The position numbers and the translations under genes are program-made. A model generated the notes under the pieces. It did not search any database. It had not been told where the DNA came from and saw nothing but the letters and a program-made list of their open reading frames with translations. DNA of 64,000 nt from Cellulosimicrobium sp. ES-005 (GTDB lineage Bacteria; Actinomycetota; Actinomycetes; Actinomycetales; Cellulomonadaceae): contig NZ_CP159290.1 in the NCBI RefSeq assembly GCF_040448685.1, positions 3,410,001-3,474,000 on the forward strand, written 5' to 3'. Within the stretch, counting starts at the first letter, position 1. Each line of letters starts with the position of its first letter. Below are positions 1-64,000 of this stretch, one piece after another.

Positions 1-1748
1 ACACCGTCGCCGCGGAGGGCGGGGCCGCGGGCGTCGTGGGCGACGACGACTCGCTCGAGCAGCACGTCGCCGACACCCTCGCCGGCGGCGCGGGGCTGTG
101 CGAGGAGGAGTCCGTCCGGTTCGTCGTGGAGCGCGCGGCGGGCGAGCTGTACCGCCTGGAGCGCTGGGGCCTGCCGTGGTCGCGCACGGACGGCGGCGAC
201 GTGGCCGTGCGCCGGTTCGGCGGCATGAGCCGGGCGCGCACATGGTTTGCTGCCGACAAGACCGGCTTCCACCTGCTGCACACCCTGTTCCAGACGTCGC
301 TGCGCTACTCGGGCGCGGACGGCCCGGTCCGCCGGTACGACGAGCACCACGTGCTCGACCTCGTGGTCGACGACCCGGGCGGGCCGGACGCGCGGGTGCG
401 TGGCGTCGTCGTGCACGACCAGCACCGCGGCGAGCCGCTGCTCCTGGAGGCGCCCGCGGTGGTCCTCGCGACGGGCGGCTCGGCGCGTGCGTGGGGGACC
501 AGCACGAACGCGGGCATCTGCACGGGCGACGGCACCGCGATGGCGCTGCGGGCGGGCGTGCCGCTGCGCGACATGGAGTTCCTCCAGTTCCACCCGACCG
601 GGCTGCCGGGCAGCGGCATCCTGCTCACGGAGGCCGCCCGCGGCGAGGGCGGCGTGCTGCTCGACGCCGACGGCCGCCGCTACCTCGCCGACTACGGGCT
701 CGGCCCGGAGACGCCCGTCGGGGCGCCGGTGCCGCGCACCATGGAGCTCGGGCCGCGCGACCGGCTCTCGCAGGCGTTCTGGCACGCCGACCGCGACGGC
801 CGCACCATCCCGACGCCCGACGGCGGCGTCGTCCTGCTCGACCTGCGCCACCTGGGCAAGGAGCGCCTCGCCGAGCGGCTGCCGCTCGTGACCGGCCTCG
901 CCCGGCAGTTCGCGGGCGTCGACCCGGCGACCGAGCCCGTCCCCGTCCGCCCGACGGCGCACTACACGATGGGCGGCATCCGCACCGACGCGCGCGGCAC
1001 GACCGCCGTCGCCGGGCTGTTCGCCGCGGGGGAGTGCGCGTCCACGGGTCTGCACGGCGCCAACCGGCTCGGGTCCAACTCGCTCGTCGAGACCCTCGTC
1101 GTCGGGCGCGCGGCGGGCGAGGCGGCGCTCGTGTGGGCGCGGTCGGTCGGGCACCCGGGGGCCGACGGCGGCGCGGCGGGTGCCGGGGCCGGCGTCGGTC
1201 CGGCGTCGGCGGACGGGGCGGTGGTCGACCGCGCCGCCGAGATCGCCGACGGCTACCTCGCGATGCGGGGCCGCGGGACCGAGCCGCCCGCCGCGATCCG
1301 GGCCGAGCTCGGCCGCGTCCTCGACGCCGACGCCGGGATCTACCGTGACGCCGACGGGCTGCGGCGGGCGCTCGCGGCGGTCGAGGACCTGCGCGCCCGG
1401 TACGCCGACGTGCGCGTCGCCGACACCAGCGCCGTCCTCAACACCGACTGGGCGACGACCGTCGAGCTCGGCGCGACCCTGCTCGTCGCGCACGTGACCA
1501 TCGCCGCCGCGCTCGCGCGCGAGGAGTCCCGCGGCGCCCACCAGCGCCTCGACTTCCCGGAGCGCGAGCCGGTGGCACACCACTCGGAGACCCGGCTGGG
1601 CGTGGACGGCACGCTGGAGGTAGAGCACGTCCCCGTGGGTGCGGTCGCCGAGCCCCACCCCGTGGGCGCCGAACACGACATGATGGCCGGAAAGAGCCCG
1701 ACAACGACCTCTATGTCGTTCTCGGCGGACGAGGGGGCGGGGTTGTGA
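1..1748 (+). CDS. Fumarate reductase / succinate dehydrogenase flavoprotein subunit (5' end outside window)
   Basis: The reading frame is open from the first bases, so the N-terminal FAD-binding end lies upstream of the window. The visible part carries family landmarks: the start of the quinol-fumarate reductase type TVAAEGG segment, the HPTG...LTEAARGEGG substrate-loop region, RPTAHYTMGGI, and the FAD-contacting GANRLGSNSL motif followed by a C-terminal helical domain. It oxidises succinate or reduces fumarate through covalently bound FAD, passing electrons to the iron-sulfur subunit encoded immediately downstream with a 4-base GTGA overlap. No membrane anchor gene follows, so any cytochrome b subunit must lie upstream. 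The C-terminal 60 residues are variable. L-aspartate oxidase is a related alternative but the adjacent FrdB argues against it. Confidence 0.9.
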   Translation, partial: TVAAEGGAAGVVGDDDSLEQHVADTLAGGAGLCEEESVRFVVERAAGELYRLERWGLPWSRTDGGDVAVRRFGGMSRARTWFAADKTGFHLLHTLFQTSLRYSGADGPVRRYDEHHVLDLVVDDPGGPDARVRGVVVHDQHRGEPLLLEAPAVVLATGGSARAWGTSTNAGICTGDGTAMALRAGVPLRDMEFLQFHPTGLPGSGILLTEAARGEGGVLLDADGRRYLADYGLGPETPVGAPVPRTMELGPRDRLSQAFWHADRDGRTIPTPDGGVVLLDLRHLGKERLAERLPLVTGLARQFAGVDPATEPVPVRPTAHYTMGGIRTDARGTTAVAGLFAAGECASTGLHGANRLGSNSLVETLVVGRAAGEAALVWARSVGHPGADGGAAGAGAGVGPASADGAVVDRAAEIADGYLAMRGRGTEPPAAIRAELGRVLDADAGIYRDADGLRRALAAVEDLRARYADVRVADTSAVLNTDWATTVELGATLLVAHVTIAAALAREESRGAHQRLDFPEREPVAHHSETRLGVDGTLEVEHVPVGAVAEPHPVGAEHDMMAGKSPTTTSMSFSADEGAGL

Positions 1749-2638
1749 GCGAGGCAGAGTCGCCGGTCGAGGGGCGCAGGGTGCGTCTGGAGGTCGCGCG
1801 GACGTCGCCCGACGGCGCGGACACCGGGCGGCGGGACGTGTTCGACGTGCCCTACGACGACCGCACGTCCGTGCTCGATGCGCTCCAGTGGGTCAAGGAC
1901 CACGCCGACCCCACGCTGACGTTCCGGTGGTCGTGCAAGATGGCCGTCTGCGGGAGCTGCGGCGTCATGGTCAACGGACGCCCGGTGCTCGGGTGCGAGA
2001 CGTTCGTGCGCGGCTACCGCACGTCCGGCCTCGTCGTCGAGCCGCTCGCGCACGCCGAGGTGCTGCGCGACCTCGTCGTCGACACCGACACGTTCCTTGG
2101 CAAGCTCGCCGCCGTGCAGCCCTGGCTCGTGCCCGACGGCGCCACGCGCCTCCCGCTCGTCGACCCGCCCTCGACCGGAGCCGGAGCCGAGGCCGGGGCC
2201 GGGGCCGGCACCGAGGTCGAGGTGGGCGAGGACGTCGACGGCTCGCGGACGCCGGACGGCGGCGACGTGCTGCGGGCGGTCGGGCCGGCGTCGGGCCACC
2301 GGCAGACGCCGGGCGAGCTCGCCGCGTTCAAGGGCTTCGCCGAGTGCATCGACTGCATGCTCTGCTACGCCGCGTGCCCGCAGCTCGACGTCGCGCCCGA
2401 CTTCCTCGGCCCGGCCATCGTCGCGACGGCACGCCGCTGGGACGAGGACTCCCGCGACGCGGGCGAGCTCGACCGCGCCGACGTCCTCGATACCGAGTTC
2501 GGCGCCTGGCCGTGCATCCAGGTCGGCGCGTGCACCCAGGTCTGCCCCAAGGGCGTCGACCCCGCCCGCGCGCTCCGCGACGCCCAGCGCGTCGCGACGG
2601 ACACGTGGGACGTCCGGGAGCGCCGTCGGGCGACCTAA
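1745..2638 (+). CDS. Fumarate reductase / succinate dehydrogenase iron-sulfur subunit
   Basis: 297 residues starting at GTG inside the flavoprotein stop codon (GTGA overlap), indicating translational coupling. Near residues 60-85 the motif CKMAVCGSCG plus a later Cys (VLGCETF) gives the plant-type [2Fe-2S] site. The C-terminal half has CIDCMLCYAACP and CIQVGACTQVCPKGVDP, the ligands for the [4Fe-4S] and [3Fe-4S] clusters. It relays electrons between the FAD subunit and the membrane quinone site. A 30-residue Gly/Ala/Glu-rich stretch between the two halves (about residues 140-165) is longer than in most homologues and looks like a flexible linker. Ends shortly before a strong bidirectional hairpin. 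Confidence 0.92.
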   Translation: MSEAESPVEGRRVRLEVARTSPDGADTGRRDVFDVPYDDRTSVLDALQWVKDHADPTLTFRWSCKMAVCGSCGVMVNGRPVLGCETFVRGYRTSGLVVEPLAHAEVLRDLVVDTDTFLGKLAAVQPWLVPDGATRLPLVDPPSTGAGAEAGAGAGTEVEVGEDVDGSRTPDGGDVLRAVGPASGHRQTPGELAAFKGFAECIDCMLCYAACPQLDVAPDFLGPAIVATARRWDEDSRDAGELDRADVLDTEFGAWPCIQVGACTQVCPKGVDPARALRDAQRVATDTWDVRERRRAT

Positions 2639-2668
2639 CCCCCCTCGCGAGCTAGAGCCCTGGTCCCG

Positions 2669-2706
2669 CGAGGTAGAGGCGTGGTCGTGACCACGCCTCT
2701 ACCTCG
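2669..2706. terminator. Perfect 18-bp stem hairpin between convergent frdB and pgm
   Basis: Both arms (2669-2686 and 2689-2706) are exactly complementary with a 2-base centre. It sits between two convergent genes and would work in both directions. There is no strong T-run, which is usual in high-GC actinomycetes. Confidence 0.8.
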
Positions 2707-2715
2707 GCGGGGTCC

Positions 2716-4410
2716 TCAGCTCCCGAGGGCGGCGGAGACGACGTCCTTCGCCTCGGCCTGGACCTGGGTCAGGTGCTCGGCGGAGACGAACGACTCGGCG
2801 TAGATCTTGTAGACGTTCTCCGTGCCCGACGGCCGGGCCGCGAACCACGCGTTCTCGGTCGTGACCTTGAGCCCGCCGATCGGGGCGTCGTTGCCGGGCG
2901 CGTTGGTGAGCTTCGCGGTGATCGGCTCGCCCGCGAGCTCGGTCGCGGTGACCTGCTCGGGCGAGAGCTTGCCGAGCGTCGCCTTCTCCTCGAGCGTGGC
3001 GGGCGCGTCGACGCGCGCGTACCAGGACTCGCCGTAGCGCTCGACGAGGTCGCGGTGGTGCTCGGACGGCGTGCGGCCCGTGGTCGCGATGATCTCCGAC
3101 GCGAGCAGCGCGAGGAGGAGGCCGTCCTTGTCGGTCGACCAGACGCGACCGTCCTTGCGGAGGAACGACGCCCCGGCGGACTCCTCGCCGCCGAACCCGA
3201 CGGTCCCGTCGAGCAGGCCGGGCACGAACCACTTGAACCCGACCGGCACCTCGACGAGGCGCCGCCCGAGCCCGCCCGCGACCCGGTCGATGAGCGCGGA
3301 CGACACGAGCGTCTTGCCGATCGCGGCGTCGTCGCGCCAGCCCTCGCGCGCGCCGCCGTAGAGGTACTGGATCGCGACGGCGAGGTAGTGGTTGGGGTTC
3401 ATGAGCCCGGCGTCGGGCGTGACGATCCCGTGACGGTCGGAGTCGGCGTCGTTCCCGGTCGCGACGTCGAACGGCGCGCCGCCCTCGGCGTCGCCGGAGT
3501 CGCCGGTCATCCCCGCGACGAGCGACGCCATCGCGTACGGCGACGAGCAGTCCATGCGGATCTTGCCGTCCCAGTCGAGTGTCATGAACGCCCAGCGCGG
3601 GTCGACCTGCGGGTTGACGACCGTGAGGTCGAGCCCGTAGCGCTCGCCGATCTCGCCCCAGTACTCGACCGACGCGCCGCCCAGCGGGTCGGCGCCGATC
3701 CGCACGCCGGAGTCGCGGATCACGTCGAGGTCGAGGACGTTCGCCAGGTCGTCGACGTACGTGGTGAGGAAGTCGTGCTTGTGCACGTGCTCGGACGTGA
3801 GCGCCTGGGTCAGCGGCACGCGCGGCACGCTGCCGACGCCGGTGCGCAGGATCTCGTTCGCGCGGTCCGCGATCCAGCCGGTCGCCTCGGACCCGGCGGG
3901 GCCGCCGTGCGGCGGGTTGTACTTGAAGCCGCCGTCGCGCGGGGGGTTGTGCGACGGCGTCACGACGATCCCGTCCGCCAGCCCTGGCCCGGTGGTGCGG
4001 ACGCCGTCGACCGTCGTCGCCTCGTTGTGCAGGAGGATCGACTGCGAGACGGCGGGCGTCGGGGTGAACGAGTCGCGCGCGTCGACGTAGGTCTGGACGC
4101 CCGCGGCGACGAGGACCTCGAGCGCGGTCTGCCACGCCGGGAGCGACAGCGCGTGCGTGTCACGACCGATGAAGAGCGGGCCATCCGTGCCCTGCGAGCG
4201 CCGGTACTCGACGATCGCGGCCGTGATCGCGATGATGTGCGCCTCGTTGAACGCGTGGTCCAGGCTCGACCCGCGGTGGCCCGACGTGCCGAACACGACC
4301 TTCTGGGCGGGGTTGTCGACGTCGGGGCTGAGGTCGTAGTAGGCGCCGACCACGGCGTCGACGTCGATGAGGTCGCTGGGCTGGGCGGGCGTGCCGGCGC
4401 GGGGATCCAT
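2716..4410 (-). CDS. pgm: Phosphoglucomutase (alpha-D-glucose phosphate-specific)
   Basis: 564 residues, normal length for bacterial Pgm. It interconverts glucose-1-phosphate and glucose-6-phosphate, linking glycogen, trehalose and cell-wall precursor synthesis to glycolysis. The catalytic phosphoserine loop TPSHNPP is at residues 151-157 (Ser153), the metal-binding loop reads DADSDRHG, and the sugar-binding loop is GGEESAG. The N-terminal GTSGHRGS segment is typical of the family. ATG start with an AGGA-like ribosome binding site 7 bases upstream. It stands alone, convergent with frdB and upstream of the minus-strand tetR gene. Confidence 0.96.
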
Positions 4411-4470
4411 GGGTCGATCCTGCCAGGGGTGACGTCCGCGCGTCAGCCGGGACCGCCGTCCGGTCGGGTT

Positions 4471-5400
4471 CTACCCGGCAGGTCCGGCGTTCGCGCGGTC
4501 GATCGCCATCTCGACGGCGTCGAGGAGACGGTCGAGGCTCGCGTCGAAGGGGCCCTGCGGGGCGTCGAACCCGCCCGCGACGTAGACGCGGGTCATGACG
4601 GGGTAGCGCTCGACGTCGAACCAGTCCTCCCAGAAGCTGCCGAGCGTCGTCCAGTACTCGTCGTTGCCGACGCCGGTCGCGTCGCGCTCGGTGCGCTCGG
4701 CGATCGTGGCGCGCGCGAGGCCCTGGACGTAGTTGTCGACGAGGCCGAGCGTGTCGACGACCTGGAGCTCGGAGAGGCCGGTGTCGACGATCGTGCGCAG
4801 GCCCGCCTCCTGGGCGTCGAGCACGTGCGGCGCGAGCGGGGCGCGCCACATGTTGGTCTGCAGGATCCAGGGGTGGCGCAGGTACAGGTTCCACAGCTCG
4901 TGCGCGTACTGCGCCAGCGCGGGCCGCCACGGAGCGCCCGCCGCCGGCAGGTCGAGCTCGGCGTACGCGTGGTCGATCATGAGGTCGACGAGCTCGGTGC
5001 GACCCGGCACGTAGGTGTACAGCGACATCGCGCCGACCCCGAGCTCGGTCGCGACGCGTCGCATGGACAGCGCGTCGAGCCCGCCCTCCTGCGCGACGGC
5101 GGTCCCGGCCTTCACGACGTCGTCGAGCGTGAGGCGCGGCTTGCGCCCACGCGTCGCGGGCGCGGGCGGGTCCCACAGGAGCGCGAGGCGGCGCGTGATC
5201 TCGGGCGTCCGGACGACCTCGGTGAACTGGGCCCGTGCGTGCTCCGCGGCCTGCACGGCGGAGGCGACCCCGGCGTCCGCGGCCGCGACGACTCCGCGCG
5301 GGCGCTCCGGCTCCTCCGGCTCCGGGGTCGCGGGCGAGGTCGGCGGGGTGCCCGACGGCGCGAGGTCGCCGTCGCGCTCGTCGGTGCGGTCGGTCGTCAC
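4471..5400 (-). CDS. TetR/AcrR family transcriptional repressor
   Basis: About 309 residues. I choose the GTG at 5400 because GGAGG lies 8 bases upstream; a longer open frame to 5478 has no such signal and would cover the shared promoter. A disordered, Pro/Glu-rich N-terminal 60 residues precede the HTH (around LTLDDVVKAGTAVAQEGGLD to VGAMSLYTYVPGRTELVDL), followed by a TetR_C-type ligand domain (ALAQYAHELWNLYLRHPW). Divergent from the ABC exporter genes at 5533, with palindromic operators between them, so it very probably represses that exporter and itself until a drug-like ligand binds. Confidence 0.88.
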   Translation of the reverse strand: MTTDRTDERDGDLAPSGTPPTSPATPEPEEPERPRGVVAAADAGVASAVQAAEHARAQFTEVVRTPEITRRLALLWDPPAPATRGRKPRLTLDDVVKAGTAVAQEGGLDALSMRRVATELGVGAMSLYTYVPGRTELVDLMIDHAYAELDLPAAGAPWRPALAQYAHELWNLYLRHPWILQTNMWRAPLAPHVLDAQEAGLRTIVDTGLSELQVVDTLGLVDNYVQGLARATIAERTERDATGVGNDEYWTTLGSFWEDWFDVERYPVMTRVYVAGGFDAPQGPFDASLDRLLDAVEMAIDRANAGPAG

Positions 5401-5471
5401 GTGCGTATCCTCCCCGACTTCGGTCGCGTCCCGCCCGGAGGAGCCCGGCGGGACGAAGGCTTGCCTGTTCC

Positions 5472-5517
5472 CGTACACCGTATGCTAACGTGGATCGTCA
5501 ATTTCGGTACGGCGTAC
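5472..5517. promoter_or_regulatory. Probable TetR operators in the tetR / ABC exporter divergent promoter
   Basis: Two short palindromic sites: CGTACACCGTATG (5472-5484, one mismatch between arms) and GTACGGCGTAC (5507-5517, perfect arms). They share the GTAC...GTA core and lie between tetR and the exporter, overlapping where the promoters must be. Assignment to this TetR is inference from position. Confidence 0.55.
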
Positions 5518-5532
5518 GAAAGGGTGGCTCCG

Positions 5533-6543
5533 GTGATCCGAGCCCGTGGCCTGACCAAGACCTTCCACCGCAAGAAAGAGACCGTCGAAGCCGTCAAGGG
5601 CATCGACGTCGACGTCCGGGAGGGCGAGCTCGTCGCCTTCCTCGGTCCCAACGGGGCCGGTAAGTCCACGACCCTGAGGATGCTGACGAGCCTCCTCGAA
5701 CCGACCGCCGGGACCGCCGAGGTCGCCGGCTACGACGTCGCCCGCGACCCGGCCCGGGTCCGCTCCCGCATCGGCTTCATCGGCCAGGGCAACGGCGGCG
5801 GCTACTCCTACCGGGTGCTCGACGAGCTCCACAACCAGGGCCGCTTCTACGGTCTGCCTCCCGCCGAGTACGCGCGTCGCGCCGCCGACCTGCTCGCCGC
5901 GCTCGACCTCGGCGGGCTCGAGAAGCGGACGGTCCAGTCGCTCTCCGGCGGGCAGCGGCGTCGGCTCGACGTCGCGCTCGGGCTCATGAACCACCCGCCG
6001 CTGCTGTTCCTCGACGAGCCGACGACGGGCCTCGACCCCCACGCCCGCGCCAACCTGTGGGAGCACATCGCCGCGATGCGCGAGCGCTACGGCATGACGA
6101 TCGTCCTCACCACGCACTACCTCGACGAGGCCGACAGCATGGCCGAGCGCGTCGTCGTCATCGACCACGGCGAGATCATCGCCGACGCCACGCCGGACGC
6201 GCTCAAGCACAGCCACGCCGACGACGTCATCACGCTCGCGGTGGTCCCCGCGGCCGGCGGGAGCAGCGTCCCCGGCGAAGGGCCGGTCGCGGTGCCCGAC
6301 GTCGTCGGCCGCGTCCGCGCGTCGCTCGCCGAGGACGTGGGCCAGGTCGAGACCACGAGCGGCGCCGACGGCGTCGTGTCCGTCCGGATCTCCACGACCC
6401 ACGGCGCCGACCGGCTGCCCGAGGCCATCGAGGCGCTGCGCGTCGGCGGCCTGGCCGTCCGCTCGGCCGAGCTCAGGCAGGCGAGCCTCGACGACGTGTT
6501 CCTCAACCTCACCGGGCGCAGCCTGCGAGAGGAGGCCGCATGA
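5533..6543 (+). CDS. ABC transporter ATP-binding protein, DrrA-like drug exporter
   Basis: 336 residues from a GTG preceded by GAAAGGG at good spacing. Walker A is GPNGAGKST (residues about 39-47), the signature is LSGGQRRRLDVAL, Walker B is LLFLDEPTTGLDP, and the H-loop follows in VLTTHYLDEAD. The C-terminal 90 residues form the DrrA-type accessory region (SLDDVFLNLTGR). It powers export by the permease encoded next, whose ATG overlaps this stop codon. Divergent TetR gene suggests induction by a toxic compound; the substrate cannot be told from sequence. Confidence 0.93.
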   Translation: MIRARGLTKTFHRKKETVEAVKGIDVDVREGELVAFLGPNGAGKSTTLRMLTSLLEPTAGTAEVAGYDVARDPARVRSRIGFIGQGNGGGYSYRVLDELHNQGRFYGLPPAEYARRAADLLAALDLGGLEKRTVQSLSGGQRRRLDVALGLMNHPPLLFLDEPTTGLDPHARANLWEHIAAMRERYGMTIVLTTHYLDEADSMAERVVVIDHGEIIADATPDALKHSHADDVITLAVVPAAGGSSVPGEGPVAVPDVVGRVRASLAEDVGQVETTSGADGVVSVRISTTHGADRLPEAIEALRVGGLAVRSAELRQASLDDVFLNLTGRSLREEAA

Positions 6544-7400
6544 GCACGCGCACCGACCTGTCGTCCCCGGCGAGCCGGACGGCGCCCGGCACCGACGCGG
6601 TGATGCGGACCGGGGCCGCGAAGTTCCTCGCCGACACCTGGGCCGTCTTCACGCGCGAGATCCTGCTCGTCCTGCGCGATCCCTTCACGCTGATCTTCTC
6701 GCTGCTCCAGCCGCTGATCTTCCTCGGCCTGTTCGGCCCGCTGCTCACGGGCGCGGTCGGCGGGTTCGGGGGTGGAGCGCCCGGCGGCGGCGGGTCGACG
6801 GCGGAGACGCTGCAGTGGTTCGTGCCCGGCGTGATCGTCATGATCTCGCTGTTCGGCACCTCCATGAGCGGGTCGAACCTGCTGTACGAGATGATGACCG
6901 GCTCCTACGAGCGCGTCCTCGCGACGCCGCTCGACCGGTCCGCGATCCTCGTCGGCCGCTCGCTCAAGGAGTTCGCGCCGCTCGTCGTGCAGGGCCTGCT
7001 CATCGCGCTCGTCTGCGTCCCGTTCGGGTTCACGCTCTACCCGCTGCACCTGCTCGTCGGGCTGCTGCTGCTCGGGCTGTTCGGCATCGGCGTGGGCGCG
7101 CTGTCGATCGCGCTCGCGCTCGCCGCGAAGAACCGCGAGTGGCTGTTCTGGGGCGTCCAGCAGTCGTTGCTCTTCCCGCTGCTCATCCTCTCCGGGATGA
7201 TGCTGCCGCTCGAGGCCGGCCCGGCGTGGATGCGCACGGCGGCGCTGTTCAACCCGCTGACGTACATCGTCGACGCGGAGCGCGCGCTGCTCGCCGGGAG
7301 GTTCGCGGACCCGGACGTGCTGTGGGGCTTCGTCGCCGCGGCGGTGACGTGCGTCGTCGGCCTCTGGATCGGCATCCGCCGCACCCGCAAGACGGTCTGA
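6540..7400 (+). CDS. ABC-2 type transporter permease, DrrB-like
   Basis: 286 residues, ATG overlapping the ATPase stop (ATGA). Six hydrophobic segments typical of the ABC-2 fold: one near residues 45-65 (LIFSLLQPLIFLGLFG), then a periplasmic Gly-rich loop, then five more towards the C-terminus, including the conserved PLLILSGMMLPLE and FNPLTYIVDAERALL stretches seen in DrrB/NodJ-type permeases. It forms the membrane pore for the ATPase encoded upstream. A strong hairpin follows, ending this two-gene unit. Confidence 0.92.
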   Translation: MSTRTDLSSPASRTAPGTDAVMRTGAAKFLADTWAVFTREILLVLRDPFTLIFSLLQPLIFLGLFGPLLTGAVGGFGGGAPGGGGSTAETLQWFVPGVIVMISLFGTSMSGSNLLYEMMTGSYERVLATPLDRSAILVGRSLKEFAPLVVQGLLIALVCVPFGFTLYPLHLLVGLLLLGLFGIGVGALSIALALAAKNREWLFWGVQQSLLFPLLILSGMMLPLEAGPAWMRTAALFNPLTYIVDAERALLAGRFADPDVLWGFVAAAVTCVVGLWIGIRRTRKTV

Positions 7401-7410
7401 CCCTCGCGGC

Positions 7411-7464
7411 GAACCCGGGACCGCTCCCCACCGCGACACCGTCGTGGGGAGCGACCCCGGGTTC
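7411..7464 (+). terminator. Hairpin after the ABC exporter operon
   Basis: Imperfect long stem: GAACCCGGG at 7411-7419 pairs with CCCGGGTTC at 7456-7464, with further pairing of CGCTCCCC and GGGGAGCG inside. Located directly after the permease stop. Confidence 0.65.
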
Positions 7465-7600
7465 GACCGAGGACGTTCGTCCCGGGTCGGGCGGACGTCG
7501 TGCCCGTCCTCGCGGTGTTCGCCGCGAGGCGCTACTCGGGCGGTCGTACGCTCGCAGGGGCCCGGCCGATCCGGGCGGACGGCGCGACAGGAGGCCACAG

Positions 7601-8725
7601 GTGAGCGACACCCGGACGGCGCAGGGGACGCGGGACCGCGCGGGGAGGGTGGTCGTGCGGCGGCACGCCGAGGTCGTCGCGGCGGCGCAGGACCCCGTCC
7701 TCTTCTCCAGCGCGGCGTCGGCCCACCTGCAGGTGCCCAACGGGCTCGACGGCGCGGAGCACGCGCGGGCGCGCCGGCTCCTCGACCCGTTCTTCGCCCC
7801 GGACGAGCTCGCGTGGCTCGCCCCGGTGCTCGACGACCTCGCCGCCGGGCTGGTCGACGACGTCGCGGGCGGCCCGTTCGACGCCGTCGAGCTCGGCGCC
7901 CGCTACGCCGTGCGCGCCCAGTCGGCGTGGCTCGGCTGGCCCGCCGACCTCGAGGCCGAGCTGCTCGACTGGGTCGCGGAGAACCGTGCCGCGACCCGCT
8001 CCGGCGACCGCGCCTGGACGGGTCGTGTCGCCGCGCGCTTCGACCGCATCGTCCGCGGCCTGCTCGACGCGCGCCGCGCCGGCGCGACGGTCGGACCGGC
8101 ACCGACCGGCCCGGAGCGCGACCCCGCGACCGGTCCCGACGTCACCGCCCGGCTGCTCGCCCAGCACGACGACGGCCGCCCGGCCTGGACGGACGAGGAG
8201 CTCGTCTCGATCCTGCGCAACTGGACCGGGGGAGACCTGTCCTCGCTCGCCCTGTGCGCGGGCGTCGTCGTGCACTGGCTGACCGAGCACCCCGAGCACC
8301 AGCGCCACCTGCGCGACGCCCCGGACGCCGCGCTCGACGCGGCGGTCGACGAGATCCTGCGCCTCGACGACCCGTTCGTGTCCAACCGGCGCGTCGCGAC
8401 GCGCGACACCGTCGTGGCCGGGTGCCCCGTCGCCGCGGGCGAGCAGGTCGTGCTCGACTGGCGCGCGGCCAACCGCGACCCGGAGGCGTTCGACGACCCG
8501 GCCGCGTACGACCCGGAGGGCCACGCCGACCGCAACCTCGTCTACGGGACGGGTCCGCACGCGTGCCCGGGCCGCCTGCTCGCGACGCTCGAGCTGCGCG
8601 TCCTCGTCCGCCGCCTCCTGCGCGCGGGCACGGTCGTGCACGACGACGCGCGGCCGGCCGAGCGCGAGACCGCGCCCGTCGCGGGCTTCCGCACCGTCCC
8701 GGTGCGCGTCGTCACCGCCCCCTGA
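7601..8725 (+). CDS. Cytochrome P450
   Basis: 374 residues, GTG start with AGGAGG 7-13 bases upstream. Heme-binding loop VYGTGPHACPG near the C-terminus supplies the Cys thiolate; the ExxR salt-bridge motif is EILR; the I-helix region reads TGGDLSSL where the family usually has AGxDT, so the oxygen-activating acid-alcohol pair is shifted to D-S. It is shorter than the usual 400-420 residues because of a short N-terminus. No ferredoxin or reductase gene is nearby, so redox partners must be supplied from elsewhere. Substrate unknown. Its last 184 bases overlap the open frame of convergent nrdG. Confidence 0.88.
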   Translation: MSDTRTAQGTRDRAGRVVVRRHAEVVAAAQDPVLFSSAASAHLQVPNGLDGAEHARARRLLDPFFAPDELAWLAPVLDDLAAGLVDDVAGGPFDAVELGARYAVRAQSAWLGWPADLEAELLDWVAENRAATRSGDRAWTGRVAARFDRIVRGLLDARRAGATVGPAPTGPERDPATGPDVTARLLAQHDDGRPAWTDEELVSILRNWTGGDLSSLALCAGVVVHWLTEHPEHQRHLRDAPDAALDAAVDEILRLDDPFVSNRRVATRDTVVAGCPVAAGEQVVLDWRAANRDPEAFDDPAAYDPEGHADRNLVYGTGPHACPGRLLATLELRVLVRRLLRAGTVVHDDARPAERETAPVAGFRTVPVRVVTAP

Positions 8726-9348
8726 CCCTCGGAGCACCGACGGCGCCCGAGCCCCGACGAGACGAGGTCCGCACCCGCGGCGGGTCCGGCGTCGGGCACG
8801 CGCGGCCACGGGACCGCGTGGCCCGACGCGAGCGACGCGCGCGCGTCGAGGACACGCTGGTTGGTGCTGCCGCGGAACGCGAGGGTGAGGTCGCGGCGCG
8901 CGAGGTCGAAGCGGCCGTCGACGAGCACGTCGACCTCGGCGAGCAGCGCGCGCTGGTCGGGGGAGCCGGTGCACAGCTCCTCGAGGGTGTAGCCCGTCCA
9001 GCACCACACGTCCTTGCGGTCGCCGTGCTCCGCGCGCAGCCGGCGGACGAGCCGCAGGCACACCTCCGTGTTGAGGAACGGCTCCCCACCGAGCAGGGAG
9101 AGGCCCTGCACGGCGGGGTGCGCGAGGTCGGCGAGGACGCGCTCCTCCAGCGCGTCGTCGTAGGGGCGTCCGTAGCGGAAGCTCCACGCGGCCTCGTTGA
9201 AGCAGCCCTCGCACGCGAACAGACAGCCGCTCACGTAGAGCGAGCAGCGCACGCCCTCGCCGTCGACCATGACGAACGGCTTGTAGTCCGCGACGTACCC
9301 CCGGCTGACGCGGTCCGGGCGCCAGCCGGGGCCCGGGGTGCGTGCCAC
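8542..9348 (-). CDS. nrdG: Anaerobic ribonucleotide reductase activating protein, radical SAM
   Basis: GTG at 9348 is preceded by GGAGGG and lies 9 bases after the nrdD stop, so the two genes form an operon. The radical-SAM cluster motif is CLFACEGC (CxxxCxxC), followed by the glycine-rich SLLGGEPF. It reduces S-adenosylmethionine to place a glycyl radical on NrdD under anoxia. The conserved domain ends near residue 165-180 (RGSTNQRVLD); the frame then continues about 80 low-complexity residues to a stop inside the convergent P450 gene. Either a real C-terminal tail or the result of an indel that removed the original stop. Confidence 0.88.
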   Translation of the reverse strand: MARTPGPGWRPDRVSRGYVADYKPFVMVDGEGVRCSLYVSGCLFACEGCFNEAAWSFRYGRPYDDALEERVLADLAHPAVQGLSLLGGEPFLNTEVCLRLVRRLRAEHGDRKDVWCWTGYTLEELCTGSPDQRALLAEVDVLVDGRFDLARRDLTLAFRGSTNQRVLDARASLASGHAVPWPRVPDAGPAAGADLVSSGLGRRRCSEGQGAVTTRTGTVRKPATGAVSRSAGRASSCTTVPARRRRRTRTRSSSVASRRPGHACGPVP

Positions 9349-9356
9349 CGTCCCTC

Positions 9357-11612
9357 CTACGCGGTGCCCGACGGCGCAGCCCGGCCCGGTGCGGTCGGCG
9401 CGCCGTCGTCCGCGGTGGACGACGGCGGTCCCGCCAGGTGCTTGACCCGCGCGGAGATCTCCGCGTGGCGGCCGTGCACCATGGGGCGCTGCTGCGGGTT
9501 GCCGAGGTACCCGCACGTGCGCTTCACGACGTCGCACGTGCGCGGGTCGGCGTTGCCGCACGACGGGCACGCGAAGCCGCGCGCGGTCGGGTCGAAGTCG
9601 CCCGTGAACCCGCACGCGTAGCAGCGGTCGATGGGCGTGTTCGTGCCGAGGTAGCCCACGCGGTCGTACGCGTAGTCCCACACCGCCTCCAGGGCCTTCG
9701 GGTTCTGCTGGAGCACGGGGTACTCGCAGTAGTGGATGAACCCGCCGGACGTGTACCGCGCGTACTCGGCCTCGAAGTCGAGCTTCTCGAACGGCGTCGG
9801 GCTCTTGCGGACGTCGTAGTGGAAGCTGTTCGTGTAGTAGTCCTTGTCGGTGATGTCGGGCACCGCGCCGAACCGCTCCCGGTCGAGGCGGCAGAACCGG
9901 TCGGTGAGGCTCTCGCTCGGCGTCGCGTAGACGCTGATCCGGTAGCCGAGCCGCGCCGTCCACCCGGCGGCGTGCGCGTGCAGGGACCGCAGCACGTCGA
10001 GCGTCAGCTCCTTGGCCCGCGGGTCGTGCTCCCAGGCGCCGCCGTAGAACGCGGCGGCCACCTCGTACAGCCCGATGTACCCGAGCGACACCGTGGCGCG
10101 GCCGTCGCGGAAGAGCCGGTCGACGTCGTCGTCCGGTGCGAGGCGCTCCCCGAAGGCCCCGTGGACGTAGAGGATCGGCGCGTTGCCCGGCGTCGCCTCC
10201 TTGCAGCGCTCGATGCGGAAGACGAGCGCGTCGTGCACGGTCTCCAGGCGCTCGTCGAGCAGTCGCCAGAACGTGTCGAGGTCGCCCGCCGCCTCGAGCG
10301 CGATGCGCGGCAGGTTGAGCGTCACGACGCCGAGGTTCATGCGCCCCTCGGAGACGTCCCGGCCGTGCTCGTCCTGCCAGCCCTGGAGGAACGACCGGCA
10401 CCCCATGGGCACCTTGAACGACCCGGTGAGCTCGACGATCTTGTCGTACGACAGCACGTCCGGGTACATGCGCTTCGTCGCGCACTCGACCGCGAGCTGC
10501 TTGAGGTCGTGGTTGGGGTCGCCGGGGTCGAGGTTCACGCCGCGGCGCAGCGTGAAGATGAGCTTGGGGAAGATCGCGGTGCGGCCCTCGCTCCCGAGGC
10601 CGCGGATCCGGATCTGGAGGATCGCGCGCTGGATCTCGCGCTCCAGCCAGCCCGTGCCGAGCCCGAACCCGACCGACGTGAACGGCGTCTGCCCGTTCGA
10701 CGTGAACAGGGTGTTGATCTCGTACTCCAGCGACTGCATCGCGTCGTAGATGTCCTTGCGCGTCTTCTCGCGCGCGTACTCCTCGTGCGCGGACTCGTCG
10801 GCGATCCACCGGCGCGCGTCCGCGAGGTGCTTCTCCAGGTTGCGCTCGGCGTAGGGAGCGAGGAGCTCGTCGATGCGGTTGACCGAGCACCCGCCGTACT
10901 GGCTGGAGGACACGTTCGCGATGATCTGGCTGATCTGCGCCGTCGCGGTCTGGATCGAGCGGGGCGGCTCCACCTGCGCGTTCCCGATCCGGAAGCCGCT
11001 CGACAGCATCGACCGGAAGTCGATGAGGCAGCAGTTCGTCATGGGCGCGTAGGGGTGGTAGTCGAGGTCGTGGTAGTGCAGGTCGCCCTTCTGGTGCGCG
11101 TTCGCGACGTGCGGCGGCAGCATCCGCAGCCCGATCGCCTTGCCCACGGTCCCGGCCGTGAGGTCGCGCTGGGTGTTGAAGACCTCGCTGTCCTTGTTGG
11201 CGTTCTCGTTGACGACCGTGGAGTCCTTGTCCAGCAGCCGCACGATCGAGTGGTTGAGGTCCGTCGCGCGGCTGCGCGCGAAGTCGCGCTGCACGCGGTA
11301 GTCGATGTAGGCGCGCGCGACGTCGTACTCGTGCGACCCGAGCAGCACGTGCTCGACGACGCCCTGGATCTCGTAGATCTTCACCGTGCCGACGAACCGC
11401 GCGGCGATCTCCGCGTCGACGCGGTCCACGACCTCGTCGACACGGCTCCGGTGCGCGGCCGTGAGGTCGCCGTGCACCTCCGCGAAGGCCTTCGTCACGG
11501 CGGCGCGGATGCGGCCGTCGTCGAACGGCCGCCGACGGCCGTCGCGCTTGAGGACCTCCAACGTGGTGGTGCCGACGGTCGGTGCTGCCTGGTCGAGCTC
11601 GATGGTGCTCAT
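9357..11612 (-). CDS. nrdD: Anaerobic ribonucleoside-triphosphate reductase, class III
   Basis: 751 residues. An N-terminal ATP-cone (VLKRDGRRRPFDDGRI, about residues 19-110) gives allosteric control; the large glycyl-radical barrel follows, with FTSNGQTPF and cysteine-bearing substrate loops. The C-terminus has a zinc site (CYAC ... CPSC) and the glycyl-radical motif RTCGYLG about 45 residues from the end. It makes dNTPs without oxygen, using the radical installed by NrdG encoded immediately downstream. ATG start at 11612. Two NrdR-box-like sites lie 70-115 bases upstream, so the NrdR repressor probably controls it. Confidence 0.96.
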   Translation of the reverse strand: MSTIELDQAAPTVGTTTLEVLKRDGRRRPFDDGRIRAAVTKAFAEVHGDLTAAHRSRVDEVVDRVDAEIAARFVGTVKIYEIQGVVEHVLLGSHEYDVARAYIDYRVQRDFARSRATDLNHSIVRLLDKDSTVVNENANKDSEVFNTQRDLTAGTVGKAIGLRMLPPHVANAHQKGDLHYHDLDYHPYAPMTNCCLIDFRSMLSSGFRIGNAQVEPPRSIQTATAQISQIIANVSSSQYGGCSVNRIDELLAPYAERNLEKHLADARRWIADESAHEEYAREKTRKDIYDAMQSLEYEINTLFTSNGQTPFTSVGFGLGTGWLEREIQRAILQIRIRGLGSEGRTAIFPKLIFTLRRGVNLDPGDPNHDLKQLAVECATKRMYPDVLSYDKIVELTGSFKVPMGCRSFLQGWQDEHGRDVSEGRMNLGVVTLNLPRIALEAAGDLDTFWRLLDERLETVHDALVFRIERCKEATPGNAPILYVHGAFGERLAPDDDVDRLFRDGRATVSLGYIGLYEVAAAFYGGAWEHDPRAKELTLDVLRSLHAHAAGWTARLGYRISVYATPSESLTDRFCRLDRERFGAVPDITDKDYYTNSFHYDVRKSPTPFEKLDFEAEYARYTSGGFIHYCEYPVLQQNPKALEAVWDYAYDRVGYLGTNTPIDRCYACGFTGDFDPTARGFACPSCGNADPRTCDVVKRTCGYLGNPQQRPMVHGRHAEISARVKHLAGPPSSTADDGAPTAPGRAAPSGTA

Positions 11613-11680
11613 CGTTCCCGTTCCCCTCTGCCCACCGAGTTCTCGTCTCCGTCCCGCAGGGGTTGCGAGACGGACCGCAC

Positions 11681-11728
11681 CCCAACATGTGGGGTCTGGA
11701 TCACGGCTGCGCCACCATATCTAGTCGG
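11681..11728. promoter_or_regulatory. Pair of NrdR boxes upstream of nrdD
   Basis: Two 16-bp sites, 11681-11696 and 11713-11728, both fit the palindromic core C-N-A-N-A-T-N-T-N-G (CAACATGTGG and CCATATCTAG). Their starts are exactly 32 bp apart, about three helical turns, the usual arrangement for cooperative NrdR binding. The same spacing recurs before nrdI at 40.2 kb. Identification is by eye from the known NrdR motif. Confidence 0.75.
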
Positions 11729-11873
11729 CAGGGCGCGTGCGACGCGGATCCCCGGCGTGGCGGCGAGCACGGGACAGGTCGGGACCTCGGTCCCGTGGCG
11801 ACGGGACCTGCGACCCGGCCGGACGGGGATTTCTCGCGGTCGGGACCGCGCGTCGCGGCGCTAGCGTCGGGTC

Positions 11874-12647
11874 GTGTCCCGACGTCCCCCCGGCTGGGTG
11901 CCGAACCAGCACGGCGCGTGGCCGATGCTGCTCCTGCCGTTCGTCGTCGGGACGATCCGAGGGATCCAGGACACCGGGTTCCGGCCGGTAACCGTCGCGC
12001 TCGGTGCGCTGTGGCTCGTCGGCTACCTCGCCTACTTCGCGGCAGGGCTCTGGCTGAAGTCGCGCCGTCGGCCGCGCTACCGGCGCCCGATGCTCACGTA
12101 CGCCGCGACCACTGCGGCGCTCGGGCTGGTCGTGCTCCTGCTCGACCCGGCGCTCGCGCTCTGGGCCCCGGTGTTCCTCCCGTTCCTCGCGCTCGGGCTC
12201 TGGGCCTCGGCGCAGCGCACCGAACGGTCCGTCGCGGCGGGCGGCGCGATGACGGTGGCGGCCTCGCTCATGACGGTCGTCGCGTACGCCGCGTGCCGGT
12301 CCCCGGGCGCACCCGTGCTGGCGGTCCCCGGGGTGGTGTGGTTCGTCGCCGCGCTCCTGCTCGCCTACCTGTTCGGGACCGTGCTCTACGTCAAGACGAT
12401 GATCCGCGAGCGCGGCGTGCGGTCGTACGTCGTCGGCTCGGTCGCGTACCACGCGGCGGTCACCGTCGCGGCGGGCGTGGTCGCCGTCGTGCACGACCCC
12501 TCGTGGTGGTGGGCGACGGCGTTCCTCGCTGCGGCGACGGTGCGCGCGGCCACGCTGCCGGGCCGGCCCTTGAGCCCGCGGGCCGTCGGGATCGGCGAGA
12601 TCGTCGCGACCGTGCTGCTGCTCGTCGTCGCGCTCGTCGTGCGGTAG
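11874..12647 (+). CDS. YwiC-like integral membrane protein
   Basis: 257 residues, GTG start without a ribosome binding site; a TAGCGT -10-like hexamer lies just upstream, consistent with a leaderless transcript. The N-terminal WVPNQHGAWPMLLLPFVVG is the YwiC family hallmark, followed by about seven hydrophobic segments. Function is not established; homologues often sit near anaerobic-respiration genes, and here the gene is divergent from the class III reductase nrdD. Convergent with the GH92 gene and separated from it by a strong hairpin. Confidence 0.82.
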   Translation: MSRRPPGWVPNQHGAWPMLLLPFVVGTIRGIQDTGFRPVTVALGALWLVGYLAYFAAGLWLKSRRRPRYRRPMLTYAATTAALGLVVLLLDPALALWAPVFLPFLALGLWASAQRTERSVAAGGAMTVAASLMTVVAYAACRSPGAPVLAVPGVVWFVAALLLAYLFGTVLYVKTMIRERGVRSYVVGSVAYHAAVTVAAGVVAVVHDPSWWWATAFLAAATVRAATLPGRPLSPRAVGIGEIVATVLLLVVALVVR

Positions 12648-12664
12648 CACGACCTGGCTGCGTC

Positions 12665-12695
12665 CCTGGGCCGGGAGCGGACCTCCCGGCCCAGG
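12665..12695. terminator. Bidirectional terminator, 13-bp perfect stem
   Basis: Arms 12665-12677 and 12683-12695 are exact complements around a 5-base loop, between the convergent ywiC-like and GH92 genes. Confidence 0.8.
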
Positions 12696-12708
12696 AATGG
12701 TCGGCGGC

Positions 12709-15700
12709 TCAGCAGGTGTGTGCGGGCACCTCGACCTCCTGCGCGTGCGGGTCGCCGTCGGGCAGCGTGGCCGTCACGGTGACGGTGCCGGCCTCGATGC
12801 TCGTGGCGCGCGAGGCGAACGACTGGTAGGCGTTCGTGCCCGGCTCGACGCCGGTGAACGACTTCTCACCGAACGGCGTGGAGAGGGTCACGTCGACCGG
12901 TGCGTCGCCCACGTTCGTCGCGCGCACCGCCACGTAGACCGTGCCCGCCAGGCACCGCGGCGCGACCTCGACGTCGACCTGCGGGGTGGGCTCGTGCGAG
13001 CCCGCCACCTCGAGCCGGGTGAGGAACAGCTTGCCTCCCCAGCCGTCCTCGGGCGTCGAGTCGGAGAACCGCAGGTACAGCGACCCGTCCGTCGACCCGG
13101 TCGTCGCGAGGAGGTCTGCGACGTCCAGCGTGTGCTCGGCGCGGTTGCTGTCGAAGATCGGCGAGCCCTCGGCCTTGAGCACCTCGGTCCAGGTCTCGCG
13201 GTCGGCGGACGCCGAGACGAGGTACTGGTTCGCGAGGTCGACGGTGATCGTGCCCGCGGTCGCGCTGGCGAGCGGGACCTCGTAGACGAAGAAGTTGTGC
13301 TCGTCGGCGAATCGAGCCTGGCCGGTGGTCTGGGAGCCGCTGTCCTGGACCAGCCAGCCCGCCTCCTCGGGGGTGGTGGGCACGATCTCGACGACGTCGC
13401 CCACGAGGCGCACGGTGCCTCGACCCGTGAGGGCCCAGGAACCGGTGGTCGCGGCGACCTCGAGCGTGTACGCCCGCGGGGCGACGCTCGCCGACGGGGT
13501 CACGGTGACCGTCCTGGTGACCGTCGCGCCCGCCGGCACCTCGACCTCAGCCGACACGGGGTCGACGGTCCACCCGTCGTCCAGCGTCATGGCGAGGTCC
13601 ACGGTGACCGCCTCGTCGGTGCTGCTCGTGAGGGACACCTCGACCGCGGCGGCGCCACCCGGCCGCAGCGCGGCGCTGCCGACCTCGATCGTCACGGGTG
13701 CGACGGGGACCTCGTCGATGGTCAGCAGCTCCACCTCGGCGAGCTGCACCGACCCCGCGGTGTCGAGGAACCGCACCCGGTACTGCGCCATCGTCGCGTC
13801 GTCGGCGAGCCGGAACGGCCGGGTCTGGTTCCGCCACGGGAACGTCTGGTCCGTGCGCTCGTCGAGCACGGTCCACGACTCGCCGTCGTCGGAGCCCTCG
13901 AGGACCCAGTGGGTCGGGTCCAGCGCCGCGTCCGTGCCGGAGGTGAGGGTGTAGAAGTGCACGGGGACGTCCGTGCCTCCGCTGACGAGGTACCGCACCC
14001 ACGGCTCGTCGCCGGTGAGGGTCGTCTGCGTCGCCGACGTGTCGTCGAACAGCGCGCCGGCCTCGCCGCCGCTGCTCGACGCCACGCCGTGCCCCGCGCC
14101 GGTCACGTCCTCCATCGGGTCGGGGGTCTCGCCGACGGCGGTCACGGAGCCGGGGACGTCGTCCTCGCCCGTGCCCCACGCACCGGGCTCGTCGCCCATC
14201 GTGAAGCGCAGGGTCGCGCCGTCCGCGAGCTCGTCGTGCGCGACGACCGTCGACGAGTGGTCCTCGCCGTCGATCGTGAGCGACTGCACGTAGATGTTTC
14301 CCTCGCTCGTGCCCGGCGCCTCGATGACCACGTCGCCGCCCGGCAGGTGCAGCGTCGCCTTCTCGAAGAGCGGCGAACCGATCGCGTACTCGCCCGAACC
14401 CATCTGCAGCGGGTAGAGGCCGAGCGCGCTCATGACCTGCCACGACGAGCTGGCGCCGTTGTCCTCGTCGCCGGGGTAGCCCTGGCCGATCTCCGAGCCG
14501 ACGAACCCGCGCTGGAGCGCAGCGCGCACCTGCTCCTGGCCCTTCCACGGCTGCTGCGTGAAGCTGTACATCCACGGGATGTGGTACGAGACCTGGTTCG
14601 CGATGGCCCACTGCCCGAGCCGCAGGTCACGGGCCTCGCGCATCTCGTGGATGATGCCGCCGTACGAGCCGCGCTTCTGCGCGAGCTCCGGGGTCGCGAA
14701 GAACTCGTCCAGCTTGTCGGCCAGCGCCGCACGGTCACCGCCGAACAGCTCCGCCAGTCCCTGCCCGTCGTACGGCGCCGGGAACGCCTCGTTCCAGCCG
14801 TTCGCCTCGGCGTAGTCGTGGTCGTTGCCCCACACGCCGGGGTCGTACTGCTCGGGAGAGCTCGTCCACTCACCCTCTCGGGACTTGCCCTGGAAGAACC
14901 CGGTCGACCCGTCGAACAGGTTCGCGTACTCCTGCGAGCGGCTCAGGAGGTACTCGGCCTCCTCGTCGAGCTGCGCGCGCTCGTCCGCGGGCGTGGCCGG
15001 GTCCTCGGCCATCGCCCGCGCCATCTGCGCGATCGCGAAATCGTTCATCGCGCCGTCCTTGGACCAGGCGAACGCGGCACCGCCGAGGTCGTTCGGCACG
15101 TAGCCGAGAAAGTTCGACTCCTCGAGGCCGTGGCGCCCGATCATCCCGGAGCTGGGCCGCACGGTGGCGTTCTTCAGCGCGGCGTCGTAGGTGTCGCGGG
15201 CGTCGAGCCCGGGCACGTCCTTGACGTAGGCGTCGGCGAACGCCGAGTCGGAGCTCGTGCCCGTCATGATGCGGGCGTAGCCCGGCTGCGACCACGGCGA
15301 GATCCATCCGCCGTCGCGGTACTGCTGGACGAACCCGTCGACGAGCTCGCCCGCCGTCTCGGGCCACAGCAGCGAGTACGACGGCCACGCGGTGCGGAAC
15401 GTGTCCCAGAACCCGGTGTTGACGAAGAGCTTGCCGTCGAGGATCCGCGCGCCGGTCTCGGTCGGCGTGGTCCCCGGGGCGACGCCGCCCGAGCCCGACT
15501 GGTCCGCGTGCCGGTACACCGGGTCCTCGGCCGTGCCGACGTTCTCGTACGCCGAGTTCGGGTAGAGGTTGATCCGGTAGAGGTTCGAGTAGAGCGTGCG
15601 GAGCTGGTCCTCCGTCGCGCCCTCGACCTCCACGACGCCGAGGCGCTCGTCCCAGGCGTCCTGGGCGTCCGCGACGAGGTCCTCGAACGTGGCGTCGTCG

Positions 15701-17178
15701 GCGATCTCCAGCTCGAGGTTCTTCTTCGCCTGCGCGGTGCCGAGGAGCGACGTCGCGACCCGCATCTCGACCGTTCCGGCGTCGAACGAGACGTAGCTCG
15801 TCGCGGGCCGCTGCCCGGCGACGTGGTCGGTCGCGGTGACCGGTGCGGAGAACTCGCCGTACAGGTACATCCGCTGCGCGTCGGTGCCGCCGGAGGGGTT
15901 GGTGTAGCCCGTGAAGGTGCCCGCCGCGGCGTCCACGGTGAAGTCCGCGACGCTGTCGATGGCGTCGAGGACGATGCTCCGCCCGCCCTCGTCGGGGAAC
16001 GTGAACCGGAACGCGGCGGCGTGGTCGGTCGGGGTGATCTCGGTGCGCAGCCCGTTCTGGAACGTCACGTCGTACAGGTGCGCCGTGGCCACCTCGTCGT
16101 CGTGGGAGAACGCGAGGCCGCGCGCCGCGCGGTCCGTGTCCGGCACGCCCGTCGCGACGGACGGCATGAACTGGAACGCCTGGCGGTCGCCCACCCAGAT
16201 GCTCGGCTGGTGGCTCGACGAGAACGCCTGGATCACGGGCAGGTTCTGGGCGTCGTTGCGCTCCTGGTAGTGGTAGAGCGTGCCGCGGGAGCCGGCGTCG
16301 GTCATCGGGGTCCAGAAGTTGAACCCGTTCGGCCACGCCACCGCGGGGAAGTTGTTCCCGCGCGAGTAGCCGCCGCCGCTGGAGTTGGTGCCGCGCCTCG
16401 TGTCCACCCAGTCGGAGGGTCGTGCGTCCTCGGGCGTCGGGGACGCGTCGGCGATCTCGATGTCGTCGACCCAGCCGCTGACCGGAGCGGGACCCTCGGG
16501 GCCGTCGTACGTCAGGAGCACCCGGTCGACCGTCTTGCCGGTCGCGACGGCTCCGAGATCGGTCGCCTTGCGGTTCCACTGGAGCGGGTAGATCGTGCCC
16601 GACTCGCCCTGCGACCGGGCGTCCAGGTCGACGCCGTGGTGGTCGACCGCGCCCAGGTCGCTGAGAGAGGTGCCGTCGGTGAACACGAGGTCGACCGCGA
16701 CGAACGTGGAGGCGTAGTCCACGACCTGCTCGTCGAACTCGGGGAAGAGGAGGTAGGACAGCTCGGTGTCGGGGCCGACCGGTACGTCCACGTCCAGGAC
16801 GACGCTGGTCGCGGCCCCTTCACCGGCGGCCTCGTGCGTCGCGCTGTAGTGCAGCGCCCGGAGCCCGGTGAACCCGACGTCGTTCTTGGCCGCGTACGAG
16901 GTGTCCGGCCCGTCGTCGACCACGAGGTCGAGACCGGGCGAGCCGTCGCCGCGGACCACGCCCGACGCGACGGGCTGGCCGTCGGCGCCGAGCTCGACCG
17001 TTCCGACGACCGCCGGGTCCCCGGTCTCGAAGGACGTGCGGAGCTCGCCGCCCTCGGCCGCGGCGGAGCCCGCCGCGGGCAGGACGAGCGAGGTCACCAG
17101 CAGGGACGCTGCGGCGGCGGTGCCGACGCCCGTCCTCGGGGCGCGGCGAGGTCGGTGACGGGACGGTACGGGGTGCAT
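12709..17178 (-). CDS. Secreted multidomain GH92 alpha-mannosidase
   Basis: 1489 residues from ATG 17178 (AGGAG 6 bases upstream). Arg-rich signal peptide with ALA-type cleavage near residue 40. An N-terminal beta-sandwich region precedes the GH92 catalytic part, marked by GGGYSRGNNFPAVAWPNGF, TEITPTDHAAAFRFTFP and the catalytic-loop GDEDNGASSSW. C-terminal modules follow: a discoidin/CBM32-like region (around EPWVRYLVSGG to VRFLDTAGSV), an NEW3-like Ig domain (LDDGWTVDPVSAEVEVPAG) and a further sandwich ending in AHTC. GH92 enzymes are calcium-dependent exo-mannosidases acting on yeast mannan and N-glycans. A LacI-type palindrome overlaps its promoter, suggesting sugar induction. Confidence 0.93.
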   Translation of the reverse strand: MHPVPSRHRPRRAPRTGVGTAAAASLLVTSLVLPAAGSAAAEGGELRTSFETGDPAVVGTVELGADGQPVASGVVRGDGSPGLDLVVDDGPDTSYAAKNDVGFTGLRALHYSATHEAAGEGAATSVVLDVDVPVGPDTELSYLLFPEFDEQVVDYASTFVAVDLVFTDGTSLSDLGAVDHHGVDLDARSQGESGTIYPLQWNRKATDLGAVATGKTVDRVLLTYDGPEGPAPVSGWVDDIEIADASPTPEDARPSDWVDTRRGTNSSGGGYSRGNNFPAVAWPNGFNFWTPMTDAGSRGTLYHYQERNDAQNLPVIQAFSSSHQPSIWVGDRQAFQFMPSVATGVPDTDRAARGLAFSHDDEVATAHLYDVTFQNGLRTEITPTDHAAAFRFTFPDEGGRSIVLDAIDSVADFTVDAAAGTFTGYTNPSGGTDAQRMYLYGEFSAPVTATDHVAGQRPATSYVSFDAGTVEMRVATSLLGTAQAKKNLELEIADDATFEDLVADAQDAWDERLGVVEVEGATEDQLRTLYSNLYRINLYPNSAYENVGTAEDPVYRHADQSGSGGVAPGTTPTETGARILDGKLFVNTGFWDTFRTAWPSYSLLWPETAGELVDGFVQQYRDGGWISPWSQPGYARIMTGTSSDSAFADAYVKDVPGLDARDTYDAALKNATVRPSSGMIGRHGLEESNFLGYVPNDLGGAAFAWSKDGAMNDFAIAQMARAMAEDPATPADERAQLDEEAEYLLSRSQEYANLFDGSTGFFQGKSREGEWTSSPEQYDPGVWGNDHDYAEANGWNEAFPAPYDGQGLAELFGGDRAALADKLDEFFATPELAQKRGSYGGIIHEMREARDLRLGQWAIANQVSYHIPWMYSFTQQPWKGQEQVRAALQRGFVGSEIGQGYPGDEDNGASSSWQVMSALGLYPLQMGSGEYAIGSPLFEKATLHLPGGDVVIEAPGTSEGNIYVQSLTIDGEDHSSTVVAHDELADGATLRFTMGDEPGAWGTGEDDVPGSVTAVGETPDPMEDVTGAGHGVASSSGGEAGALFDDTSATQTTLTGDEPWVRYLVSGGTDVPVHFYTLTSGTDAALDPTHWVLEGSDDGESWTVLDERTDQTFPWRNQTRPFRLADDATMAQYRVRFLDTAGSVQLAEVELLTIDEVPVAPVTIEVGSAALRPGGAAAVEVSLTSSTDEAVTVDLAMTLDDGWTVDPVSAEVEVPAGATVTRTVTVTPSASVAPRAYTLEVAATTGSWALTGRGTVRLVGDVVEIVPTTPEEAGWLVQDSGSQTTGQARFADEHNFFVYEVPLASATAGTITVDLANQYLVSASADRETWTEVLKAEGSPIFDSNRAEHTLDVADLLATTGSTDGSLYLRFSDSTPEDGWGGKLFLTRLEVAGSHEPTPQVDVEVAPRCLAGTVYVAVRATNVGDAPVDVTLSTPFGEKSFTGVEPGTNAYQSFASRATSIEAGTVTVTATLPDGDPHAQEVEVPAHTC

Positions 17179-17393
17179 GTCTGCTCCTGAGATCGTGTGC
17201 CGCGACGGTGCGGCCGGACGACGTCGTGGGCGGAGGCGCGATGCCGTGCTGTCCCGGGCCCCGGACAGGGGCCGTGGGGAGACGGGACGCCCTCGCCACG
17301 GGCCGGCCGGGTCCTCGCCGCCGTGCGACGCACCATCGCGTCGCGCTGCATCGGCGGACAGGGGCCAGCCCGATCCCAGCATCCTGGGCGGTA

Positions 17394-17409
17394 TTGACAC
17401 CGCTGTCAA
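17394..17409 (-). promoter_or_regulatory. LacI-type operator overlapping the -35 of the GH92 promoter
   Basis: Perfect palindrome TTGACA-CCGC-TGTCAA about 220 bases upstream of the mannosidase start. On the minus strand its TTGACA arm is a consensus -35, and CAGGAT follows after 17 bases as a -10. A repressor bound here would block the promoter. No LacI gene is in the window. Confidence 0.6.
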
Positions 17410-17575
17410 GCGATCGGTCGAAACCGCTCTGTCCGGACATGTCGTGCCGTCCTCCGTCGGGGAGCCCGGAGCGCGGCCTCCCGCGTCGCGCCGGCGCTCG
17501 GCGGAGCACCCGTTCCCGAGCGAGGACGCGCGCGTTCCGGGACCCCGCCGTCGGGCCCGATGGTTCACTGGCCCG

Positions 17576-17944
17576 ATGGACGACGACGCGCCCCTCACGG
17601 TCTCCGGCCTCGGCGAGCGCGTCGAGGCCGTCTCGGCGCTCTACGCGCGGAAGTTCGGCGTCGAGCGCGACCCGGACTGGTTCATGCTCAAGCTCGCCGA
17701 GGAGGTCGGGGAGCTCACGCAGGCGTTCCTCGTCGCGACGGGACGCACCCGCCCGCGCGGGGACGCACCACCGTCCGGAGCGGCGCCTGACGGGGCCACC
17801 GGGGACGACGGCGGGGCCTCGCCCCTCGCGGACGAGGTCGCCGACGTCCTGGCGCACCTGCTCCTGCTCGCGCGCTCCCAGGGCGTCGACGTCGACGCTG
17901 CCGTACGGCGCAAGTGGCTCGCGTGGGAGGCGGAGCTGCCGTGA
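17576..17944 (+). CDS. MazG-like nucleotide pyrophosphohydrolase
   Basis: 122 residues, ATG start. The helical all-alpha NTP-PPase motifs are visible: EEVGELTQAFL (ExxE, residues about 38-48) and, after a Gly/Asp-rich insertion of about 35 residues, DEVADVLAHLLLLA (ExxD). These four acids coordinate Mg in MazG/HisE-type enzymes that hydrolyse (d)NTPs to monophosphates, usually to clear damaged nucleotides. The insertion between the helices is longer than usual. Close relatives are often annotated as phosphoribosyl-ATP diphosphatase-like, but no his genes are nearby. Confidence 0.75.
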   Translation: MDDDAPLTVSGLGERVEAVSALYARKFGVERDPDWFMLKLAEEVGELTQAFLVATGRTRPRGDAPPSGAAPDGATGDDGGASPLADEVADVLAHLLLLARSQGVDVDAAVRRKWLAWEAELP

Positions 17945-18003
17945 CCCGGCGCGGGGCCGGCGACGTGCGGCCGGGGCGGTACCGGCGCCGCTAGGGTGGC
18001 GCC

Positions 18004-18534
18004 GTGACCGACCACCGCACCGATCCGCCCGTCAGCGCCGACGAGGTCGACACGCTGCGCGGCTTCCTCGACTTCCACCGCGACACGCTGCGCTGGAAGA
18101 CGTCGGGACTCGACGCGGCCGAGCTCGCGCACCGGCTCGGGCCCTCGTCGATGACGCTCGGCGGGCTGCTCAAGCACCTCGCGTTCGTGGAGTCGAACTG
18201 GTTCTCCGAGGTGCTGCTCGGGGAGCCGCTCATGGCACCCTTCGACACCGCGGCCTGGGCCGAGGACCGCGACTGGGACTGGACGACGGCAGCGGGCGAC
18301 TCCCCGGAGGAGCTGCGCATGCTCTTCGACCGCGCCGTCGCGGCGTCCGACGCGATCCTCGACGACGCGCTCGCCGACGGCGGGCTCGACCGGCTGAGCG
18401 CCCGACCGGACCGCCACACGGGCGAGCACTGGAACCTGCGCTGGATCCTCGTGCACATGATCGAGGAGTACGCCCGGCACAACGGTCACGCCGACCTGCT
18501 CCGCGAGGCGATCGACGGAACCGTCGGCGAGTAG
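18004..18534 (+). CDS. DinB/DUF664 family four-helix protein
   Basis: 176 residues. The metal-site histidines of the DinB-like fold are placed as in DUF664 proteins: LLKHLAFVE near residue 60 and RHNGHADLLR near the C-terminus (EEYARHNGHADLLRE is typical). The family includes thiol-dependent S-transferases that use mycothiol or bacillithiol, but the substrate of this member is unknown. Starts with GTG just after a TAGGGT -10-like hexamer, so it is probably leaderless. It is a single-gene unit. Confidence 0.85.
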   Translation: MTDHRTDPPVSADEVDTLRGFLDFHRDTLRWKTSGLDAAELAHRLGPSSMTLGGLLKHLAFVESNWFSEVLLGEPLMAPFDTAAWAEDRDWDWTTAAGDSPEELRMLFDRAVAASDAILDDALADGGLDRLSARPDRHTGEHWNLRWILVHMIEEYARHNGHADLLREAIDGTVGE

Positions 18535-18649
18535 CGCGACCAGCGCCGCGCGCACGGCATGGTCGCGGTCGCCGCGTCCGGACGGGGTCGTCTCACGCAC
18601 CCGGCGGCGGACGGGATGACGGTTGCCGCGAGCGGCGTCGCCCGGGACC

Positions 18650-19075
18650 ATGGCCGACGTGACCGCTCCTGAGCAGCCCTCGTCCGTCCCTCCCTCGCGC
18701 CGTCCGAGCGTCGCGACCGTGGTCCTCGCGGCGCTCGTCCTGCTCGGCGTCGCGCTCCTGGCCGTCGCGGCCTGGGTCGCGAGCCGCCCGACGGCGTCCG
18801 GATGGTTCGCGTACGCGCCGCTGTCCGGCACCACGTTCGTCCCCGGCGGGGCGTACCCGCTGGGTACCGCGGCGCTCCTCGCCGGTGCGGGCGCGCTGCT
18901 CGTCGGAGGCGCGGTCGGGTTCGTCGTGGGCCGCCGCAGCGGCCCGGCTGCGGTGGTGGGCTCCGGGACGACCGGACCCGGCACCTCCGGCCCGGGCGGT
19001 GCCGTGGAACCGGGCGGTGCCGCGGGCCCGGGCGAGACCTCGGGTCACGGTGCCGACGAGGCGCCTGCCGGATGA
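18650..19075 (+). CDS. Small membrane protein of unknown function, coupled to the HAD gene
   Basis: 141 residues from ATG 18650; an in-frame upstream start at 18623 is possible. Two hydrophobic helices (VATVVLAALVLLGVALLAVA and AALLAGAGALLVGGAVGFVV) flank a 30-residue loop; the C-terminal 40 residues are Gly/Pro/Thr-rich and likely disordered. Stop overlaps the ATG of the HAD phosphatase, so the two are probably translated together. No family recognised. Confidence 0.65.
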   Translation: MADVTAPEQPSSVPPSRRPSVATVVLAALVLLGVALLAVAAWVASRPTASGWFAYAPLSGTTFVPGGAYPLGTAALLAGAGALLVGGAVGFVVGRRSGPAAVVGSGTTGPGTSGPGGAVEPGGAAGPGETSGHGADEAPAG

Positions 19076-19749
19076 GCGCGCGCGACGACCTCGTCCTGCT
19101 CGACCTCGACGGCACGCTCACGGACTCGGCCCCCGGCATCCTCGCGTCGGTGCGGCACGCGTACGGCGTCCTGCGGCTCCCGGTCCCCGCCGAGGCGGTG
19201 CTCCGCGGCTTCGTCGGCCCGCCGCTCGCGGACTCGTTCGCCGCGCACGGCGTGCCGCACGACCGCGTGGCCGACGCCGTCGCCGCCTACCGTGACGTGT
19301 ACGCGGCCGGGAACCTCCTCGACAACGCGGTCTACCCCGGCATCTCCGCGTGCCTGACGGCACTGCGCGGCGCCGGGCTGCGCCTCGCCGTCGCGACGTC
19401 GAAGCCGGAGCCGATGGCGCGGCGGATCGTCGCCCACTTCGGGCTCGACGCGCACCTCGACCGCGGCCTCGACGACGTGTTCGGCGCGACGCTCGACGGC
19501 TCGCGCAGTGCCAAGGCGGACGTCGTCGCGCACGCGCTCGCGTCGCTCGACGCCGCTCGGCGCGTGGTCATGGTCGGCGACCGCGAGCACGACGTCCTCG
19601 GCGCCGGCGTCCACGGGATCCCGTGCGTGGGGGTCGCGTGGGGCTACGCGCGCCCGGGTGAGCTGACCGCGGCGGGCGCGACGGCGGTCGTCGGGACGCC
19701 GGCCGAGCTCGCGACCGTCCTGCTCCGCCGGGCGCCGCTCGCCGCCTGA
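19072..19749 (+). CDS. HAD-superfamily hydrolase, phosphoglycolate phosphatase-like
   Basis: 225 residues, ATGA overlap with the upstream membrane gene. HAD motif I is LDLDGTLTDS (nucleophile Asp and acid Asp), motif II is VATSK, motif III Lys lies in SRSAKADV, and motif IV is MVGDREHDVLGA. The helical cap after motif I and the overall length fit the Gph/PpaX group (subclass IA). It probably dephosphorylates a small phosphorylated metabolite such as 2-phosphoglycolate; exact substrate not deducible. Confidence 0.88.
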   Translation: MSARDDLVLLDLDGTLTDSAPGILASVRHAYGVLRLPVPAEAVLRGFVGPPLADSFAAHGVPHDRVADAVAAYRDVYAAGNLLDNAVYPGISACLTALRGAGLRLAVATSKPEPMARRIVAHFGLDAHLDRGLDDVFGATLDGSRSAKADVVAHALASLDAARRVVMVGDREHDVLGAGVHGIPCVGVAWGYARPGELTAAGATAVVGTPAELATVLLRRAPLAA

Positions 19750-19812
19750 CCGGACACCGCCGGCCGTCGGCGACGCGGGCCGATCGTGCCGGAGCGGACG
19801 GTGGGTCGCCGC

Positions 19813-20598
19813 TCAGGCGCGGGCGACGACGAGGACGGGCGCGAGCAGACCCGCCCTCGTCGCGGCGACGTTGTTGCTGATCCGCGTGACGAACTCCGCA
19901 CCGAACACGACCACGAGGCCGTCCTGCCGGGGTCCGCCCCCGGCGGCGAGCGCCGCGCGCCGGTCCTCGACCCGCAGGACGTCGAACCCGGCGGCCGTCA
20001 GCGCGCGGCTGTAGTCGTCGGGGGTCTCGACGAACGACGACCCGGCGTCGACCGCCCACGGCAGGGGGAAGGGCAGGTCACCCGGTCCGACCCGCATCTG
20101 CTCGAACAGCCCGAACGGGCTCCCGGGGCGCACCACGCGGTGGACCTCCGTGAAGAGCGCCGCCTTGTCCGGCACGTTCATGCCGACGTGGACGAGCATC
20201 GCGCGGTCGTGCGAGGCGTCCGCGCACGGCAGCCGGTCGCCGTCGCCCAACGTGAACGTCACGAGGTCGGCGAGCCCCGTCCGCGCGGTGAGCTCGCGCG
20301 CGGCGTCGACGAAGTCCGGGCTGAGGTCCACCCCGGTGACCTGGCAGCCGTGCCGGTGCGCGGCGAGCCGCGCCGGGCCGCCGAGCCCGCTGCCGACGTC
20401 GAGCAGCGCCGTGCCCGGCGCGAGCCCGAGGAGGTCGAGGAGGGCGGCGGTCGACGTCGCGCCCCCGGCGTGGAGCTCGTCGTACGGGGCGAGCGCGTCG
20501 ACCGTCACCGGCCCGTCGCCGGCTCCCGCCGCAGCGAGGAGGCGGGCCGCGAGGTCCTTGCCGGCGTAGTGCTGCCGTACCTGCTGCGTCGTGGCCAT
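19813..20598 (-). CDS. Class I SAM-dependent methyltransferase
   Basis: 261 residues from ATG 20598, preceded by GGAGG; a longer frame to 20721 lacks a signal and would cover the MerR operator. SAM-binding motif I is LLDVGSGLGGPARLAA, motif II acid loop VTGVDLSPDFV, and the LVHVGMNVPDKAALFTEVHRVVRPGSPFGLFE stretch resembles ubiquinone/sterol C- or sarcosine-type methyltransferases (UbiE/GSMT-like). Divergent from the TipA-like regulator, separated by its palindromic operator, so it may be part of that regulon. Confidence 0.82.
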   Translation of the reverse strand: MATTQQVRQHYAGKDLAARLLAAAGAGDGPVTVDALAPYDELHAGGATSTAALLDLLGLAPGTALLDVGSGLGGPARLAAHRHGCQVTGVDLSPDFVDAARELTARTGLADLVTFTLGDGDRLPCADASHDRAMLVHVGMNVPDKAALFTEVHRVVRPGSPFGLFEQMRVGPGDLPFPLPWAVDAGSSFVETPDDYSRALTAAGFDVLRVEDRRAALAAGGGPRQDGLVVVFGAEFVTRISNNVAATRAGLLAPVLVVARA

Positions 20599-20706
20599 GG
20601 CGGCCTCCGTGCTCGTCGCGTCACCCGCGGGCGCTCTCCCTCGACGGTACGCCCGTCGGCCCTGCCCTGCCGTGCCGGAAGCCCTGTCCGAGGCAACCTG
20701 TTGACC

Positions 20707-20721
20707 TTGACGTAACGTCAA
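20707..20721. promoter_or_regulatory. MerR-type operator in the methyltransferase / tipA-like divergent promoter
   Basis: Perfect 7-bp arms TTGACGT-A-ACGTCAA. A TAGCGT -10 follows at 20726, and TTGACC at 20701 could be the -35, giving the overlong spacer typical of MerR-activated promoters. Confidence 0.65.
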
Positions 20722-20791
20722 CTTCTAGCGTGGTTCTCGTTGCCGCACGAGGCGGCCGCCGAGCCACCGAGACCGTGAGAGGAGACAGGAG

Positions 20792-21616
20792 ATGCCCGCC
20801 GCCGGGACGACGAGCGAGCGCACGGCCGACTGGTCGATCCAGGAAGTCGCGCGACTCGCCGGCACGACGAGCCGGACCCTGCGCCACTACGACGCGGTCG
20901 GTCTGCTGCGCCCCAGCCGGGTCGCGTCCAACGGCTACCGCCACTACGACGCGGACGCGCTCGTGCGGCTCCAGCGGATCCTGCTCCTGCGCGACCTCGG
21001 CCTCGGGCTCCCCGCGATCCAGGAGGCGCTCGACGGCGACCCGGGGGAGCGGGGCGACCGGCCGCCGTCGGGCAGGGACGCCCAGGTGCGGGCCCTGCGC
21101 GGCCACCTCGAGTGGCTGCAGGCGGAGCGGCAGCGGCTGGCGCGACAGATCGCGTCGGTCGAACGGACGATCACCACGATGGAAGGAGGTGGCGAGCTCA
21201 TGGCGGACGACATGTTCGACGGGTTCGACCACACGCAGTACAAGGACGAGGTCGAGGACCGCTGGGGCAAGGACGCGTACGCGCGCGGCGACGCCTGGTG
21301 GCGCGGGATGTCCGACGACGAGCGGGCGGCGTGGCAGGCCCGCTCCCGCGAGCTCGGCGAGGACTGGGCCGCGGCGGCCGCGCGGGGCGTCGACCCGGCG
21401 TCCGAGGAGGCGCAGGCGCTCGCGCGCCGCCACGTCGAGTGGCTCGGCGCGATCCCCGGCACGCCGGGCGCCGGTGCGGCACCGGTCAAGGAGTACGTCG
21501 TCGGTCTCGGCGAGATGTACGTGGCGGACGAGCGGTTCGCGAAGAACTACGGCGGGGTCGAGGGCGCGACGTTCGTGCGCGACGCCCTGCGCGTCTACGC
21601 GGACCTGCACCTGTAG
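20792..21616 (+). CDS. MerR family regulator with TipAS ligand-binding domain
   Basis: 274 residues. N-terminal winged HTH (WSIQEVARLAGTTSRTLRHYDAVGLL, residues 15-40) and NGYRHYDADAL, then a dimerising coiled coil (to about residue 130) and a C-terminal TipAS/albicidin-binding all-helical domain (DEVEDRWGKDAYARGDAWW... FAKNYGGVEGATFVRDALRVY). TipA proteins bind thiopeptide and similar antibiotics and then activate their own promoter by DNA untwisting. The promoter has the matching palindrome. Terminator hairpin immediately downstream. Confidence 0.93.
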   Translation: MPAAGTTSERTADWSIQEVARLAGTTSRTLRHYDAVGLLRPSRVASNGYRHYDADALVRLQRILLLRDLGLGLPAIQEALDGDPGERGDRPPSGRDAQVRALRGHLEWLQAERQRLARQIASVERTITTMEGGGELMADDMFDGFDHTQYKDEVEDRWGKDAYARGDAWWRGMSDDERAAWQARSRELGEDWAAAAARGVDPASEEAQALARRHVEWLGAIPGTPGAGAAPVKEYVVGLGEMYVADERFAKNYGGVEGATFVRDALRVYADLHL

Positions 21617-21623
21617 GGCTCGT

Positions 21624-21650
21624 GCCCGGGCCGGGACCTCCGGCCCGGGC
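21624..21650 (+). terminator. Terminator after the tipA-like gene
   Basis: 11-bp perfect stem (21624-21634 with 21640-21650), 5-base loop, directly after the stop codon. Confidence 0.75.
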
Positions 21651-21720
21651 GCGAACCGCGCGACGTCACTAGCCTGGAACGTGGCGGGACACGGCGCCCC
21701 GCCGCCGCCAGGAGGCAGCC

Positions 21721-23823
21721 ATGGCCACGACGTCGACGTCCACCGGCCCGGCCACGACCCGCAACGTCGCCCTCGTGGGGCACAGCGGGTCGGGCAAGAC
21801 CACGCTCGCGGAGGCGTTCCTCCATCGCGCGGGCGCGATCCCGCGGCCCGGGTCCGTCGCCGAGGGGACGACCGTCTGCGACCACGAGCCCGAGGAGGTC
21901 GCGCGCGGCATCTCGGTGAGCCTCGGCGTCGCGCACCTCGACTGGCGGGCGCCCGACGGCGTCACGCACCAGGTCACCCTGCTCGACACCCCGGGGTCGC
22001 CGGACTTCGCCGGGTCCGTGGACGCGGCGCTCGCGGTGGCCGACCTCGCGGTCGTGGTGGTGAGCGCCGTCGACGGGGTCCAGTCGGGCACGGAGGAGGT
22101 CTGGCGGCGCTGCGACGAGGCGGGGATCCCCCGCCTCGTCGTCGTCTCCCAGGAGGACCGCGCGCGGGCGAGCTTCCGCACCGTCCTCGGCGCGCTGCGC
22201 GGCGCGCTCGACGCGCCGTTCGTGCCGCTCGAGCTCCCGCTCGGCGAGGAGCAGTCGCTGCACGGCGTGGCCGACGTCCTCACGGAGCGCGCGCGGGAGT
22301 ACGACGGCGACGGGCGCACCCACGAGGAGGACGTCCCCGCGGACGTCCGGGACGAGGAGCACGCGCTGCATGACGAGGTCGTGGAGGAGATCGTCACGCA
22401 CGACGACGACCAGCTCGAGGCGTACCTCGCGGGCGACGAGCCCGGGGCGGCGGACCTCGAGCGCACGCTCGCGCACGAGGTGCTCACGGGGGAGGCCGTG
22501 CCCGTCCTGCTCGCGTCCGCGGTGACGGGCGTCGGCGTCGACCGCGTGCTCGACCTCGTGTGCGAGCTCGGCCCCTCGCCCGCCGACCGCGCGGCCGTCG
22601 TCGCGCTGCCCGACGGCGCGGGGTCGGCGGGCGCCGACGGCTCCCCGTCGGGCGCGACGACCGAGGTCGCGGCCGACCCGTCCGGGGACGCGCTCGTGCA
22701 CGTGTTCCGGACGGTCGTTGACCCGTTCGTGGGCCAGGTGTCGGTGTTCAAGGTGCTCTCCGGGTCCGTCGCGACGGGCGACCGCCTCGTGAGCACCGCG
22801 ACCGGCGCCGAGGACCGCGTGCACGGTCTGTTCCGGCTGCGCGGGCGCGAGCACGTCGCGGTCGACCGCGTGGTCGCCGGTGACGTGGCCGCCGTCGCGA
22901 AGCTCTCCGCCGCCGCGACCGGGACGCTGCTCGCAGGGCGACGGATGCCCGTCGCCGCGCGCGACCTGCCGTCGCGCGCACCCGTCTACGCGCTCGCGCT
23001 GCGGCCGGTGTCCCAGTCCGACGACGACAAGCTCTCCGCCGCGCTCACCCGCCTGCGCGCCGAGGACCCGACCCTGCACGTCGACCTCGCCGGGTCGCAG
23101 GCCGTGCTCGGGGGCCTCGGCGACACGCACCTCGCCGTCGCGGTCGAGCGGCTGGAACGCTCGTTCGGCGTGCGCGTCACGACCGAGCCCGTCCAGGTCG
23201 CGTACCGCGAGACCGTCACGCGCGCCGTCGAGGTCGAGGGCAAGGTGAAGAAGCAGTCGGGCGGGCACGGGCAGTTCGCGGTCGTGCAGCTCCGGGTGTC
23301 GCCGCTCCCGCGCGGCGACGGGTTCGAGTTCGTGAGCTCCGTCGTCGGCGGGTCGGTGCCGCGCCAGTACCTCCCCGCCGTGGAGCGCGGTGCGCGCGAG
23401 GCCATGGAGAGCGGCGGGCCGCACGGCTACCCGGTCGTCGACCTGCGCGTCGAGGTGCTCGACGGCAAGGCGCACTCCGTCGACTCCTCCGACATGGCGT
23501 TCCGCACCGCGGGCGGGGTCGGGGTGCGCGAGGCGCTCGCGGCCGCGGGCACCGTCGTCCTGGAACCCGTCTCCGCCGTGTCCGTGACCGTCCCGTCCGA
23601 CGCGCAGGGCGACGTCATGGGCGACCTCTCCGCGCGCCGCGGCCACATCACCGCGACCGACTCCCTGCCCGACGGCCGCGTGCGCGTCGACGCGCTCGTC
23701 CCCGAGGCCGAGCTCACCCGCTACGTCCTCGACCTGCGCTCGATCACGGGTGGGCGTGGGTCGTTCACGGCCACCCCCGACCGTTACGAGGTCCTTCCCG
23801 GCGGAGTCGGGGCGAGTCGCTAG
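21721..23823 (+). CDS. Elongation factor G-like GTPase (FusA2 type)
   Basis: 700 residues. G1 is GHSGSGKTT (residues 21-29), G3 is DTPGSPDF, followed by EF-G domains II-V (domain IV start YRETVTRAVEVEGKVKKQSGGHGQFAVV). The G4 position, NKxD in true EF-G, reads SQED here, so guanine recognition is altered, as in other actinobacterial EF-G-like proteins. Switch I is shortened. It is therefore not the main translocase; possible roles are ribosome rescue, recycling or stress. It marks the left chromosomal edge of the accessory island. Confidence 0.9.
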   Translation: MATTSTSTGPATTRNVALVGHSGSGKTTLAEAFLHRAGAIPRPGSVAEGTTVCDHEPEEVARGISVSLGVAHLDWRAPDGVTHQVTLLDTPGSPDFAGSVDAALAVADLAVVVVSAVDGVQSGTEEVWRRCDEAGIPRLVVVSQEDRARASFRTVLGALRGALDAPFVPLELPLGEEQSLHGVADVLTERAREYDGDGRTHEEDVPADVRDEEHALHDEVVEEIVTHDDDQLEAYLAGDEPGAADLERTLAHEVLTGEAVPVLLASAVTGVGVDRVLDLVCELGPSPADRAAVVALPDGAGSAGADGSPSGATTEVAADPSGDALVHVFRTVVDPFVGQVSVFKVLSGSVATGDRLVSTATGAEDRVHGLFRLRGREHVAVDRVVAGDVAAVAKLSAAATGTLLAGRRMPVAARDLPSRAPVYALALRPVSQSDDDKLSAALTRLRAEDPTLHVDLAGSQAVLGGLGDTHLAVAVERLERSFGVRVTTEPVQVAYRETVTRAVEVEGKVKKQSGGHGQFAVVQLRVSPLPRGDGFEFVSSVVGGSVPRQYLPAVERGAREAMESGGPHGYPVVDLRVEVLDGKAHSVDSSDMAFRTAGGVGVREALAAAGTVVLEPVSAVSVTVPSDAQGDVMGDLSARRGHITATDSLPDGRVRVDALVPEAELTRYVLDLRSITGGRGSFTATPDRYEVLPGGVGASR

Positions 23824-23896
23824 GGGTGTGCACCTCGACGAGTCGCGGTGCGACCATCACCAGTCTAGCGCCGATAAGGCACCTTATGTAACTTTA

Positions 23897-23922
23897 AGCA
23901 GTGCGTATCGCATCAGATGCGA
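23897..23922 (+). repeat. Left terminal inverted repeat plus 15-bp palindrome
   Basis: Contains the outer 15-mer (23897-23911) and overlaps the perfect palindrome TCGCATC-A-GATGCGA (23908-23922). Confidence 0.7.
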
Positions 23923-24084
23923 CATTCTTCCCTGCTGGGACTTCCCCGGTCGCGAGGCCCAATTCTGCCGCTTGACTTGCGGCAACGGCACGACTCGCGC
24001 ATCGCGATGGGGTCGCACGGCGCACAGATGGGTTGGCAGAGTGTGCGGCGCGCAACCCTGTGACCTGCAGACTCTTGCCTCTCA

Positions 24085-24099
24085 TCGCATCTGATGCGA
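24085..24099. repeat. Second copy of the 15-bp palindrome
   Basis: TCGCATC-T-GATGCGA, identical in both arms to 23908-23922 with only the central base changed. It lies 35 bases before the recombinase start, so it could be an operator for the XRE protein or a recombinase arm site. The 160 bases between the copies hold no convincing gene. Confidence 0.7.
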
Positions 24100-24133
24100 G
24101 TATCTCGCGACAGGTGCGAGTCGTGGAGGTCGG

Positions 24134-25246
24134 ATGGGGCCGGGTGGGAACGTCGTCGTGCTGCCGGTAGTGGCCGGTCGTGTGGTGCGCGATCCGGCGT
24201 TGACGACGTTCGAGGCGATGCTGGACGGGTGGCGGTCGCAGCAGCTGGCGCGTGGGTTGGCGTTCTCGACGATCTCGGCGCGTGAGCAGGTGGTGCGCCG
24301 ATTTCAGGGGTACTGCAACGAGTGGCCGTGGGTGTGGACGATGGTGCTGGCGGATGAGTGGTTCACGGACTTGCGGGTACATCGCCGGGTGGCGCACTCG
24401 ACGCTGCGGTCGGTGCAGGGTGCTCTGCGCCAGTTCTGCTGGTACGTCACCGACCCGGCCTACGGCTGGGCGGCAGAGTGCGAGGCGCGGTTCGGGACGC
24501 ACCCGGTGCAGGTCGTGACCGAGGCGAACGCGGTGGCGCACGTGCAGGCGAACGAGTCGCGGCCTACCAAGCGCGCGTTCACTCACGCCGAGCTGCAGGA
24601 CTTCCTGGACCACGCGGACGAGCAGGTGCTGCGCGCCCAGACGCTGGGCCGCAAGGGGTGGCTCGCTGCCTACCGGGACGCGGTCGTGTTCAAGATCGCC
24701 TACTCCTACGGTCTGCGACGCAACGAGGTCCGGATGCTCGACGTCACCGATTTCGGGGCGAACCCGCACGGCCCCGGCTTCGGGGCGTTCGGTGTGGCCT
24801 ATGTCCGGCACGGCAAGGCGATGCGCGGCGCCCCGCCCAAGCGGCGCAGCGTGCTGACGGTGTGGGACTGGACGAGCGAGGTACTGGCCGAGTGGATCCA
24901 CGAGATCCGCCCCGCATACCGCCCCGGTCCGCGGGACCGGGCGCTGTTCCCGTCCGAGCGCGGCGAACGCATCGGCTTGTCCGGGCTGAACCGCACTTTC
25001 GCCCGCTACCGTCGCGAACTGGGCCTGTCCGACGGGCTGGACATGCACTCCCTGCGCCGGTCGTACGTGACCCACCTGATCGAGTCGGGCTTCGACGCTC
25101 TGTTCGTGCAGCAGCAGGTCGGGCACGAGCACGCCTCCACGACCTCGCTCTACACCTGCGTCTCCTCGGACTTCCGCACCCGCACCCTGACCAGGGCGCT
25201 GACCAAGACACTGGACCAGCTGCCCTCGACCCTGGAGGAACGATGA
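24134..25246 (+). CDS. Tyrosine recombinase / integrase (first gene of the trio)
   Basis: 370 residues. N-terminal SAM-like core-binding domain (FEAMLDGWRSQQLARGLAFSTI ...) then the catalytic domain with Arg in YSYGLRRNEVRML, the HxxR box HSLRRSYVTHLIE, the second His in VGHEHASTTSLYT and the nucleophile Tyr in that same segment. All catalytic residues of the family are present, so it should be active in cutting and rejoining the element ends. Stop overlaps the ATG of the next gene. Sequence use is GC-rich like the host. Confidence 0.9.
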   Translation: MGPGGNVVVLPVVAGRVVRDPALTTFEAMLDGWRSQQLARGLAFSTISAREQVVRRFQGYCNEWPWVWTMVLADEWFTDLRVHRRVAHSTLRSVQGALRQFCWYVTDPAYGWAAECEARFGTHPVQVVTEANAVAHVQANESRPTKRAFTHAELQDFLDHADEQVLRAQTLGRKGWLAAYRDAVVFKIAYSYGLRRNEVRMLDVTDFGANPHGPGFGAFGVAYVRHGKAMRGAPPKRRSVLTVWDWTSEVLAEWIHEIRPAYRPGPRDRALFPSERGERIGLSGLNRTFARYRRELGLSDGLDMHSLRRSYVTHLIESGFDALFVQQQVGHEHASTTSLYTCVSSDFRTRTLTRALTKTLDQLPSTLEER

Positions 25247-25569
25247 CCCGCGTGCCGACCTACCGCTGGCGCCTGCGCGAGCTCATGGCCGCCCACGGCC
25301 TGTTCACCACCACCGCACTGATGCCGCTGCTGACCGAGCGTGGCATCCAGCTCTCCGCGTCCCAGGTGCACCGCCTGGTCACCCAGACCCCCGAACGGCT
25401 CAACCTCACCGTCCTGGCCGCACTGTGCGACATCCTCGAGTGCACCCCCGCCGACCTCATCCCCACCGACGTCCAGACCCGCACCGAACAGGTCGCCGTC
25501 GGCGCACCCGTGCTCGACATGGCCACCGTCGGACGCCCCCGCCGGGCACGGATACGCCCCGATGCCTGA
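25243..25569 (+). CDS. XRE-family helix-turn-helix protein (second gene of the trio)
   Basis: 108 residues, ATGA overlap with the upstream recombinase. A Cro/C1-type HTH occupies residues 5-75 (LRELMAAHGLFTTTALMPLLTERGIQLSASQVHRL, then LAALCDILECTPADLIP), followed by a short basic tail. It probably represses the element promoter or acts as a directionality factor; the 15-bp palindromes upstream of the operon are candidate targets. Confidence 0.82.
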   Translation: MTRVPTYRWRLRELMAAHGLFTTTALMPLLTERGIQLSASQVHRLVTQTPERLNLTVLAALCDILECTPADLIPTDVQTRTEQVAVGAPVLDMATVGRPRRARIRPDA

Positions 25570-26983
25570 GTGCGCACGCTGCCAGCGCACCGGCTCTCCT
25601 CGAGGGATGCGCTGGCCCGAAGGATTCGTCTGCCGCCGCTGCTTCCAACGCGCCACCCGCCACCACGGAACCTGCCCCGCCTGCCACACCGAACGCCTTC
25701 TGCCCGGCCTGCGCGACGGCGATCCCGTCTGCGCGCCCTGCGCCGGCATCGACTACGACTTCACCTGCACCCGGTGCGGCGCCGAGGACGAGCACCGCCG
25801 CGACCACCAGTGCGCACGCTGCGTCCTGCGCGACGACCTCACCACCCTGCTCGACGACGGCACCGGACAACCCCGTCCCGAGCTCGTCCCGCTGATCGAC
25901 GCCCTGTGCTCCCAGGACCGGCCCCGCAACGCCTTCATCTGGCTGCGCAACCCCGACGTGACACGCATCCTGCGAGCCCTCGCCGACGGCACCACGGCCT
26001 TGTCGCACGCCAGCCTGGACTCCGAACCCGTCCGCGCGACCGCGAACCACCTCGACGCGCTCCTGACCCAGCTGCACATCCTGCCCGAACGCGACATTAC
26101 GATCGCCACGTTCGAACGCTGGCTCGCGGACCGGCTCCCTGCCTACCCGCCCGAGCACACCCAGCTCCTGGAACGCTTCGCGACCTGGCACCACCTGCGA
26201 CGCATACGCCAGCGAGCCGACGCCGGAACCCTCAAGCCGGGCGCGGCGAACAGCGCCAAGCAGGAGATCACCGTCGCCGCACAGTTCCTCGCCCACCTCG
26301 CCGACCACGGCGCGACCCTGCCCGAAGCGACGCAAGGTCACATCGATACCTGGCTCGCGCCCGGCCCCAGCACCCGATACGTCGCGCGCAACTTCGCCCA
26401 CTGGGCGATCCGCAACCACCTGATGCCCGACCTGGACTTTCCCCGCCGCCTCGCCAAGACCGCGCCCGTGCTGACCCAGGACGAACGCCTCACCCTGCTC
26501 GCCCGGGCCCTGCACGACACCACCAGGTCGACCACGGTCCGCCTCGCAGCCGTCCTGCTGCTCCTCTACGCCCAACCCGTCGCCCGCATCACCCAGCTCA
26601 CCACCGGCGACGTCGACCTCGAAGCGGACCCGCCCACCATCACCTTCGGCGACGACCCCGCCATCCTGCCCGGCCCCGTCGCAGCCCTCGCCCGCGACCA
26701 CCTCACCGACCGGCCCAACACCCACACCACGACCGGCAAAAACTCACCCTGGATCTTCGTCGGCTACCGCCCCGCGCGTCCCCTGGACCCGAACTACCTC
26801 ATGGGCAAACTCCGCGGCGCCGGCATCGACCTCCGCGGCGCACGCAACGCAGCCCTACGACAACTCGTCCTCGACATGCCACCAGCCATCGCCGCCGACA
26901 CCCTCGGCTACGCCTACACCACCACCGAACGCCACGCGCGCGACGCTGGCACCACCTGGGCTGCCTACCCCCCAGAACGATGA
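25562..26983 (+). CDS. Zinc-ribbon tyrosine-recombinase-like protein (third gene of the trio)
   Basis: 473 residues, overlapping the previous stop by 8 bases. The first 110 residues hold repeated CxxC pairs (CARC, CRRC, CPAC, CAPC, CTRC, CARC), enough for three zinc ribbons. The rest resembles a tyrosine recombinase: a core-binding helical domain, an Arg in PVARITQLTTGDVDL, a box-II-like ARNAALRQLVLDMP where the usual His is not in place, and a C-terminal LGYAYTTTERHARDAGTTWAAY with a candidate Tyr. It may be a DNA-binding accessory recombinase lacking one catalytic His. Confidence 0.72.
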   Translation: MPECARCQRTGSPRGMRWPEGFVCRRCFQRATRHHGTCPACHTERLLPGLRDGDPVCAPCAGIDYDFTCTRCGAEDEHRRDHQCARCVLRDDLTTLLDDGTGQPRPELVPLIDALCSQDRPRNAFIWLRNPDVTRILRALADGTTALSHASLDSEPVRATANHLDALLTQLHILPERDITIATFERWLADRLPAYPPEHTQLLERFATWHHLRRIRQRADAGTLKPGAANSAKQEITVAAQFLAHLADHGATLPEATQGHIDTWLAPGPSTRYVARNFAHWAIRNHLMPDLDFPRRLAKTAPVLTQDERLTLLARALHDTTRSTTVRLAAVLLLLYAQPVARITQLTTGDVDLEADPPTITFGDDPAILPGPVAALARDHLTDRPNTHTTTGKNSPWIFVGYRPARPLDPNYLMGKLRGAGIDLRGARNAALRQLVLDMPPAIAADTLGYAYTTTERHARDAGTTWAAYPPER

Positions 26984-27010
26984 ACTCGCACCAACGCGAT
27001 ACGTACTGCT
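26984..27010 (-). repeat. Right terminal inverted repeat
   Basis: Read on the minus strand, the 15-mer AGCAGTACGTATCGC is followed after 5 bases by TGCGA, mirroring the left end, which has TGCGA 6 bases after its 15-mer. Starts immediately after the last recombinase stop codon. Confidence 0.65.
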
Positions 27011-27116
27011 ACCTGTATGTCCGTATGGACCTGGTCTGTGGCGGCCAGCACTGAGCGGCGCGACAGGATCGCACCCCCGCGCTCTCGACCTCACCAGCGC
27101 CCGGCTACGGGGAGAT

Positions 27117-27332
27117 CTAGGCGACGTGCGACCGACACTCGGGGCAGACCAGCACGGCCGATGCTGCCTCGTCACGCGTGACCGAGCAGTGGTACTGGCA
27201 CAGGATGCTGACCCGGTGCGGGATCCGGGTTCCCGGGATCGAGCCCCAGGCGACGATGTGCAGCACGCGGGCACGAGCGGGGCCGCCGCAGCCTGGACAG
27301 TCGACGGTGATCCACTTCTCGATGACGGTCAT
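27117..27332 (-). CDS. Small zinc-ribbon protein, unknown
   Basis: 71 residues from ATG 27332. CPGC near the N-terminus and CPEC near the C-terminus could form one zinc site; CQYHC in the middle adds two more Cys. A longer frame to 27440 exists but lacks a start signal. No family recognised; it lies just outside the right end of the recombinase trio. Confidence 0.45.
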   Translation of the reverse strand: MTVIEKWITVDCPGCGGPARARVLHIVAWGSIPGTRIPHRVSILCQYHCSVTRDEAASAVLVCPECRSHVA

Positions 27333-27521
27333 GGCGGACCACGCTCTCGGCTTGTCTTCACGACCCTTGACGGTCGCGGTACGTCGTCCGGGTCGGGAGG
27401 CACGCCGGTAGCGGGCTGCTTCACGACCGGCATTCCCCACGACACGAGGCCGCGCTACCGACGATGCACCGTGCGGGGCCCGCTCGCCACGCGAAGGGGG
27501 TCGGGGTCGGTGGGTGAGTCG

Positions 27522-27827
27522 TCAGGTGCGCCAGGCAGGGTCGAAGTCCGGGTGCTGGGCGTAGGGCGTGGCGAGCGCCCGCAGGATGCGGTCGCCGACG
27601 AAGGCGATGCCGCTCTCGGCGCGGTCGTTGCTGTCCCGCTCGAGGTCGGCGGTCATGTCGTACCCGGTGGCCTCGTACGCGAGGGTGATGATGCGCCGTC
27701 TCACCGCGCACTCGGTCAGCAGCCGCGACCGTGACCACGGCGTCGGTGGCCCCGACTCGTCCTCGAGGCTCGCGCACGCTGCTTCGTCCTCGTCGATCCG
27801 GGCGAGCAGGAACTCGGTCAGCGCCAT
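27522..27827 (-). CDS. DUF6221-like small protein
   Basis: 101 residues from ATG with AGGAT 7 bases upstream. The pattern LTEFLLARIDEDEAACAS ... LLTECAVRRRIITLAYE ... ILRALATPYAQHPDFDPAW matches a small family widespread in actinobacterial phages and integrated elements (my recollection of DUF6221). Function unknown. It supports a mobile origin for this stretch. Confidence 0.7.
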   Translation of the reverse strand: MALTEFLLARIDEDEAACASLEDESGPPTPWSRSRLLTECAVRRRIITLAYEATGYDMTADLERDSNDRAESGIAFVGDRILRALATPYAQHPDFDPAWRT

Positions 27828-27903
27828 CGGCCCATCCTCCCACCCGCTGCTCGACGACCCTGGCGCACGCTGCGAGCAACCCTTGCCGGTGTAGTGTCGA
27901 AGT

Positions 27904-28143
27904 GTGGTTGATCGCCGGATCGGCCCACGTGACGCCGATCGAGATGGCTCTCGGACGCCGGGCGAAATGGATGCCCCGGACGAGGAGACCTCGGGTGCGC
28001 GGTGGGACGATGACGGGGGTTATGAACCCGACCTGGAGGACGAACCGATCTCCTTGAGTGGGGCGCCTGGCGCCTCACCGACTGCCGCGACGGCAGCGGA
28101 CGCGAGCCGGCCCGCCGGTTCCGAGGATCGGACGACGTCATGA
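27904..28143 (+). CDS. Hypothetical acidic protein upstream of the desaturase operon
   Basis: 79 residues, GTG start, low-complexity and acidic (DDDGGYEPDLEDEP). Its only strong support is that its stop overlaps the ATG of the next gene (ATGA). No ribosome binding site is obvious; a GTAGTG-rich promoter-like region precedes it. Could be a non-coding leader instead. Confidence 0.4.
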   Translation: MVDRRIGPRDADRDGSRTPGEMDAPDEETSGARWDDDGGYEPDLEDEPISLSGAPGASPTAATAADASRPAGSEDRTTS

Positions 28144-28592
28144 GCACCACCACCCCTACCCCCACCTCTTTCGGGCGGGTGCAGGACACCGCGCTGGAGT
28201 TGCGGGGGGTCCTGGACACCGCGCTGCCGCGCGAGCTCGGCACCGAGGCCGAGCCCCAGCTGTACACCGTGACCGCTGTGTTCTCCCGCCGCGTGTCGGG
28301 CCCGGAGCAAGCGTTGCTCGAGCTCCCCGCCGTCACCGCGCGGCTCGCCGACCGCGGGTATCCGGGCATCGTCCTGCGGGTGGAGGACCGGCGCCTGCTC
28401 GTCGAGAACACGAACCTCGCCATTCTCTCGGGCGGGCTGGCCCACGAGATCGCGACGGTTCTGCGCGACGTCGAGGAGACGATCACGAACGAGCGGACGC
28501 GCAAGGCCGACGAGCTGGCCGAGTGGCGCGCGGCCGAGGTGCTGCGCACGGCGAGCGTGAAGGCCGAGGCCGACCGTGTCCGCTTCGAGTGA
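28140..28592 (+). CDS. Hypothetical protein, Band-7-like C-terminal helix
   Basis: 150 residues. Predicted alpha/beta N-terminal half (LYTVTAVFSRRVSGPEQALLELPAV ... GYPGIVLRVEDRRLLVENTNLAILSGG) and a long charged C-terminal helix (EETITNERTRKADELAEWRAAEVLRTASVKAEADR) that could form a coiled coil. Not assigned to a family. Its 3' end overlaps the desaturase start by 17 bases, so the two are likely co-translated. Confidence 0.65.
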   Translation: MSTTTPTPTSFGRVQDTALELRGVLDTALPRELGTEAEPQLYTVTAVFSRRVSGPEQALLELPAVTARLADRGYPGIVLRVEDRRLLVENTNLAILSGGLAHEIATVLRDVEETITNERTRKADELAEWRAAEVLRTASVKAEADRVRFE

Positions 28593-29673
28593 GGCGCGGC
28601 AGCCCCTGGCGTTGACGGGCCGCGTGCGGCCTGCGGCCCGATCGACGGCTCGGGACTACTCGGTGCTGGCGAAGATCGTGCGCGAGTCGGGTCTGCTGCG
28701 CCGGCGGTACGGCTACTACTGGACCCGGCTCGTCCTGACGGTCGCAGCGTTCGGTGCCGTCTGGGCGGGGATTGTCCTGGTGGGTGACTCCTGGTGGCAG
28801 CTCCTGCTGGCCGTGGTGCTCGCTCTCGTGCTCGCCCAGCTCGCGTTCCTGGGCCACGACAGCTCCCACCGGCAGGTGTTCCGGTCCCGTGCCTGGAACG
28901 ACTGGACCGCACGCATCATCGCGAACGCGCTCGTCGGGCTCAGCCACGCCTGGTGGACCGGAAAGCACGACGCCCACCACGCCGCCCCGAACCAGGAGGG
29001 CCACGACCCCGACATCTCACCGGGCGTGATCGCGTTCACGCCCGCCGTCATGGCGAGCAGGCACGGCTGGAGAGGGTGGCTGGGCCGCCGGCAGGGCTGG
29101 TACTTCTTCCCCCTGCTCGCCCTCGAGGGCCTCCACCTGCACGTCGCGAGCGTACGCCGGGTGCTCGGCCGCCGGCCCGTGCCGCACCGTGGCGTGGAGG
29201 TCCCGGTCCTGCTCGCGCGGCTCGCGCTCTACCTGGTGGCGCTGGGCCTCCTGCTCCCCCCGACCCTCGCGGCGGCGTTCCTGGCCGTGCAGCTCGCAGT
29301 CTTCGGCATCCTGCTCGGGGGGGCGTTCGCCCCGAACCACAAGGGCATGCCGATCGTCCCGGCGACCGCGGACGTCGACTTCCTGCGCCGCCAGGTCCTC
29401 ATGTCCCGCAACATCCGCGGCGGCCCGGTCGTCGACTTCTTCATGGGCGGTCTCAACCGTCAGGTCGAGCACCACCTGTTCCCGAGCATGCCGCGCCCGA
29501 ACCTCAGGCGCGTCCAGCCCCTCGTGCGCGAGTACTGCTCCCAGCTCGGCGTGACCTACACCGAGGTCGGGTTCTTCACCTCCTACCGGATCGTCGTCCA
29601 GTTCCTCAACGACGTCCCCGGCCGAGCCCGCGACCCGTTCACCTGCCCCCTGGCCGCCAGCCTCGGACGCTAG
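28576..29673 (+). CDS. Membrane fatty acid desaturase
   Basis: 365 residues. The three diiron histidine boxes of the acyl-lipid desaturase family are complete: GHDSSH (about residue 93), KHDAHH (about residue 133) and QVEHH (about residue 295), separated by pairs of membrane helices. It introduces a double bond into membrane lipid acyl chains using O2 and reduced ferredoxin or cytochrome b5-like donors. GTG start inside the upstream gene. A desaturase on an island could alter membrane fluidity in the cold or in the presence of solvents; no electron donor gene is beside it. Confidence 0.9.
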   Translation: MSASSEARQPLALTGRVRPAARSTARDYSVLAKIVRESGLLRRRYGYYWTRLVLTVAAFGAVWAGIVLVGDSWWQLLLAVVLALVLAQLAFLGHDSSHRQVFRSRAWNDWTARIIANALVGLSHAWWTGKHDAHHAAPNQEGHDPDISPGVIAFTPAVMASRHGWRGWLGRRQGWYFFPLLALEGLHLHVASVRRVLGRRPVPHRGVEVPVLLARLALYLVALGLLLPPTLAAAFLAVQLAVFGILLGGAFAPNHKGMPIVPATADVDFLRRQVLMSRNIRGGPVVDFFMGGLNRQVEHHLFPSMPRPNLRRVQPLVREYCSQLGVTYTEVGFFTSYRIVVQFLNDVPGRARDPFTCPLAASLGR

Positions 29674-29799
29674 CGACTCGGGCCGCCGGCGCACAGCCAC
29701 TCCCAGGTTCGCTCCCAGGTACGAAGCGTAGGGTCACGATATCCGTGGCGAACGTGCCCCGTCTGAGGTGCGCGGGCCCGGAACCGCAAGGAGGCCGCC

Positions 29800-30153
29800 A
29801 TGGCCACCACCCCGCTCACCTCTGCCACGAACGGCAGCCCAGTCTCTCGCCGCACGAGCCCAGCAGTCACGTCACGTAGCGCTTGGACCGAACACGGGTA
29901 TGTCCCGCCGCCACGCAGCCGCACCGGAGCCATCTGGGTCGGCCTGTGCATTGCCGCGCTCGTCCTGGTCGCGCTCATCGTGTTCATGCTCCAGAACACC
30001 CAGCTCGTGCTCATCTCGTTCCTCGGCTGGCAAGGCTCCGTCCCCCTCGCCCTCGCCCTGCTCATCGCGGGAATCGGCGTCAGTATCGTCGCCCTCGTCG
30101 TCGGCACCCTCCGCATCCACCAGCTCCGCCGACGCCTCGCACACCGCCTCTAA
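29800..30153 (+). CDS. LapA-domain (DUF1049) membrane protein
   Basis: 117 residues. A disordered N-terminal 40 residues precede two hydrophobic helices (IWVGLCIAALVLVALIVFML and PLALALLIAGIGVSIVALVV) joined by QNTQLVLISFLGWQGS, the typical LapA/YciS pattern; the C-terminal tail is basic (RIHQLRRRLAHRL). AAGGAGG ribosome binding site. Actinobacterial homologues are common but of unknown role; in proteobacteria LapA helps control lipopolysaccharide synthesis, which does not apply here. Confidence 0.8.
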   Translation: MATTPLTSATNGSPVSRRTSPAVTSRSAWTEHGYVPPPRSRTGAIWVGLCIAALVLVALIVFMLQNTQLVLISFLGWQGSVPLALALLIAGIGVSIVALVVGTLRIHQLRRRLAHRL

Positions 30154-30176
30154 CGCCCGCGACATCACACCCACCC

Positions 30177-30374
30177 ATGACCGACGACCGCGAGACCTCG
30201 CCACAACGCCCCACCGACCTGCTCGGCGAGATCGACGCCTCCCAACGCCAGATGGAAGCCGTCGTCTCCGTCGTCGACCAGGGCTCGCCCATAGACCTCA
30301 TCCACTACGTCGCCGCCCGCGCCCGTCTCGACGCCGCGATCGCCCAATGGAACCTGCGCGCCTCGACTACCTAG
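30177..30374 (+). CDS. Small hypothetical protein
   Basis: 65 residues, helical, acidic N-terminus (DDRETSPQRPTDLLGEIDASQRQME). Lies 23 bases after the LapA-like gene and may be its operon partner. No recognised domain. Confidence 0.45.
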   Translation: MTDDRETSPQRPTDLLGEIDASQRQMEAVVSVVDQGSPIDLIHYVAARARLDAAIAQWNLRASTT

Positions 30375-30467
30375 ACGCAGCGGCGTGCGCCGCACCTGCG
30401 CGGCGGGCCGCGCCTGGCCCTCGACGAGGTCGACGAGGAGGCCGCCGTGAGCATGAGCAGCCACCGG

Positions 30468-30545
30468 TCCGGAGCGTGACGCCACTCTCGTCGAGGTCGC
30501 GCACAACGCGCGCGACCTGGACTGCCGACCGGCCGAGCCATTCGC
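30468..30545 (-). pseudogene. Fragment of a serine recombinase gene
   Basis: About 75 bases closely match 37228-37310 inside the resolvase at 37 kb, in the same orientation, covering the segment that encodes AHVARLVRDLDERGVTLRS. Nothing of the rest of the gene is present. It is a remnant left by recombination or decay. Confidence 0.65.
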
Positions 30546-30551
30546 ACTACC

Positions 30552-30792
30552 TCAATACGCACCGCTACCGGTATACGGTGGCATATCGGTTTCGGGCGCT
30601 CTGTCGTCGCTCCCCTGTGCGACCAGCGCGGCCACCTCGTCAGCGCGGTAGCTGCGGTGCCCTCCGAGGGTGCGGATCGCGGAGATCTGGCTATCTGTGC
30701 CCAGCGGTCACGGTCTTGATGCCGACGCGGAACATGTGTGCGACCTCGGCCGGTGTCAGCAGGTCGGGCCCCTGATCCGCTTGTCGGGTCAT
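30552..30792 (-). pseudogene. Decayed BldC/excisionase-type MerR helix-turn-helix gene
   Basis: From ATG 30792 the frame reads MTRQADQGPDLLTPAEVAHM FRVGIKTVT in clear similarity to BldC-like regulators, then stops early. The expected remainder (W-A-... ISAIRTLGGHRSYRADEVAAL) is present in another frame a few codons later, so at least two indels have broken the gene. Such small HTH proteins often act as excisionases on integrated elements. Together with the neighbouring recombinase fragment it suggests a dead element end. 30793-30999 shows no gene. Confidence 0.7.
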
Positions 30793-30999
30793 CGCGCGTC
30801 CTTGCGGTGGCTCGCCCGCGTACGCCGCGGTACTTCGAGCTCGGTCAGTCTGGCGCGGTCCCCGGGCTTAGCAGCGTCCAGGTCTCGGTGTAGGTCGGTA
30901 CATCCCAGCTCACTCGGACATGGACTCTCGGAGGGAGCGAAGCCGCAGTTTGGGACGTGGGCTGGACGTGTCCGTCTGCGCTCGGCCTCGCACCGTTCT

Positions 31000-32337
31000 C
31001 TAGCCTCTGCCACTCCTGCCGGTGCGTGTGAGCATTCCTGTGATGTGATCGAGGAGGAGGTCCAGAGCCGACCAGTCCTGGAAGCGCATCTCTTCCGGAG
31101 AGGAAGTTGCTGCCTCGACCTTTCGCTTGAACCTCTCTTGAACACCCGCCTTGTCAAGGAGCTCTCCTTGATAGGCGCCCACGGATCGGACGTATCCTCC
31201 CCACCGAACAGGAACGAGGTCCTTCCCGTCGGAGAGCACGTCGGTGCCGAGGAACAGCTCGATCGAGACCGCCAGACCGTTGACATCCATCAGTCGGCGT
31301 CCTTGTGCGCCGATGGTTGGATACACCTGTGCGAGGTCCAGCTCCGGTAGGCAAGTGACCTGGATGTTCGAGGGCAGGCCCTCCCCCGGCAAGGTGCGCA
31401 GCACATCTCGGGCGGCTGCGTCGTTGTCGAACAGAGCCAGCACACGGTTGGGAACCGCTGCGGCAGCGAAAGCCCGGACGGTCTGCCGCAGCGCCCCGGC
31501 ACCGCCCTCGGCGCGCTGGGCGAAGTCAGGAAGCTTGATGTATCTGGTCAGGTGAGGGCGTCGCAGTCGGATCGCGGCGGCAAGCACCTCGACGTCGAAG
31601 CGTCCTTCTACCAGCACGATGGGAGGCACCAGGCCCTCGCTGCTTTCTACCGCAAGGCCTCGGGCTACTGACTGCGGGTCGGTCGGGGGGGCGAGCCATC
31701 CGCTTTCGAGCACGTCTGCCAGGTTGAGCGTGATTGTCGCGGTCTCCGGTAGTGCCTCCAAGACGGCACGCAGGTAGAAGCGCGGATCGTGCGCCTCCCA
31801 CACGCTCATCAATCCGGACGCCGACCGGGGGTCTTGCCGGCCTCCGAACCGATCGACGGCGTCGCCACGCTCGAGTCCGCGCGCCAGATCGGCGATCCAC
31901 GTCTCCCAGCGCAGAGCTGCCCAGTAGTCAGCCCGCTCCTTTGCGTCGCTGCTGAGTTCTACAGTCGTGTACTCGGCGTGAATGAGCAGTTCCAGGTACT
32001 CACGTTGGTCGTTGGCTATGGTCGCAAGCTCGGCTGCGACCACGTCTCGGGAGACGCCGACGAGATCTAGTCGGTCGCGCAGGACCTTTCCTGTCGTGCG
32101 AAAACCGAGCAGGTGTGCGTCGTCGACCTCCTCCTCGTACGACGTGAACGTTGCGGCCGCTTGGCCACTGAGCTCGATCCAGTCGTCCTCGGTAAAGAGC
32201 ATCAGAAAGAACTCGTCCACGCCGTTGCGGAACCAGCAGATAGGTCGCCCGTCGTCCAAGTACGCCGCCGCATAGCTACTCACGAGCGAGAGTGTCGCAG
32301 ACGTGGCCCCTGGTAGAGCGCTCGTGCCTCCGCTCAC
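31000..32337 (-). CDS. HEPN/Toprim-associated protein, putative phage defence
   Basis: Up to 445 residues; GTG at 32337 or, more likely for this family, GTG at 32283 just before SSYAAAYLDDG. The N-terminal domain (YLDDGRPICWFRNGVDEFFLMLFTEDDW) resembles the HEPN/Toprim N-terminal domain, a middle helical HEPN-like region follows, and the C-terminal half has a Toprim fold: IVLVEGRFDVEVL (Glu) and LALFDNDAAA (DxD). Toprim and HEPN domains are nucleases in many abortive-infection systems. Neighbouring toxin-antitoxin, OLD and TIR genes support defence. Composition is less GC-biased than the flanking chromosome. Confidence 0.72.
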   Translation of the reverse strand: MSGGTSALPGATSATLSLVSSYAAAYLDDGRPICWFRNGVDEFFLMLFTEDDWIELSGQAAATFTSYEEEVDDAHLLGFRTTGKVLRDRLDLVGVSRDVVAAELATIANDQREYLELLIHAEYTTVELSSDAKERADYWAALRWETWIADLARGLERGDAVDRFGGRQDPRSASGLMSVWEAHDPRFYLRAVLEALPETATITLNLADVLESGWLAPPTDPQSVARGLAVESSEGLVPPIVLVEGRFDVEVLAAAIRLRRPHLTRYIKLPDFAQRAEGGAGALRQTVRAFAAAAVPNRVLALFDNDAAARDVLRTLPGEGLPSNIQVTCLPELDLAQVYPTIGAQGRRLMDVNGLAVSIELFLGTDVLSDGKDLVPVRWGGYVRSVGAYQGELLDKAGVQERFKRKVEAATSSPEEMRFQDWSALDLLLDHITGMLTRTGRSGRG

Positions 32338-32571
32338 CCTGACCCGCCGCCGGCGGCACCACTTCCTCCAGCGGCACCTCGGGCCTGGACCTGACGAAGC
32401 GCAGTGGGTGGCGCCAGGACTTCCCGGACCAGGCGACGTCCGCGGAAACCTCGACCACGAACGGCTCGGCGAGCGGTGAGGTCGATCGGCGCCGAGTGCG
32501 GGCTGAACCCCGATGCCCGGCGTGCAGTCTTCGCTCGCAGGCTCCCCACCCTGTAGGTGCTTGGTGAGGAA

Positions 32572-32611
32572 CTACCGCGCGGTAGGTGTAAACACGGGTA
32601 GTTGCAGGTAG
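32572..32611 (+). promoter_or_regulatory. Operator/promoter region of the toxin-antitoxin pair
   Basis: A perfect 14-bp palindrome CTACCGC-GCGGTAG (32572-32585) is followed by GGTAG repeats at 32597 and 32607, at 10-bp spacing, just before the antitoxin ATG at 32622. Repeats on one helix face suit cooperative autorepression by the antitoxin. The 230 bases upstream (32338-32571) show no gene. Confidence 0.55.
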
Positions 32612-32621
32612 TCTGTAAGGT

Positions 32622-32912
32622 ATGACTGCCACGACCACCACGTTGAAGGTCCGGGTGAGCACCCGAGACAAGTTGCGGGAGTACGCCGTCGGCCAGGCGG
32701 TCACGCTTGACGTCGCGATCGACCGCCTGCTGGCCGAGCACGCCGAGCGCGAGTTCTGGGCGGCGATGGCCAAGCTCGCCCCCGGCGAGTACCAGGCCCA
32801 AATGCAGGCCGAGGGCCAGTGGCCATCGGACGACGACTACGGATTGGAGGACACCATGGCTAAGTCGCAGCCGCCGGCGCAGCCCGCGCCGGCACCTACG
32901 TCCGAGGACTAG
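32622..32912 (+). CDS. Antitoxin of a MazEF-type module
   Basis: 96 residues. The N-terminal 45 residues fit a ribbon-helix-helix DNA-binding fold (TLKVRVSTRDKLREYAVGQAVTLDVAIDRLL), and the acidic, Pro-rich C-terminus is typical of a toxin-neutralising tail. Its stop lies 2 bases from the toxin start. Expected to bind and inhibit the toxin and to repress their promoter. Confidence 0.82.
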   Translation: MTATTTTLKVRVSTRDKLREYAVGQAVTLDVAIDRLLAEHAEREFWAAMAKLAPGEYQAQMQAEGQWPSDDDYGLEDTMAKSQPPAQPAPAPTSED

Positions 32913-32914
32913 TG

Positions 32915-33256
32915 ATGACCTCTTCTCTCCCCCGTCCCGACCAGATCACCCAGGGCCAGATCGTCTGGCTGAGCATGGACCCGACCCAGGGCCGTGAGCA
33001 GGCCAAGCACCGCCCGCACCTAGTGCTGTCCCTGCCCCCGACCCACCGCGCGACGCACATCCTGACCGGCGTGCCGCTGACGTCCACCGACCGCGGGTGG
33101 CCGATGCACGTGCAGTGGTCCCCCGGCTCGTTTGCGATGTGCGAGCAGGTGCGCTCGTTCGCCTACCAGCGCATCACCAAGGTCGAGCCCGACGTCCACG
33201 ACGTGTCCGCGATCCTGCGGACCGTGGACATGCTGTGGGGCCGCGGCACGCCGTGA
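32915..33256 (+). CDS. MazF/PemK family mRNA-cleaving toxin
   Basis: 113 residues from ATG 32915; GAGGA 6 bases upstream favours this over GTG 32912. The family signature GQIVWLSMDPTQGREQAKHRP is near residues 14-34, with the catalytic Arg in that loop, followed by HLVLSLPP and the C-terminal LRTVDMLWG. It is a ribosome-independent, sequence-specific endoribonuclease. Partnered with the upstream antitoxin; may stabilise the island or respond to phage. Confidence 0.88.
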   Translation: MTSSLPRPDQITQGQIVWLSMDPTQGREQAKHRPHLVLSLPPTHRATHILTGVPLTSTDRGWPMHVQWSPGSFAMCEQVRSFAYQRITKVEPDVHDVSAILRTVDMLWGRGTP

Positions 33257-33281
33257 CGCAGTGACCTGACCGAGCGGGCTT

Positions 33282-33307
33282 GGGCCCCGGCCATTCGGCC
33301 GGGGCCC
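33282..33307 (+). terminator. Terminator of the toxin-antitoxin operon
   Basis: 11-bp perfect GC stem (33282-33292 with 33297-33307), ATTC loop, followed by TTCTC. Confidence 0.85.
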
Positions 33308-33370
33308 TTCTCGGGTGCGGCTACTTCACCGCGGCGGCCCGCTGTCCCCCACGCCTGGCATGCTGCAGAC

Positions 33371-35089
33371 GTGAACCAGCTGCATGGCATTGGGATCGAG
33401 GGCTACAGGTCGTTCAGCCACGGATCGGCGCAGTATCTCGCGCCCATGGCAAAGATGAATCTCGTCGCGGGCCAGAACAACGCCGGGAAGTCGAACCTGC
33501 TGCGAGTCATCGCGGGCTCCCTGCCTGGTGGGCGGCGTGCCTCGCAGGCACACCCGCTTGACATGCCAGTGGGCGCAGGGGCCGATGACGGTCCTGCGCG
33601 CGTGTCGATCGCGTTGCCGACGGAGGTGTTCGCTGAGGCTCTTCGGGCCCGTGTCGGCTCCCGGCTCGGTGCGCGTGACTTCGCCGCCATGGTTGCTCGT
33701 TTTCAAGAACTGCTGGGGCAGCCTGGGCTCGAGGATCTCCTCTGGTACCGGTACGTCTTCAAGAATCCAGGACTTGAGCTCGACACCGACTGGGTCCTCG
33801 AGCGCGACCAGGAACAGACCAGCAGCCACCGCGAAGACTCTCGCTTCCTGTCATCGGCTATTCGCAGCATGTCTGGAGGTTCGTCACATGAGGACCTCCA
33901 GAGAGTCCTCACGACGATGGATCCAGTCGGCAACCTTCCCCCGGCCGCCACGATCTCGGCGTTTCGTCGAATCGAGACCGGTGACCAGGAGGGTTCACTT
34001 GATGGCGCCGGTCTGATCCATCGCCTGGCTGAACTCGAGCGACCCGAGGCCGTCGGCCACGATGAAGAGCGCGCCAAGTTCGATGCGATCCAAGAGTTCA
34101 CGCGAACCGTCCTCGACGATCCCGGGCTCACCTTGACCGTGCCCACGACGCGAAACACGGTCAACATCCGCCTGTCAGAGGGTGGAGTACTCCCGCTCGA
34201 GCACATGGGTACTGGCATCCACCAGGTCGTGATCCTCGCTGCAGCCGCGACCCTCCTGACAAATACCGTCGTGTGCATGGAAGAGCCGGAGATCCACCTC
34301 CACCCCCTCCTGCAACGCAAGCTGCTGAACTACCTGGCCCACGAGACGACGAACCAGTACGTCATCGCGACTCACTCGGCCCACATGCTCGACGCCGACG
34401 TGGCATCGATCTTCCATCTCACCCACGACACGCGCTCCGGCACGAAGCTCGACCGGGCCACGACCCCCGTCCAGAGGGCGGGCATTTGCGCCGATCTTGG
34501 CTACCGCGCCTCGGATCTTGTCCAGGCGAACGCGGTGGTCTGGGTTGAGGGCCCGTCAGACCGGATCTACATCCGCAAGTGGATCGAGCTCCTCGAGCCG
34601 AGCATGGTCGAGGGGATCCACTACTCGATCATGTTCTACGGCGGTCGGCTACTCAACCACCTCACGGCCGATGACCCCGATGTCGATGAATTCATCTCCC
34701 TGCGCAGACTCAACCGCCAGATCGCGATTCTGATCGACTCGGACCGGATCAAGCCTAGAGCGCGGATCAACGCGACGAAGAGGCGTGTCGTCGACGAGCT
34801 CTCGACCGAGGGGTTCGCCTGGGTGACGCACGGCTACACGATCGAGAACTACGTGCCCTTCGAGGACTTCCGAGCGGCGGTCGTGGCACGACACGGCGGC
34901 GCGCGCCTCGAAGCAGTCGATCGGTGGGGTAACCCTCTAGCTGCGCCGGCCCTCACGGGCGTTAAGCAGCCCGACAAGCTCGGGATCGCTCGCGGTGTTG
35001 CCGAGCGCTTGAGGCCGGACAGCTCGTGGCCGTATGACCTGCGAGAAAAGGTCCGCGGTCTGGTCGACTTCATCCGCGCCGCGAACTGA
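33371..35089 (+). CDS. OLD-family ATPase with Toprim-like nuclease domain
   Basis: 572 residues, GTG start. N-terminal ABC/SMC-like ATPase: Walker A GQNNAGKSN (residues 34-42), signature-like region PLEHMGTGIHQVVILAAA, Walker B TVVCMEEPEIHLHP, and His switch ATHSAHML. The C-terminal third has Toprim features: VVWVEGPSDRIYIRKW (Glu) and ILIDSDRI (DxD). This architecture is shared by P2 OLD and GajA of the Gabija system. No UvrD-like GajB follows, so it would be a stand-alone class 1 OLD nuclease, probably for phage or plasmid exclusion. Confidence 0.87.
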   Translation: MNQLHGIGIEGYRSFSHGSAQYLAPMAKMNLVAGQNNAGKSNLLRVIAGSLPGGRRASQAHPLDMPVGAGADDGPARVSIALPTEVFAEALRARVGSRLGARDFAAMVARFQELLGQPGLEDLLWYRYVFKNPGLELDTDWVLERDQEQTSSHREDSRFLSSAIRSMSGGSSHEDLQRVLTTMDPVGNLPPAATISAFRRIETGDQEGSLDGAGLIHRLAELERPEAVGHDEERAKFDAIQEFTRTVLDDPGLTLTVPTTRNTVNIRLSEGGVLPLEHMGTGIHQVVILAAAATLLTNTVVCMEEPEIHLHPLLQRKLLNYLAHETTNQYVIATHSAHMLDADVASIFHLTHDTRSGTKLDRATTPVQRAGICADLGYRASDLVQANAVVWVEGPSDRIYIRKWIELLEPSMVEGIHYSIMFYGGRLLNHLTADDPDVDEFISLRRLNRQIAILIDSDRIKPRARINATKRRVVDELSTEGFAWVTHGYTIENYVPFEDFRAAVVARHGGARLEAVDRWGNPLAAPALTGVKQPDKLGIARGVAERLRPDSSWPYDLREKVRGLVDFIRAAN

Positions 35090-35110
35090 CCAACGCCTGG
35101 TGCTCGTGGC

Positions 35111-35752
35111 CTACTCGCATCCGACTCCGTCACCATCTCGGTCGAGCTTGCGGGAGTATCCGGGCTGGCCTTCGTAGATGGGTGCGGCACCTGCTGCGCG
35201 GACGGCGTCGCAGTTCTTGTAGAACGCGGGTGCGGGTTCTGGTTCGGGCTGCGGTGTGGGTGCGGGCGGCGGTGCCGGGGCTGGGTCAGGGACGATGACC
35301 GGTGCGGTTTCGGGCTCGGGCACGACCACCGGGTCAGGCACGGGCACGGGTTCGGGTGCTGGGGGCTCGGCGGCGGCCTCGGCCTGAACGTAGGAGCCGA
35401 CGGCTCCGTCGGCTGCGGGCAGGAGTTGGTCGGGGCAGGTGGTGAGGATGCGGGCGATGGCGTCGTGCTCGGCCTGGGTGACCCATAGCTTGTAGGTGGC
35501 CTTGACCGCGACCTGGCGGGCGACGTACTCGCACCGGAACGCCTTGTTCGGTGGCAGCCAGGTCGCCGCGTCCCCGTCGCCCTTGGCCTGGTTCGTCGGT
35601 CCGTCGACCGCGAGCAGGTTCAGCGGGTCGTTCGCGAACACCCGGCGGGTGTCGGCGTCGAGCTGTTGAGCGCCCTTCTGCCACGCGTCCGACAGCGCGA
35701 CGACGTGGTCGATCTGCACGGCGCTGGACGTCGCGTTGCCCCGCTGAAACAT
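35111..35752 (-). pseudogene. 5'-truncated HNH (DUF1524-like) - Excalibur protein
   Basis: 213 residues from the first in-frame ATG, beginning abruptly at QRGNATSSAVQIDHVVALSD, which is the middle of the HNH fold in related secreted nucleases; the signal peptide and first half are missing. DHVV and NLLAVDGPTNQAKGDGD carry the HNH residues. A 60-residue Pro/Glu linker leads to a C-terminal Excalibur calcium-binding domain (YKNCDAVRAAG ... DRDGDGVGCE). The sequence immediately upstream is a 15-bp palindrome unrelated to the gene, so the loss was probably by recombination. Confidence 0.7.
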
Positions 35753-35753
35753 C

Positions 35754-35768
35754 GGGTATCGGATACCC
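35754..35768. repeat. 15-bp palindrome at the truncation point of the HNH gene
   Basis: GGGTATC-G-GATACCC, perfect arms. It lies exactly where homology of the nuclease to full-length relatives ends, so it may be a recombination site or an operator brought in by the rearrangement. The rest of 35769-35944 shows no gene. Confidence 0.55.
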
Positions 35769-35944
35769 TCGTCGCACCGGTAATCGACGACGTACGAATG
35801 GTGGCCGCGATGGTCCCCCGAGGGACGGCCAGGCGCCTGAACTCAGCTCGTGCAGCGAAGTGCGCCGGACACCCCCGACGCGGCATCCCCACTCCCAGGT
35901 GGGTAGGGGCTCTCAGCAGGGTTGAAGCTGAGTTGGAGTCGTCG

Positions 35945-35984
35945 CTCTCCCGCAGGAGCAACCCGCAAAGGGCCTGCGGGAGAG
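35945..35984 (-). terminator. Terminator downstream of the TIR-like gene
   Basis: 12-bp perfect stem (35945-35956 with 35973-35984) just after the minus-strand TIR-like gene ends. Confidence 0.65.
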
Positions 35985-36005
35985 TCAGGCGGACTCGCCT
36001 TCCGA

Positions 36006-36842
36006 TCACATGTCCTTCCGCACACGACCGCTCACTCGCAGGCCGTGGGCGCGCAGCGTCCGGGCGAACGGGCGCAGCTCGCGCCTGGCGGCCCTCGTGC
36101 TCTCGGGAATCGAGAAAGTGTGCTTGCGCTTGTGGCGGTCCACCAGGCGAAGTACCTCACGGTTTCGGGTCTTGACGTGCCACCCCTGGGCTTCCGCTGC
36201 GCGACAGATGTAGTCGATCTCGTCTTCGAGACGTTTTACATCACCGGCGGGGTTAGCGATCGTGAATGAGCTGCCGGCACCTCCGCGCGCAGCCTTCTCC
36301 GCCGACCTCCGCTGCCTAGCGCTCTGGCCAGCTAGTCGCTGAGTTGTCGCCGGAGTCGGGGCTTCGGTCGCTTGGCGCGGGCCAAGCTTCTTGATCTGCT
36401 CCACAGCGTCGAGCAGGCCGCCGGTCAGGGAGGCTCTGACGTTGCTGTCCTCGCGCTCCGCGTACGCCGAGAGCAGCGTGAATCCACCGAGGTCCGACGG
36501 CAGCTTGACCCCCTCCTTTGGGGGCAAGATGAAGACCCGTTCTGGTCCGATCACACCCATGAAGAGGCCCAGCTCAAAGACAACGTTGTCCCGTGGGGCC
36601 TTACCGACGACCTGCCGAGACTCGACCATGTCGTCTGCCGACAAGACCAGGACGGCAAAGTCGGACTCCCTCGCCTCTCCGACGAGTGATTGCAGGGTCG
36701 TCTGAGAGGCACCGAAGGTCCCCTGGTTCCACACCGTGCACTCGATGTTCGCCTCACGCTTGCTCTCCAGAACGACCTGGAGGTTCTGGGCAACAGTGAG
36801 CGCCTCGGACGACGACCCGATGAAGACGTGCAACTTACTCAA
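36006..36842 (-). CDS. TIR-like (Cap12/Pycsar-TIR type) effector with HicA-like C-terminal domain
   Basis: 278 residues from a TTG at 36842, chosen because GGAGG is 8 bases upstream and the family begins right there with KLHVFIGSSSEA. The first 135 residues match the predicted nucleotide-binding TIR-like family (PF10137): CTVWNQGTF, DFAVLVLSADDM, RDNVVFELGLFMG. In cyclic-nucleotide defence these domains degrade NAD+. After a charged linker, the last 75 residues (GWHVKTRNREVLRL ... HTFSIP ... LRAHGLRV) resemble a HicA/double-stranded-RNA-binding fold. No cyclase gene is adjacent. Slightly lower GC than the chromosome. Confidence 0.75.
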   Translation of the reverse strand: MSKLHVFIGSSSEALTVAQNLQVVLESKREANIECTVWNQGTFGASQTTLQSLVGEARESDFAVLVLSADDMVESRQVVGKAPRDNVVFELGLFMGVIGPERVFILPPKEGVKLPSDLGGFTLLSAYAEREDSNVRASLTGGLLDAVEQIKKLGPRQATEAPTPATTQRLAGQSARQRRSAEKAARGGAGSSFTIANPAGDVKRLEDEIDYICRAAEAQGWHVKTRNREVLRLVDRHKRKHTFSIPESTRAARRELRPFARTLRAHGLRVSGRVRKDM

Positions 36843-36945
36843 CCTGAGCACCTCCGGGGCGCGACTATGCAAACTTCTCCGGCGCCCCGTCTGACGCCGC
36901 ACCGCCGTGCTGGTGAGGGAGAGCGCCCCTTCTGGCCGAGCCAGC

Positions 36946-37513
36946 CTATGTCCCGATCGCGTCCATGTGCCGGTAGAGCGTGTCGCGCGAGACGCCGAGC
37001 GCGCGCGACGGCGGCTCGGGACTGCCCGCCGGCTAGCGCGACACGCGCGGCCGCTCCACGGTCGGGTGTCATGACGCTCGGGCGGCCGCCAACACGGCCG
37101 CGGGCGCGGGCGGCGGCGAGGCCGCCGAGGGTGCGTTCGCAGGCGAGGTCGGCTTCCATCTGCGCGACGGCGGCGAGCACGTGCACCATGAGCCGCCCGG
37201 TCGCGCTCGAGGTATCGATCGTCTCCGTGAGCGACCGGAGCGTGACGCCGCGCTCGTCGAGGTCGCGCACAAGGCGCGCGACGTGCGCTGCGGAGCGTCC
37301 GAGCCGGTCGAGCTTCGTGACGACGAGCGTGTCCCCCTCCCGCAGCCCGGCGAGGAGTCGGGCGAGCTCGGGGCGGTCCTCGCGGCGCCCGGAGGTCTTC
37401 TCCACGACGACGTCGCGGACGTCGACGCCGCCGACGTCGGTGAGCGCGTCGACCTGAGCGTCGAGGCTCCGCGCCGTGGTGGAGACCCGGGCATACCCGT
37501 AGACGTGTGCCAT
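36946..37513 (-). pseudogene. Serine recombinase (resolvase), frameshifted in the HTH
   Basis: N-terminal catalytic domain is intact from ATG 37513: YGYARVSTT with the nucleophilic Ser, TKLDRLGRS, and SATGRLMVHVLAAVAQMEADL. At a GC-dinucleotide run (36998-37008) two bases are missing relative to the expected ALGVSRDTLYRHM HTH, which then reads correctly in the next frame to a TAG at 36946. The shifted frame instead runs on to 36839, ending just past the TIR gene start. The protein would cut DNA but bind poorly, unless slippage restores the frame. Confidence 0.75.
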
Positions 37514-37528
37514 GTCGGCGACGGTAGC

Positions 37529-37567
37529 GAAAACCCCTGGGTCGCGTTCTGCGTCACCGGGGTTTTC
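37529..37567. repeat. Inverted repeat at the resolvase promoter
   Basis: GAAAACCCC (37529-37537) pairs with GGGGTTTTC (37559-37567), just upstream of the resolvase ATG. Likely the recombinase's own site or operator. Confidence 0.55.
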
Positions 37568-37627
37568 GGGCACTAGTTCTGCGACATGTTCTTGCGGCGT
37601 GTCGCGGTTGCCGTCGAGGTGTCCGGG

Positions 37628-37655
37628 AAACGGTCGGTTCTGCGGTGTCAGACAA
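37628..37655 (+). repeat. Hairpin-associated repeat, copy 1 (partial)
   Basis: AAACGGTCGGTTCTGCGG (37628-37645) continues with TGTCAGACAA, and is shared with copies at 39884, 42313 and, shortened, 50941. Here the preceding hairpin is degenerate. Confidence 0.6.
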
Positions 37656-38748
37656 CCTTGTTGGAAGTCACCAATCCGCTGCCCGCCCCGGGCGGCGAGA
37701 GCCGATGGGCGAGACGTTGCGCGTCGCAGTGGACATACCCGAGTAGGGCTGAGCCGCGGTCGCGTTGCCAGGGCCGTCCGATCGCGTACAGCCCGGGCAC
37801 GGGGGTGGTGTCACCATCGACGACGAGGGCGCCGCCCTCGTCGAGCGCGCCCGGGATGATCCAGGTGTCGTCGTGCCGGTACCCGGTGGCCTACACCACC
37901 GCTGCGGGCCGCAGGCTGTGACCGTCGACGAACTGGACCGTGCCGCGGTCGGCCGCCGCGGCCCGGGAATGGAACGTGACGCCGGCGGCGCGCAGGGCGC
38001 GGCGCGGAGTGCCGATGACGGGCTCGTTCGCGCTCAGGCGGCGCCCGACGAGCGAGGTGGGCGGGGCGTGGATCGCGCGGGTGGTGGTGAGCCACCAGAA
38101 CAGGTCCCGCCCCAGGACGCGCTGCGGGAGCTCGCGCAGGCGCGCACCCTCCGACAGGTGCACGGCCCGCCCGGCCCTGGCGAGCTCGAGCGCGATCTGG
38201 CGTCCGGAGTTCGCGCCCCCGACCACGAGCACCGGCCCTGCGGGGAGCAGGTCCGGGCGCCGGTAGTCGTCGGTGTGGGCCTGCTCGACACCCGCGCCCA
38301 GACGGGCCGTGAACGACGGCGTCCAGAGCCGGCCGAACGCACCGGTGGCCACGACCACCCGGCCTGCACGGATCGTCTCCCCACCGGCCAGCTGCAGACG
38401 AAAGTCGCCTGCCGCGCCCTCCAGGCGAGTGACCTCGGCGCCGGTGCGCACGGGCAGGTCGAACCGTGTCGCGTAGTCCTCGAGGTAGGCCGCCACCTCG
38501 TCCTTGCCGGGGTAGGACCACGGGTCGGCGGGGAACGCCGCCCCGGGCAGGGCGTCGTACCGCGCGGGGGTGAACAGGCGCAGCGAGTCCCACCGTTCCG
38601 CCCATCTCGCCCCCACCCTCTCGGCGCGCTCGAGCAGCAACGCATCGCCGCCGCCGCGGGTCAGGTAGTACCCGAGCGCGAGCCCGGCCTGACCCGCGCC
38701 GACCACGACGACGTCGCGCACGTCATCCGGTCCCCCTGAAGTGCTCAC
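37648..38748 (-). pseudogene. Flavin monooxygenase (CzcO/FMO-like) with an internal stop
   Basis: From GTG 38748: FAD-binding GAGQAGLALG, FMO-like WDSLRLFTPARYDALPG, NADPH-binding GGANSGRQIALELA, then a TAG right after RPAAVV where the family has Tyr-Ala-Thr-Gly. The frame continues past the stop with ATGYRHDDTWIIPGALDE and GLYAIGRPWQRDRGSALLGYV to TGA at 37648. A single TAC/TAT to TAG change would explain it. Divergent from the CmtR-like gene and probably once part of the same metal or metalloid response. Confidence 0.85.
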
Positions 38749-38758
38749 GGCGCAGACA

Positions 38759-38776
38759 GTACACGCAACCGTGTAC
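38759..38776. promoter_or_regulatory. Operator between the monooxygenase and cmtR-like genes
   Basis: Perfect 7-bp arms GTACACG-CAAC-CGTGTAC, 4 bases before the regulator start. Position and symmetry fit an ArsR/SmtB-family site controlling both divergent genes. Confidence 0.65.
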
Positions 38777-38780
38777 CGTC

Positions 38781-39119
38781 GTGAGTATGGAGACGGTGAC
38801 CCTCACCCACACCGCGGCCCTGGCCAGACTCGGGCACGCCCTGTCCGACGAGACGCGGGCACGGATCATGCTGACGCTGCGCGAGGCACCGGCCTACCCG
38901 GCCGACCTCGCCGACGCCCTCGGCGTCTCGCGCCAGGTCATGTCGAACCAGCTCGCCTGCCTGCGGGGCTGCGGGCTCGTCGAGGCGATCCCGGACGGTC
39001 GGCGCACCTGGTATCGCCTGGCCGACTCCCACCTCGCGCCGGCGCTGGACGACCTGCTCAAGCTCGTCGTCACCGTCGACCCGACCTGCTGCTCGCCCGA
39101 GGGGTGCACCTGCTCATGA
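38781..39119 (+). CDS. CmtR-like ArsR/SmtB metal-sensing repressor
   Basis: 112 residues, GTG 38781 or ATG 38787. Winged HTH (YPADLADALGVSRQVMSNQLACLRGCGLV) with two Cys spaced by three residues exactly as in the Cd/Pb sensor CmtR of mycobacteria, plus the conserved YRLADSHLA. The C-terminus CCSPEGCTC adds four Cys that could complete the site. Expected to leave the DNA when Cd, Pb or a similar soft metal binds. Its stop overlaps the ATG of the CDF transporter. Confidence 0.88.
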   Translation: MSMETVTLTHTAALARLGHALSDETRARIMLTLREAPAYPADLADALGVSRQVMSNQLACLRGCGLVEAIPDGRRTWYRLADSHLAPALDDLLKLVVTVDPTCCSPEGCTCS

Positions 39120-39823
39120 CGTCCCTCAGCATCGGGCCCAAGCCGCTGTCCGCCGCCCGGCGCGCCGTACTCGAACGGCGGGTGCGCTGGATCGTCGCCG
39201 CCACGATCACCTACAACGTCCTCGAGGCCGTCGTCGCCATTGCCGCCGGCCGGATCGCGTCCTCGGCCGCCCTCGTCGGGTTCGGTCTCGACTCCGTCGT
39301 CGAGGTGCTCTCCGCGGCCGCCGTCGCTTGGCAGTTCGCCGCGCCCGACCCGCACCGGCGCGAACGCACGGCCATGCGCCTGATCGCCCTCAGTTTCTTC
39401 GGCCTGGCCGTGTTCGTGTCCGTCGACGCCGTGCGCACGCTGTTCGGCGCGGCCGAGCCCGACCACTCCACCGTCGGGATCGTGCTCGCCGCCGTCAGCC
39501 TGGCGATCATGCCCTTCCTGTCGTGGTTCGAACGCCGCACCGGGCGCGAGCTCGGCTCTGCCTCAGCCGTCGCGGACTCCAAGCAGACGCTGCTGTGCAC
39601 ATACTTGTCCGCGGTGCTCCTGGCCGGGCTGCTGCTCAACTCCACCCTCGGCTGGACGTGGGCCGACCCGCTCGCCGCCCTGGTCATCGCCGCCGTCGCC
39701 GTCAAGGAAGGCCTTGAAGCCTGGCGCGGCGACGCCTGCTGCACGCCCGTAGGCGCGCTCCTGGGCCACGACGACGAGGACGCCGGCTGCACCGACGGCT
39801 GCTGCACACCCGGCACGGAGTAA
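39116..39823 (+). CDS. Cation diffusion facilitator-like transporter
   Basis: 235 residues, ATGA overlap with the regulator. Six hydrophobic helices; GFGLDSVVEVLSA and WADPLAALVIAA carry the Asp residues typical of CDF metal sites, with ADSKQTLLCTYLSAVLLAG between. No large cytosolic domain; instead a Cys-rich tail (DACCTPVG ... GCTDGCCTPG) that may chelate thiophilic metal. With the CmtR-like sensor it should export Cd, Zn or Pb. A hairpin repeat follows. Confidence 0.85.
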   Translation: MTSLSIGPKPLSAARRAVLERRVRWIVAATITYNVLEAVVAIAAGRIASSAALVGFGLDSVVEVLSAAAVAWQFAAPDPHRRERTAMRLIALSFFGLAVFVSVDAVRTLFGAAEPDHSTVGIVLAAVSLAIMPFLSWFERRTGRELGSASAVADSKQTLLCTYLSAVLLAGLLLNSTLGWTWADPLAALVIAAVAVKEGLEAWRGDACCTPVGALLGHDDEDAGCTDGCCTPGTE

Positions 39824-39842
39824 CCAGCACGCAGAACCCCGC

Positions 39843-39909
39843 GTTCGTCAGGCGTCGCAGAACCTCCTTCTGCGACGCCTGACAAACGGTCAGTTCTGCA
39901 GCTGTCGGC
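39843..39909 (+). repeat. Hairpin-associated repeat, copy 2
   Basis: Arms 39843-39862 and 39868-39887 pair over 20 bp with one mismatch around CCTCC, followed by the shared AAACGGTCAGTTCTGCA tail. The left flank (ACGCAGAACC) is also shared with copy 4 at 50.9 kb. 39910-40216 holds no recognisable intact gene. Confidence 0.75.
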
Positions 39910-40216
39910 AGCGTTGTAGATCTCAGACAAGGCGCGCCCTTGGTGGCGGCGCGAGTCGGTCTACTGTCGAGCGGTCCTTTCGCCTCCCGCAGTTCGATGT
40001 CTACCTCGGTCGCATCCTCGCCGCCTGCGACGTCGCGATCGTCGCCGGCTCCCTCGCCTGGGGCATGGCCATTGCGGCGCCGGAGTGTGACCGCGCCAGC
40101 GTTGGCCGCGGAAGTTGCTGTGCGCCGTCACCTTCGCCACGGCTACGAGGACGGGGAGGGCGGGACTGCGACATCGAAGTTCGGCGGTCCGAACTATTTT
40201 TTACGGCTCACCTTGA

Positions 40217-40264
40217 CCACTACATGTTGTGTGACTAGCGTGGCCAAGCCACTACATCTACCGA
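40217..40264 (+). promoter_or_regulatory. Pair of NrdR boxes upstream of nrdI-nrdF
   Basis: Box 1 at 40217-40232 has core CTACATGTTG, a full match to C-N-A-N-A-T-N-T-N-G. Box 2 at 40249-40264 has CTACATCTAC, one mismatch at the last G. Their starts are 32 bp apart, the same as before nrdD. A TAGCGT -10-like hexamer (40236) lies between them, so bound NrdR would block it. Confidence 0.75.
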
Positions 40265-40277
40265 AGGGTGCACGGAC

Positions 40278-40703
40278 GTGAGCGAGCTCGGAGCGCTGGT
40301 GTACTTTTCGAGCGTCAGTGAGAACACCCACCGTTTCGTGCAGCGTGTGGACCCGACTCGCCTCGGACTGGAGTGCCATCGCGTTCCGCTGCGTCCGCGT
40401 GAGGGGGTCTTGCGTGTGACCGAGCCCTTCGTGCTGGTCCTGCCGACCTACGGTGGCGGCAACGAGGGCGGTGCCGTCCCGCGCCAGGTCGTGAAGTTCC
40501 TCAACGACGCGCACAACCGGTCGTTGATCCGCGGCGTCATCGCCGCGGGCAACACCAACTTCGGCGAGGCGTACTGCATCGCCGGCGACATCATCTCCGC
40601 GAAGTGCCAGGTGCCCTACCTGTACGCCTTCGAGCTCCTGGGGACAGCCGAGGACGCTGAGCGTGTGCGCGACGGCCTGGCCCGCATGACCGCCGCCCAC
40701 TGA
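40278..40703 (+). CDS. nrdI: NrdI flavodoxin-like activator of ribonucleotide reductase
   Basis: 141 residues, GTG start with GAAGGG upstream. The FMN-binding loops are visible: [15 protein letters not shown] near the start, [17 protein letters not shown] in the middle and the [13 protein letters not shown] loop that contacts the flavin. NrdI supplies superoxide for assembling the NrdF cofactor (Mn-tyrosyl in class Ib, DOPA radical in class Ie). Followed 28 bases later by nrdF and preceded by NrdR boxes. No nrdH or nrdE is present. Confidence 0.93.
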
Positions 40704-40731
40704 CCAGCCCACCACGAAAGGACATCCACCC

Positions 40732-41727
40732 GTGCCCGAACCAGCGCCAACGACGTCCGCGACCTACCACTGCGTCGACCGCATCCGCCCGATCAACTGG
40801 AACCGGATCGAGGACGAGAAGGACCTCGAGGTATGGAACCGCCTGACCGCGAACTTCTGGCTCCCGGAGAAGGTCCCGCTGTCGAACGACCTACCCACCT
40901 GGCGGACCATGAACGATGTGGAGCGCACCACCGTGATGCGCGTGTTCACCGGCCTGACCTTGCTCGACACCGTGCAGGCCAGCCTCGGCGAGGTGTGCCA
41001 GATCCAGGACTCCAAGACCGCCCACGAGGAAGCGATCTACACGAACATCGCCTTCATGCAGTCCGTGCACGCCCGCTCCTACTCCTCGGTGTTCTCCACC
41101 CTCACCAGCACCCAGGAGATCGACGCGGCCTACGAGTGGGCCGTAGGGCACGACGTCCTCCAACGCCGCGCGACGCTTGTCATGGAGCACTACGTCGGCA
41201 ACGACCCGTTGCGCCGCAAGGCGTCCGCGGTCCTGCTGTCCTCGTTCCTCCTCTACGCCGGGTTCTACCTCCCGCTCTACCTGTCCTGCCGCGGAACCCT
41301 GACCAACACCGCGGACATGGTCCGCCTCATCCTGCGCGACAAGGCCGTGCACGGGTACTACAGCGGATACAAGTACCAGCGCGGCCTCGAGCAGGCTTCG
41401 CCGCGTCGTCGGCGCGACCTGCACGACTTCACCCACGACCTCCTGCGCGAGCTGTACGACCTCGAGCTTGCCTACACCGCAGACGTGTTCGACGACCTCG
41501 GCCTGACCGCCGACGCCCAGGGCTTCGTCCGCTACAACGCGAACAAGGCACTCATGAACCTCGGCTACGACAGCCTCTTCACCGCCGAGGACACGCGCGT
41601 CAGCCCCGAGGTCCTCGCCGCACTGTCTCCCGGCGCGGACGAGAACCACGACTTCTTCTCGGGCTCCGGTTCGTCCTACGTCATCGGCCGCGCCGTCGAG
41701 ACCAACGACCACGACTGGGACTTCTAG
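40732..41727 (+). CDS. nrdF: NrdF with QSK metal-ligand substitutions: putative metal-free class Ie R2
   Basis: 331 residues, closely similar in layout to class Ib NrdF up to the C-terminal DDWDF-like tail (DHDWDF) that docks on NrdE. Aligned with class Ib proteins, Asp79, His113, His207 and the radical Tyr117 (VHARSY) are kept, but the three ligand glutamates are replaced: Gln110 (FMQSVH), Ser170 (LLSSFLLYAGF) and Lys204 (RDKAVHG). This Q-S-K set defines one of the two known class Ie groups, in which no metal is bound and a DOPA radical forms with NrdI help. The rest of the protein shows no sign of decay, so these are not random losses. Confidence 0.92.
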   Translation: MPEPAPTTSATYHCVDRIRPINWNRIEDEKDLEVWNRLTANFWLPEKVPLSNDLPTWRTMNDVERTTVMRVFTGLTLLDTVQASLGEVCQIQDSKTAHEEAIYTNIAFMQSVHARSYSSVFSTLTSTQEIDAAYEWAVGHDVLQRRATLVMEHYVGNDPLRRKASAVLLSSFLLYAGFYLPLYLSCRGTLTNTADMVRLILRDKAVHGYYSGYKYQRGLEQASPRRRRDLHDFTHDLLRELYDLELAYTADVFDDLGLTADAQGFVRYNANKALMNLGYDSLFTAEDTRVSPEVLAALSPGADENHDFFSGSGSSYVIGRAVETNDHDWDF

Positions 41728-41753
41728 ACCCCACCCACCCCAGACAGGACCCC

Positions 41754-42230
41754 ATGACCACCACGCACCGCACCACCGCCCTACTCACCCACCACCTCGG
41801 ACTCCCCACACCCGACGAGCAGGAGGCAACCATCCGCGACGCCGGCATCAGCGTCGACGAGCACACCACCATCGCCCCGCTCACGGACGAGGACTGGGCC
41901 GACGCCGTCGCCTCGATCGCCGCGGGACTCGGCCCGGGCGACACCCTCGCTGTCGCACGGCTCGTCGCGCTCGGCGCAACCCCCCGCCTCCTGCTCGACG
42001 CGCTCGAGGAGGTGCTCGAACGTGGCGCGCACCTCGCGTGCGCCCACGAACGCATCGACACGCGTACCGCACCCGCCGCAGCACACGCCCTGACGGCCCT
42101 AGCCCATGCCATCGAGGAAGGCCGAGACGTCCGCACCCGGGCCTTCCTCGCCACACCCACACTTCACGGCGTCACCCCGCCCCACGCCCGCTTCGTCCCC
42201 CTTGATTCCTACGAACGCACCACCGCCTGA
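41754..42230 (+). CDS. Unknown helical protein, third gene of the nrdI-nrdF operon
   Basis: 158 residues, ATG 26 bases after the nrdF stop, no promoter between. Sequence is helical with a repeated Ala/Leu pattern (LGPGDTLAVARLVALGATPRLLLDALEEVLERGAHLACAHE) and no known catalytic motif; two Cys at most. Not similar to NrdH, NrdE or thioredoxin. Position suggests a role with the reductase, but this is inference only. Confidence 0.6.
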   Translation: MTTTHRTTALLTHHLGLPTPDEQEATIRDAGISVDEHTTIAPLTDEDWADAVASIAAGLGPGDTLAVARLVALGATPRLLLDALEEVLERGAHLACAHERIDTRTAPAAAHALTALAHAIEEGRDVRTRAFLATPTLHGVTPPHARFVPLDSYERTTA

Positions 42231-42282
42231 TACCGCGCGAGAAGACCCAACCACCACGCGGCACGGCCGCCGTCAGAAGTCG

Positions 42283-42330
42283 GTCGGACGGATCTCCTTG
42301 GGTCCGTCCGACAAACAGTCGGTTGTGCGG
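42283..42330 (+). repeat. Hairpin-associated repeat, copy 3
   Basis: GTCGGACGGA (42283-42292) pairs with TCCGTCCGAC (42303-42312), then the shared tail AAACAGTCGGTTGTGCGG. Lies just after the nrdIF operon and could also end its transcripts. Confidence 0.65.
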
Positions 42331-42453
42331 CGCGCGGCCGGATCCTCTTCGCAAGAGTTCGAACCAGCGTTGGGGCCTGGGGCGGTGAGCCTGGGGGCGG
42401 TCGATGGGATGCTCTCGTTCCATCGGTCGTACTGGAACGAGAGGATCTGCACC

Positions 42454-42663
42454 ATGGTGAGCTTCAAGTTCGACAGCAAGGGCCTGGCCGACCTGCAGAA
42501 GCATATGGAGCAGCAGCTGAAGAAGGCTGAGGTCGAGGCGAACAGGGCGGCTGCACGCGAGTCGACGCCTGAGGCCAAGGCCCGAGCCTTTGCACGGGTC
42601 CTGCGCAAGTACGGGGTCGAGAACGTCAACGAGGCCGAGCTCCGCAAGAAGTTCGGTCGCTGA
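42454..42663 (+). CDS. Small charged coiled-coil protein
   Basis: 69 residues, almost entirely charged helix (LADLQKHMEQQLKKAEVEANRAAARE) with a short C-terminal LRKKFGR. Lies 49 bases upstream of the DUF3800-like gene and probably in the same unit. Function unknown. Confidence 0.5.
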   Translation: MVSFKFDSKGLADLQKHMEQQLKKAEVEANRAAARESTPEAKARAFARVLRKYGVENVNEAELRKKFGR

Positions 42664-42712
42664 ACTCGCGCTCGCCCGCAGAGGTGTCGTTCGGCGTCCG
42701 TACCCTTGCGTC

Positions 42713-43273
42713 GTGCCCATCAGCGTGTCGGACCGTTCCCTGCGAGGAGGTCACGTGTTCGTCGACGAGAGTAAGAAGCAGGACTATCTGCTCGTCGCTG
42801 CGGTGATCATCCCCGGCGAGCTCGGGCTCGCGCGCAAGACGGTGCGTGGTCTGCAGAAGCCCGGCCAGCGCCGGTTGCACATGGTCAAGGAGTCTCCGGC
42901 GCGTCAGCACACGATCCTCTCGACGCTCGGGACGATCGGCGCCCAAGTCACGATCTACCAAGCCAGCGTCGGATACCGCACCAACATCGAGCGGCGCGGA
43001 GCGTGCCTTGAGCGCCTCGTCGAGGACATCGCCACAGCGGGCTGCGCCCGGCTGATGCTCGAGAGCGAGCAAGGAGAGGAAGAGCGCGACCGGCGGCTGC
43101 TGTACCGGGAGACGGGCCGGCGTGGGTGCCGTGACTCGTTGGCGTACGACCACGCGACCGCGGCCGCCGAGCCCTTGTTGGCGATCCCGGACGCGATCGC
43201 GTGGGCCTGGGCCCGTGGTGGTGACGCGCGTCGTCGCGCCGAGCCGCTGGTCGCCGACGTCGTCCGGCTCTAG
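42713..43273 (+). CDS. DUF3800-like (RNase H fold) protein
   Basis: 186 residues, GTG start. Begins with GGHVFVDESKKQDYLLVAAVIIP, resembling the DUF3800 opening strand that carries an Asp-Glu pair, then HMVKESPARQHTIL and a C-terminal DSLAYDHATAAAEPLLAIPDAIAWAWARG with Asp residues where an RNase H-like site would be expected. DUF3800 proteins are frequent in mobile and defence islands with no settled function. A hairpin terminator follows. Confidence 0.6.
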   Translation: MPISVSDRSLRGGHVFVDESKKQDYLLVAAVIIPGELGLARKTVRGLQKPGQRRLHMVKESPARQHTILSTLGTIGAQVTIYQASVGYRTNIERRGACLERLVEDIATAGCARLMLESEQGEEERDRRLLYRETGRRGCRDSLAYDHATAAAEPLLAIPDAIAWAWARGGDARRRAEPLVADVVRL

Positions 43274-43282
43274 AAAGCGCGA

Positions 43283-43320
43283 AACCCGAGCGCCACAACC
43301 GTCCGGAAGGGTCTCGGGTT
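43283..43320 (+). terminator. Terminator after the DUF3800-like gene
   Basis: AACCCGAG (43283-43290) pairs with CTCGGGTT (43313-43320), with further weak pairing inside. Confidence 0.6.
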
Positions 43321-43464
43321 CACTTCTCGCCGCTACTGCGGTGAGCTGTGACAATCTTAGGCACTCGGGTTGCGCGCGCGCAACGAACAGTCCGTTCCCG
43401 CGAGGTGATCTTGGGCGGGCTCCCTCGCCCTGACCATTAAGGCATCCCAAGGATGACTTGAAGA

Positions 43465-43496
43465 GCGACTTTTGCTTGACGGTCGTCAAAAGTCGC
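43465..43496. promoter_or_regulatory. Nested palindrome upstream of the copper/heme cassette
   Basis: GCGACTTTTG (43465-43474) pairs exactly with CAAAAGTCGC (43487-43496), and inside it TTGACG-GT-CGTCAA (43476-43489) is a second perfect palindrome. It ends 64 bases before the first cassette gene. Candidate operator for an unlinked regulator. Confidence 0.55.
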
Positions 43497-43560
43497 CGGT
43501 ACGGTCGAGGCCGGCAGACGGTGACGAAGTGGTCATCGTCCTGGATGAGGGTGTGGGTCG

Positions 43561-44595
43561 ATGGCGACTGGCAGGGGTGCCCGGTTCGACGGCGCGGCGT
43601 TGCGTGAGGATCTGCGCGCGTCATGGAAGGACGCGACGGCCGCGTTGGTGCTGACGCTCGCGATCTTCGCCCTGTTGTACTGGCGGGTGGCGGAGGGCAC
43701 CTCGGCGACGATCGAGGTGATGCCGTTCCTCGCGGACGCGCCGCTGTACTGGATGTACTGGCTGTGCCAGGCGTTCGGGTGGTCGGGTCTGCTGTGGGCG
43801 TGGATCACGGTGATGCTCGGGCTCGTCCGCTCCTCGCGACGCCCGGCGTGGATGCCCGTTTCGACGGCGCGCCTGGAGCGGTGGCACCGCACGACGAGCC
43901 TGACGACGATCGGTCTGATGTTCGCGCACGCGTTCTGGTTCTTCGCGGAGCTGGTGCGGGAGAACGCGGACGGGCTCTCGACGCCGGCGTTGCTGTGGAG
44001 TGCGTTCGTGGACGTGTTCGTGCCGGGTGGGTACTCCTCGGGCACGGGGCAGATCGCGATCCTGGTCGGACTACTGGCGCTGTACCTGTCGATCCCGCTC
44101 GGGCTGGCTTTCTACGCGCGCCGGTGGATGGGTCCGCGGGTGTGGCAGGCGCTGCACGCCTCGATCATCGTGGTGTACGTGCTGAGCGTGTGGCACACCC
44201 TGCTGTACGGGACGAACGTCTGGTACGACGGCGCGTTCCGCACCACGATCTGGCTCCTGCAGCTCCCCGTCGCCGGGCTGCTGCTCGTCCGGCTCCTCGC
44301 CCCGGCCCGCACGCCCGGGCCGTCGGTGCTCGACACGGTCGGGCGCTGGATCGGACGCCTCGCGGTCTCGGCAACGATCGTCGTCGTCCTGCTCGTCACC
44401 GCGACGGGCCGTGACGGCGGGCGCACGCCCGGCGCGGACGGAGCCGGGCTCAACGTCACCCAGGTGATGGTCTGGACGGGGTTCGCCCTGTTCGTGGTTG
44501 CGGTCGCCGTCACGGTGGTGCGCGCCCACCGTCGCCCGCGCGCGACCCCCGAGCGTCAGCAGACTCCCGCGCCCGCGCTCGAGACGACCCGGTAG
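43561..44595 (+). CDS. Ferric reductase-like transmembrane cytochrome
   Basis: 344 residues, six to seven membrane helices. Four histidines sit as two pairs on two helices: His109/His123 (ERWHRTT, FAHAFW) and His199/His212 (ALHASII, VWHTLLYG), spaced 13-14 residues as in two-heme ferric reductase-like domains (MsrQ/NOX/Fre). No FAD/NAD reductase domain is fused, so it needs a partner. First gene of a cassette that handles copper, iron or heme at the membrane. Confidence 0.82.
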   Translation: MATGRGARFDGAALREDLRASWKDATAALVLTLAIFALLYWRVAEGTSATIEVMPFLADAPLYWMYWLCQAFGWSGLLWAWITVMLGLVRSSRRPAWMPVSTARLERWHRTTSLTTIGLMFAHAFWFFAELVRENADGLSTPALLWSAFVDVFVPGGYSSGTGQIAILVGLLALYLSIPLGLAFYARRWMGPRVWQALHASIIVVYVLSVWHTLLYGTNVWYDGAFRTTIWLLQLPVAGLLLVRLLAPARTPGPSVLDTVGRWIGRLAVSATIVVVLLVTATGRDGGRTPGADGAGLNVTQVMVWTGFALFVVAVAVTVVRAHRRPRATPERQQTPAPALETTR

Positions 44596-44690
44596 CGGCG
44601 CTCCGTGACCGTGGACCGCTGGTGTGAGATGGGCGACCGATCGTGACGTGCTGTCGATCCTGCCGACAGGCCGCGGCTAAGGTGGCGCGC

Positions 44691-45323
44691 GTGGACTCCC
44701 AGAAGCAGCAGGTAGCGCGCATGGTGCGCGCGGTCCTGCTGGCGTCCACCACGTTCTCCTTTGCCGCGGTCGCGCACGCCTGGGGTGGTGGACACCTGCC
44801 CTCGGGACTGGGCCTGCTCGTCCTGGGTGCACTGACCGCCGCGGCGTGCAGCGCTGCCGCGCGCTTTCGCGCGCGCGCCTGGTGGCTCGTCGCGTTCCTC
44901 GGGCTGCTGCAGCTCGTGCTGCACCACGGCTTCATGATCTTCACCCCGGCCACCGCGCACGGATTCGCCGCGACGGGCGCGGCCACCGGGTCTCACCACG
45001 GCGCGGTGGATCCCGCCCTGGTCGCCGGGGCCGTGGACGTCGCGCACGCGGGGCACGCGATGGGCCCGGGCATGCTCGCCGCGCACGCGGGTGCCGTCGT
45101 CGTGACGGCGCTGGTGATGGGTGCGGCCGAGCGCGCCGCGGGCCTGGCGTGGTCGGTGTGGACCTTCCTGCTCCCGGTCCTGCTGGGGCTGTTCCGGCCG
45201 GTCGCCCTGCCACGTCCGCGCTCGTCGTGGGCGTCCGCTCCTGAGCCGGCCGCGCTGTCGCGGCTGGTGGGCTCGGTCGCGCCCCGGCGCGGTCCCCCGG
45301 TGTCCTTCGCGACCTTCGCCTGA
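44691..45323 (+). CDS. Histidine-rich membrane protein of unknown function
   Basis: About 210 residues from GTG 44691 (AAGGTGG upstream); GTG 44643 would add a CCRSC motif. Four to five hydrophobic helices with many histidines in loops (LVLHHGFMIF, GSHHGAVD, AHAGHAMG, AAHAGAV), a pattern common in copper-handling membrane proteins of actinomycetes. Followed by the PepSY protein. Its substrate is inference from the neighbours. Confidence 0.65.
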   Translation: MDSQKQQVARMVRAVLLASTTFSFAAVAHAWGGGHLPSGLGLLVLGALTAAACSAAARFRARAWWLVAFLGLLQLVLHHGFMIFTPATAHGFAATGAATGSHHGAVDPALVAGAVDVAHAGHAMGPGMLAAHAGAVVVTALVMGAAERAAGLAWSVWTFLLPVLLGLFRPVALPRPRSSWASAPEPAALSRLVGSVAPRRGPPVSFATFA

Positions 45324-45474
45324 GCCCACCTGCCAGCCCGACGGGGCGTGGTGCGGGTGTGTAGGCGGGGTCGACTCTGCCCCCTTTCTCCCCGTGCACG
45401 CGTCCCGCGTGACGGGCACGTCGTCGTGCCCGTCCTCGCGCTCGTGCGTGCTGCCTCGAAGGACACCACCGCTG

Positions 45475-46971
45475 ATGACTTCTGTGACCCCTCGCACGAG
45501 CGAGGAAGCTCCCACCCGACCGCCTACCGAGCCGGCGCCCGAGTCGACCGGCCCGGACCTGCCGCCGCCGGCCCGGCCCGGGCTGTGGGAGTCGGTGCGC
45601 CCGCTGCTGCACCGGCTGCACTTCTACGCCGGGATCCTGGTCGGCCCGTTCCTGCTGGTCGCGGCGACCACCGGCCTGCTGTACACCGCGACCCCGACGC
45701 TCGAGCCGATCGTGCACCGCCACGAGCTGTTCGTCGACGAGGTCGGGACCACGACCTACGCCCTGGACCAGCAGCTCGCCGCGGCCCGTGAGGCCCACCC
45801 CGAGGGCACCGTCACCCAGGTCCGTCCGCCGGCCACGGCGGACGGTACGACCCGGGTCGTGCTCGCCGTGGACGACGTGCCCGAGGGCTACACCCGCACC
45901 GTGTTCGTCGACCCGTACACCCTCGAGGTGCGCGGCGCGCTGGCGACGTACGGTGAGTGGCTACCGGTCCGGGCGTGGGTCGACGACCTGCACCGCAACC
46001 TGCACCTCGGCGAGGCCGGGCGCTGGTACTCCGAGCTCGCCGCCTCGTGGCTGTGGGTCGTCGCGCTCGGCGGGCTCGCGATGTGGATCGCCCGCGTCGC
46101 CCGCACCCGCAAGGCGCGCCGCCTGGTCGTGCCCGAGGTGCGCGCCAAGTCCGCACGCAAGCGGGTGCTGTCCTGGCACGGGACGGTGGGCACCGTGATC
46201 GTGCTCGGACTCCTGGGCCTGTCCGCGACCGGCCTGACGTGGTCCGCGAACGCCGGGGCGAACATCGGCGAGCTGCGTACCGCCCTGTCCTGGGGCACCC
46301 CGACCGTGGACACCACGCTGCCTGGCGCTACCCCGCCCGCCGCCGCTGCGGACGAGCACGCCCACCACCATGGCGGTGGGGCCGGGCCGGCGTCGGACGA
46401 CGTCCTGACCGCGGGGGTCGGGATCAACGGGGTCCTCGCTGTCGCGCGTGCCGAAGGCCTGCGGGAGAACCCCCTGCAGGTCACACCCCCGGCGGAGGAC
46501 GGGCAGGCGTGGGTTGTCAAGGAGAACAAGCGCTCCTGGCCCTCTCAGCAGGACGCGATCGCCGTCGACGGCGCCACGGGCGAGGTCGTGGACCGGATCG
46601 ACTTCGACGACCAGCCCGCCGCGGCGAAGCTGACCCGCTGGGGCATCGACGCGCACATGGGCCTGCTGTTCGGCATCTGGAACCAGATCGCCCTGGCCGC
46701 CGTCGCGATCGGCCTCATCACGCTCATCATCCTCGGGTACCGGATGTGGTGGCAGCGCCGCCCGACCCGCTCCACCTCCCGGCGCCCCGGACCGCCGATC
46801 CCGCGCGGCGCGCTGCGCCGCGCACCGCTGTGGCTCGCGGTCACCGTCCTCGTGATCGCCGCCGCCGTCGGCTGGTTCATCCCGTACTTCGGCATCCCGC
46901 TCGCGGTGTTCCTGCTCGTCGACCTGCTGCTCGCCGCCCGCGCCCGCCGCGTCACGAAGGTCCCCGCATGA
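45475..46971 (+). CDS. PepSY-associated transmembrane protein
   Basis: 498 residues. After a disordered Pro-rich N-terminus come four main membrane helices with two PepSY-like extracytoplasmic domains between them; LHFYAGILVGPFLLVAATTGLLY and the DLHRNLHLGEAGRWYSELAA segment are typical of the PiuB/YddB group, with conserved His for heme. A His-rich loop (DEHAHHHGGG) may bind copper. Members act in siderophore-iron reduction or membrane electron transfer. AAGGA ribosome binding site. Confidence 0.87.
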   Translation: MTSVTPRTSEEAPTRPPTEPAPESTGPDLPPPARPGLWESVRPLLHRLHFYAGILVGPFLLVAATTGLLYTATPTLEPIVHRHELFVDEVGTTTYALDQQLAAAREAHPEGTVTQVRPPATADGTTRVVLAVDDVPEGYTRTVFVDPYTLEVRGALATYGEWLPVRAWVDDLHRNLHLGEAGRWYSELAASWLWVVALGGLAMWIARVARTRKARRLVVPEVRAKSARKRVLSWHGTVGTVIVLGLLGLSATGLTWSANAGANIGELRTALSWGTPTVDTTLPGATPPAAAADEHAHHHGGGAGPASDDVLTAGVGINGVLAVARAEGLRENPLQVTPPAEDGQAWVVKENKRSWPSQQDAIAVDGATGEVVDRIDFDDQPAAAKLTRWGIDAHMGLLFGIWNQIALAAVAIGLITLIILGYRMWWQRRPTRSTSRRPGPPIPRGALRRAPLWLAVTVLVIAAAVGWFIPYFGIPLAVFLLVDLLLAARARRVTKVPA

Positions 46972-47018
46972 GCCCGCGCCGCGCCGGCACCTCACCCACG
47001 AACCCCCTGGAGAACACT

Positions 47019-47597
47019 ATGACCCGCACCCGCACCCGCCTGCTTGCCAGCCTCGGCGCCCTGACCCTGACGGCCGCCCTGGCGGCCTGCTCGACGGGCA
47101 CCGCCGACGCCGGAGACGACGCTGCAACCGCCCCCGCGGTGGCTGAGGCCGACGCGCTGGACATCACCGACCCGTGGGTCAAGGCCGCCGACGAGGGCAT
47201 GACCGCCGCGTTCGGCACCCTGACCAACGACTCCGACGCCGACGTGCGCATCGTGTCCGCGACCAGCGAGGTGACGTCCTCGATGGAGCTGCACGAGATG
47301 GCCACCGGCGACGACGGCGCGATGGTCATGCGCCAGAAGGAGGGCGGCTTCGTCGTCGCGGCCGGCGCCTCGCACGAGCTCTCCCCCGGTGGGGACCACT
47401 TGATGTTCATGGACCTCACCACCCCGGTCCAGCCCGGCGACGAGGTCACCGTGACCCTGACCGCGGAGGACGGGTCGACGTTCGAGTTCACGGCGCCCGG
47501 CCGGTCGTACTCGGGCGCGAACGAGGAGTACGACGGCGGCGAGCACGGCGAGGGCGACATGGAGATGGACATGGAGACGGAGCACGCCGACTCATGA
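47019..47597 (+). CDS. PCuAC-type copper chaperone lipoprotein
   Basis: 192 residues. Lipoprotein signal with lipobox LAAC near residue 24. The Cu(I) site of the PCuAC fold is complete: MELHEM, MVMRQKEGG, and GGDHLMFMDL (the H-x-M pairs). C-terminal tail is rich in Asp, Glu, His and Met (EGDMEMDMETEH), giving extra copper ligands. It delivers copper to cytochrome oxidase or similar enzymes outside the membrane. Stop overlaps the DyP peroxidase ATG. Confidence 0.93.
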   Translation: MTRTRTRLLASLGALTLTAALAACSTGTADAGDDAATAPAVAEADALDITDPWVKAADEGMTAAFGTLTNDSDADVRIVSATSEVTSSMELHEMATGDDGAMVMRQKEGGFVVAAGASHELSPGGDHLMFMDLTTPVQPGDEVTVTLTAEDGSTFEFTAPGRSYSGANEEYDGGEHGEGDMEMDMETEHADS

Positions 47598-48841
47598 CCG
47601 GCTCCGACAAGGCTGTTCCCGTACGGTGCGGCGCCTCGCGCCGCGCGTTCCTCCAGGGTGGTGCCGCCGCGCTCGGCGGCGCCGCCCTGGCGCTCGGCGG
47701 CCGCGCCGCGGTCGACGCCGCCGCCGCCGAGCCGCCCCCGCCGCCTGCCCCACCGGTGGACGCGACGGGCACCGCGACCGTCGCGTTCCGGGGCGCGCGG
47801 CAGCCCGGGGTGGACACCGTCCCGCAGGCGTTCGCCGCGCTCGTCGCGCTCGACCTCGTCGAGGGCGTGGACCGCGACGCTCTGGTGCGGCTCATGGGCA
47901 TCTGGACCGACGACGTCGAACGCCTCATGGCCGGCCGTCCCGGCCTGGCGGACACCGAGCCCGAGCTCGCGACCATCCCCGCCCGGCTCACCGTGACGCT
48001 CGGGTATGGGCCCGGCGTCTTCACCGCCGCGGGTCTGGAGCACCGGCGCCCGACCTGGCTGCGTCCTCTGCCCGCGTTCGGGGTCGACCGGCTCGAGGAC
48101 CGGTGGAACGACGGCGACCTCCTGCTGCAGGTGTGCGCCGACGACGACGTGACCGTCACCCACGCCGTGCGGCTCCTGGTCAAGGAGGCCCGCACGTTCG
48201 CCGCCGTGCGCTGGGTCCAGCGCGGGTTCCGCCGCGCCCCCGGCACCGAGAAGCCCGGCACGACGATGCGCAACCTCATGGGCCAGGTCGACGGCACCCG
48301 CAACCTCGACCCCGCCGTCGACCCGGACCTGGTCTGGCACGCCGACGGTTCTCGCGGCTGGCTCGCCGGCGGCACGTCCATGGTCGTGCGACGCATTGCG
48401 ATCAATCTCGATACCTGGGACGAGCTGGACCGTTCCGGCCGTGAGGAGGTCGTGGGGCGGCGCCTGGACACCGGGGCACCGCTCACCGGTACCCGTGAGC
48501 ACGACGAGCCCGATCTGGAGGCCAAGGGGCCGAACGGGTTCGAGGTCATCGGCTCGTTCGCCCACATCCGTCGTTCACGCACCGACGATCCCGAGCAGCG
48601 GTTCCTGCGGCGGGCCTACAACTACGACGCCGCTCCCGTACCGGGTGCCCTGTCTGACTCGGGGTTGCTGTTCGTCACGTTCCAGGCCGACGTCGACCGC
48701 CAGTTCGTCCCCATCCAGCAGCGCCTGGACGAGCTCGACCTGCTCAACCAGTGGACCACTCCTGTCGGGTCCGCGGTCTTCGCGATCCCCCCGGGCGCCC
48801 GCGACGGGGAGTACCTCGGACAAGGACTCTTCGATGCCTGA
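47594..48841 (+). CDS. Tat-exported DyP-type peroxidase (EfeB-like)
   Basis: 415 residues, ATGA overlap with PCuAC. Twin-arginine signal SRRAFLQGGAAALGG then a Pro-rich spacer. Family motif GQVDGTRN (catalytic Asp), proximal His in IGSFAHIRRS and the heme-pocket Arg downstream. DyP/EfeB enzymes oxidise porphyrinogens and dyes or release iron from heme; efeUO partners are absent here, so it probably works with the copper/heme proteins of this cassette. Confidence 0.92.
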   Translation: MTGSDKAVPVRCGASRRAFLQGGAAALGGAALALGGRAAVDAAAAEPPPPPAPPVDATGTATVAFRGARQPGVDTVPQAFAALVALDLVEGVDRDALVRLMGIWTDDVERLMAGRPGLADTEPELATIPARLTVTLGYGPGVFTAAGLEHRRPTWLRPLPAFGVDRLEDRWNDGDLLLQVCADDDVTVTHAVRLLVKEARTFAAVRWVQRGFRRAPGTEKPGTTMRNLMGQVDGTRNLDPAVDPDLVWHADGSRGWLAGGTSMVVRRIAINLDTWDELDRSGREEVVGRRLDTGAPLTGTREHDEPDLEAKGPNGFEVIGSFAHIRRSRTDDPEQRFLRRAYNYDAAPVPGALSDSGLLFVTFQADVDRQFVPIQQRLDELDLLNQWTTPVGSAVFAIPPGARDGEYLGQGLFDA

Positions 48842-50873
48842 CCCAGCACGGACCGACAACCCCCACGACGTCCCGCACATCGAGGGTTTCCACCTGCCCA
48901 GGCTCCGCCCGAGCGAGATCGCGCTCCTGGGCGCGATTCCGCTCGCGGTGCTCGTCGCGCTGCTCGGGCTCGCCTGGACCGGTGAGCTCGTACCCAAGCT
49001 CCTGGCGGACCCGGGCGACGTCGTGCGCTATGGGTTGCCCGTTGCCCGGGTCGTCCACGACGGTGCGGCCGCGTTGACGATCGGGCTGCTCGTCCTGGCC
49101 GTCGGCGTCCTGCCTGGGCAGGGCAAGGTTCCGGGCGCAGTGTCCTACTCGCAGTGGACCGCGACCCGGTGGGCCGCCCGGGCCGCCGCGGTGTGGCTCG
49201 CCGCCGCGATCGCCGTCGTCGTCTTCACCACGGGCAACTCGGTCGGGATGAGCCCCACCGACCCCGGCTTCTGGGACCAGGTGCACTACTTCGCGATCGG
49301 CATCGAGCTCGGGCAGTTCCTCGCCGTGTCCACGCTGCTCGTCGCCGGGTCGTTCCTGGCCTTGCTCGGCGCGCGGACCGTGAACCGTGCCGCGGTCGCA
49401 CTCGCCTTCGCCCTGGCGGCGCTGCTCCCGGTCGCGCTGGGTGGGCACGCCGCAGGCGCGGACGAGCACCTCAACGCCGTCAACTCGCTGCTGGTCCACC
49501 TCGTCGTGGTCACCGTCTGGGTCGGAGGCCTTGCCGGGCTCGCGCTCCTGCGTCCCCGCGTCGGCACGGCCCTGCCCGCGGTCGTGGCGCGCTACTCGGC
49601 CGTCGCCGCATGGTGCTTCGCCGGCGCCGCGTTCTCCGGCGTCGTCAATGCCTCGCTGCGTCTGGAGAGCCCGGCCGACCTGCTCACCTCGACCTACGGG
49701 CTCCTGCTCACCGTCAAGGTCCTCGCGCTCGTCGTCCTCGGCCTCGCCGGGTGGGCCCAGCGCCGGCGCGTCGTCCCGCGCCTCGCCGCACCCGGTGGCG
49801 GGCGCGCGTTTGCCCGACTGGCCGTCGGTGAGGTCCTGGTCATGGCGGTCACGTTCGGCGCGTCCGTCGCCCTCTCGCGGTCCTCACCACCGGTCCCGCA
49901 AGAACCTGTGACCTACGACCCACGCCACGCGCTGCTCGGCTTCCCCTACCCCGAACCCGTCTCCGCACGGACCATGCTCACCGCGTTCCAACCCGACTGG
50001 CTCTTCCTCGCCGTCGCGACCACCCTCGCCGGCCTCTACCTGGCCGCCGTCACACGCCTCCGCCGCCGCGGCGACCGCTGGCCGGTCGGTCGCACCACCA
50101 TGTGGCTGCTCGGGTGCGCAGCCCTGGCCTACGCCACCAGCGGTGGGCCCGGCGTCTACGGGTCGGTGCACTTCTCCACCCACATGGTCCAGCACATGGC
50201 CCTGATGATGTTCGTCCCGCTGCCCCTCGCGCTCGGCGCGCCCGTCACCCTCGCCCTGCGCGCCCTGCCCGCCCGCACCGACCACTCGCGCGGACCCCGC
50301 GAGTGGATCCTCCTCGTCGTGCACTCCTGGTACTCCCGGTTCCTCACCCGGCCCGCCGTCGCCGGGGTGATCTTCGCCGGCAGCCTCGTCGCGTTCTACT
50401 ACACCGGCTGGTTCCAGTACGCCCTCTTCGAGCACCCCGGCCATCTGCTCATGCAGGTCCACTTCCTGCTCTCGGGCTACCTGTTCTTCTGGGTCATCCT
50501 CGGCATCGACCCCGGCCCCACCCGTGCCGCGTACCCCATCCGGCTCCTCATCCTGCTCATCACCATGGCCTTCCACGCCTTCTTCGGCGTCGCTGTCATG
50601 GCCGACCAGCAGATACTCGCCGCCGACTGGTGGGCAGCCATGGGATACACCGACACCAACGCCCTGCTCGACGACCAAGCCGTCGGCGGCTCCATCACCT
50701 GGGGCGCCGGCGAGATCCCCGTCCTGATCGCCGCCATCATCGTCGCGGTCCAGTGGGCCCGCGATGACGAACGCACCGCCCGACGCCGAGACCGCCAGGC
50801 CGACCGCGACGGCGACGCCGAACTCACCGCCTACAACAACCACCTCGCCGAACTCGCGAAGAGGAGCTCGTAG
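48834..50873 (+). CDS. CopD-CtaG fusion copper membrane protein
   Basis: 679 residues, ATG inside the end of the peroxidase gene, AAGGA upstream. First half (to about residue 360) is a CopD-like copper resistance domain with about eight helices; the second half is a Caa3-type CtaG domain (FSTHMVQHMALMMFVPLPLALGAP, FEHPGHLLMQVHFLLSGYLFFW) with the conserved His and Met for copper. Imports copper and helps load cytochrome oxidase. Such fusions are standard in actinomycetes, often next to PCuAC. Confidence 0.92.
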   Translation: MPDPARTDNPHDVPHIEGFHLPRLRPSEIALLGAIPLAVLVALLGLAWTGELVPKLLADPGDVVRYGLPVARVVHDGAAALTIGLLVLAVGVLPGQGKVPGAVSYSQWTATRWAARAAAVWLAAAIAVVVFTTGNSVGMSPTDPGFWDQVHYFAIGIELGQFLAVSTLLVAGSFLALLGARTVNRAAVALAFALAALLPVALGGHAAGADEHLNAVNSLLVHLVVVTVWVGGLAGLALLRPRVGTALPAVVARYSAVAAWCFAGAAFSGVVNASLRLESPADLLTSTYGLLLTVKVLALVVLGLAGWAQRRRVVPRLAAPGGGRAFARLAVGEVLVMAVTFGASVALSRSSPPVPQEPVTYDPRHALLGFPYPEPVSARTMLTAFQPDWLFLAVATTLAGLYLAAVTRLRRRGDRWPVGRTTMWLLGCAALAYATSGGPGVYGSVHFSTHMVQHMALMMFVPLPLALGAPVTLALRALPARTDHSRGPREWILLVVHSWYSRFLTRPAVAGVIFAGSLVAFYYTGWFQYALFEHPGHLLMQVHFLLSGYLFFWVILGIDPGPTRAAYPIRLLILLITMAFHAFFGVAVMADQQILAADWWAAMGYTDTNALLDDQAVGGSITWGAGEIPVLIAAIIVAVQWARDDERTARRRDRQADRDGDAELTAYNNHLAELAKRSS

Positions 50874-50899
50874 CCACACCGCGCGACGCAGAACCGCAC

Positions 50900-50944
50900 G
50901 TTTGTCAGGCGTCGCACAACCAGGTTGTGCGACGCCTGACAAAC
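50900..50944 (+). repeat. Hairpin-associated repeat, copy 4
   Basis: Perfect 20-bp arms (50900-50919, 50925-50944), loop CCAGG; nearly identical to copy 2 at 39843 in direct orientation. It closes the copper cassette and may also act as terminator. 50945-51259 shows no gene. Confidence 0.8.
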
Positions 50945-51259
50945 GGTTGCGGTCTCAACCCACCAACGCATCACCTCGTTCACGGGGAACCCTAGCCAGC
51001 GGCCTCAGCGAGGCCACCCGATCACCTGTCAACGCGGCGGGTTGGGGTTCGCAACGGCGCTGACCCGGTCCTCGACGGCGGCAACCAGGCCCGCACCGGT
51101 CAACTTGAACCGCATCCAGCGCTTCTGACGGCATCCCCATGAATCGGGGCCGTCCCCGTGCACCATATCCAGCCCATGCACGCGTCATGTGTCAGTATTG
51201 CTTCCACCTCGCGATGGGCGTATAGTGCACCGAAGCCCACACGAGACGAAGGAGTCGAG

Positions 51260-51718
51260 TTGAGCACCGCCCACCCGGCGTTTCATGCAGCCATACCCAC
51301 ACCGTCGTCGCCAAGACCAAGCGGTCCACGCCGTGTTAGAAACACGCTGCTTGCGACACTCGTCGCTATTACGGTGTCCATCACGCTCGCACCGCTCGCA
51401 CAGGCGCTGGCGGTCACCTACGCGAGCGCGGTCAGCACGAGCGAGCTATCCGTCCGGCAATCACCGCGCCTCGTATCGATCAGTGGTGGAACGGCCTTCA
51501 CCGAGGCCTTCAGCGCCGATGGGGCAAGCGCCCGCGTGCACATCGAGACGTTCATCCCCGCTCCCGGCTATCAGACACTGCACTACACCTATGGAACCGC
51601 CGGCGAGGCGAACATGTCTCATCAACGGCGAACCAACGTCTACTCCAAGTGCTGGTGGGACTTTCCGTTCTCCAGCTCGAACATCGGGAATTTGGACCTT
51701 ACTTGCAGAACGCGCTAG
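51260..51718 (+). CDS. Secreted protein A of a paralogous pair, unknown
   Basis: 152 residues from TTG 51260, chosen for GAAGGAG at ideal spacing; no ATG or GTG fits. Long N-region, basic patch RRVRN, hydrophobic stretch and an AQALA cleavage site near residue 50. The mature part (TYASAVSTS, ISGGTAF, FIPAPGYQTLHY, SHQRRTN, C-W, LTCR) aligns clearly with the gene at 52332, with two conserved Cys. No domain recognised. Lower GC than flanking genes. Confidence 0.65.
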   Translation: MSTAHPAFHAAIPTPSSPRPSGPRRVRNTLLATLVAITVSITLAPLAQALAVTYASAVSTSELSVRQSPRLVSISGGTAFTEAFSADGASARVHIETFIPAPGYQTLHYTYGTAGEANMSHQRRTNVYSKCWWDFPFSSSNIGNLDLTCRTR

Positions 51719-51741
51719 TCGCGGGCTAGATCGGAGTACGA

Positions 51742-52335
51742 ATGCGACGCACGACAACAGGACTTCTCGGCGCAGTGGTAACGCTGGTCGGACTTGCCAT
51801 TGCGGGACCTGCCCTCGCAGAGGATGAGCACGTGAGCCTTGAAGCACTGATACCTCAATTCGCGACACCACAAGGCCCCGCCGACATTGTTCCGGGCTCG
51901 GTGCCACTCGACGACCTCGGCGACATCGACAAGGCGTCGTCGCGGTTCCTGGGACGCGATACCGCGGCGGATTACTGGATCGCCCGGTCGGGGACGTCAC
52001 GCCTGTGCTTTATCGCGCACATCCGAACAGAGGGGATGAGTGCGTCGTCCTGCGCAGACATCACGACGTTCCACAGGCACGGAATCGGACTAAGCGCCGG
52101 TAGCGGCACTCGCGATCTAGACACCTCTGCCGAAGCGTACCTCTTGCCCTCTGACATTACTCCGCCCAGGGTCGCGCACGAGAATCGCGAGAGAATTATG
52201 CGCGCGGAACAGTCGTCGTCGTCAGCAAATCTCGTCTCAGTCAACCCAGGCTCGCCGGGCTTGGAACCGTTTGACGTCTCGCGCGCCGACGGCTCAGTGT
52301 TCCAGTTCGCTCCCGCGCGGGAGGTTCGCGAATGA
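51742..52335 (+). CDS. Secreted protein of unknown function
   Basis: 197 residues, GGAG upstream. Clear signal peptide ending GPALAED. Mature part contains DYWIARSGTSRLCFIAHI and ASSCADI, giving two Cys probably joined as a disulfide; the C-terminus is unstructured. Overlaps the start of the next gene (ATGA). It resembles generic actinobacterial secreted proteins whose role is unknown. Lies between two paralogous secreted proteins, so likely part of one extracellular system. Confidence 0.65.
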   Translation: MRRTTTGLLGAVVTLVGLAIAGPALAEDEHVSLEALIPQFATPQGPADIVPGSVPLDDLGDIDKASSRFLGRDTAADYWIARSGTSRLCFIAHIRTEGMSASSCADITTFHRHGIGLSAGSGTRDLDTSAEAYLLPSDITPPRVAHENRERIMRAEQSSSSANLVSVNPGSPGLEPFDVSRADGSVFQFAPAREVRE

Positions 52336-52736
52336 GGACGAAAGGAGTCCGTTTCAAGCTGAGGAGAGGATCCCGCGCTGGGCTATTTGCGACGATCCTG
52401 GCTGTGGCATGCCTAGTCGCCGTCCCGACCGCCCAGGCCGCGACGTACACCTACGCTAGCGCTCGGCCCACCACAGAGGGGGTGAACGTATACTCCGGCG
52501 TTCGTTCAAGCATCACCGGAGGCAGCGCCTTTGTGAACCTCGGCCTTGCAGTTGTGAGGCTCGAAAACTATTACCCAGCACCTGGATACATGCTTATTCA
52601 TTCCGCAACGTCGACGCCAGGTGGAAGCATCAGTTTCCAGCATCAGCGCCAATACAACGCCTCAAGCTTGTGTCGCTGGACAGTGGGGGGTCACGGGGGC
52701 GATCCGGCAGAACTGACCTGCCGCATAACCTACTAG
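52332..52736 (+). CDS. Secreted protein B of the paralogous pair, unknown
   Basis: 134 residues. Signal peptide with basic start and cleavage near AQAATYT. Shares with the 51260 gene the pattern TYASA, SITGGSAF, YYPAPGYMLIH, QHQRQYN, C-W and LTCR. The two Cys are in the same places. Small secreted size with duplicated genes is reminiscent of bacteriocins such as the lactococcin 972 group, but no clear match is seen. Confidence 0.65.
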   Translation: MRTKGVRFKLRRGSRAGLFATILAVACLVAVPTAQAATYTYASARPTTEGVNVYSGVRSSITGGSAFVNLGLAVVRLENYYPAPGYMLIHSATSTPGGSISFQHQRQYNASSLCRWTVGGHGGDPAELTCRITY

Positions 52737-52786
52737 CGGGCGCGCCAGCATATCGAGCGTCGGTCACGATCTACCTAAGGTATTCT

Positions 52787-53329
52787 ATGAAGTCATTTGT
52801 GTGGGGTGTAACGGGCAGCGCTCTTGGGATTCTGATTGTGGTGGTTGTGGGCGTGATGAGCGCACAAGCCGTCGGGCTGGAGGGCGGAGCCGTGCTCTCG
52901 CTCAACAACGAGGTTGTGGGTGTCACCAGCCCACGCTTGCCAATACTCCAGTTCGCCGCAATAGCCAGTTCTTGCGCGCTCATTGCGTACGCGCTTACGT
53001 TAGGGGTAGCGGGCAGGCCTCGCGAGCAACGTCATTTGTTCTTGAGCGGCTTCTGCATCGCAGTCGGTGCCCTGATCGCACTAGGAGTCTACTTTGCTGC
53101 GGCTCGCGACGAAGCTGCCGGTGGAATTTCGGTCGGTTTCGCAAGTGGCTGGCAAGGGTGGATCGAGGAAGGTGCCATGAACTCGGCCGTGCATCTCTTG
53201 CTCGTCCTTTCGCTCGGAACGCTGGCGCTTTCGCTGTACCAGACGTTGCGGGGTCAAGTGCGCAGGCATGAGCAAGAAGATCCAACTCGGATGAACAGTG
53301 CGCTGCCTGACGGTCAACGCCATCTCTAG
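52787..53329 (+). CDS. Four-helix membrane protein closing the secreted-protein operon
   Basis: 180 residues, AAGG at good spacing. Four hydrophobic segments (VTGSALGILIVVVVGVM, LQFAAIASSCALIAYAL, FLSGFCIAVGALIALGVYFAA, AVHLLLVLSLGTLALSLYQT) with extracytoplasmic loops, and a charged tail. GC is visibly lower than in the neighbouring genes. Could be the membrane partner (immunity, anchor or sensor) for the secreted proteins; purely inference. 53330-53625 shows no gene. Confidence 0.65.
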   Translation: MKSFVWGVTGSALGILIVVVVGVMSAQAVGLEGGAVLSLNNEVVGVTSPRLPILQFAAIASSCALIAYALTLGVAGRPREQRHLFLSGFCIAVGALIALGVYFAAARDEAAGGISVGFASGWQGWIEEGAMNSAVHLLLVLSLGTLALSLYQTLRGQVRRHEQEDPTRMNSALPDGQRHL

Positions 53330-53625
53330 GCCGGTCCCTTAGGGCTCAATGTGTGCCCAACTTACCGTTGACTCTGCCTGGCGCCGTGGCTGAGCGTCTT
53401 ATGGCGCTTCCACGGGCTCTAATGTAGCCCATGAGATTGAGTGGAAAGAGCCGCAGAAGGCGGCGGCTGGAAGCCCGCCACCGCGGGGTCGCCGACGGAC
53501 GCAGGCACGGCCTTGCACTAGTTGCGAAGAAACGACCCTTGACCCCCGATGGTCACGGGAAGGTTCTGAAAGATCAAAGCGCTGTCTAGGACGCCCGTTC
53601 AGCAAAAGGAACTCTAGCGTCGAAC

Positions 53626-54483
53626 TCAGCGGGGATCGCGGGTGCGCAAGCGAACCTTGGCCCGCGGCCCTTGGGCGGGCTCGAGGACAGAGATCCGGGA
53701 CGCGAGCCCGTCGATTGCTGGCGCGGGAGCTGGGATTCTCGCGGACTGCAGCGCGGTTCGGATTTCGCCTTCCGAGGGTCCGGCGTGCTGGTGGGCGATG
53801 GCGTTGAGCCGGTCTTCGACGGTGGCGGGCTGGCCCTCGTTGATCCAGCGATCGACATCATCCAGCGGCTTCGGCTTCTGACGTCTCCACATGGATCGAG
53901 GCAAGGCCTCGCCCGAGCGTGCTGCCAGAGCGCGTCCGACGGCGCGGTAGACGGTCGCGCGGGAGACCCCGAAGAGCTCGGCGATCTCGGCCGAGGTGTG
54001 GTTACCGGCGCGGTGGAGGTCAACGAGGTGTCGTTCCTGGGCCGGGGTGAGCTTGGGCTAGCGCCCCTTGAGCTTGCCCTTGGTCTTGGCGATCGCCATG
54101 CCTTCACGGGTGCGGGCGCAGATGAGGTCGGCCTCGAACTCGGCGACCATGGCGAGGACGTTCAGGAGGAGCCGGCCGACGGGGTCGTTCGGGTCGTGGA
54201 CCGTGGCCCCGATCTGGAGCCGCACGCTGTGGGTGGTGAGCTCGTCGACGATGTCGCGTGCGTCGCGAATCGAGCGGACGAGGCGGTCGAGCTTGGTCAC
54301 CACGAGCGTGTCCCCGGACCTGGTCGCGGCGAGGGCCTCGCGGAGCCCGGGGCGGTCGCGGTGGGTGCCGGTCGCGCCCTGGTCGACGTAGACGCGGCGC
54401 GGGTCGACGCCCATCGTCTCGAGCGCTTGGCGTTGGGCGGTGAGGTCTTGTTCAGCGGTCGAGCAGCGCGCGTACCCGATGAG
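53626..54483 (-). pseudogene. Serine recombinase with nonsense codon and lost start
   Basis: The frame reads LIGYARCSTAEQDL (catalytic Ser), TKLDRLVRSIRDA and NVLAMVAEFEADLICART, then GKLKGR followed by TAG at 54058, where relatives have Gln; after the stop it continues in frame with PKLTPAQERHLVDLHRAG and the HTH EIAELFGVSRATVYRAV, plus a 90-residue C-terminal extension to 53626. No ATG, GTG or TTG precedes the catalytic segment in frame. So both the start and the middle are damaged. Confidence 0.8.
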
Positions 54484-54692
54484 CGTCGCAGTTATGACCC
54501 GAATGTACGAAAGAAAGCGACCCTCACCGGGCGCATTTGCGGGCGGGTCTAGCGAGACCGCTTGAACCGAGGTGTCGCCTCGGCGTGCCGCCGCGCGTGA
54601 GGTGTCTCGGTAGGGGATGGGGCACCGGGCAGCTCTGCGGCGCGGTTAGTGATCGATCGGCGAGTTGCTTTCCCGGCGCCTAGGGTCGGGTC

Positions 54693-54926
54693 ATGCGTCC
54701 TTTGGACCAAGTTCTGTGGGTGCTGCCGATGTGCACTGGAGCGTTCTTGGCCATCGGCCAGATCGCCACGGCCGCAGATGAGGGCTGGACTCCCGTTCGC
54801 ATCGCGTTGCTGTGCTTCGCCGTGGTCCTGTTCGTTGCGTCGGCAACGCTCGGCGTCGTGCGGAACGTCCGCTCGCAGGTAGGTCGACGACCACCGGACA
54901 GTGATGGCGCTTCACCTCGAGACTGA
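54693..54926 (+). CDS. Small two-helix membrane protein
   Basis: 77 residues; ATG directly follows TAGGGTCGGGTC, a leaderless-type promoter. Two hydrophobic helices (VLWVLPMCTGAFLAIGQIA; IALLCFAVVLFVASATLGVV) and a polar tail. Unknown. Confidence 0.5.
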   Translation: MRPLDQVLWVLPMCTGAFLAIGQIATAADEGWTPVRIALLCFAVVLFVASATLGVVRNVRSQVGRRPPDSDGASPRD

Positions 54927-54942
54927 CGCGTTTCGATGAGGG

Positions 54943-55185
54943 TCAGCTGGCCGTGGGCGGGTGGTGAGAGCTGGCTACGGCGCGTTCGGCGTCGCCTGTC
55001 GCGCTCCACGTCGACATCACGTTTAGCACGGCGCCGACGGCGACGAGCCAGACCCACCAGGCCGACTCACGAAGGGTCACCCATGTCGCGGCAACGCACG
55101 CGACGACGGCGACGCAGAGCGTGCCGATTCGGAGCGCCGTCTTGTGACGGGCCATCCAGCGCTGGTGTCTTGTCGGCTCAGTCAT
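54943..55185 (-). CDS. Small membrane protein, second of a pair
   Basis: 80 residues, two hydrophobic helices (IGTLCVAVVACVAATWVTL and WWVWLVAVGAVLNVM). Its ATG overlaps the end of the upstream minus-strand gene by 8 bases. No family recognised; convergent with the small membrane gene at 54693. Confidence 0.5.
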   Translation of the reverse strand: MTEPTRHQRWMARHKTALRIGTLCVAVVACVAATWVTLRESAWWVWLVAVGAVLNVMSTWSATGDAERAVASSHHPPTAS

Positions 55186-55405
55186 CGACTCTATCCGGCG
55201 TCATCGGTGGAGACGGGTGCGATGTCGCGCGGCGGCAGGCAGTCCGGTGATCGATCCAGGCACCGATCACCAAGCCTGCCACCAGACCGGCGTACCACCG
55301 CCAGGCGCCACCGTCGGTGAGCACGTCCACGACGAGACCGACGCCGCCGAGGAGAAGCCCCAGCCATGCAAGCCAGTGCGTCCGGGGCTGTTCCGGTGGG
55401 AGCAC
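55178..55405 (-). CDS. Small membrane protein, first of a pair
   Basis: 75 residues, GTG start without a good ribosome binding site. Two closely spaced hydrophobic helices (WLAWLGLLLGGVGLVVDVL and WYAGLVAGLVIGAWID). Overlaps the next gene. The IS30 element sits directly upstream and may have separated it from its promoter. Confidence 0.45.
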   Translation of the reverse strand: MLPPEQPRTHWLAWLGLLLGGVGLVVDVLTDGGAWRWYAGLVAGLVIGAWIDHRTACRRATSHPSPPMTPDRVDD

Positions 55406-55416
55406 CCTTCGAGTGT

Positions 55417-56701
55417 GGCGGCATCACCCTCGCGACGCGAGCAGGGGTACGCGCCCGGGTGTCGCCGTCTCGGTCTGGCCGGGCTTGAGTCTGAGTCGTC
55501 GCGACGTCGTCCAGAACAGCTCGTCGGGCGACGCCCAGTCCAGCACGCGACGCGGTCGCTGGTTGAGCAGCTTCTGGATCCGGTCGAGGTCATCGCCGGT
55601 CGTCACGGCGAGATTGGTGCGGCGTGGGAGGTACTGGCGCAGGAGGCGGTTGGTGTTCTCGTTGGTGCCGCGCTGCCATGGGCTGCGGGGGTCGCAGAAG
55701 TAGACCGGGGCGTCGATGAGCGCGCTGAGGAAGGCGTGGTCGGCCATCTCGCGACCGCGGTCCCACGTCAGGGACTTGCACATGCCCGGTGGCACGTTGA
55801 ACAGGGCGCGGGCGACGGCGATGCTGACGTCCTTGGCCTTGATCCCGTCGGGCAGCGGCACGATCTTCAGGTAGCGGGTGGTGCGCTCGACGAGCGTCGC
55901 GACCGCGCTCGGGCGCTTGCCCATCACGAGGTCGCCTTCCCAGTGGCCGGGCTCGATCCGGTCGGCCACGATGGCGGGGCGGTGATGGATCGAGACCATG
56001 TCGCGCAGGTGCCCGCGCCCGTGCGAGCGCTTCACCAGCCGGGGCCGGCGCATCGTGCGGCCGGACCGCAGTCGCCGGTACGTGCTCTTCGGTAGGTTCC
56101 GCGACGCCGGCAGGTACACGGCGCGGTAGATCGTCTCGTGCGAGATCCACATGCCCGGCTCGTCGGGATGTTCGCGGCGGAGCCACGCCGCGATCTGCTG
56201 CGGGGACCAGTCCAGCTCGAGTCGCGAGAGCACCGTCGCCCGGAGCCGCTGGTCGCTTGCGAGGCGTGGCGCCCGTGGGCGTCTGGCTTCGACGCGGGCG
56301 CGCTCGTCGGCTCGCGTCGCACGGTAGTCGGCGCGCCCGCCGTTGCGGGCGATTTCGCGCGAGACCGTCGACGCCGATCGACCCAGCCCTTCGGCGATCG
56401 CCCGGGCAGAGAAACCAGCGGCGATCCCGCGCGAGATTTCCTCCCGCTCACCTGGGCTCAGGTGCCGTGGGGACCGTCTCGGTAGCGAGGGCCGCACTCC
56501 GCCGTGGCGCAGCAGGTATCGGCGCACGTGGTGCTCCTGGAGGCCGGCCCGATCGGCGATCCGCCGGAGGGACTCGCCCTCGCGCCACGCCTTCCACACC
56601 ACGTCCTGTACTGCCGCTGGCAGCGACGTCACCACACTCATCCCGACCTCCACGACCACGCATCATCCACCCGCGTGGTGCGTTGATCGGTTGAGACCGC
56701 C
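55417..56701 (-). mobile_element. IS30-family insertion sequence
   Basis: Bounds are tentative: GGCGG-starting sequences face each other at 55417 and (inverted) 56701 and share GGCGG, TCA, CC and ACGC in order, fitting imperfect terminal inverted repeats around the transposase. No target duplication was recognised. Confidence 0.5.
55424..56641 (-). CDS. IS30-family transposase
   Basis: 405 residues from ATG 56641 (GGAGG 5 bases upstream). N-terminal HTH regions (SLRRIADRAGLQEHHVRRYL and ARAIAEGLGRSASTVSREIARNGG) are typical of IS30. The DDE catalytic domain shows EGDLVMGKRPSAVATLVERTTR (first Asp), LTWDRGREMADH (second Asp) and PWQRGTNENTNRLLRQYLP (Glu). Appears full-length, with no stop or frameshift, so it may be active. 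It forms the right-hand part of the accessory island next to the heme operon. Confidence 0.93.
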   Translation of the reverse strand: MSVVTSLPAAVQDVVWKAWREGESLRRIADRAGLQEHHVRRYLLRHGGVRPSLPRRSPRHLSPGEREEISRGIAAGFSARAIAEGLGRSASTVSREIARNGGRADYRATRADERARVEARRPRAPRLASDQRLRATVLSRLELDWSPQQIAAWLRREHPDEPGMWISHETIYRAVYLPASRNLPKSTYRRLRSGRTMRRPRLVKRSHGRGHLRDMVSIHHRPAIVADRIEPGHWEGDLVMGKRPSAVATLVERTTRYLKIVPLPDGIKAKDVSIAVARALFNVPPGMCKSLTWDRGREMADHAFLSALIDAPVYFCDPRSPWQRGTNENTNRLLRQYLPRRTNLAVTTGDDLDRIQKLLNQRPRRVLDWASPDELFWTTSRRLRLKPGQTETATPGRVPLLASRG

Positions 56702-56997
56702 GTCGTTTCTATGGCAGGGGAGGAGTTGTCGCGATCCGCCAAGCACCCTGGACCATCCGGGGCCCACGCGTCGAACCGGGACGCCTCGCAGCGAGCGCTC
56801 GGTGAACGTGAACGGGAAGCAGCGGCGGTAGACCGCTGATCGGTCACCCGTGGACCGACGTCGCGCGCAAGGAACCGTCCTCGTCGGTGGATGACGCGGC
56901 GAGGAGCCGTGCGCCCCGATGAGTGATGTGGACGCGGAGCACCACGAGGCGTCGGCCGTGAGGCCCTCGGCAAGCGGTCGACGGTTCCCGACCGTGC
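56702..56997. other. Non-coding stretch between IS30 and hmuV
   Basis: No gene with convincing codon use or start signals on either strand. It is the junction of the accessory island with the heme operon. The hmuV stop lies immediately to the right. Confidence 0.5.
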
Positions 56998-57870
56998 TCA
57001 GCGGCGCGGCAGGACGATCGGTGCGCCGCCGCCGGGGTGGTCGACGACCTCGACGGGGTAGTCGTAGACGCCGCTCAGCAGCCCGGCCGTGAGGACGTCG
57101 CGCGGGCCGCCGTCGGCGACGACGCGGCCGCCCGCCAGGACGGTGACCTGGTCGGCGTACGCGGCGGCGAGCGAGAGGTCGTGCACGACGACGACCACGG
57201 CACCCCCGGCGGCGGCGTGCGCCCGGGCGAGCTGGAGCACCAGCTCCTGGTGCTTGAGGTCGAGCGCGGCGGTCGGCTCGTCGAGCATGAGGAGCGTGGT
57301 GCGCTGCGCGAGCACGCGGGACAGCGCGACGCGGGCCTTCTCCCCGCCGGACAGCGACGTGAAGTGCCGGTCGGCGAGGTGCTCGACGTCGGTCGCGGCC
57401 AGCGCCTCGGCGACCGCGGCGTCGTCCTCGTCCTCGAACGGGGTGCCGCGCCACGGCGAGCGGCCCATGCGCACGACGTCCACGGCCGTGAACGGGAAGC
57501 TCAGCGAGACCTGCTGGAGCATGACGGACCGGCGCAGGGCGAGCTCGGTCGGGGTCCACGCGGCGAGCGGGCGGCCGTCCACGGTGACGTCCCCGGCCTC
57601 GGGGCGAAGGTCGCCGGTGAGCACACCCAGCAGCGAGGACTTCCCGGCCCCGTTCGGGCCGAGCAGCGCGCGCACCTCGCCCGCGCGGACGTCGACGGAC
57701 ACGTCGCGCAGGATCGGCGCCTCGCCCAGGGTGAGGGACACGCCGTGCGCGGCGGTGACCACGTCGCCGGGCGCGGCCAGCCGGGGGAGGCGGGGCCGCC
57801 GTCGGGCACCGGTGACGGCGGTGCGCAGCGCGCCGAGGAACGACGATCCCTCGTGGCGGAGGTCGCTCAT
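56998..57870 (-). CDS. hmuV: Heme ABC transporter ATP-binding protein
   Basis: 290 residues, ATG overlapping the permease stop (ATGA). Walker A GPNGAGKSS (about residue 73), signature LSGGEKARVALSRVLAQ, Walker B LLMLDEPTAALD, H-loop VVVHDLSLA. The QVSLSFPFTAVDVVRMGR segment is typical of HmuV/FecE-type subunits. An N-terminal extension of 35 basic residues is unusual. It drives heme uptake through HmuU. Confidence 0.93.
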   Translation of the reverse strand: MSDLRHEGSSFLGALRTAVTGARRRPRLPRLAAPGDVVTAAHGVSLTLGEAPILRDVSVDVRAGEVRALLGPNGAGKSSLLGVLTGDLRPEAGDVTVDGRPLAAWTPTELALRRSVMLQQVSLSFPFTAVDVVRMGRSPWRGTPFEDEDDAAVAEALAATDVEHLADRHFTSLSGGEKARVALSRVLAQRTTLLMLDEPTAALDLKHQELVLQLARAHAAAGGAVVVVVHDLSLAAAYADQVTVLAGGRVVADGGPRDVLTAGLLSGVYDYPVEVVDHPGGGAPIVLPRR

Positions 57871-59012
57871 GCCCAGCCTCCCTGGCGCGAGCGCGTGCGG
57901 CGCAGCAGGTAGAAGAAGAACGGCCCGCCGACGAGCGACGTGATCATGCCGAGCGGCAGCTCGACGTTCGCGACGGCGCTGCGCGCGAGGAGGTCGGCGG
58001 CGAGCAGCACGACGGCGCCGCCCAGCACGGACGCGGGGATGAGCGTGCGGTGGCTCGGCCCGCACACCATGCGCACGAGGTGCGGCACGACGAGCCCGAC
58101 GAACGCGATGATCCCCGTGAACGCGACCCCGGCGGAGACGAGCAGCGCGACGAGGACGATCACGAGCTGGCGCAGCCGCTCGACGTCGACCCCGAGGTGC
58201 TGCGCGGCGCGCTCGCCCAGCGCGAGCAGGTCCATCTTGCGCCGCACGAGCATCGCGCCGGTCACGCCGACGACGGCGATCGGCAGGACCACCGCGACGG
58301 ACTGCCACGTCGCGCCGCCGAGCGAGCCGAGCTGCCAGAAGACGATCTGCTCGCGCGCGGCCGGGTCGGCCACGAACGTGAAGAACGCGAGCATCCCGCC
58401 CGCGAACGCGTTGACCGCGATGCCGGTGAGCACGAGCGTCACGACCTCGGTGCGGCCACCCGCGCGCGCGAGCGCGTAGACGACGAACGTCGTGACGAGC
58501 CCGCCGGCGAACGCCGCCGCGGCGACCCACGTGCCGGGCACGAGCGCGCCCGCGGTGACGATGACCGCGCACGCGCCCACGGCCGCGCCCGAGGAGACCC
58601 CGATGACGCCGGGCTCCGCGAGCGGGTTGCCGAACACGCCCTGCATGAGCGCGCCCGAGCACGCGAGCGCCGCGCCCACGACGATCGCCAGGACGACGCG
58701 CGGGAACCGCACGACCCACAGCGCGTTCTCGCCCTGCGGGTGCGACGGCATGGGCCCCCAGTCGAGCCCGACGTGGTGCGCGAGCGAGCCCAGCACCTCC
58801 GCGGGGGACACCGGCACCTGGCCGGTCATGCCGGACACGATCGTGAGCACCGCGAGCGCGACGCCCAGCCCGACCATGAGCCAGCGTGCGGCCCGACGGC
58901 GCTGCTGCCCGACGGCGGGACCCACCCGGGCGGATCGACCTCCCGGGCGCGGGGCGTCGTCGGGCGCGGGGGCGTCCTCCGTGGCGCCCGGCGGGCGCGT
59001 CACCGCGCTCAC
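57867..59012 (-). CDS. hmuU: Heme ABC transporter permease
   Basis: 381 residues from GTG 59012, which overlaps the hmuT stop (GTGA). BtuC/FecCD-type permease with about ten helices; conserved PRVVLAIVVGAALACSGALMQG, NPLAEPGVIGVSSGAA and FVGLVVPHLVRM, the last being the loop that contacts the ATPase. A 45-residue polar N-terminus precedes the first helix. Confidence 0.94.
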   Translation of the reverse strand: MSAVTRPPGATEDAPAPDDAPRPGGRSARVGPAVGQQRRRAARWLMVGLGVALAVLTIVSGMTGQVPVSPAEVLGSLAHHVGLDWGPMPSHPQGENALWVVRFPRVVLAIVVGAALACSGALMQGVFGNPLAEPGVIGVSSGAAVGACAVIVTAGALVPGTWVAAAAFAGGLVTTFVVYALARAGGRTEVVTLVLTGIAVNAFAGGMLAFFTFVADPAAREQIVFWQLGSLGGATWQSVAVVLPIAVVGVTGAMLVRRKMDLLALGERAAQHLGVDVERLRQLVIVLVALLVSAGVAFTGIIAFVGLVVPHLVRMVCGPSHRTLIPASVLGGAVVLLAADLLARSAVANVELPLGMITSLVGGPFFFYLLRRTRSRQGGWA

Positions 59013-60271
59013 GACGCGGGGAGCTCGGGCGCGGGCACGCCGTAGAACGCCTCGACGAGCGACGCGATGGTGTACCCGGTGCGGGGGCCGAACGTGAGGA
59101 GGCGCGAGCCGTCCATGTCGACGACGCGCCGCGCCTCGCCCGCGCGCGTCTGCGCGAGGCCGGGGATCGCCATCATCGCGTCGAGCCCGCCCATGGACTC
59201 GAGCCCGTCGGTCATGACGAGGTAGGCGTCGGGCGCGGCGCTGATGATCGCCTCGCTCGTGACCGGCGCGTACTGCTGCGTGAGGCCGATCGCGGTCCCG
59301 GCGTCCTCGCCGCCGATCTCGCGGATCAGGTCGTCGGCGCCGGAGCCGGGCCCGAACAGCATCTTGATGTTCGCCCCGCGCAGGTAGAGGAACGCGACGC
59401 GCGGCGTCCCGGTGTCCTGCGGCACCGCGGCGAGGGCGGCGCAGATCTGCCGGTCCGTGCGCTCGACCAGCGCCTCGCCCTGCTCGGGCACGCCCAGCGC
59501 GGTCGCGACGGCGCGGATCCGGTCGTCGACGCCGTCGAGCGTGCGGGCCTCGTCGAAGTACACGACGGGGATGCCCGAGCTCTCGAGCTGGCCGCGCACG
59601 TCGTCGGTGAGGATCGTCGCGTCGGTGAGGATCACGGAGGGGTTCAGCCCGAGGATCGCCTCGACGTCGAGCGCGTGCCCCGCGCCCGTGACGACGGGGA
59701 CGTCCGCGGCCTCGGGGAAGCCGGTCGGCAGGTCGCGGCCCACGACGTTCGCGCCCAGCCCCAGGCTGTAGACGATCTCGCCGAGCGTCCCGTACAGGTC
59801 GACGGGGATGATGCGGCTCACGTCGGTGATCTCGACCTGGCGCCCGTCGACCGACTCGACGGTCACCGGGAGCTGCGACACGGGCGCCTCGGCGACCGGG
59901 TGGATCGCGTCGTCGGCGAACGTCGCGCTCGTAGGCCCGGTGGGGAAGGACGCCGGGTCGACGTCGGTCCCGCCCCCCGCGGCGCGGGACGCGTCGAGCG
60001 TCGTGCAGACCGGCGCGCCCGTCGCCGCGTGGGCCGTCTCCGCGGGCGCCGCCTCGACGGGCGCGGCGTCCTGGCTCGCCTCCGCCGACGGCGTCGCGGG
60101 CGGCTCGTAGGGGAGCGGCGCGCACGCGGCGACGAGCCCCAGCACGACGCCGGCAGCCGCCCCGGCCAGGCTCGTCGCCGCGCGTCGGGACCTGCGCGTG
60201 CTCGAGGGCGCGCTCGCCGCCCGGGTCGACGAGTCGCTCGGTCGCTGCACGGCGCGGGCACGGTGACGCAT
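59009..60271 (-). CDS. hmuT: Heme-binding substrate-binding lipoprotein
   Basis: 420 residues from ATG 60271 (GGAG upstream); a longer frame to 60460 would cover the promoter. Lipobox VAAC at about residue 50. Type III periplasmic-binding fold: SRIIPVDLYGTLGEIVYSLGLG, NPSVILTDATI, and a C-terminal RVVDMDGSRLLTFGPRTGY. Carries the conserved Tyr/His positions expected for heme ligation in HmuT proteins, though I did not assign them individually. First gene of the hmuTUV operon, behind an iron box. Confidence 0.92.
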   Translation of the reverse strand: MRHRARAVQRPSDSSTRAASAPSSTRRSRRAATSLAGAAAGVVLGLVAACAPLPYEPPATPSAEASQDAAPVEAAPAETAHAATGAPVCTTLDASRAAGGGTDVDPASFPTGPTSATFADDAIHPVAEAPVSQLPVTVESVDGRQVEITDVSRIIPVDLYGTLGEIVYSLGLGANVVGRDLPTGFPEAADVPVVTGAGHALDVEAILGLNPSVILTDATILTDDVRGQLESSGIPVVYFDEARTLDGVDDRIRAVATALGVPEQGEALVERTDRQICAALAAVPQDTGTPRVAFLYLRGANIKMLFGPGSGADDLIREIGGEDAGTAIGLTQQYAPVTSEAIISAAPDAYLVMTDGLESMGGLDAMMAIPGLAQTRAGEARRVVDMDGSRLLTFGPRTGYTIASLVEAFYGVPAPELPAS

Positions 60272-60339
60272 GGGGAGATCTCCAGGGGGCAGGTGCGCTG
60301 GGGCGGCGCGACACGGCGTGGTCGTCGCCAGACCCGGGT

Positions 60340-60358
60340 AAGACGAGCCTAACCTGAC
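60340..60358 (-). promoter_or_regulatory. DtxR/IdeR-type iron box upstream of hmuT
   Basis: On the minus strand TCAGGTTAGGCTCGTCTTA matches the 19-bp consensus at 13 positions, with a perfect left half (AGGTTAG) and a weak right half. It lies 69 bases before the hmuT start, so iron-loaded DtxR would repress heme uptake. Confidence 0.65.
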
Positions 60359-60428
60359 TTCGAGGAAATCCCGACCGTCGTCCATGTCACCCCCGTCACC
60401 ACGTGCCGGGCCTGGCACCATAGGCGGG

Positions 60429-61291
60429 GTGGGACAACACTCGGCGCGACGACGCGTCACCCGTTACACGCTCGGCCACGACTCCGCGCACGTCTCGAGG
60501 CGCGAGGACCAGCTGACGGTCGAGGAGCCCCTCGAGGTCCGCGTCGACGGTCGGGTGCTGACCGTCACCATGCGCACGCCGGGCCACGACCTCGAGCTCG
60601 CGCTCGGGCTGCTCGTGGCCGAGGGCGTGGTGCACCACCCGCACGACGTGCGCACGGCACGCCTGTGCGCGACGGCCGACAACACGGTCGAGGTGACGCT
60701 CGCCGAGGCGGCCCGGCCGCGCGCCGTCGGCCTCGCGCGGGCGCTGCCCACGACCAGCGCGTGCGGGCTGTGCGGCGCGGACAGCATCGACGCGGTGCGG
60801 ACCCGCTCCGCCCACGCCCTGTCCGACGACGGGCCGGACCTCGACCCGGCCTGGCTCCTCGGCCTGCCGGACCGGATGCGAGCCGCCCAGGTCGTGTTCG
60901 CGCGGACCGGGTCGCTGCACGCGGCCGCGCTCGTGGACGTCGAGCGCGACGAGCTGCTCGTCGTGCGCGAGGACGTGGGGCGGCACAACGCGGTCGACAA
61001 GGTCGTCGGGTGGGCGGTCCAGCGGGGCCGCCTGCCGCTGCCCGGCACGGTGCTCGTCGTGTCCGGGCGCGCGGGGTTCGAGCTCGTGCAGAAGGCGTCG
61101 ACGGCCGGGATCCCGGCGATGGTCGCCGTCTCCGCGCCCTCGACCCTCGCCGTCGACCTCGCGGTCGAGGCCGGGATCACGCTCGCAGGCTTCGCCCGAG
61201 GTGACTCGATGGTCGTCTACGCGGGCGAGCACCGGGTCCGCGCGGCGGCCCCGGGCGCGACCGCGGTCCCGCGCCCGACGGCGGTCCCGGC

Positions 61292-61295
<4 letters not shown>
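60429..61295 (+). CDS. fdhD: Formate dehydrogenase accessory sulfurtransferase
   Basis: 288 residues, GTG start close to a CATAGG -10-like element (leaderless type). The sulfur-carrying CxxC is in TTSACGLCGADS (about residue 117); conserved VREDVGRHNAVDKVVG and SGRAGFELVQKA are FdhD hallmarks. It passes sulfur from a cysteine desulfurase to the molybdenum cofactor. Its stop overlaps the next gene, which encodes the probable client enzyme. Confidence 0.95.
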
Positions 61296-63580
<2,285 letters not shown>

Positions 63581-63613
63581 AGCCCCGGTCCGGCTGCCGG
63601 GGTCGCGGCGGGC

Positions 63614-64000
63614 TCAGCGGTGGGCGGCGCCCAGGTCGGCGAAGAGGTCGCTGTTGAGGCGGAAGGCGTGCTTGGCCTCGGCGACGGTCTCGTCGAGCTG
63701 CTCGGGCGTGAGGACGAGGCCGTCGAGGCGCTCGCGGTAGACGTCCTTGAACGGCTTGGACTTGGGGATCTCGACGAACGTGTAGAACGCGAGGCCGTCG
63801 CCCGAGAGGCCGTAGTGCCGCTCCAGCATGCGCTTGATGATCTGCCCGCCGGAGAGGTCGCCGAGGTAGCGGGTGTACGCGTGCGCGGCGTAGGCGGGCA
63901 GCGACGCGCCGACCGTGCGCAGGCGCGCGACGTAGCGCTCGGTCGCGGGGTGGAGGGTGATGCGCTCGGCCCAGTCGGCGCCGACGAGGAACGTGAGGTC
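63614..64000 (-). CDS. Heme oxygenase, biliverdin-producing (5' end outside window)
   Basis: The last 128 residues are visible; the start lies to the right. YTRYLGDLSGGQIIKRMLERHYG is the distal helix hallmark with the Gly-rich kink over the heme, followed by FYTFVEIPKSKPFKDVYRERLD and EAKHAFRLNSDLFADL. It opens heme to biliverdin, CO and iron, completing use of heme imported by HmuTUV encoded 3.6 kb away. The proximal His is beyond the edge. Convergent with the ydeP-like gene. Confidence 0.93.
   Translation of the reverse strand, partial: DLTFLVGADWAERITLHPATERYVARLRTVGASLPAYAAHAYTRYLGDLSGGQIIKRMLERHYGLSGDGLAFYTFVEIPKSKPFKDVYRERLDGLVLTPEQLDETVAEAKHAFRLNSDLFADLGAAHR

Follow-up and report, generated by a model that had tools for sequence, protein, structure and literature searches.

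The closest described relatives of the locus studied here are the class Ie R2 proteins of the QSK type. According to PMC11846895, 275 QSK genes are found in 266 genomes, all of them from Actinomycetota, and in 104 cases the arrangement is nrdIF with no nrdE next to it. Where nrdE is absent from the QSK stretch, virtually every genome has this gene at another place, and the authors conclude that an R1 serving class Ib appears to be usable by QSK R2s as well. The structures 8RAG and 8RAH represent the Tyr and DOPA forms of the class Ie R2-QSK of Bifidobacterium (Gardnerella) vaginale, a protein that contained only trace Mn/Fe, in which Y150 was partly converted to DOPA upon co-expression with NrdI and K237 is located at the Mn1 position (PMC11846895). 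The first-pass annotation of our locus had described class Ie as known mainly from Mollicutes and streptococci. This fits the VPK form, whereas the QSK genes reported in PMC11846895 are confined to Actinomycetota, where this form is common. The rarity in actinobacteria that was also claimed is not supported, given the 266 QSK genomes reported in that paper and the presence of the QSK codon pattern in 35 of the 396 genomes sampled from the order, spread over 10 of 110 genera, a count in which not every match was translated.

We studied a 64,000-nucleotide stretch, referred to as the window, of a Cellulosimicrobium genome, a genus also suggested by a 91% DNA match over 1.2 kb to a C. cellulans plasmid. 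It contains an intact open reading frame with a GTG start (nrdF-QSK, 40732..41727, + strand), which is translated into an R2 subunit of 331 aa and matches PF00268 with 273 bits in a domain profile search. In pairwise alignments to 102 NrdF rows, which include the cassette protein itself twice and four partial rows, the site residues of this protein are D79-Q110-H113-Y117-S170-K204-H207, while the genome's other NrdF and the full-length congener rows read D-E-H-Y-E-E-H. Alignment to class Ib and class Ie NrdF thereby bore out the first-pass annotation, which had placed Gln110, Ser170 and Lys204 (codons at 41059, 41239 and 41341, arithmetically right) at Glu ligand positions and had seen Asp79, His113, Tyr117 and His207 as kept; its offset of +2 to the C. 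ammoniagenes numbering was also correct when aligned to NrdF 1kgn. A class Ib R2 has four carboxylate and two His ligands, and three of the four carboxylates are replaced in the cassette NrdF. The automatic class Ib model TIGR04171 nonetheless scored above its cut-off for this protein.

The same set of residues was found in 77 of 80 named loci that were retrieved with the cassette protein as query, being the best 80 of 382, and therefore the QSK set is not due to chance. The three others, from Rothia, carry the class Ib set. The best solved match is 8RAG/8RAH (501 bits), followed by 9l6o (477 bits), which has a Glu at the position of Q110 in its alignment. The offset between the cassette NrdF and the B. 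vaginale QSK protein is +33, so that Q110, S170, K204 and Y117 correspond to Q143, S203, K237 and Y150, the residues named in the structure paper (PMC11846895). Trp43, Gln82, Tyr154, Leu174, Phe178 and Tyr316 are likewise kept, as is the DWDF at the C-terminus; with Leu at position 174 the protein shows the QSK state, whereas class Ib has Phe. W43, Q82, Y154, L174 and F178 (cassette numbering) are among the residues named in the radical-structure paper on Mesoplasma florum (PMC7615503). Judged from its sequence, the cassette NrdF is a class Ie R2 of the QSK variant with Y117 as the predicted DOPA site, an assignment already proposed in the first-pass annotation and supported by the residues, the closest structure and the tree described below.

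Immediately 5′ of nrdF-QSK lies nrdI (40278..40703, + strand), encoding a flavoprotein of 141 aa that is expected to give R2 its oxidant (PF07972, 8.4e-45; TIGR00333, 152 bits with a cut-off of 74.65). No nrdE was found beside this nrdIF cassette. In total, the genome harbours two R2 genes and one R1 gene, and the predicted usable NrdE is encoded in a normal class Ib nrdHIEF operon at about 1.113-1.117 Mb. The cassette R2 must consequently use the shared NrdE or be idle. Both R2s end in DWDF, the C-terminus that docks to R1. The genome's one class III NrdD (PF13597, 619 bits) is encoded in the core part of the window (9438-11207, - strand), approximately 13 kb left of the island described below. 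Since the host has all of class Ib and also a class III NrdD, it could in principle do without the cassette.

Taken together, we propose, with a probability of about 0.78, that the nrdI-nrdF cassette was acquired and encodes a class Ie (QSK) R2 which works without metal and shares the only large subunit of the host. The steps of the radical chemistry follow from characterised relatives. By analogy, NrdI would give superoxide or a related oxidant to the core of R2, where Tyr117 would be hydroxylated to DOPA, which would carry the radical, with Lys204 placed where Mn1 would be. The radical would then pass via Trp43 and the C-terminal tail to NrdE. The cassette would have entered this strain or a close ancestor by horizontal transfer, and nrdI would afterwards have been partly overwritten by a resident class Ib nrdI of the genus, presumably by gene conversion. 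If correct, a single cell would contain a metal-dependent and a predicted metal-free R2 sharing one R1, and a single-contig genome together with a same-species genome without the cassette provides comparison material.

The cassette is located on an accessory island of approximately 32 kb (23870..56126, no strand assigned), which was delimited by flank alignments to a same-species genome, its edges being the ends of these alignments. The flanks up to 23869 and from 56127 onwards match this genome (G007) at 98% and 95%, respectively, with 6.7 kb between them there. In a second genome (G004) matches stop at 23808 and resume at 56987, with 1.3 kb in between. The G+C content of the island is below that of the flanks in parts. 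Among 17 genomes of the genus, which include one other genome of the same species, only the present one has an NrdF match above 65% identity, and the exact QSK codon pattern is limited to one of the 221 family genomes. QSK is also present in L024, a MAG with the title Cellulomonas, so relatives at about the family level may have it, despite the lack of the exact pattern in the 220 other family genomes. Acquisition on an accessory island, as initially suggested, agrees with both the restriction of the motif to one of 221 family genomes and the insertion of about 32 kb, and horizontal transfer of the cassette is well supported.

When searching for the vehicle of this transfer, none was found among plasmid, phage and IMG/VR matches. 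No full-length nrdF match exceeded about 64% identity among the 40 matches listed from 531 plasmid records and from 799 phage records; three plasmid records had pieces at 80-90% identity outside the matches listed. With the active-site fragment as query, no match was above 66.4% among the eight listed from 429 plasmid records and from 607 phage records, and no record fell in an 80-90% band. A plasmid or phage home for class Ie was rejected, and all five matches in IMG/VR are of the class Ib type. As to a donor of nrdF, identity did not exceed 74.3% for any relative among the NrdF rows compared. The island harbours a resolvase-family gene, a gene for a TIR-domain protein (CAP12-like) and an AAA ATPase gene. 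The TIR-domain protein (36006-36902, - strand), of the CAP12/Pycsar effector family, adjoins the resolvase-family gene and has a possible role in defence; the AAA-ATPase (33371-35089), with weak similarity to retron effectors, is likewise a possible defence gene. At the right edge of the island lies an HTH_38/rve transposase (55424-56659, - strand), which we take to be IS30-like. Directly 3′ of nrdF, a 158-aa gene (41736-42230, + strand) gave a resolvase-like match of 23.0 bits, against a Pfam cut-off of 23.3 bits, and relatives of it were found in none of the 80 related loci.

Upstream of nrdI we found a pair of predicted NrdR boxes. Box 1 (CCACTACATGTTGTGT; 40217..40232, + strand), a palindrome that is read on both strands, has three mismatches to ACACWATATCTWGTGT, the NrdR-box consensus, and is the sole such place in the window, where 0.05 matches are expected. 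Box 2 (40249..40264, + strand) is weak, with five mismatches, and is separated from box 1 by a spacer of 16 bp. The score of this pair was reached by none of 500 shuffles. The region upstream of the native nrdH contains a box pair at the same distance of 32 bp, again with 0/500 shuffles, and an nrdR gene is present in the genome, so that the predicted elements of an NrdR-controlled operon are in place. Spacers of 15-16 bp are described for S. coelicolor, E. coli and L. monocytogenes (PMC12051234). Among 63 scanned QSK loci of either gene arrangement, 26 have an NrdR-like pair 5′ of nrdI (at most 2 of 100 shuffles). The 23 Corynebacterium loci in this set all have poor scores, with at least 13 mismatches per pair, and hence the NrdR-like pair is not general in QSK loci. 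The cassette is most likely expressed under NrdR, that is, in response to nucleotides, like the resident operon, as far as promoter motifs can tell. Additional metal control is possible.

The first-pass annotation had linked this location to dNTP synthesis under metal limitation. In its full form, this explanation states that the cassette spreads as a route to dNTPs when metal is limiting and is tied to the neighbouring metal genes. Metal-related genes are indeed located on both sides. Upstream, we found an ArsR-family regulator, which passed a metalloregulator subfamily model and for which the best model, the Cd/Pb sensor CmtR, stayed below cut-off, together with a cation-efflux (CDF) protein and an ArsO-like flavoprotein (below cut-off). 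Downstream are a gene whose 91% relative is annotated as ferric-reductase-like and genes for PepSY-TM, PCuAC, a Dyp peroxidase and CopD/CtaG. The Dyp peroxidase is EfeB-like, yet below the EfeB NCBIfam cut-off. Several of these neighbours suggest metal excess or copper handling and some suggest iron handling; together with the ferric-reductase-like gene, the EfeB-like peroxidase speaks for the proposal, whereas the remaining neighbours, suggestive of efflux and copper handling, speak against it.

In tblastn searches (E 1e-5) of the 80 related loci, several of which have short flanks, relatives of PepSY and Dyp were found near two loci, of the flavoprotein near one and of the resolvase near three, whereas relatives of the ArsR regulator, the CDF protein and the downstream gene were found near none. 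In S. pyogenes, which has both class Ib and class Ie, more Fe and Mn represses class Ie expression (PMC8463856). Since the neighbours are not conserved, the metal-limitation reading rests on adjacency in this genome and on the analogy to S. pyogenes. Scans of the window for IdeR/DtxR and Zur, the metal regulators covered, gave no sites with up to three mismatches to the consensus, and NrdR-like boxes are found instead. A functional link with the metal genes was accordingly rejected, and a role in metal limitation is possible by analogy and finds no support in the locus itself. We regard the spread of the cassette as a metal-limitation device as unlikely, although with some weight, and retain the acquired, metal-free R2 that uses the resident NrdE.

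To place the cassette NrdF, we built a tree of 73 rows (149 found, thinned to 72, plus the cassette protein). The QSK side (42 QSK rows, the cassette NrdF and one decayed QSK-derived row) and the class Ib side (29 rows) are split with 100/100 support, although the bootstrap had not fully settled. This was the placement put forward as a check in the first-pass annotation, and it positions the cassette NrdF inside the QSK clade, apart from class Ib. Within the clade it stands weakly (84/83) beside one Actinomyces row and has the longest end branch of the QSK side (0.61). Of 163 near-invariant QSK columns, 156 are retained. The cassette NrdF departs, however, from 5 of 144 columns that are strictly conserved, and no other QSK member departs from more than 2 of 141; it may be under relaxed constraint. 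Class Ib-like states are found at F172, T249 and D254.

This raises the question of whether the cassette is a decaying passenger, i.e. an R2 copy on an island whose gene is intact yet hardly used, or whose product is not active. Besides the long branch and the five departures from strict columns, the complete native class Ib operon and the presence of the cassette in only one of 17 genus genomes would agree with such a fate, as would the existence, in a different genome of the order, of a QSK-derived copy with clear signs of decay. That copy (L128, G263:C3) has deletions in the active-site helix and elsewhere; the same genome also has a copy with the QSK pattern on a different contig. In contrast, the frame in our strain is open, all seven active-site residues and the tested residues of the radical path are kept, and the promoter is NrdR-like. 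We consider a passenger rather improbable and a working R2 the better account. In a further genome, two NrdF fragments, one of them with an internal stop (G284:C14:12505-12905), are located about 3 kb from an intact NrdF and possibly represent a lost second R2 copy.

The fresh detail of the locus is the helper gene nrdI, which seems to be partly overwritten by the host version. The cassette NrdI and the resident class Ib NrdI are 84% identical, compared to 58-69% in 64 QSK loci with a NrdI match, and they group together (97/73) inside a clade with 97/93 support in a tree of 96 rows and few columns. This similarity is concentrated in a tract (40443..40657, + strand) of the class Ib-like type of the host genus, where 208 of 215 bases are identical to the native nrdI, including 65 of 71 third positions; identity is 97% inside the tract and 67.8% outside. 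Five other genomes of the genus have 6-7 mismatches to the cassette nrdI across the same tract. Any of several strains of the genus may therefore have been the donor of the tract. The native nrdI genes of the genus are 98-100% alike over 134 aligned codons, and the native gene is therefore not the mosaic. Of eight diagnostic positions in the tract, seven are class Ib-like and none QSK-like in the cassette; among four in the 5′ part, two are class Ib-like, one is QSK-like and one is neither.

It could be argued that no conversion took place, and that the tract reflects strong conservation or that the whole nrdI was imported from a close but so far unsampled relative of the genus. NrdI is indeed best conserved in the region of the tract, and native and sister-genus nrdI are also more similar there (86-89% in the tract, 75-82% elsewhere). 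Moreover, sister-genus nrdI also matches the cassette nrdI at 92-95% over shorter tracts, and the 5′ part of the cassette gene is not clearly of the QSK type. However, the step from 97% to 68% exceeds the difference of 6-14 points that a comparison of native and sister-genus genes shows between the tract and the 5′ part, and in codons for the same amino acid the silent third positions of cassette and native gene agree in 63 of 68 cases in the tract, compared to 20 of 36 before it. DNA identity inside the tract peaks at 75% for QSK-linked nrdI and at 90% for sister-genus genes. As a control, 12 other genomes with the QSK pattern and more than one nrdI were analysed, with their nrdI genes paired irrespective of the nrdF that each serves; the best tract score in their 14 nrdI pairs was 21, compared to 178 in the cassette. 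An origin without conversion is in our opinion quite improbable.

With a sharp, near-identical tract that includes silent sites and has no similar counterpart in the other lineages compared, the mosaic looks like a gene conversion from the resident to the incoming nrdI, as read from the alignments. In nrdF no tract comparable to that of nrdI was detected, the best segment being codons 21-53. Among titles and the beginnings of abstracts, no report of gene conversion in nrdI was found. More speculatively, the core of NrdI might have been replaced by the resident class Ib version as an adaptation to the host after transfer, resulting in a hybrid NrdI that serves the class Ie R2 and possibly both R2s. 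We give this a minor chance; if true, compatibility of the activase, not of R2, would limit which hosts take up class Ie. The mosaic also poses the question of whether a class Ib-type core can make DOPA in a class Ie R2. Separately, several genomes of one family (f4; G297:C2:1548815-1550959, L112, L114, L115 and L118) have two different nrdI genes close together, and in G297 they flank an nrdF with the QSK pattern on either side.

That the site binds metal despite the substitutions and works as class Ib, for which the remaining D79, H113 and H207 could speak, is hardly credible, as the QSK enzyme of B. vaginale, which has these residues too, contained just trace Mn/Fe and its Lys occupies the Mn1 position (PMC11846895).

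The kind of system found here is already published, and the cassette is one more QSK member, in a genus with 16 other genomes without it. Since the QSK class is described and common in Actinomycetota, the find will not surprise specialists. PMC11846895 was the only paper found on QSK with ribonucleotide reductase, and the species may already stand in its supplementary list; at the listing level, a search for Cellulosimicrobium nrdF gave only work on bifidobacterial RNRs. With the R2-QSK of B. vaginale, the cassette shares Q, S and K at the three ligand positions, the same Tyr, Asp and His residues, a class Ib-derived fold and NrdI as partner. B. vaginale, however, has nrdHIEF together, no other class I RNR and an extended N-terminus (PMC11846895), whereas the cassette consists only of nrdIF, in a cell that also has the full class Ib system, and its nrdI is a mosaic. 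The class Ie R2-VPK proteins of M. florum, S. pyogenes and Aerococcus urinae likewise have the three metal-binding Glu replaced and a DOPA radical, which is predicted for the cassette; they differ in their Val/Pro/Lys set, the order nrdFIE, their occurrence mostly in Bacillota and their position in a derived clade (PMC11846895). The resident class Ib NrdF (L001, L102) is 64% identical, has the DWDF tail and the same NrdE available, but carries the full Glu ligand set and is predicted to be a Mn2-Tyr radical enzyme. Most similar in arrangement are the nrdIF-type QSK loci of Actinomycetota (for example L023-L029, L036 and L037), in which nrdI is directly 5′ of nrdF-QSK with no nrdE between them. 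From these loci the cassette is set apart by an NrdF on the longest QSK branch and by a NrdI core of the class Ib type of its host genus.
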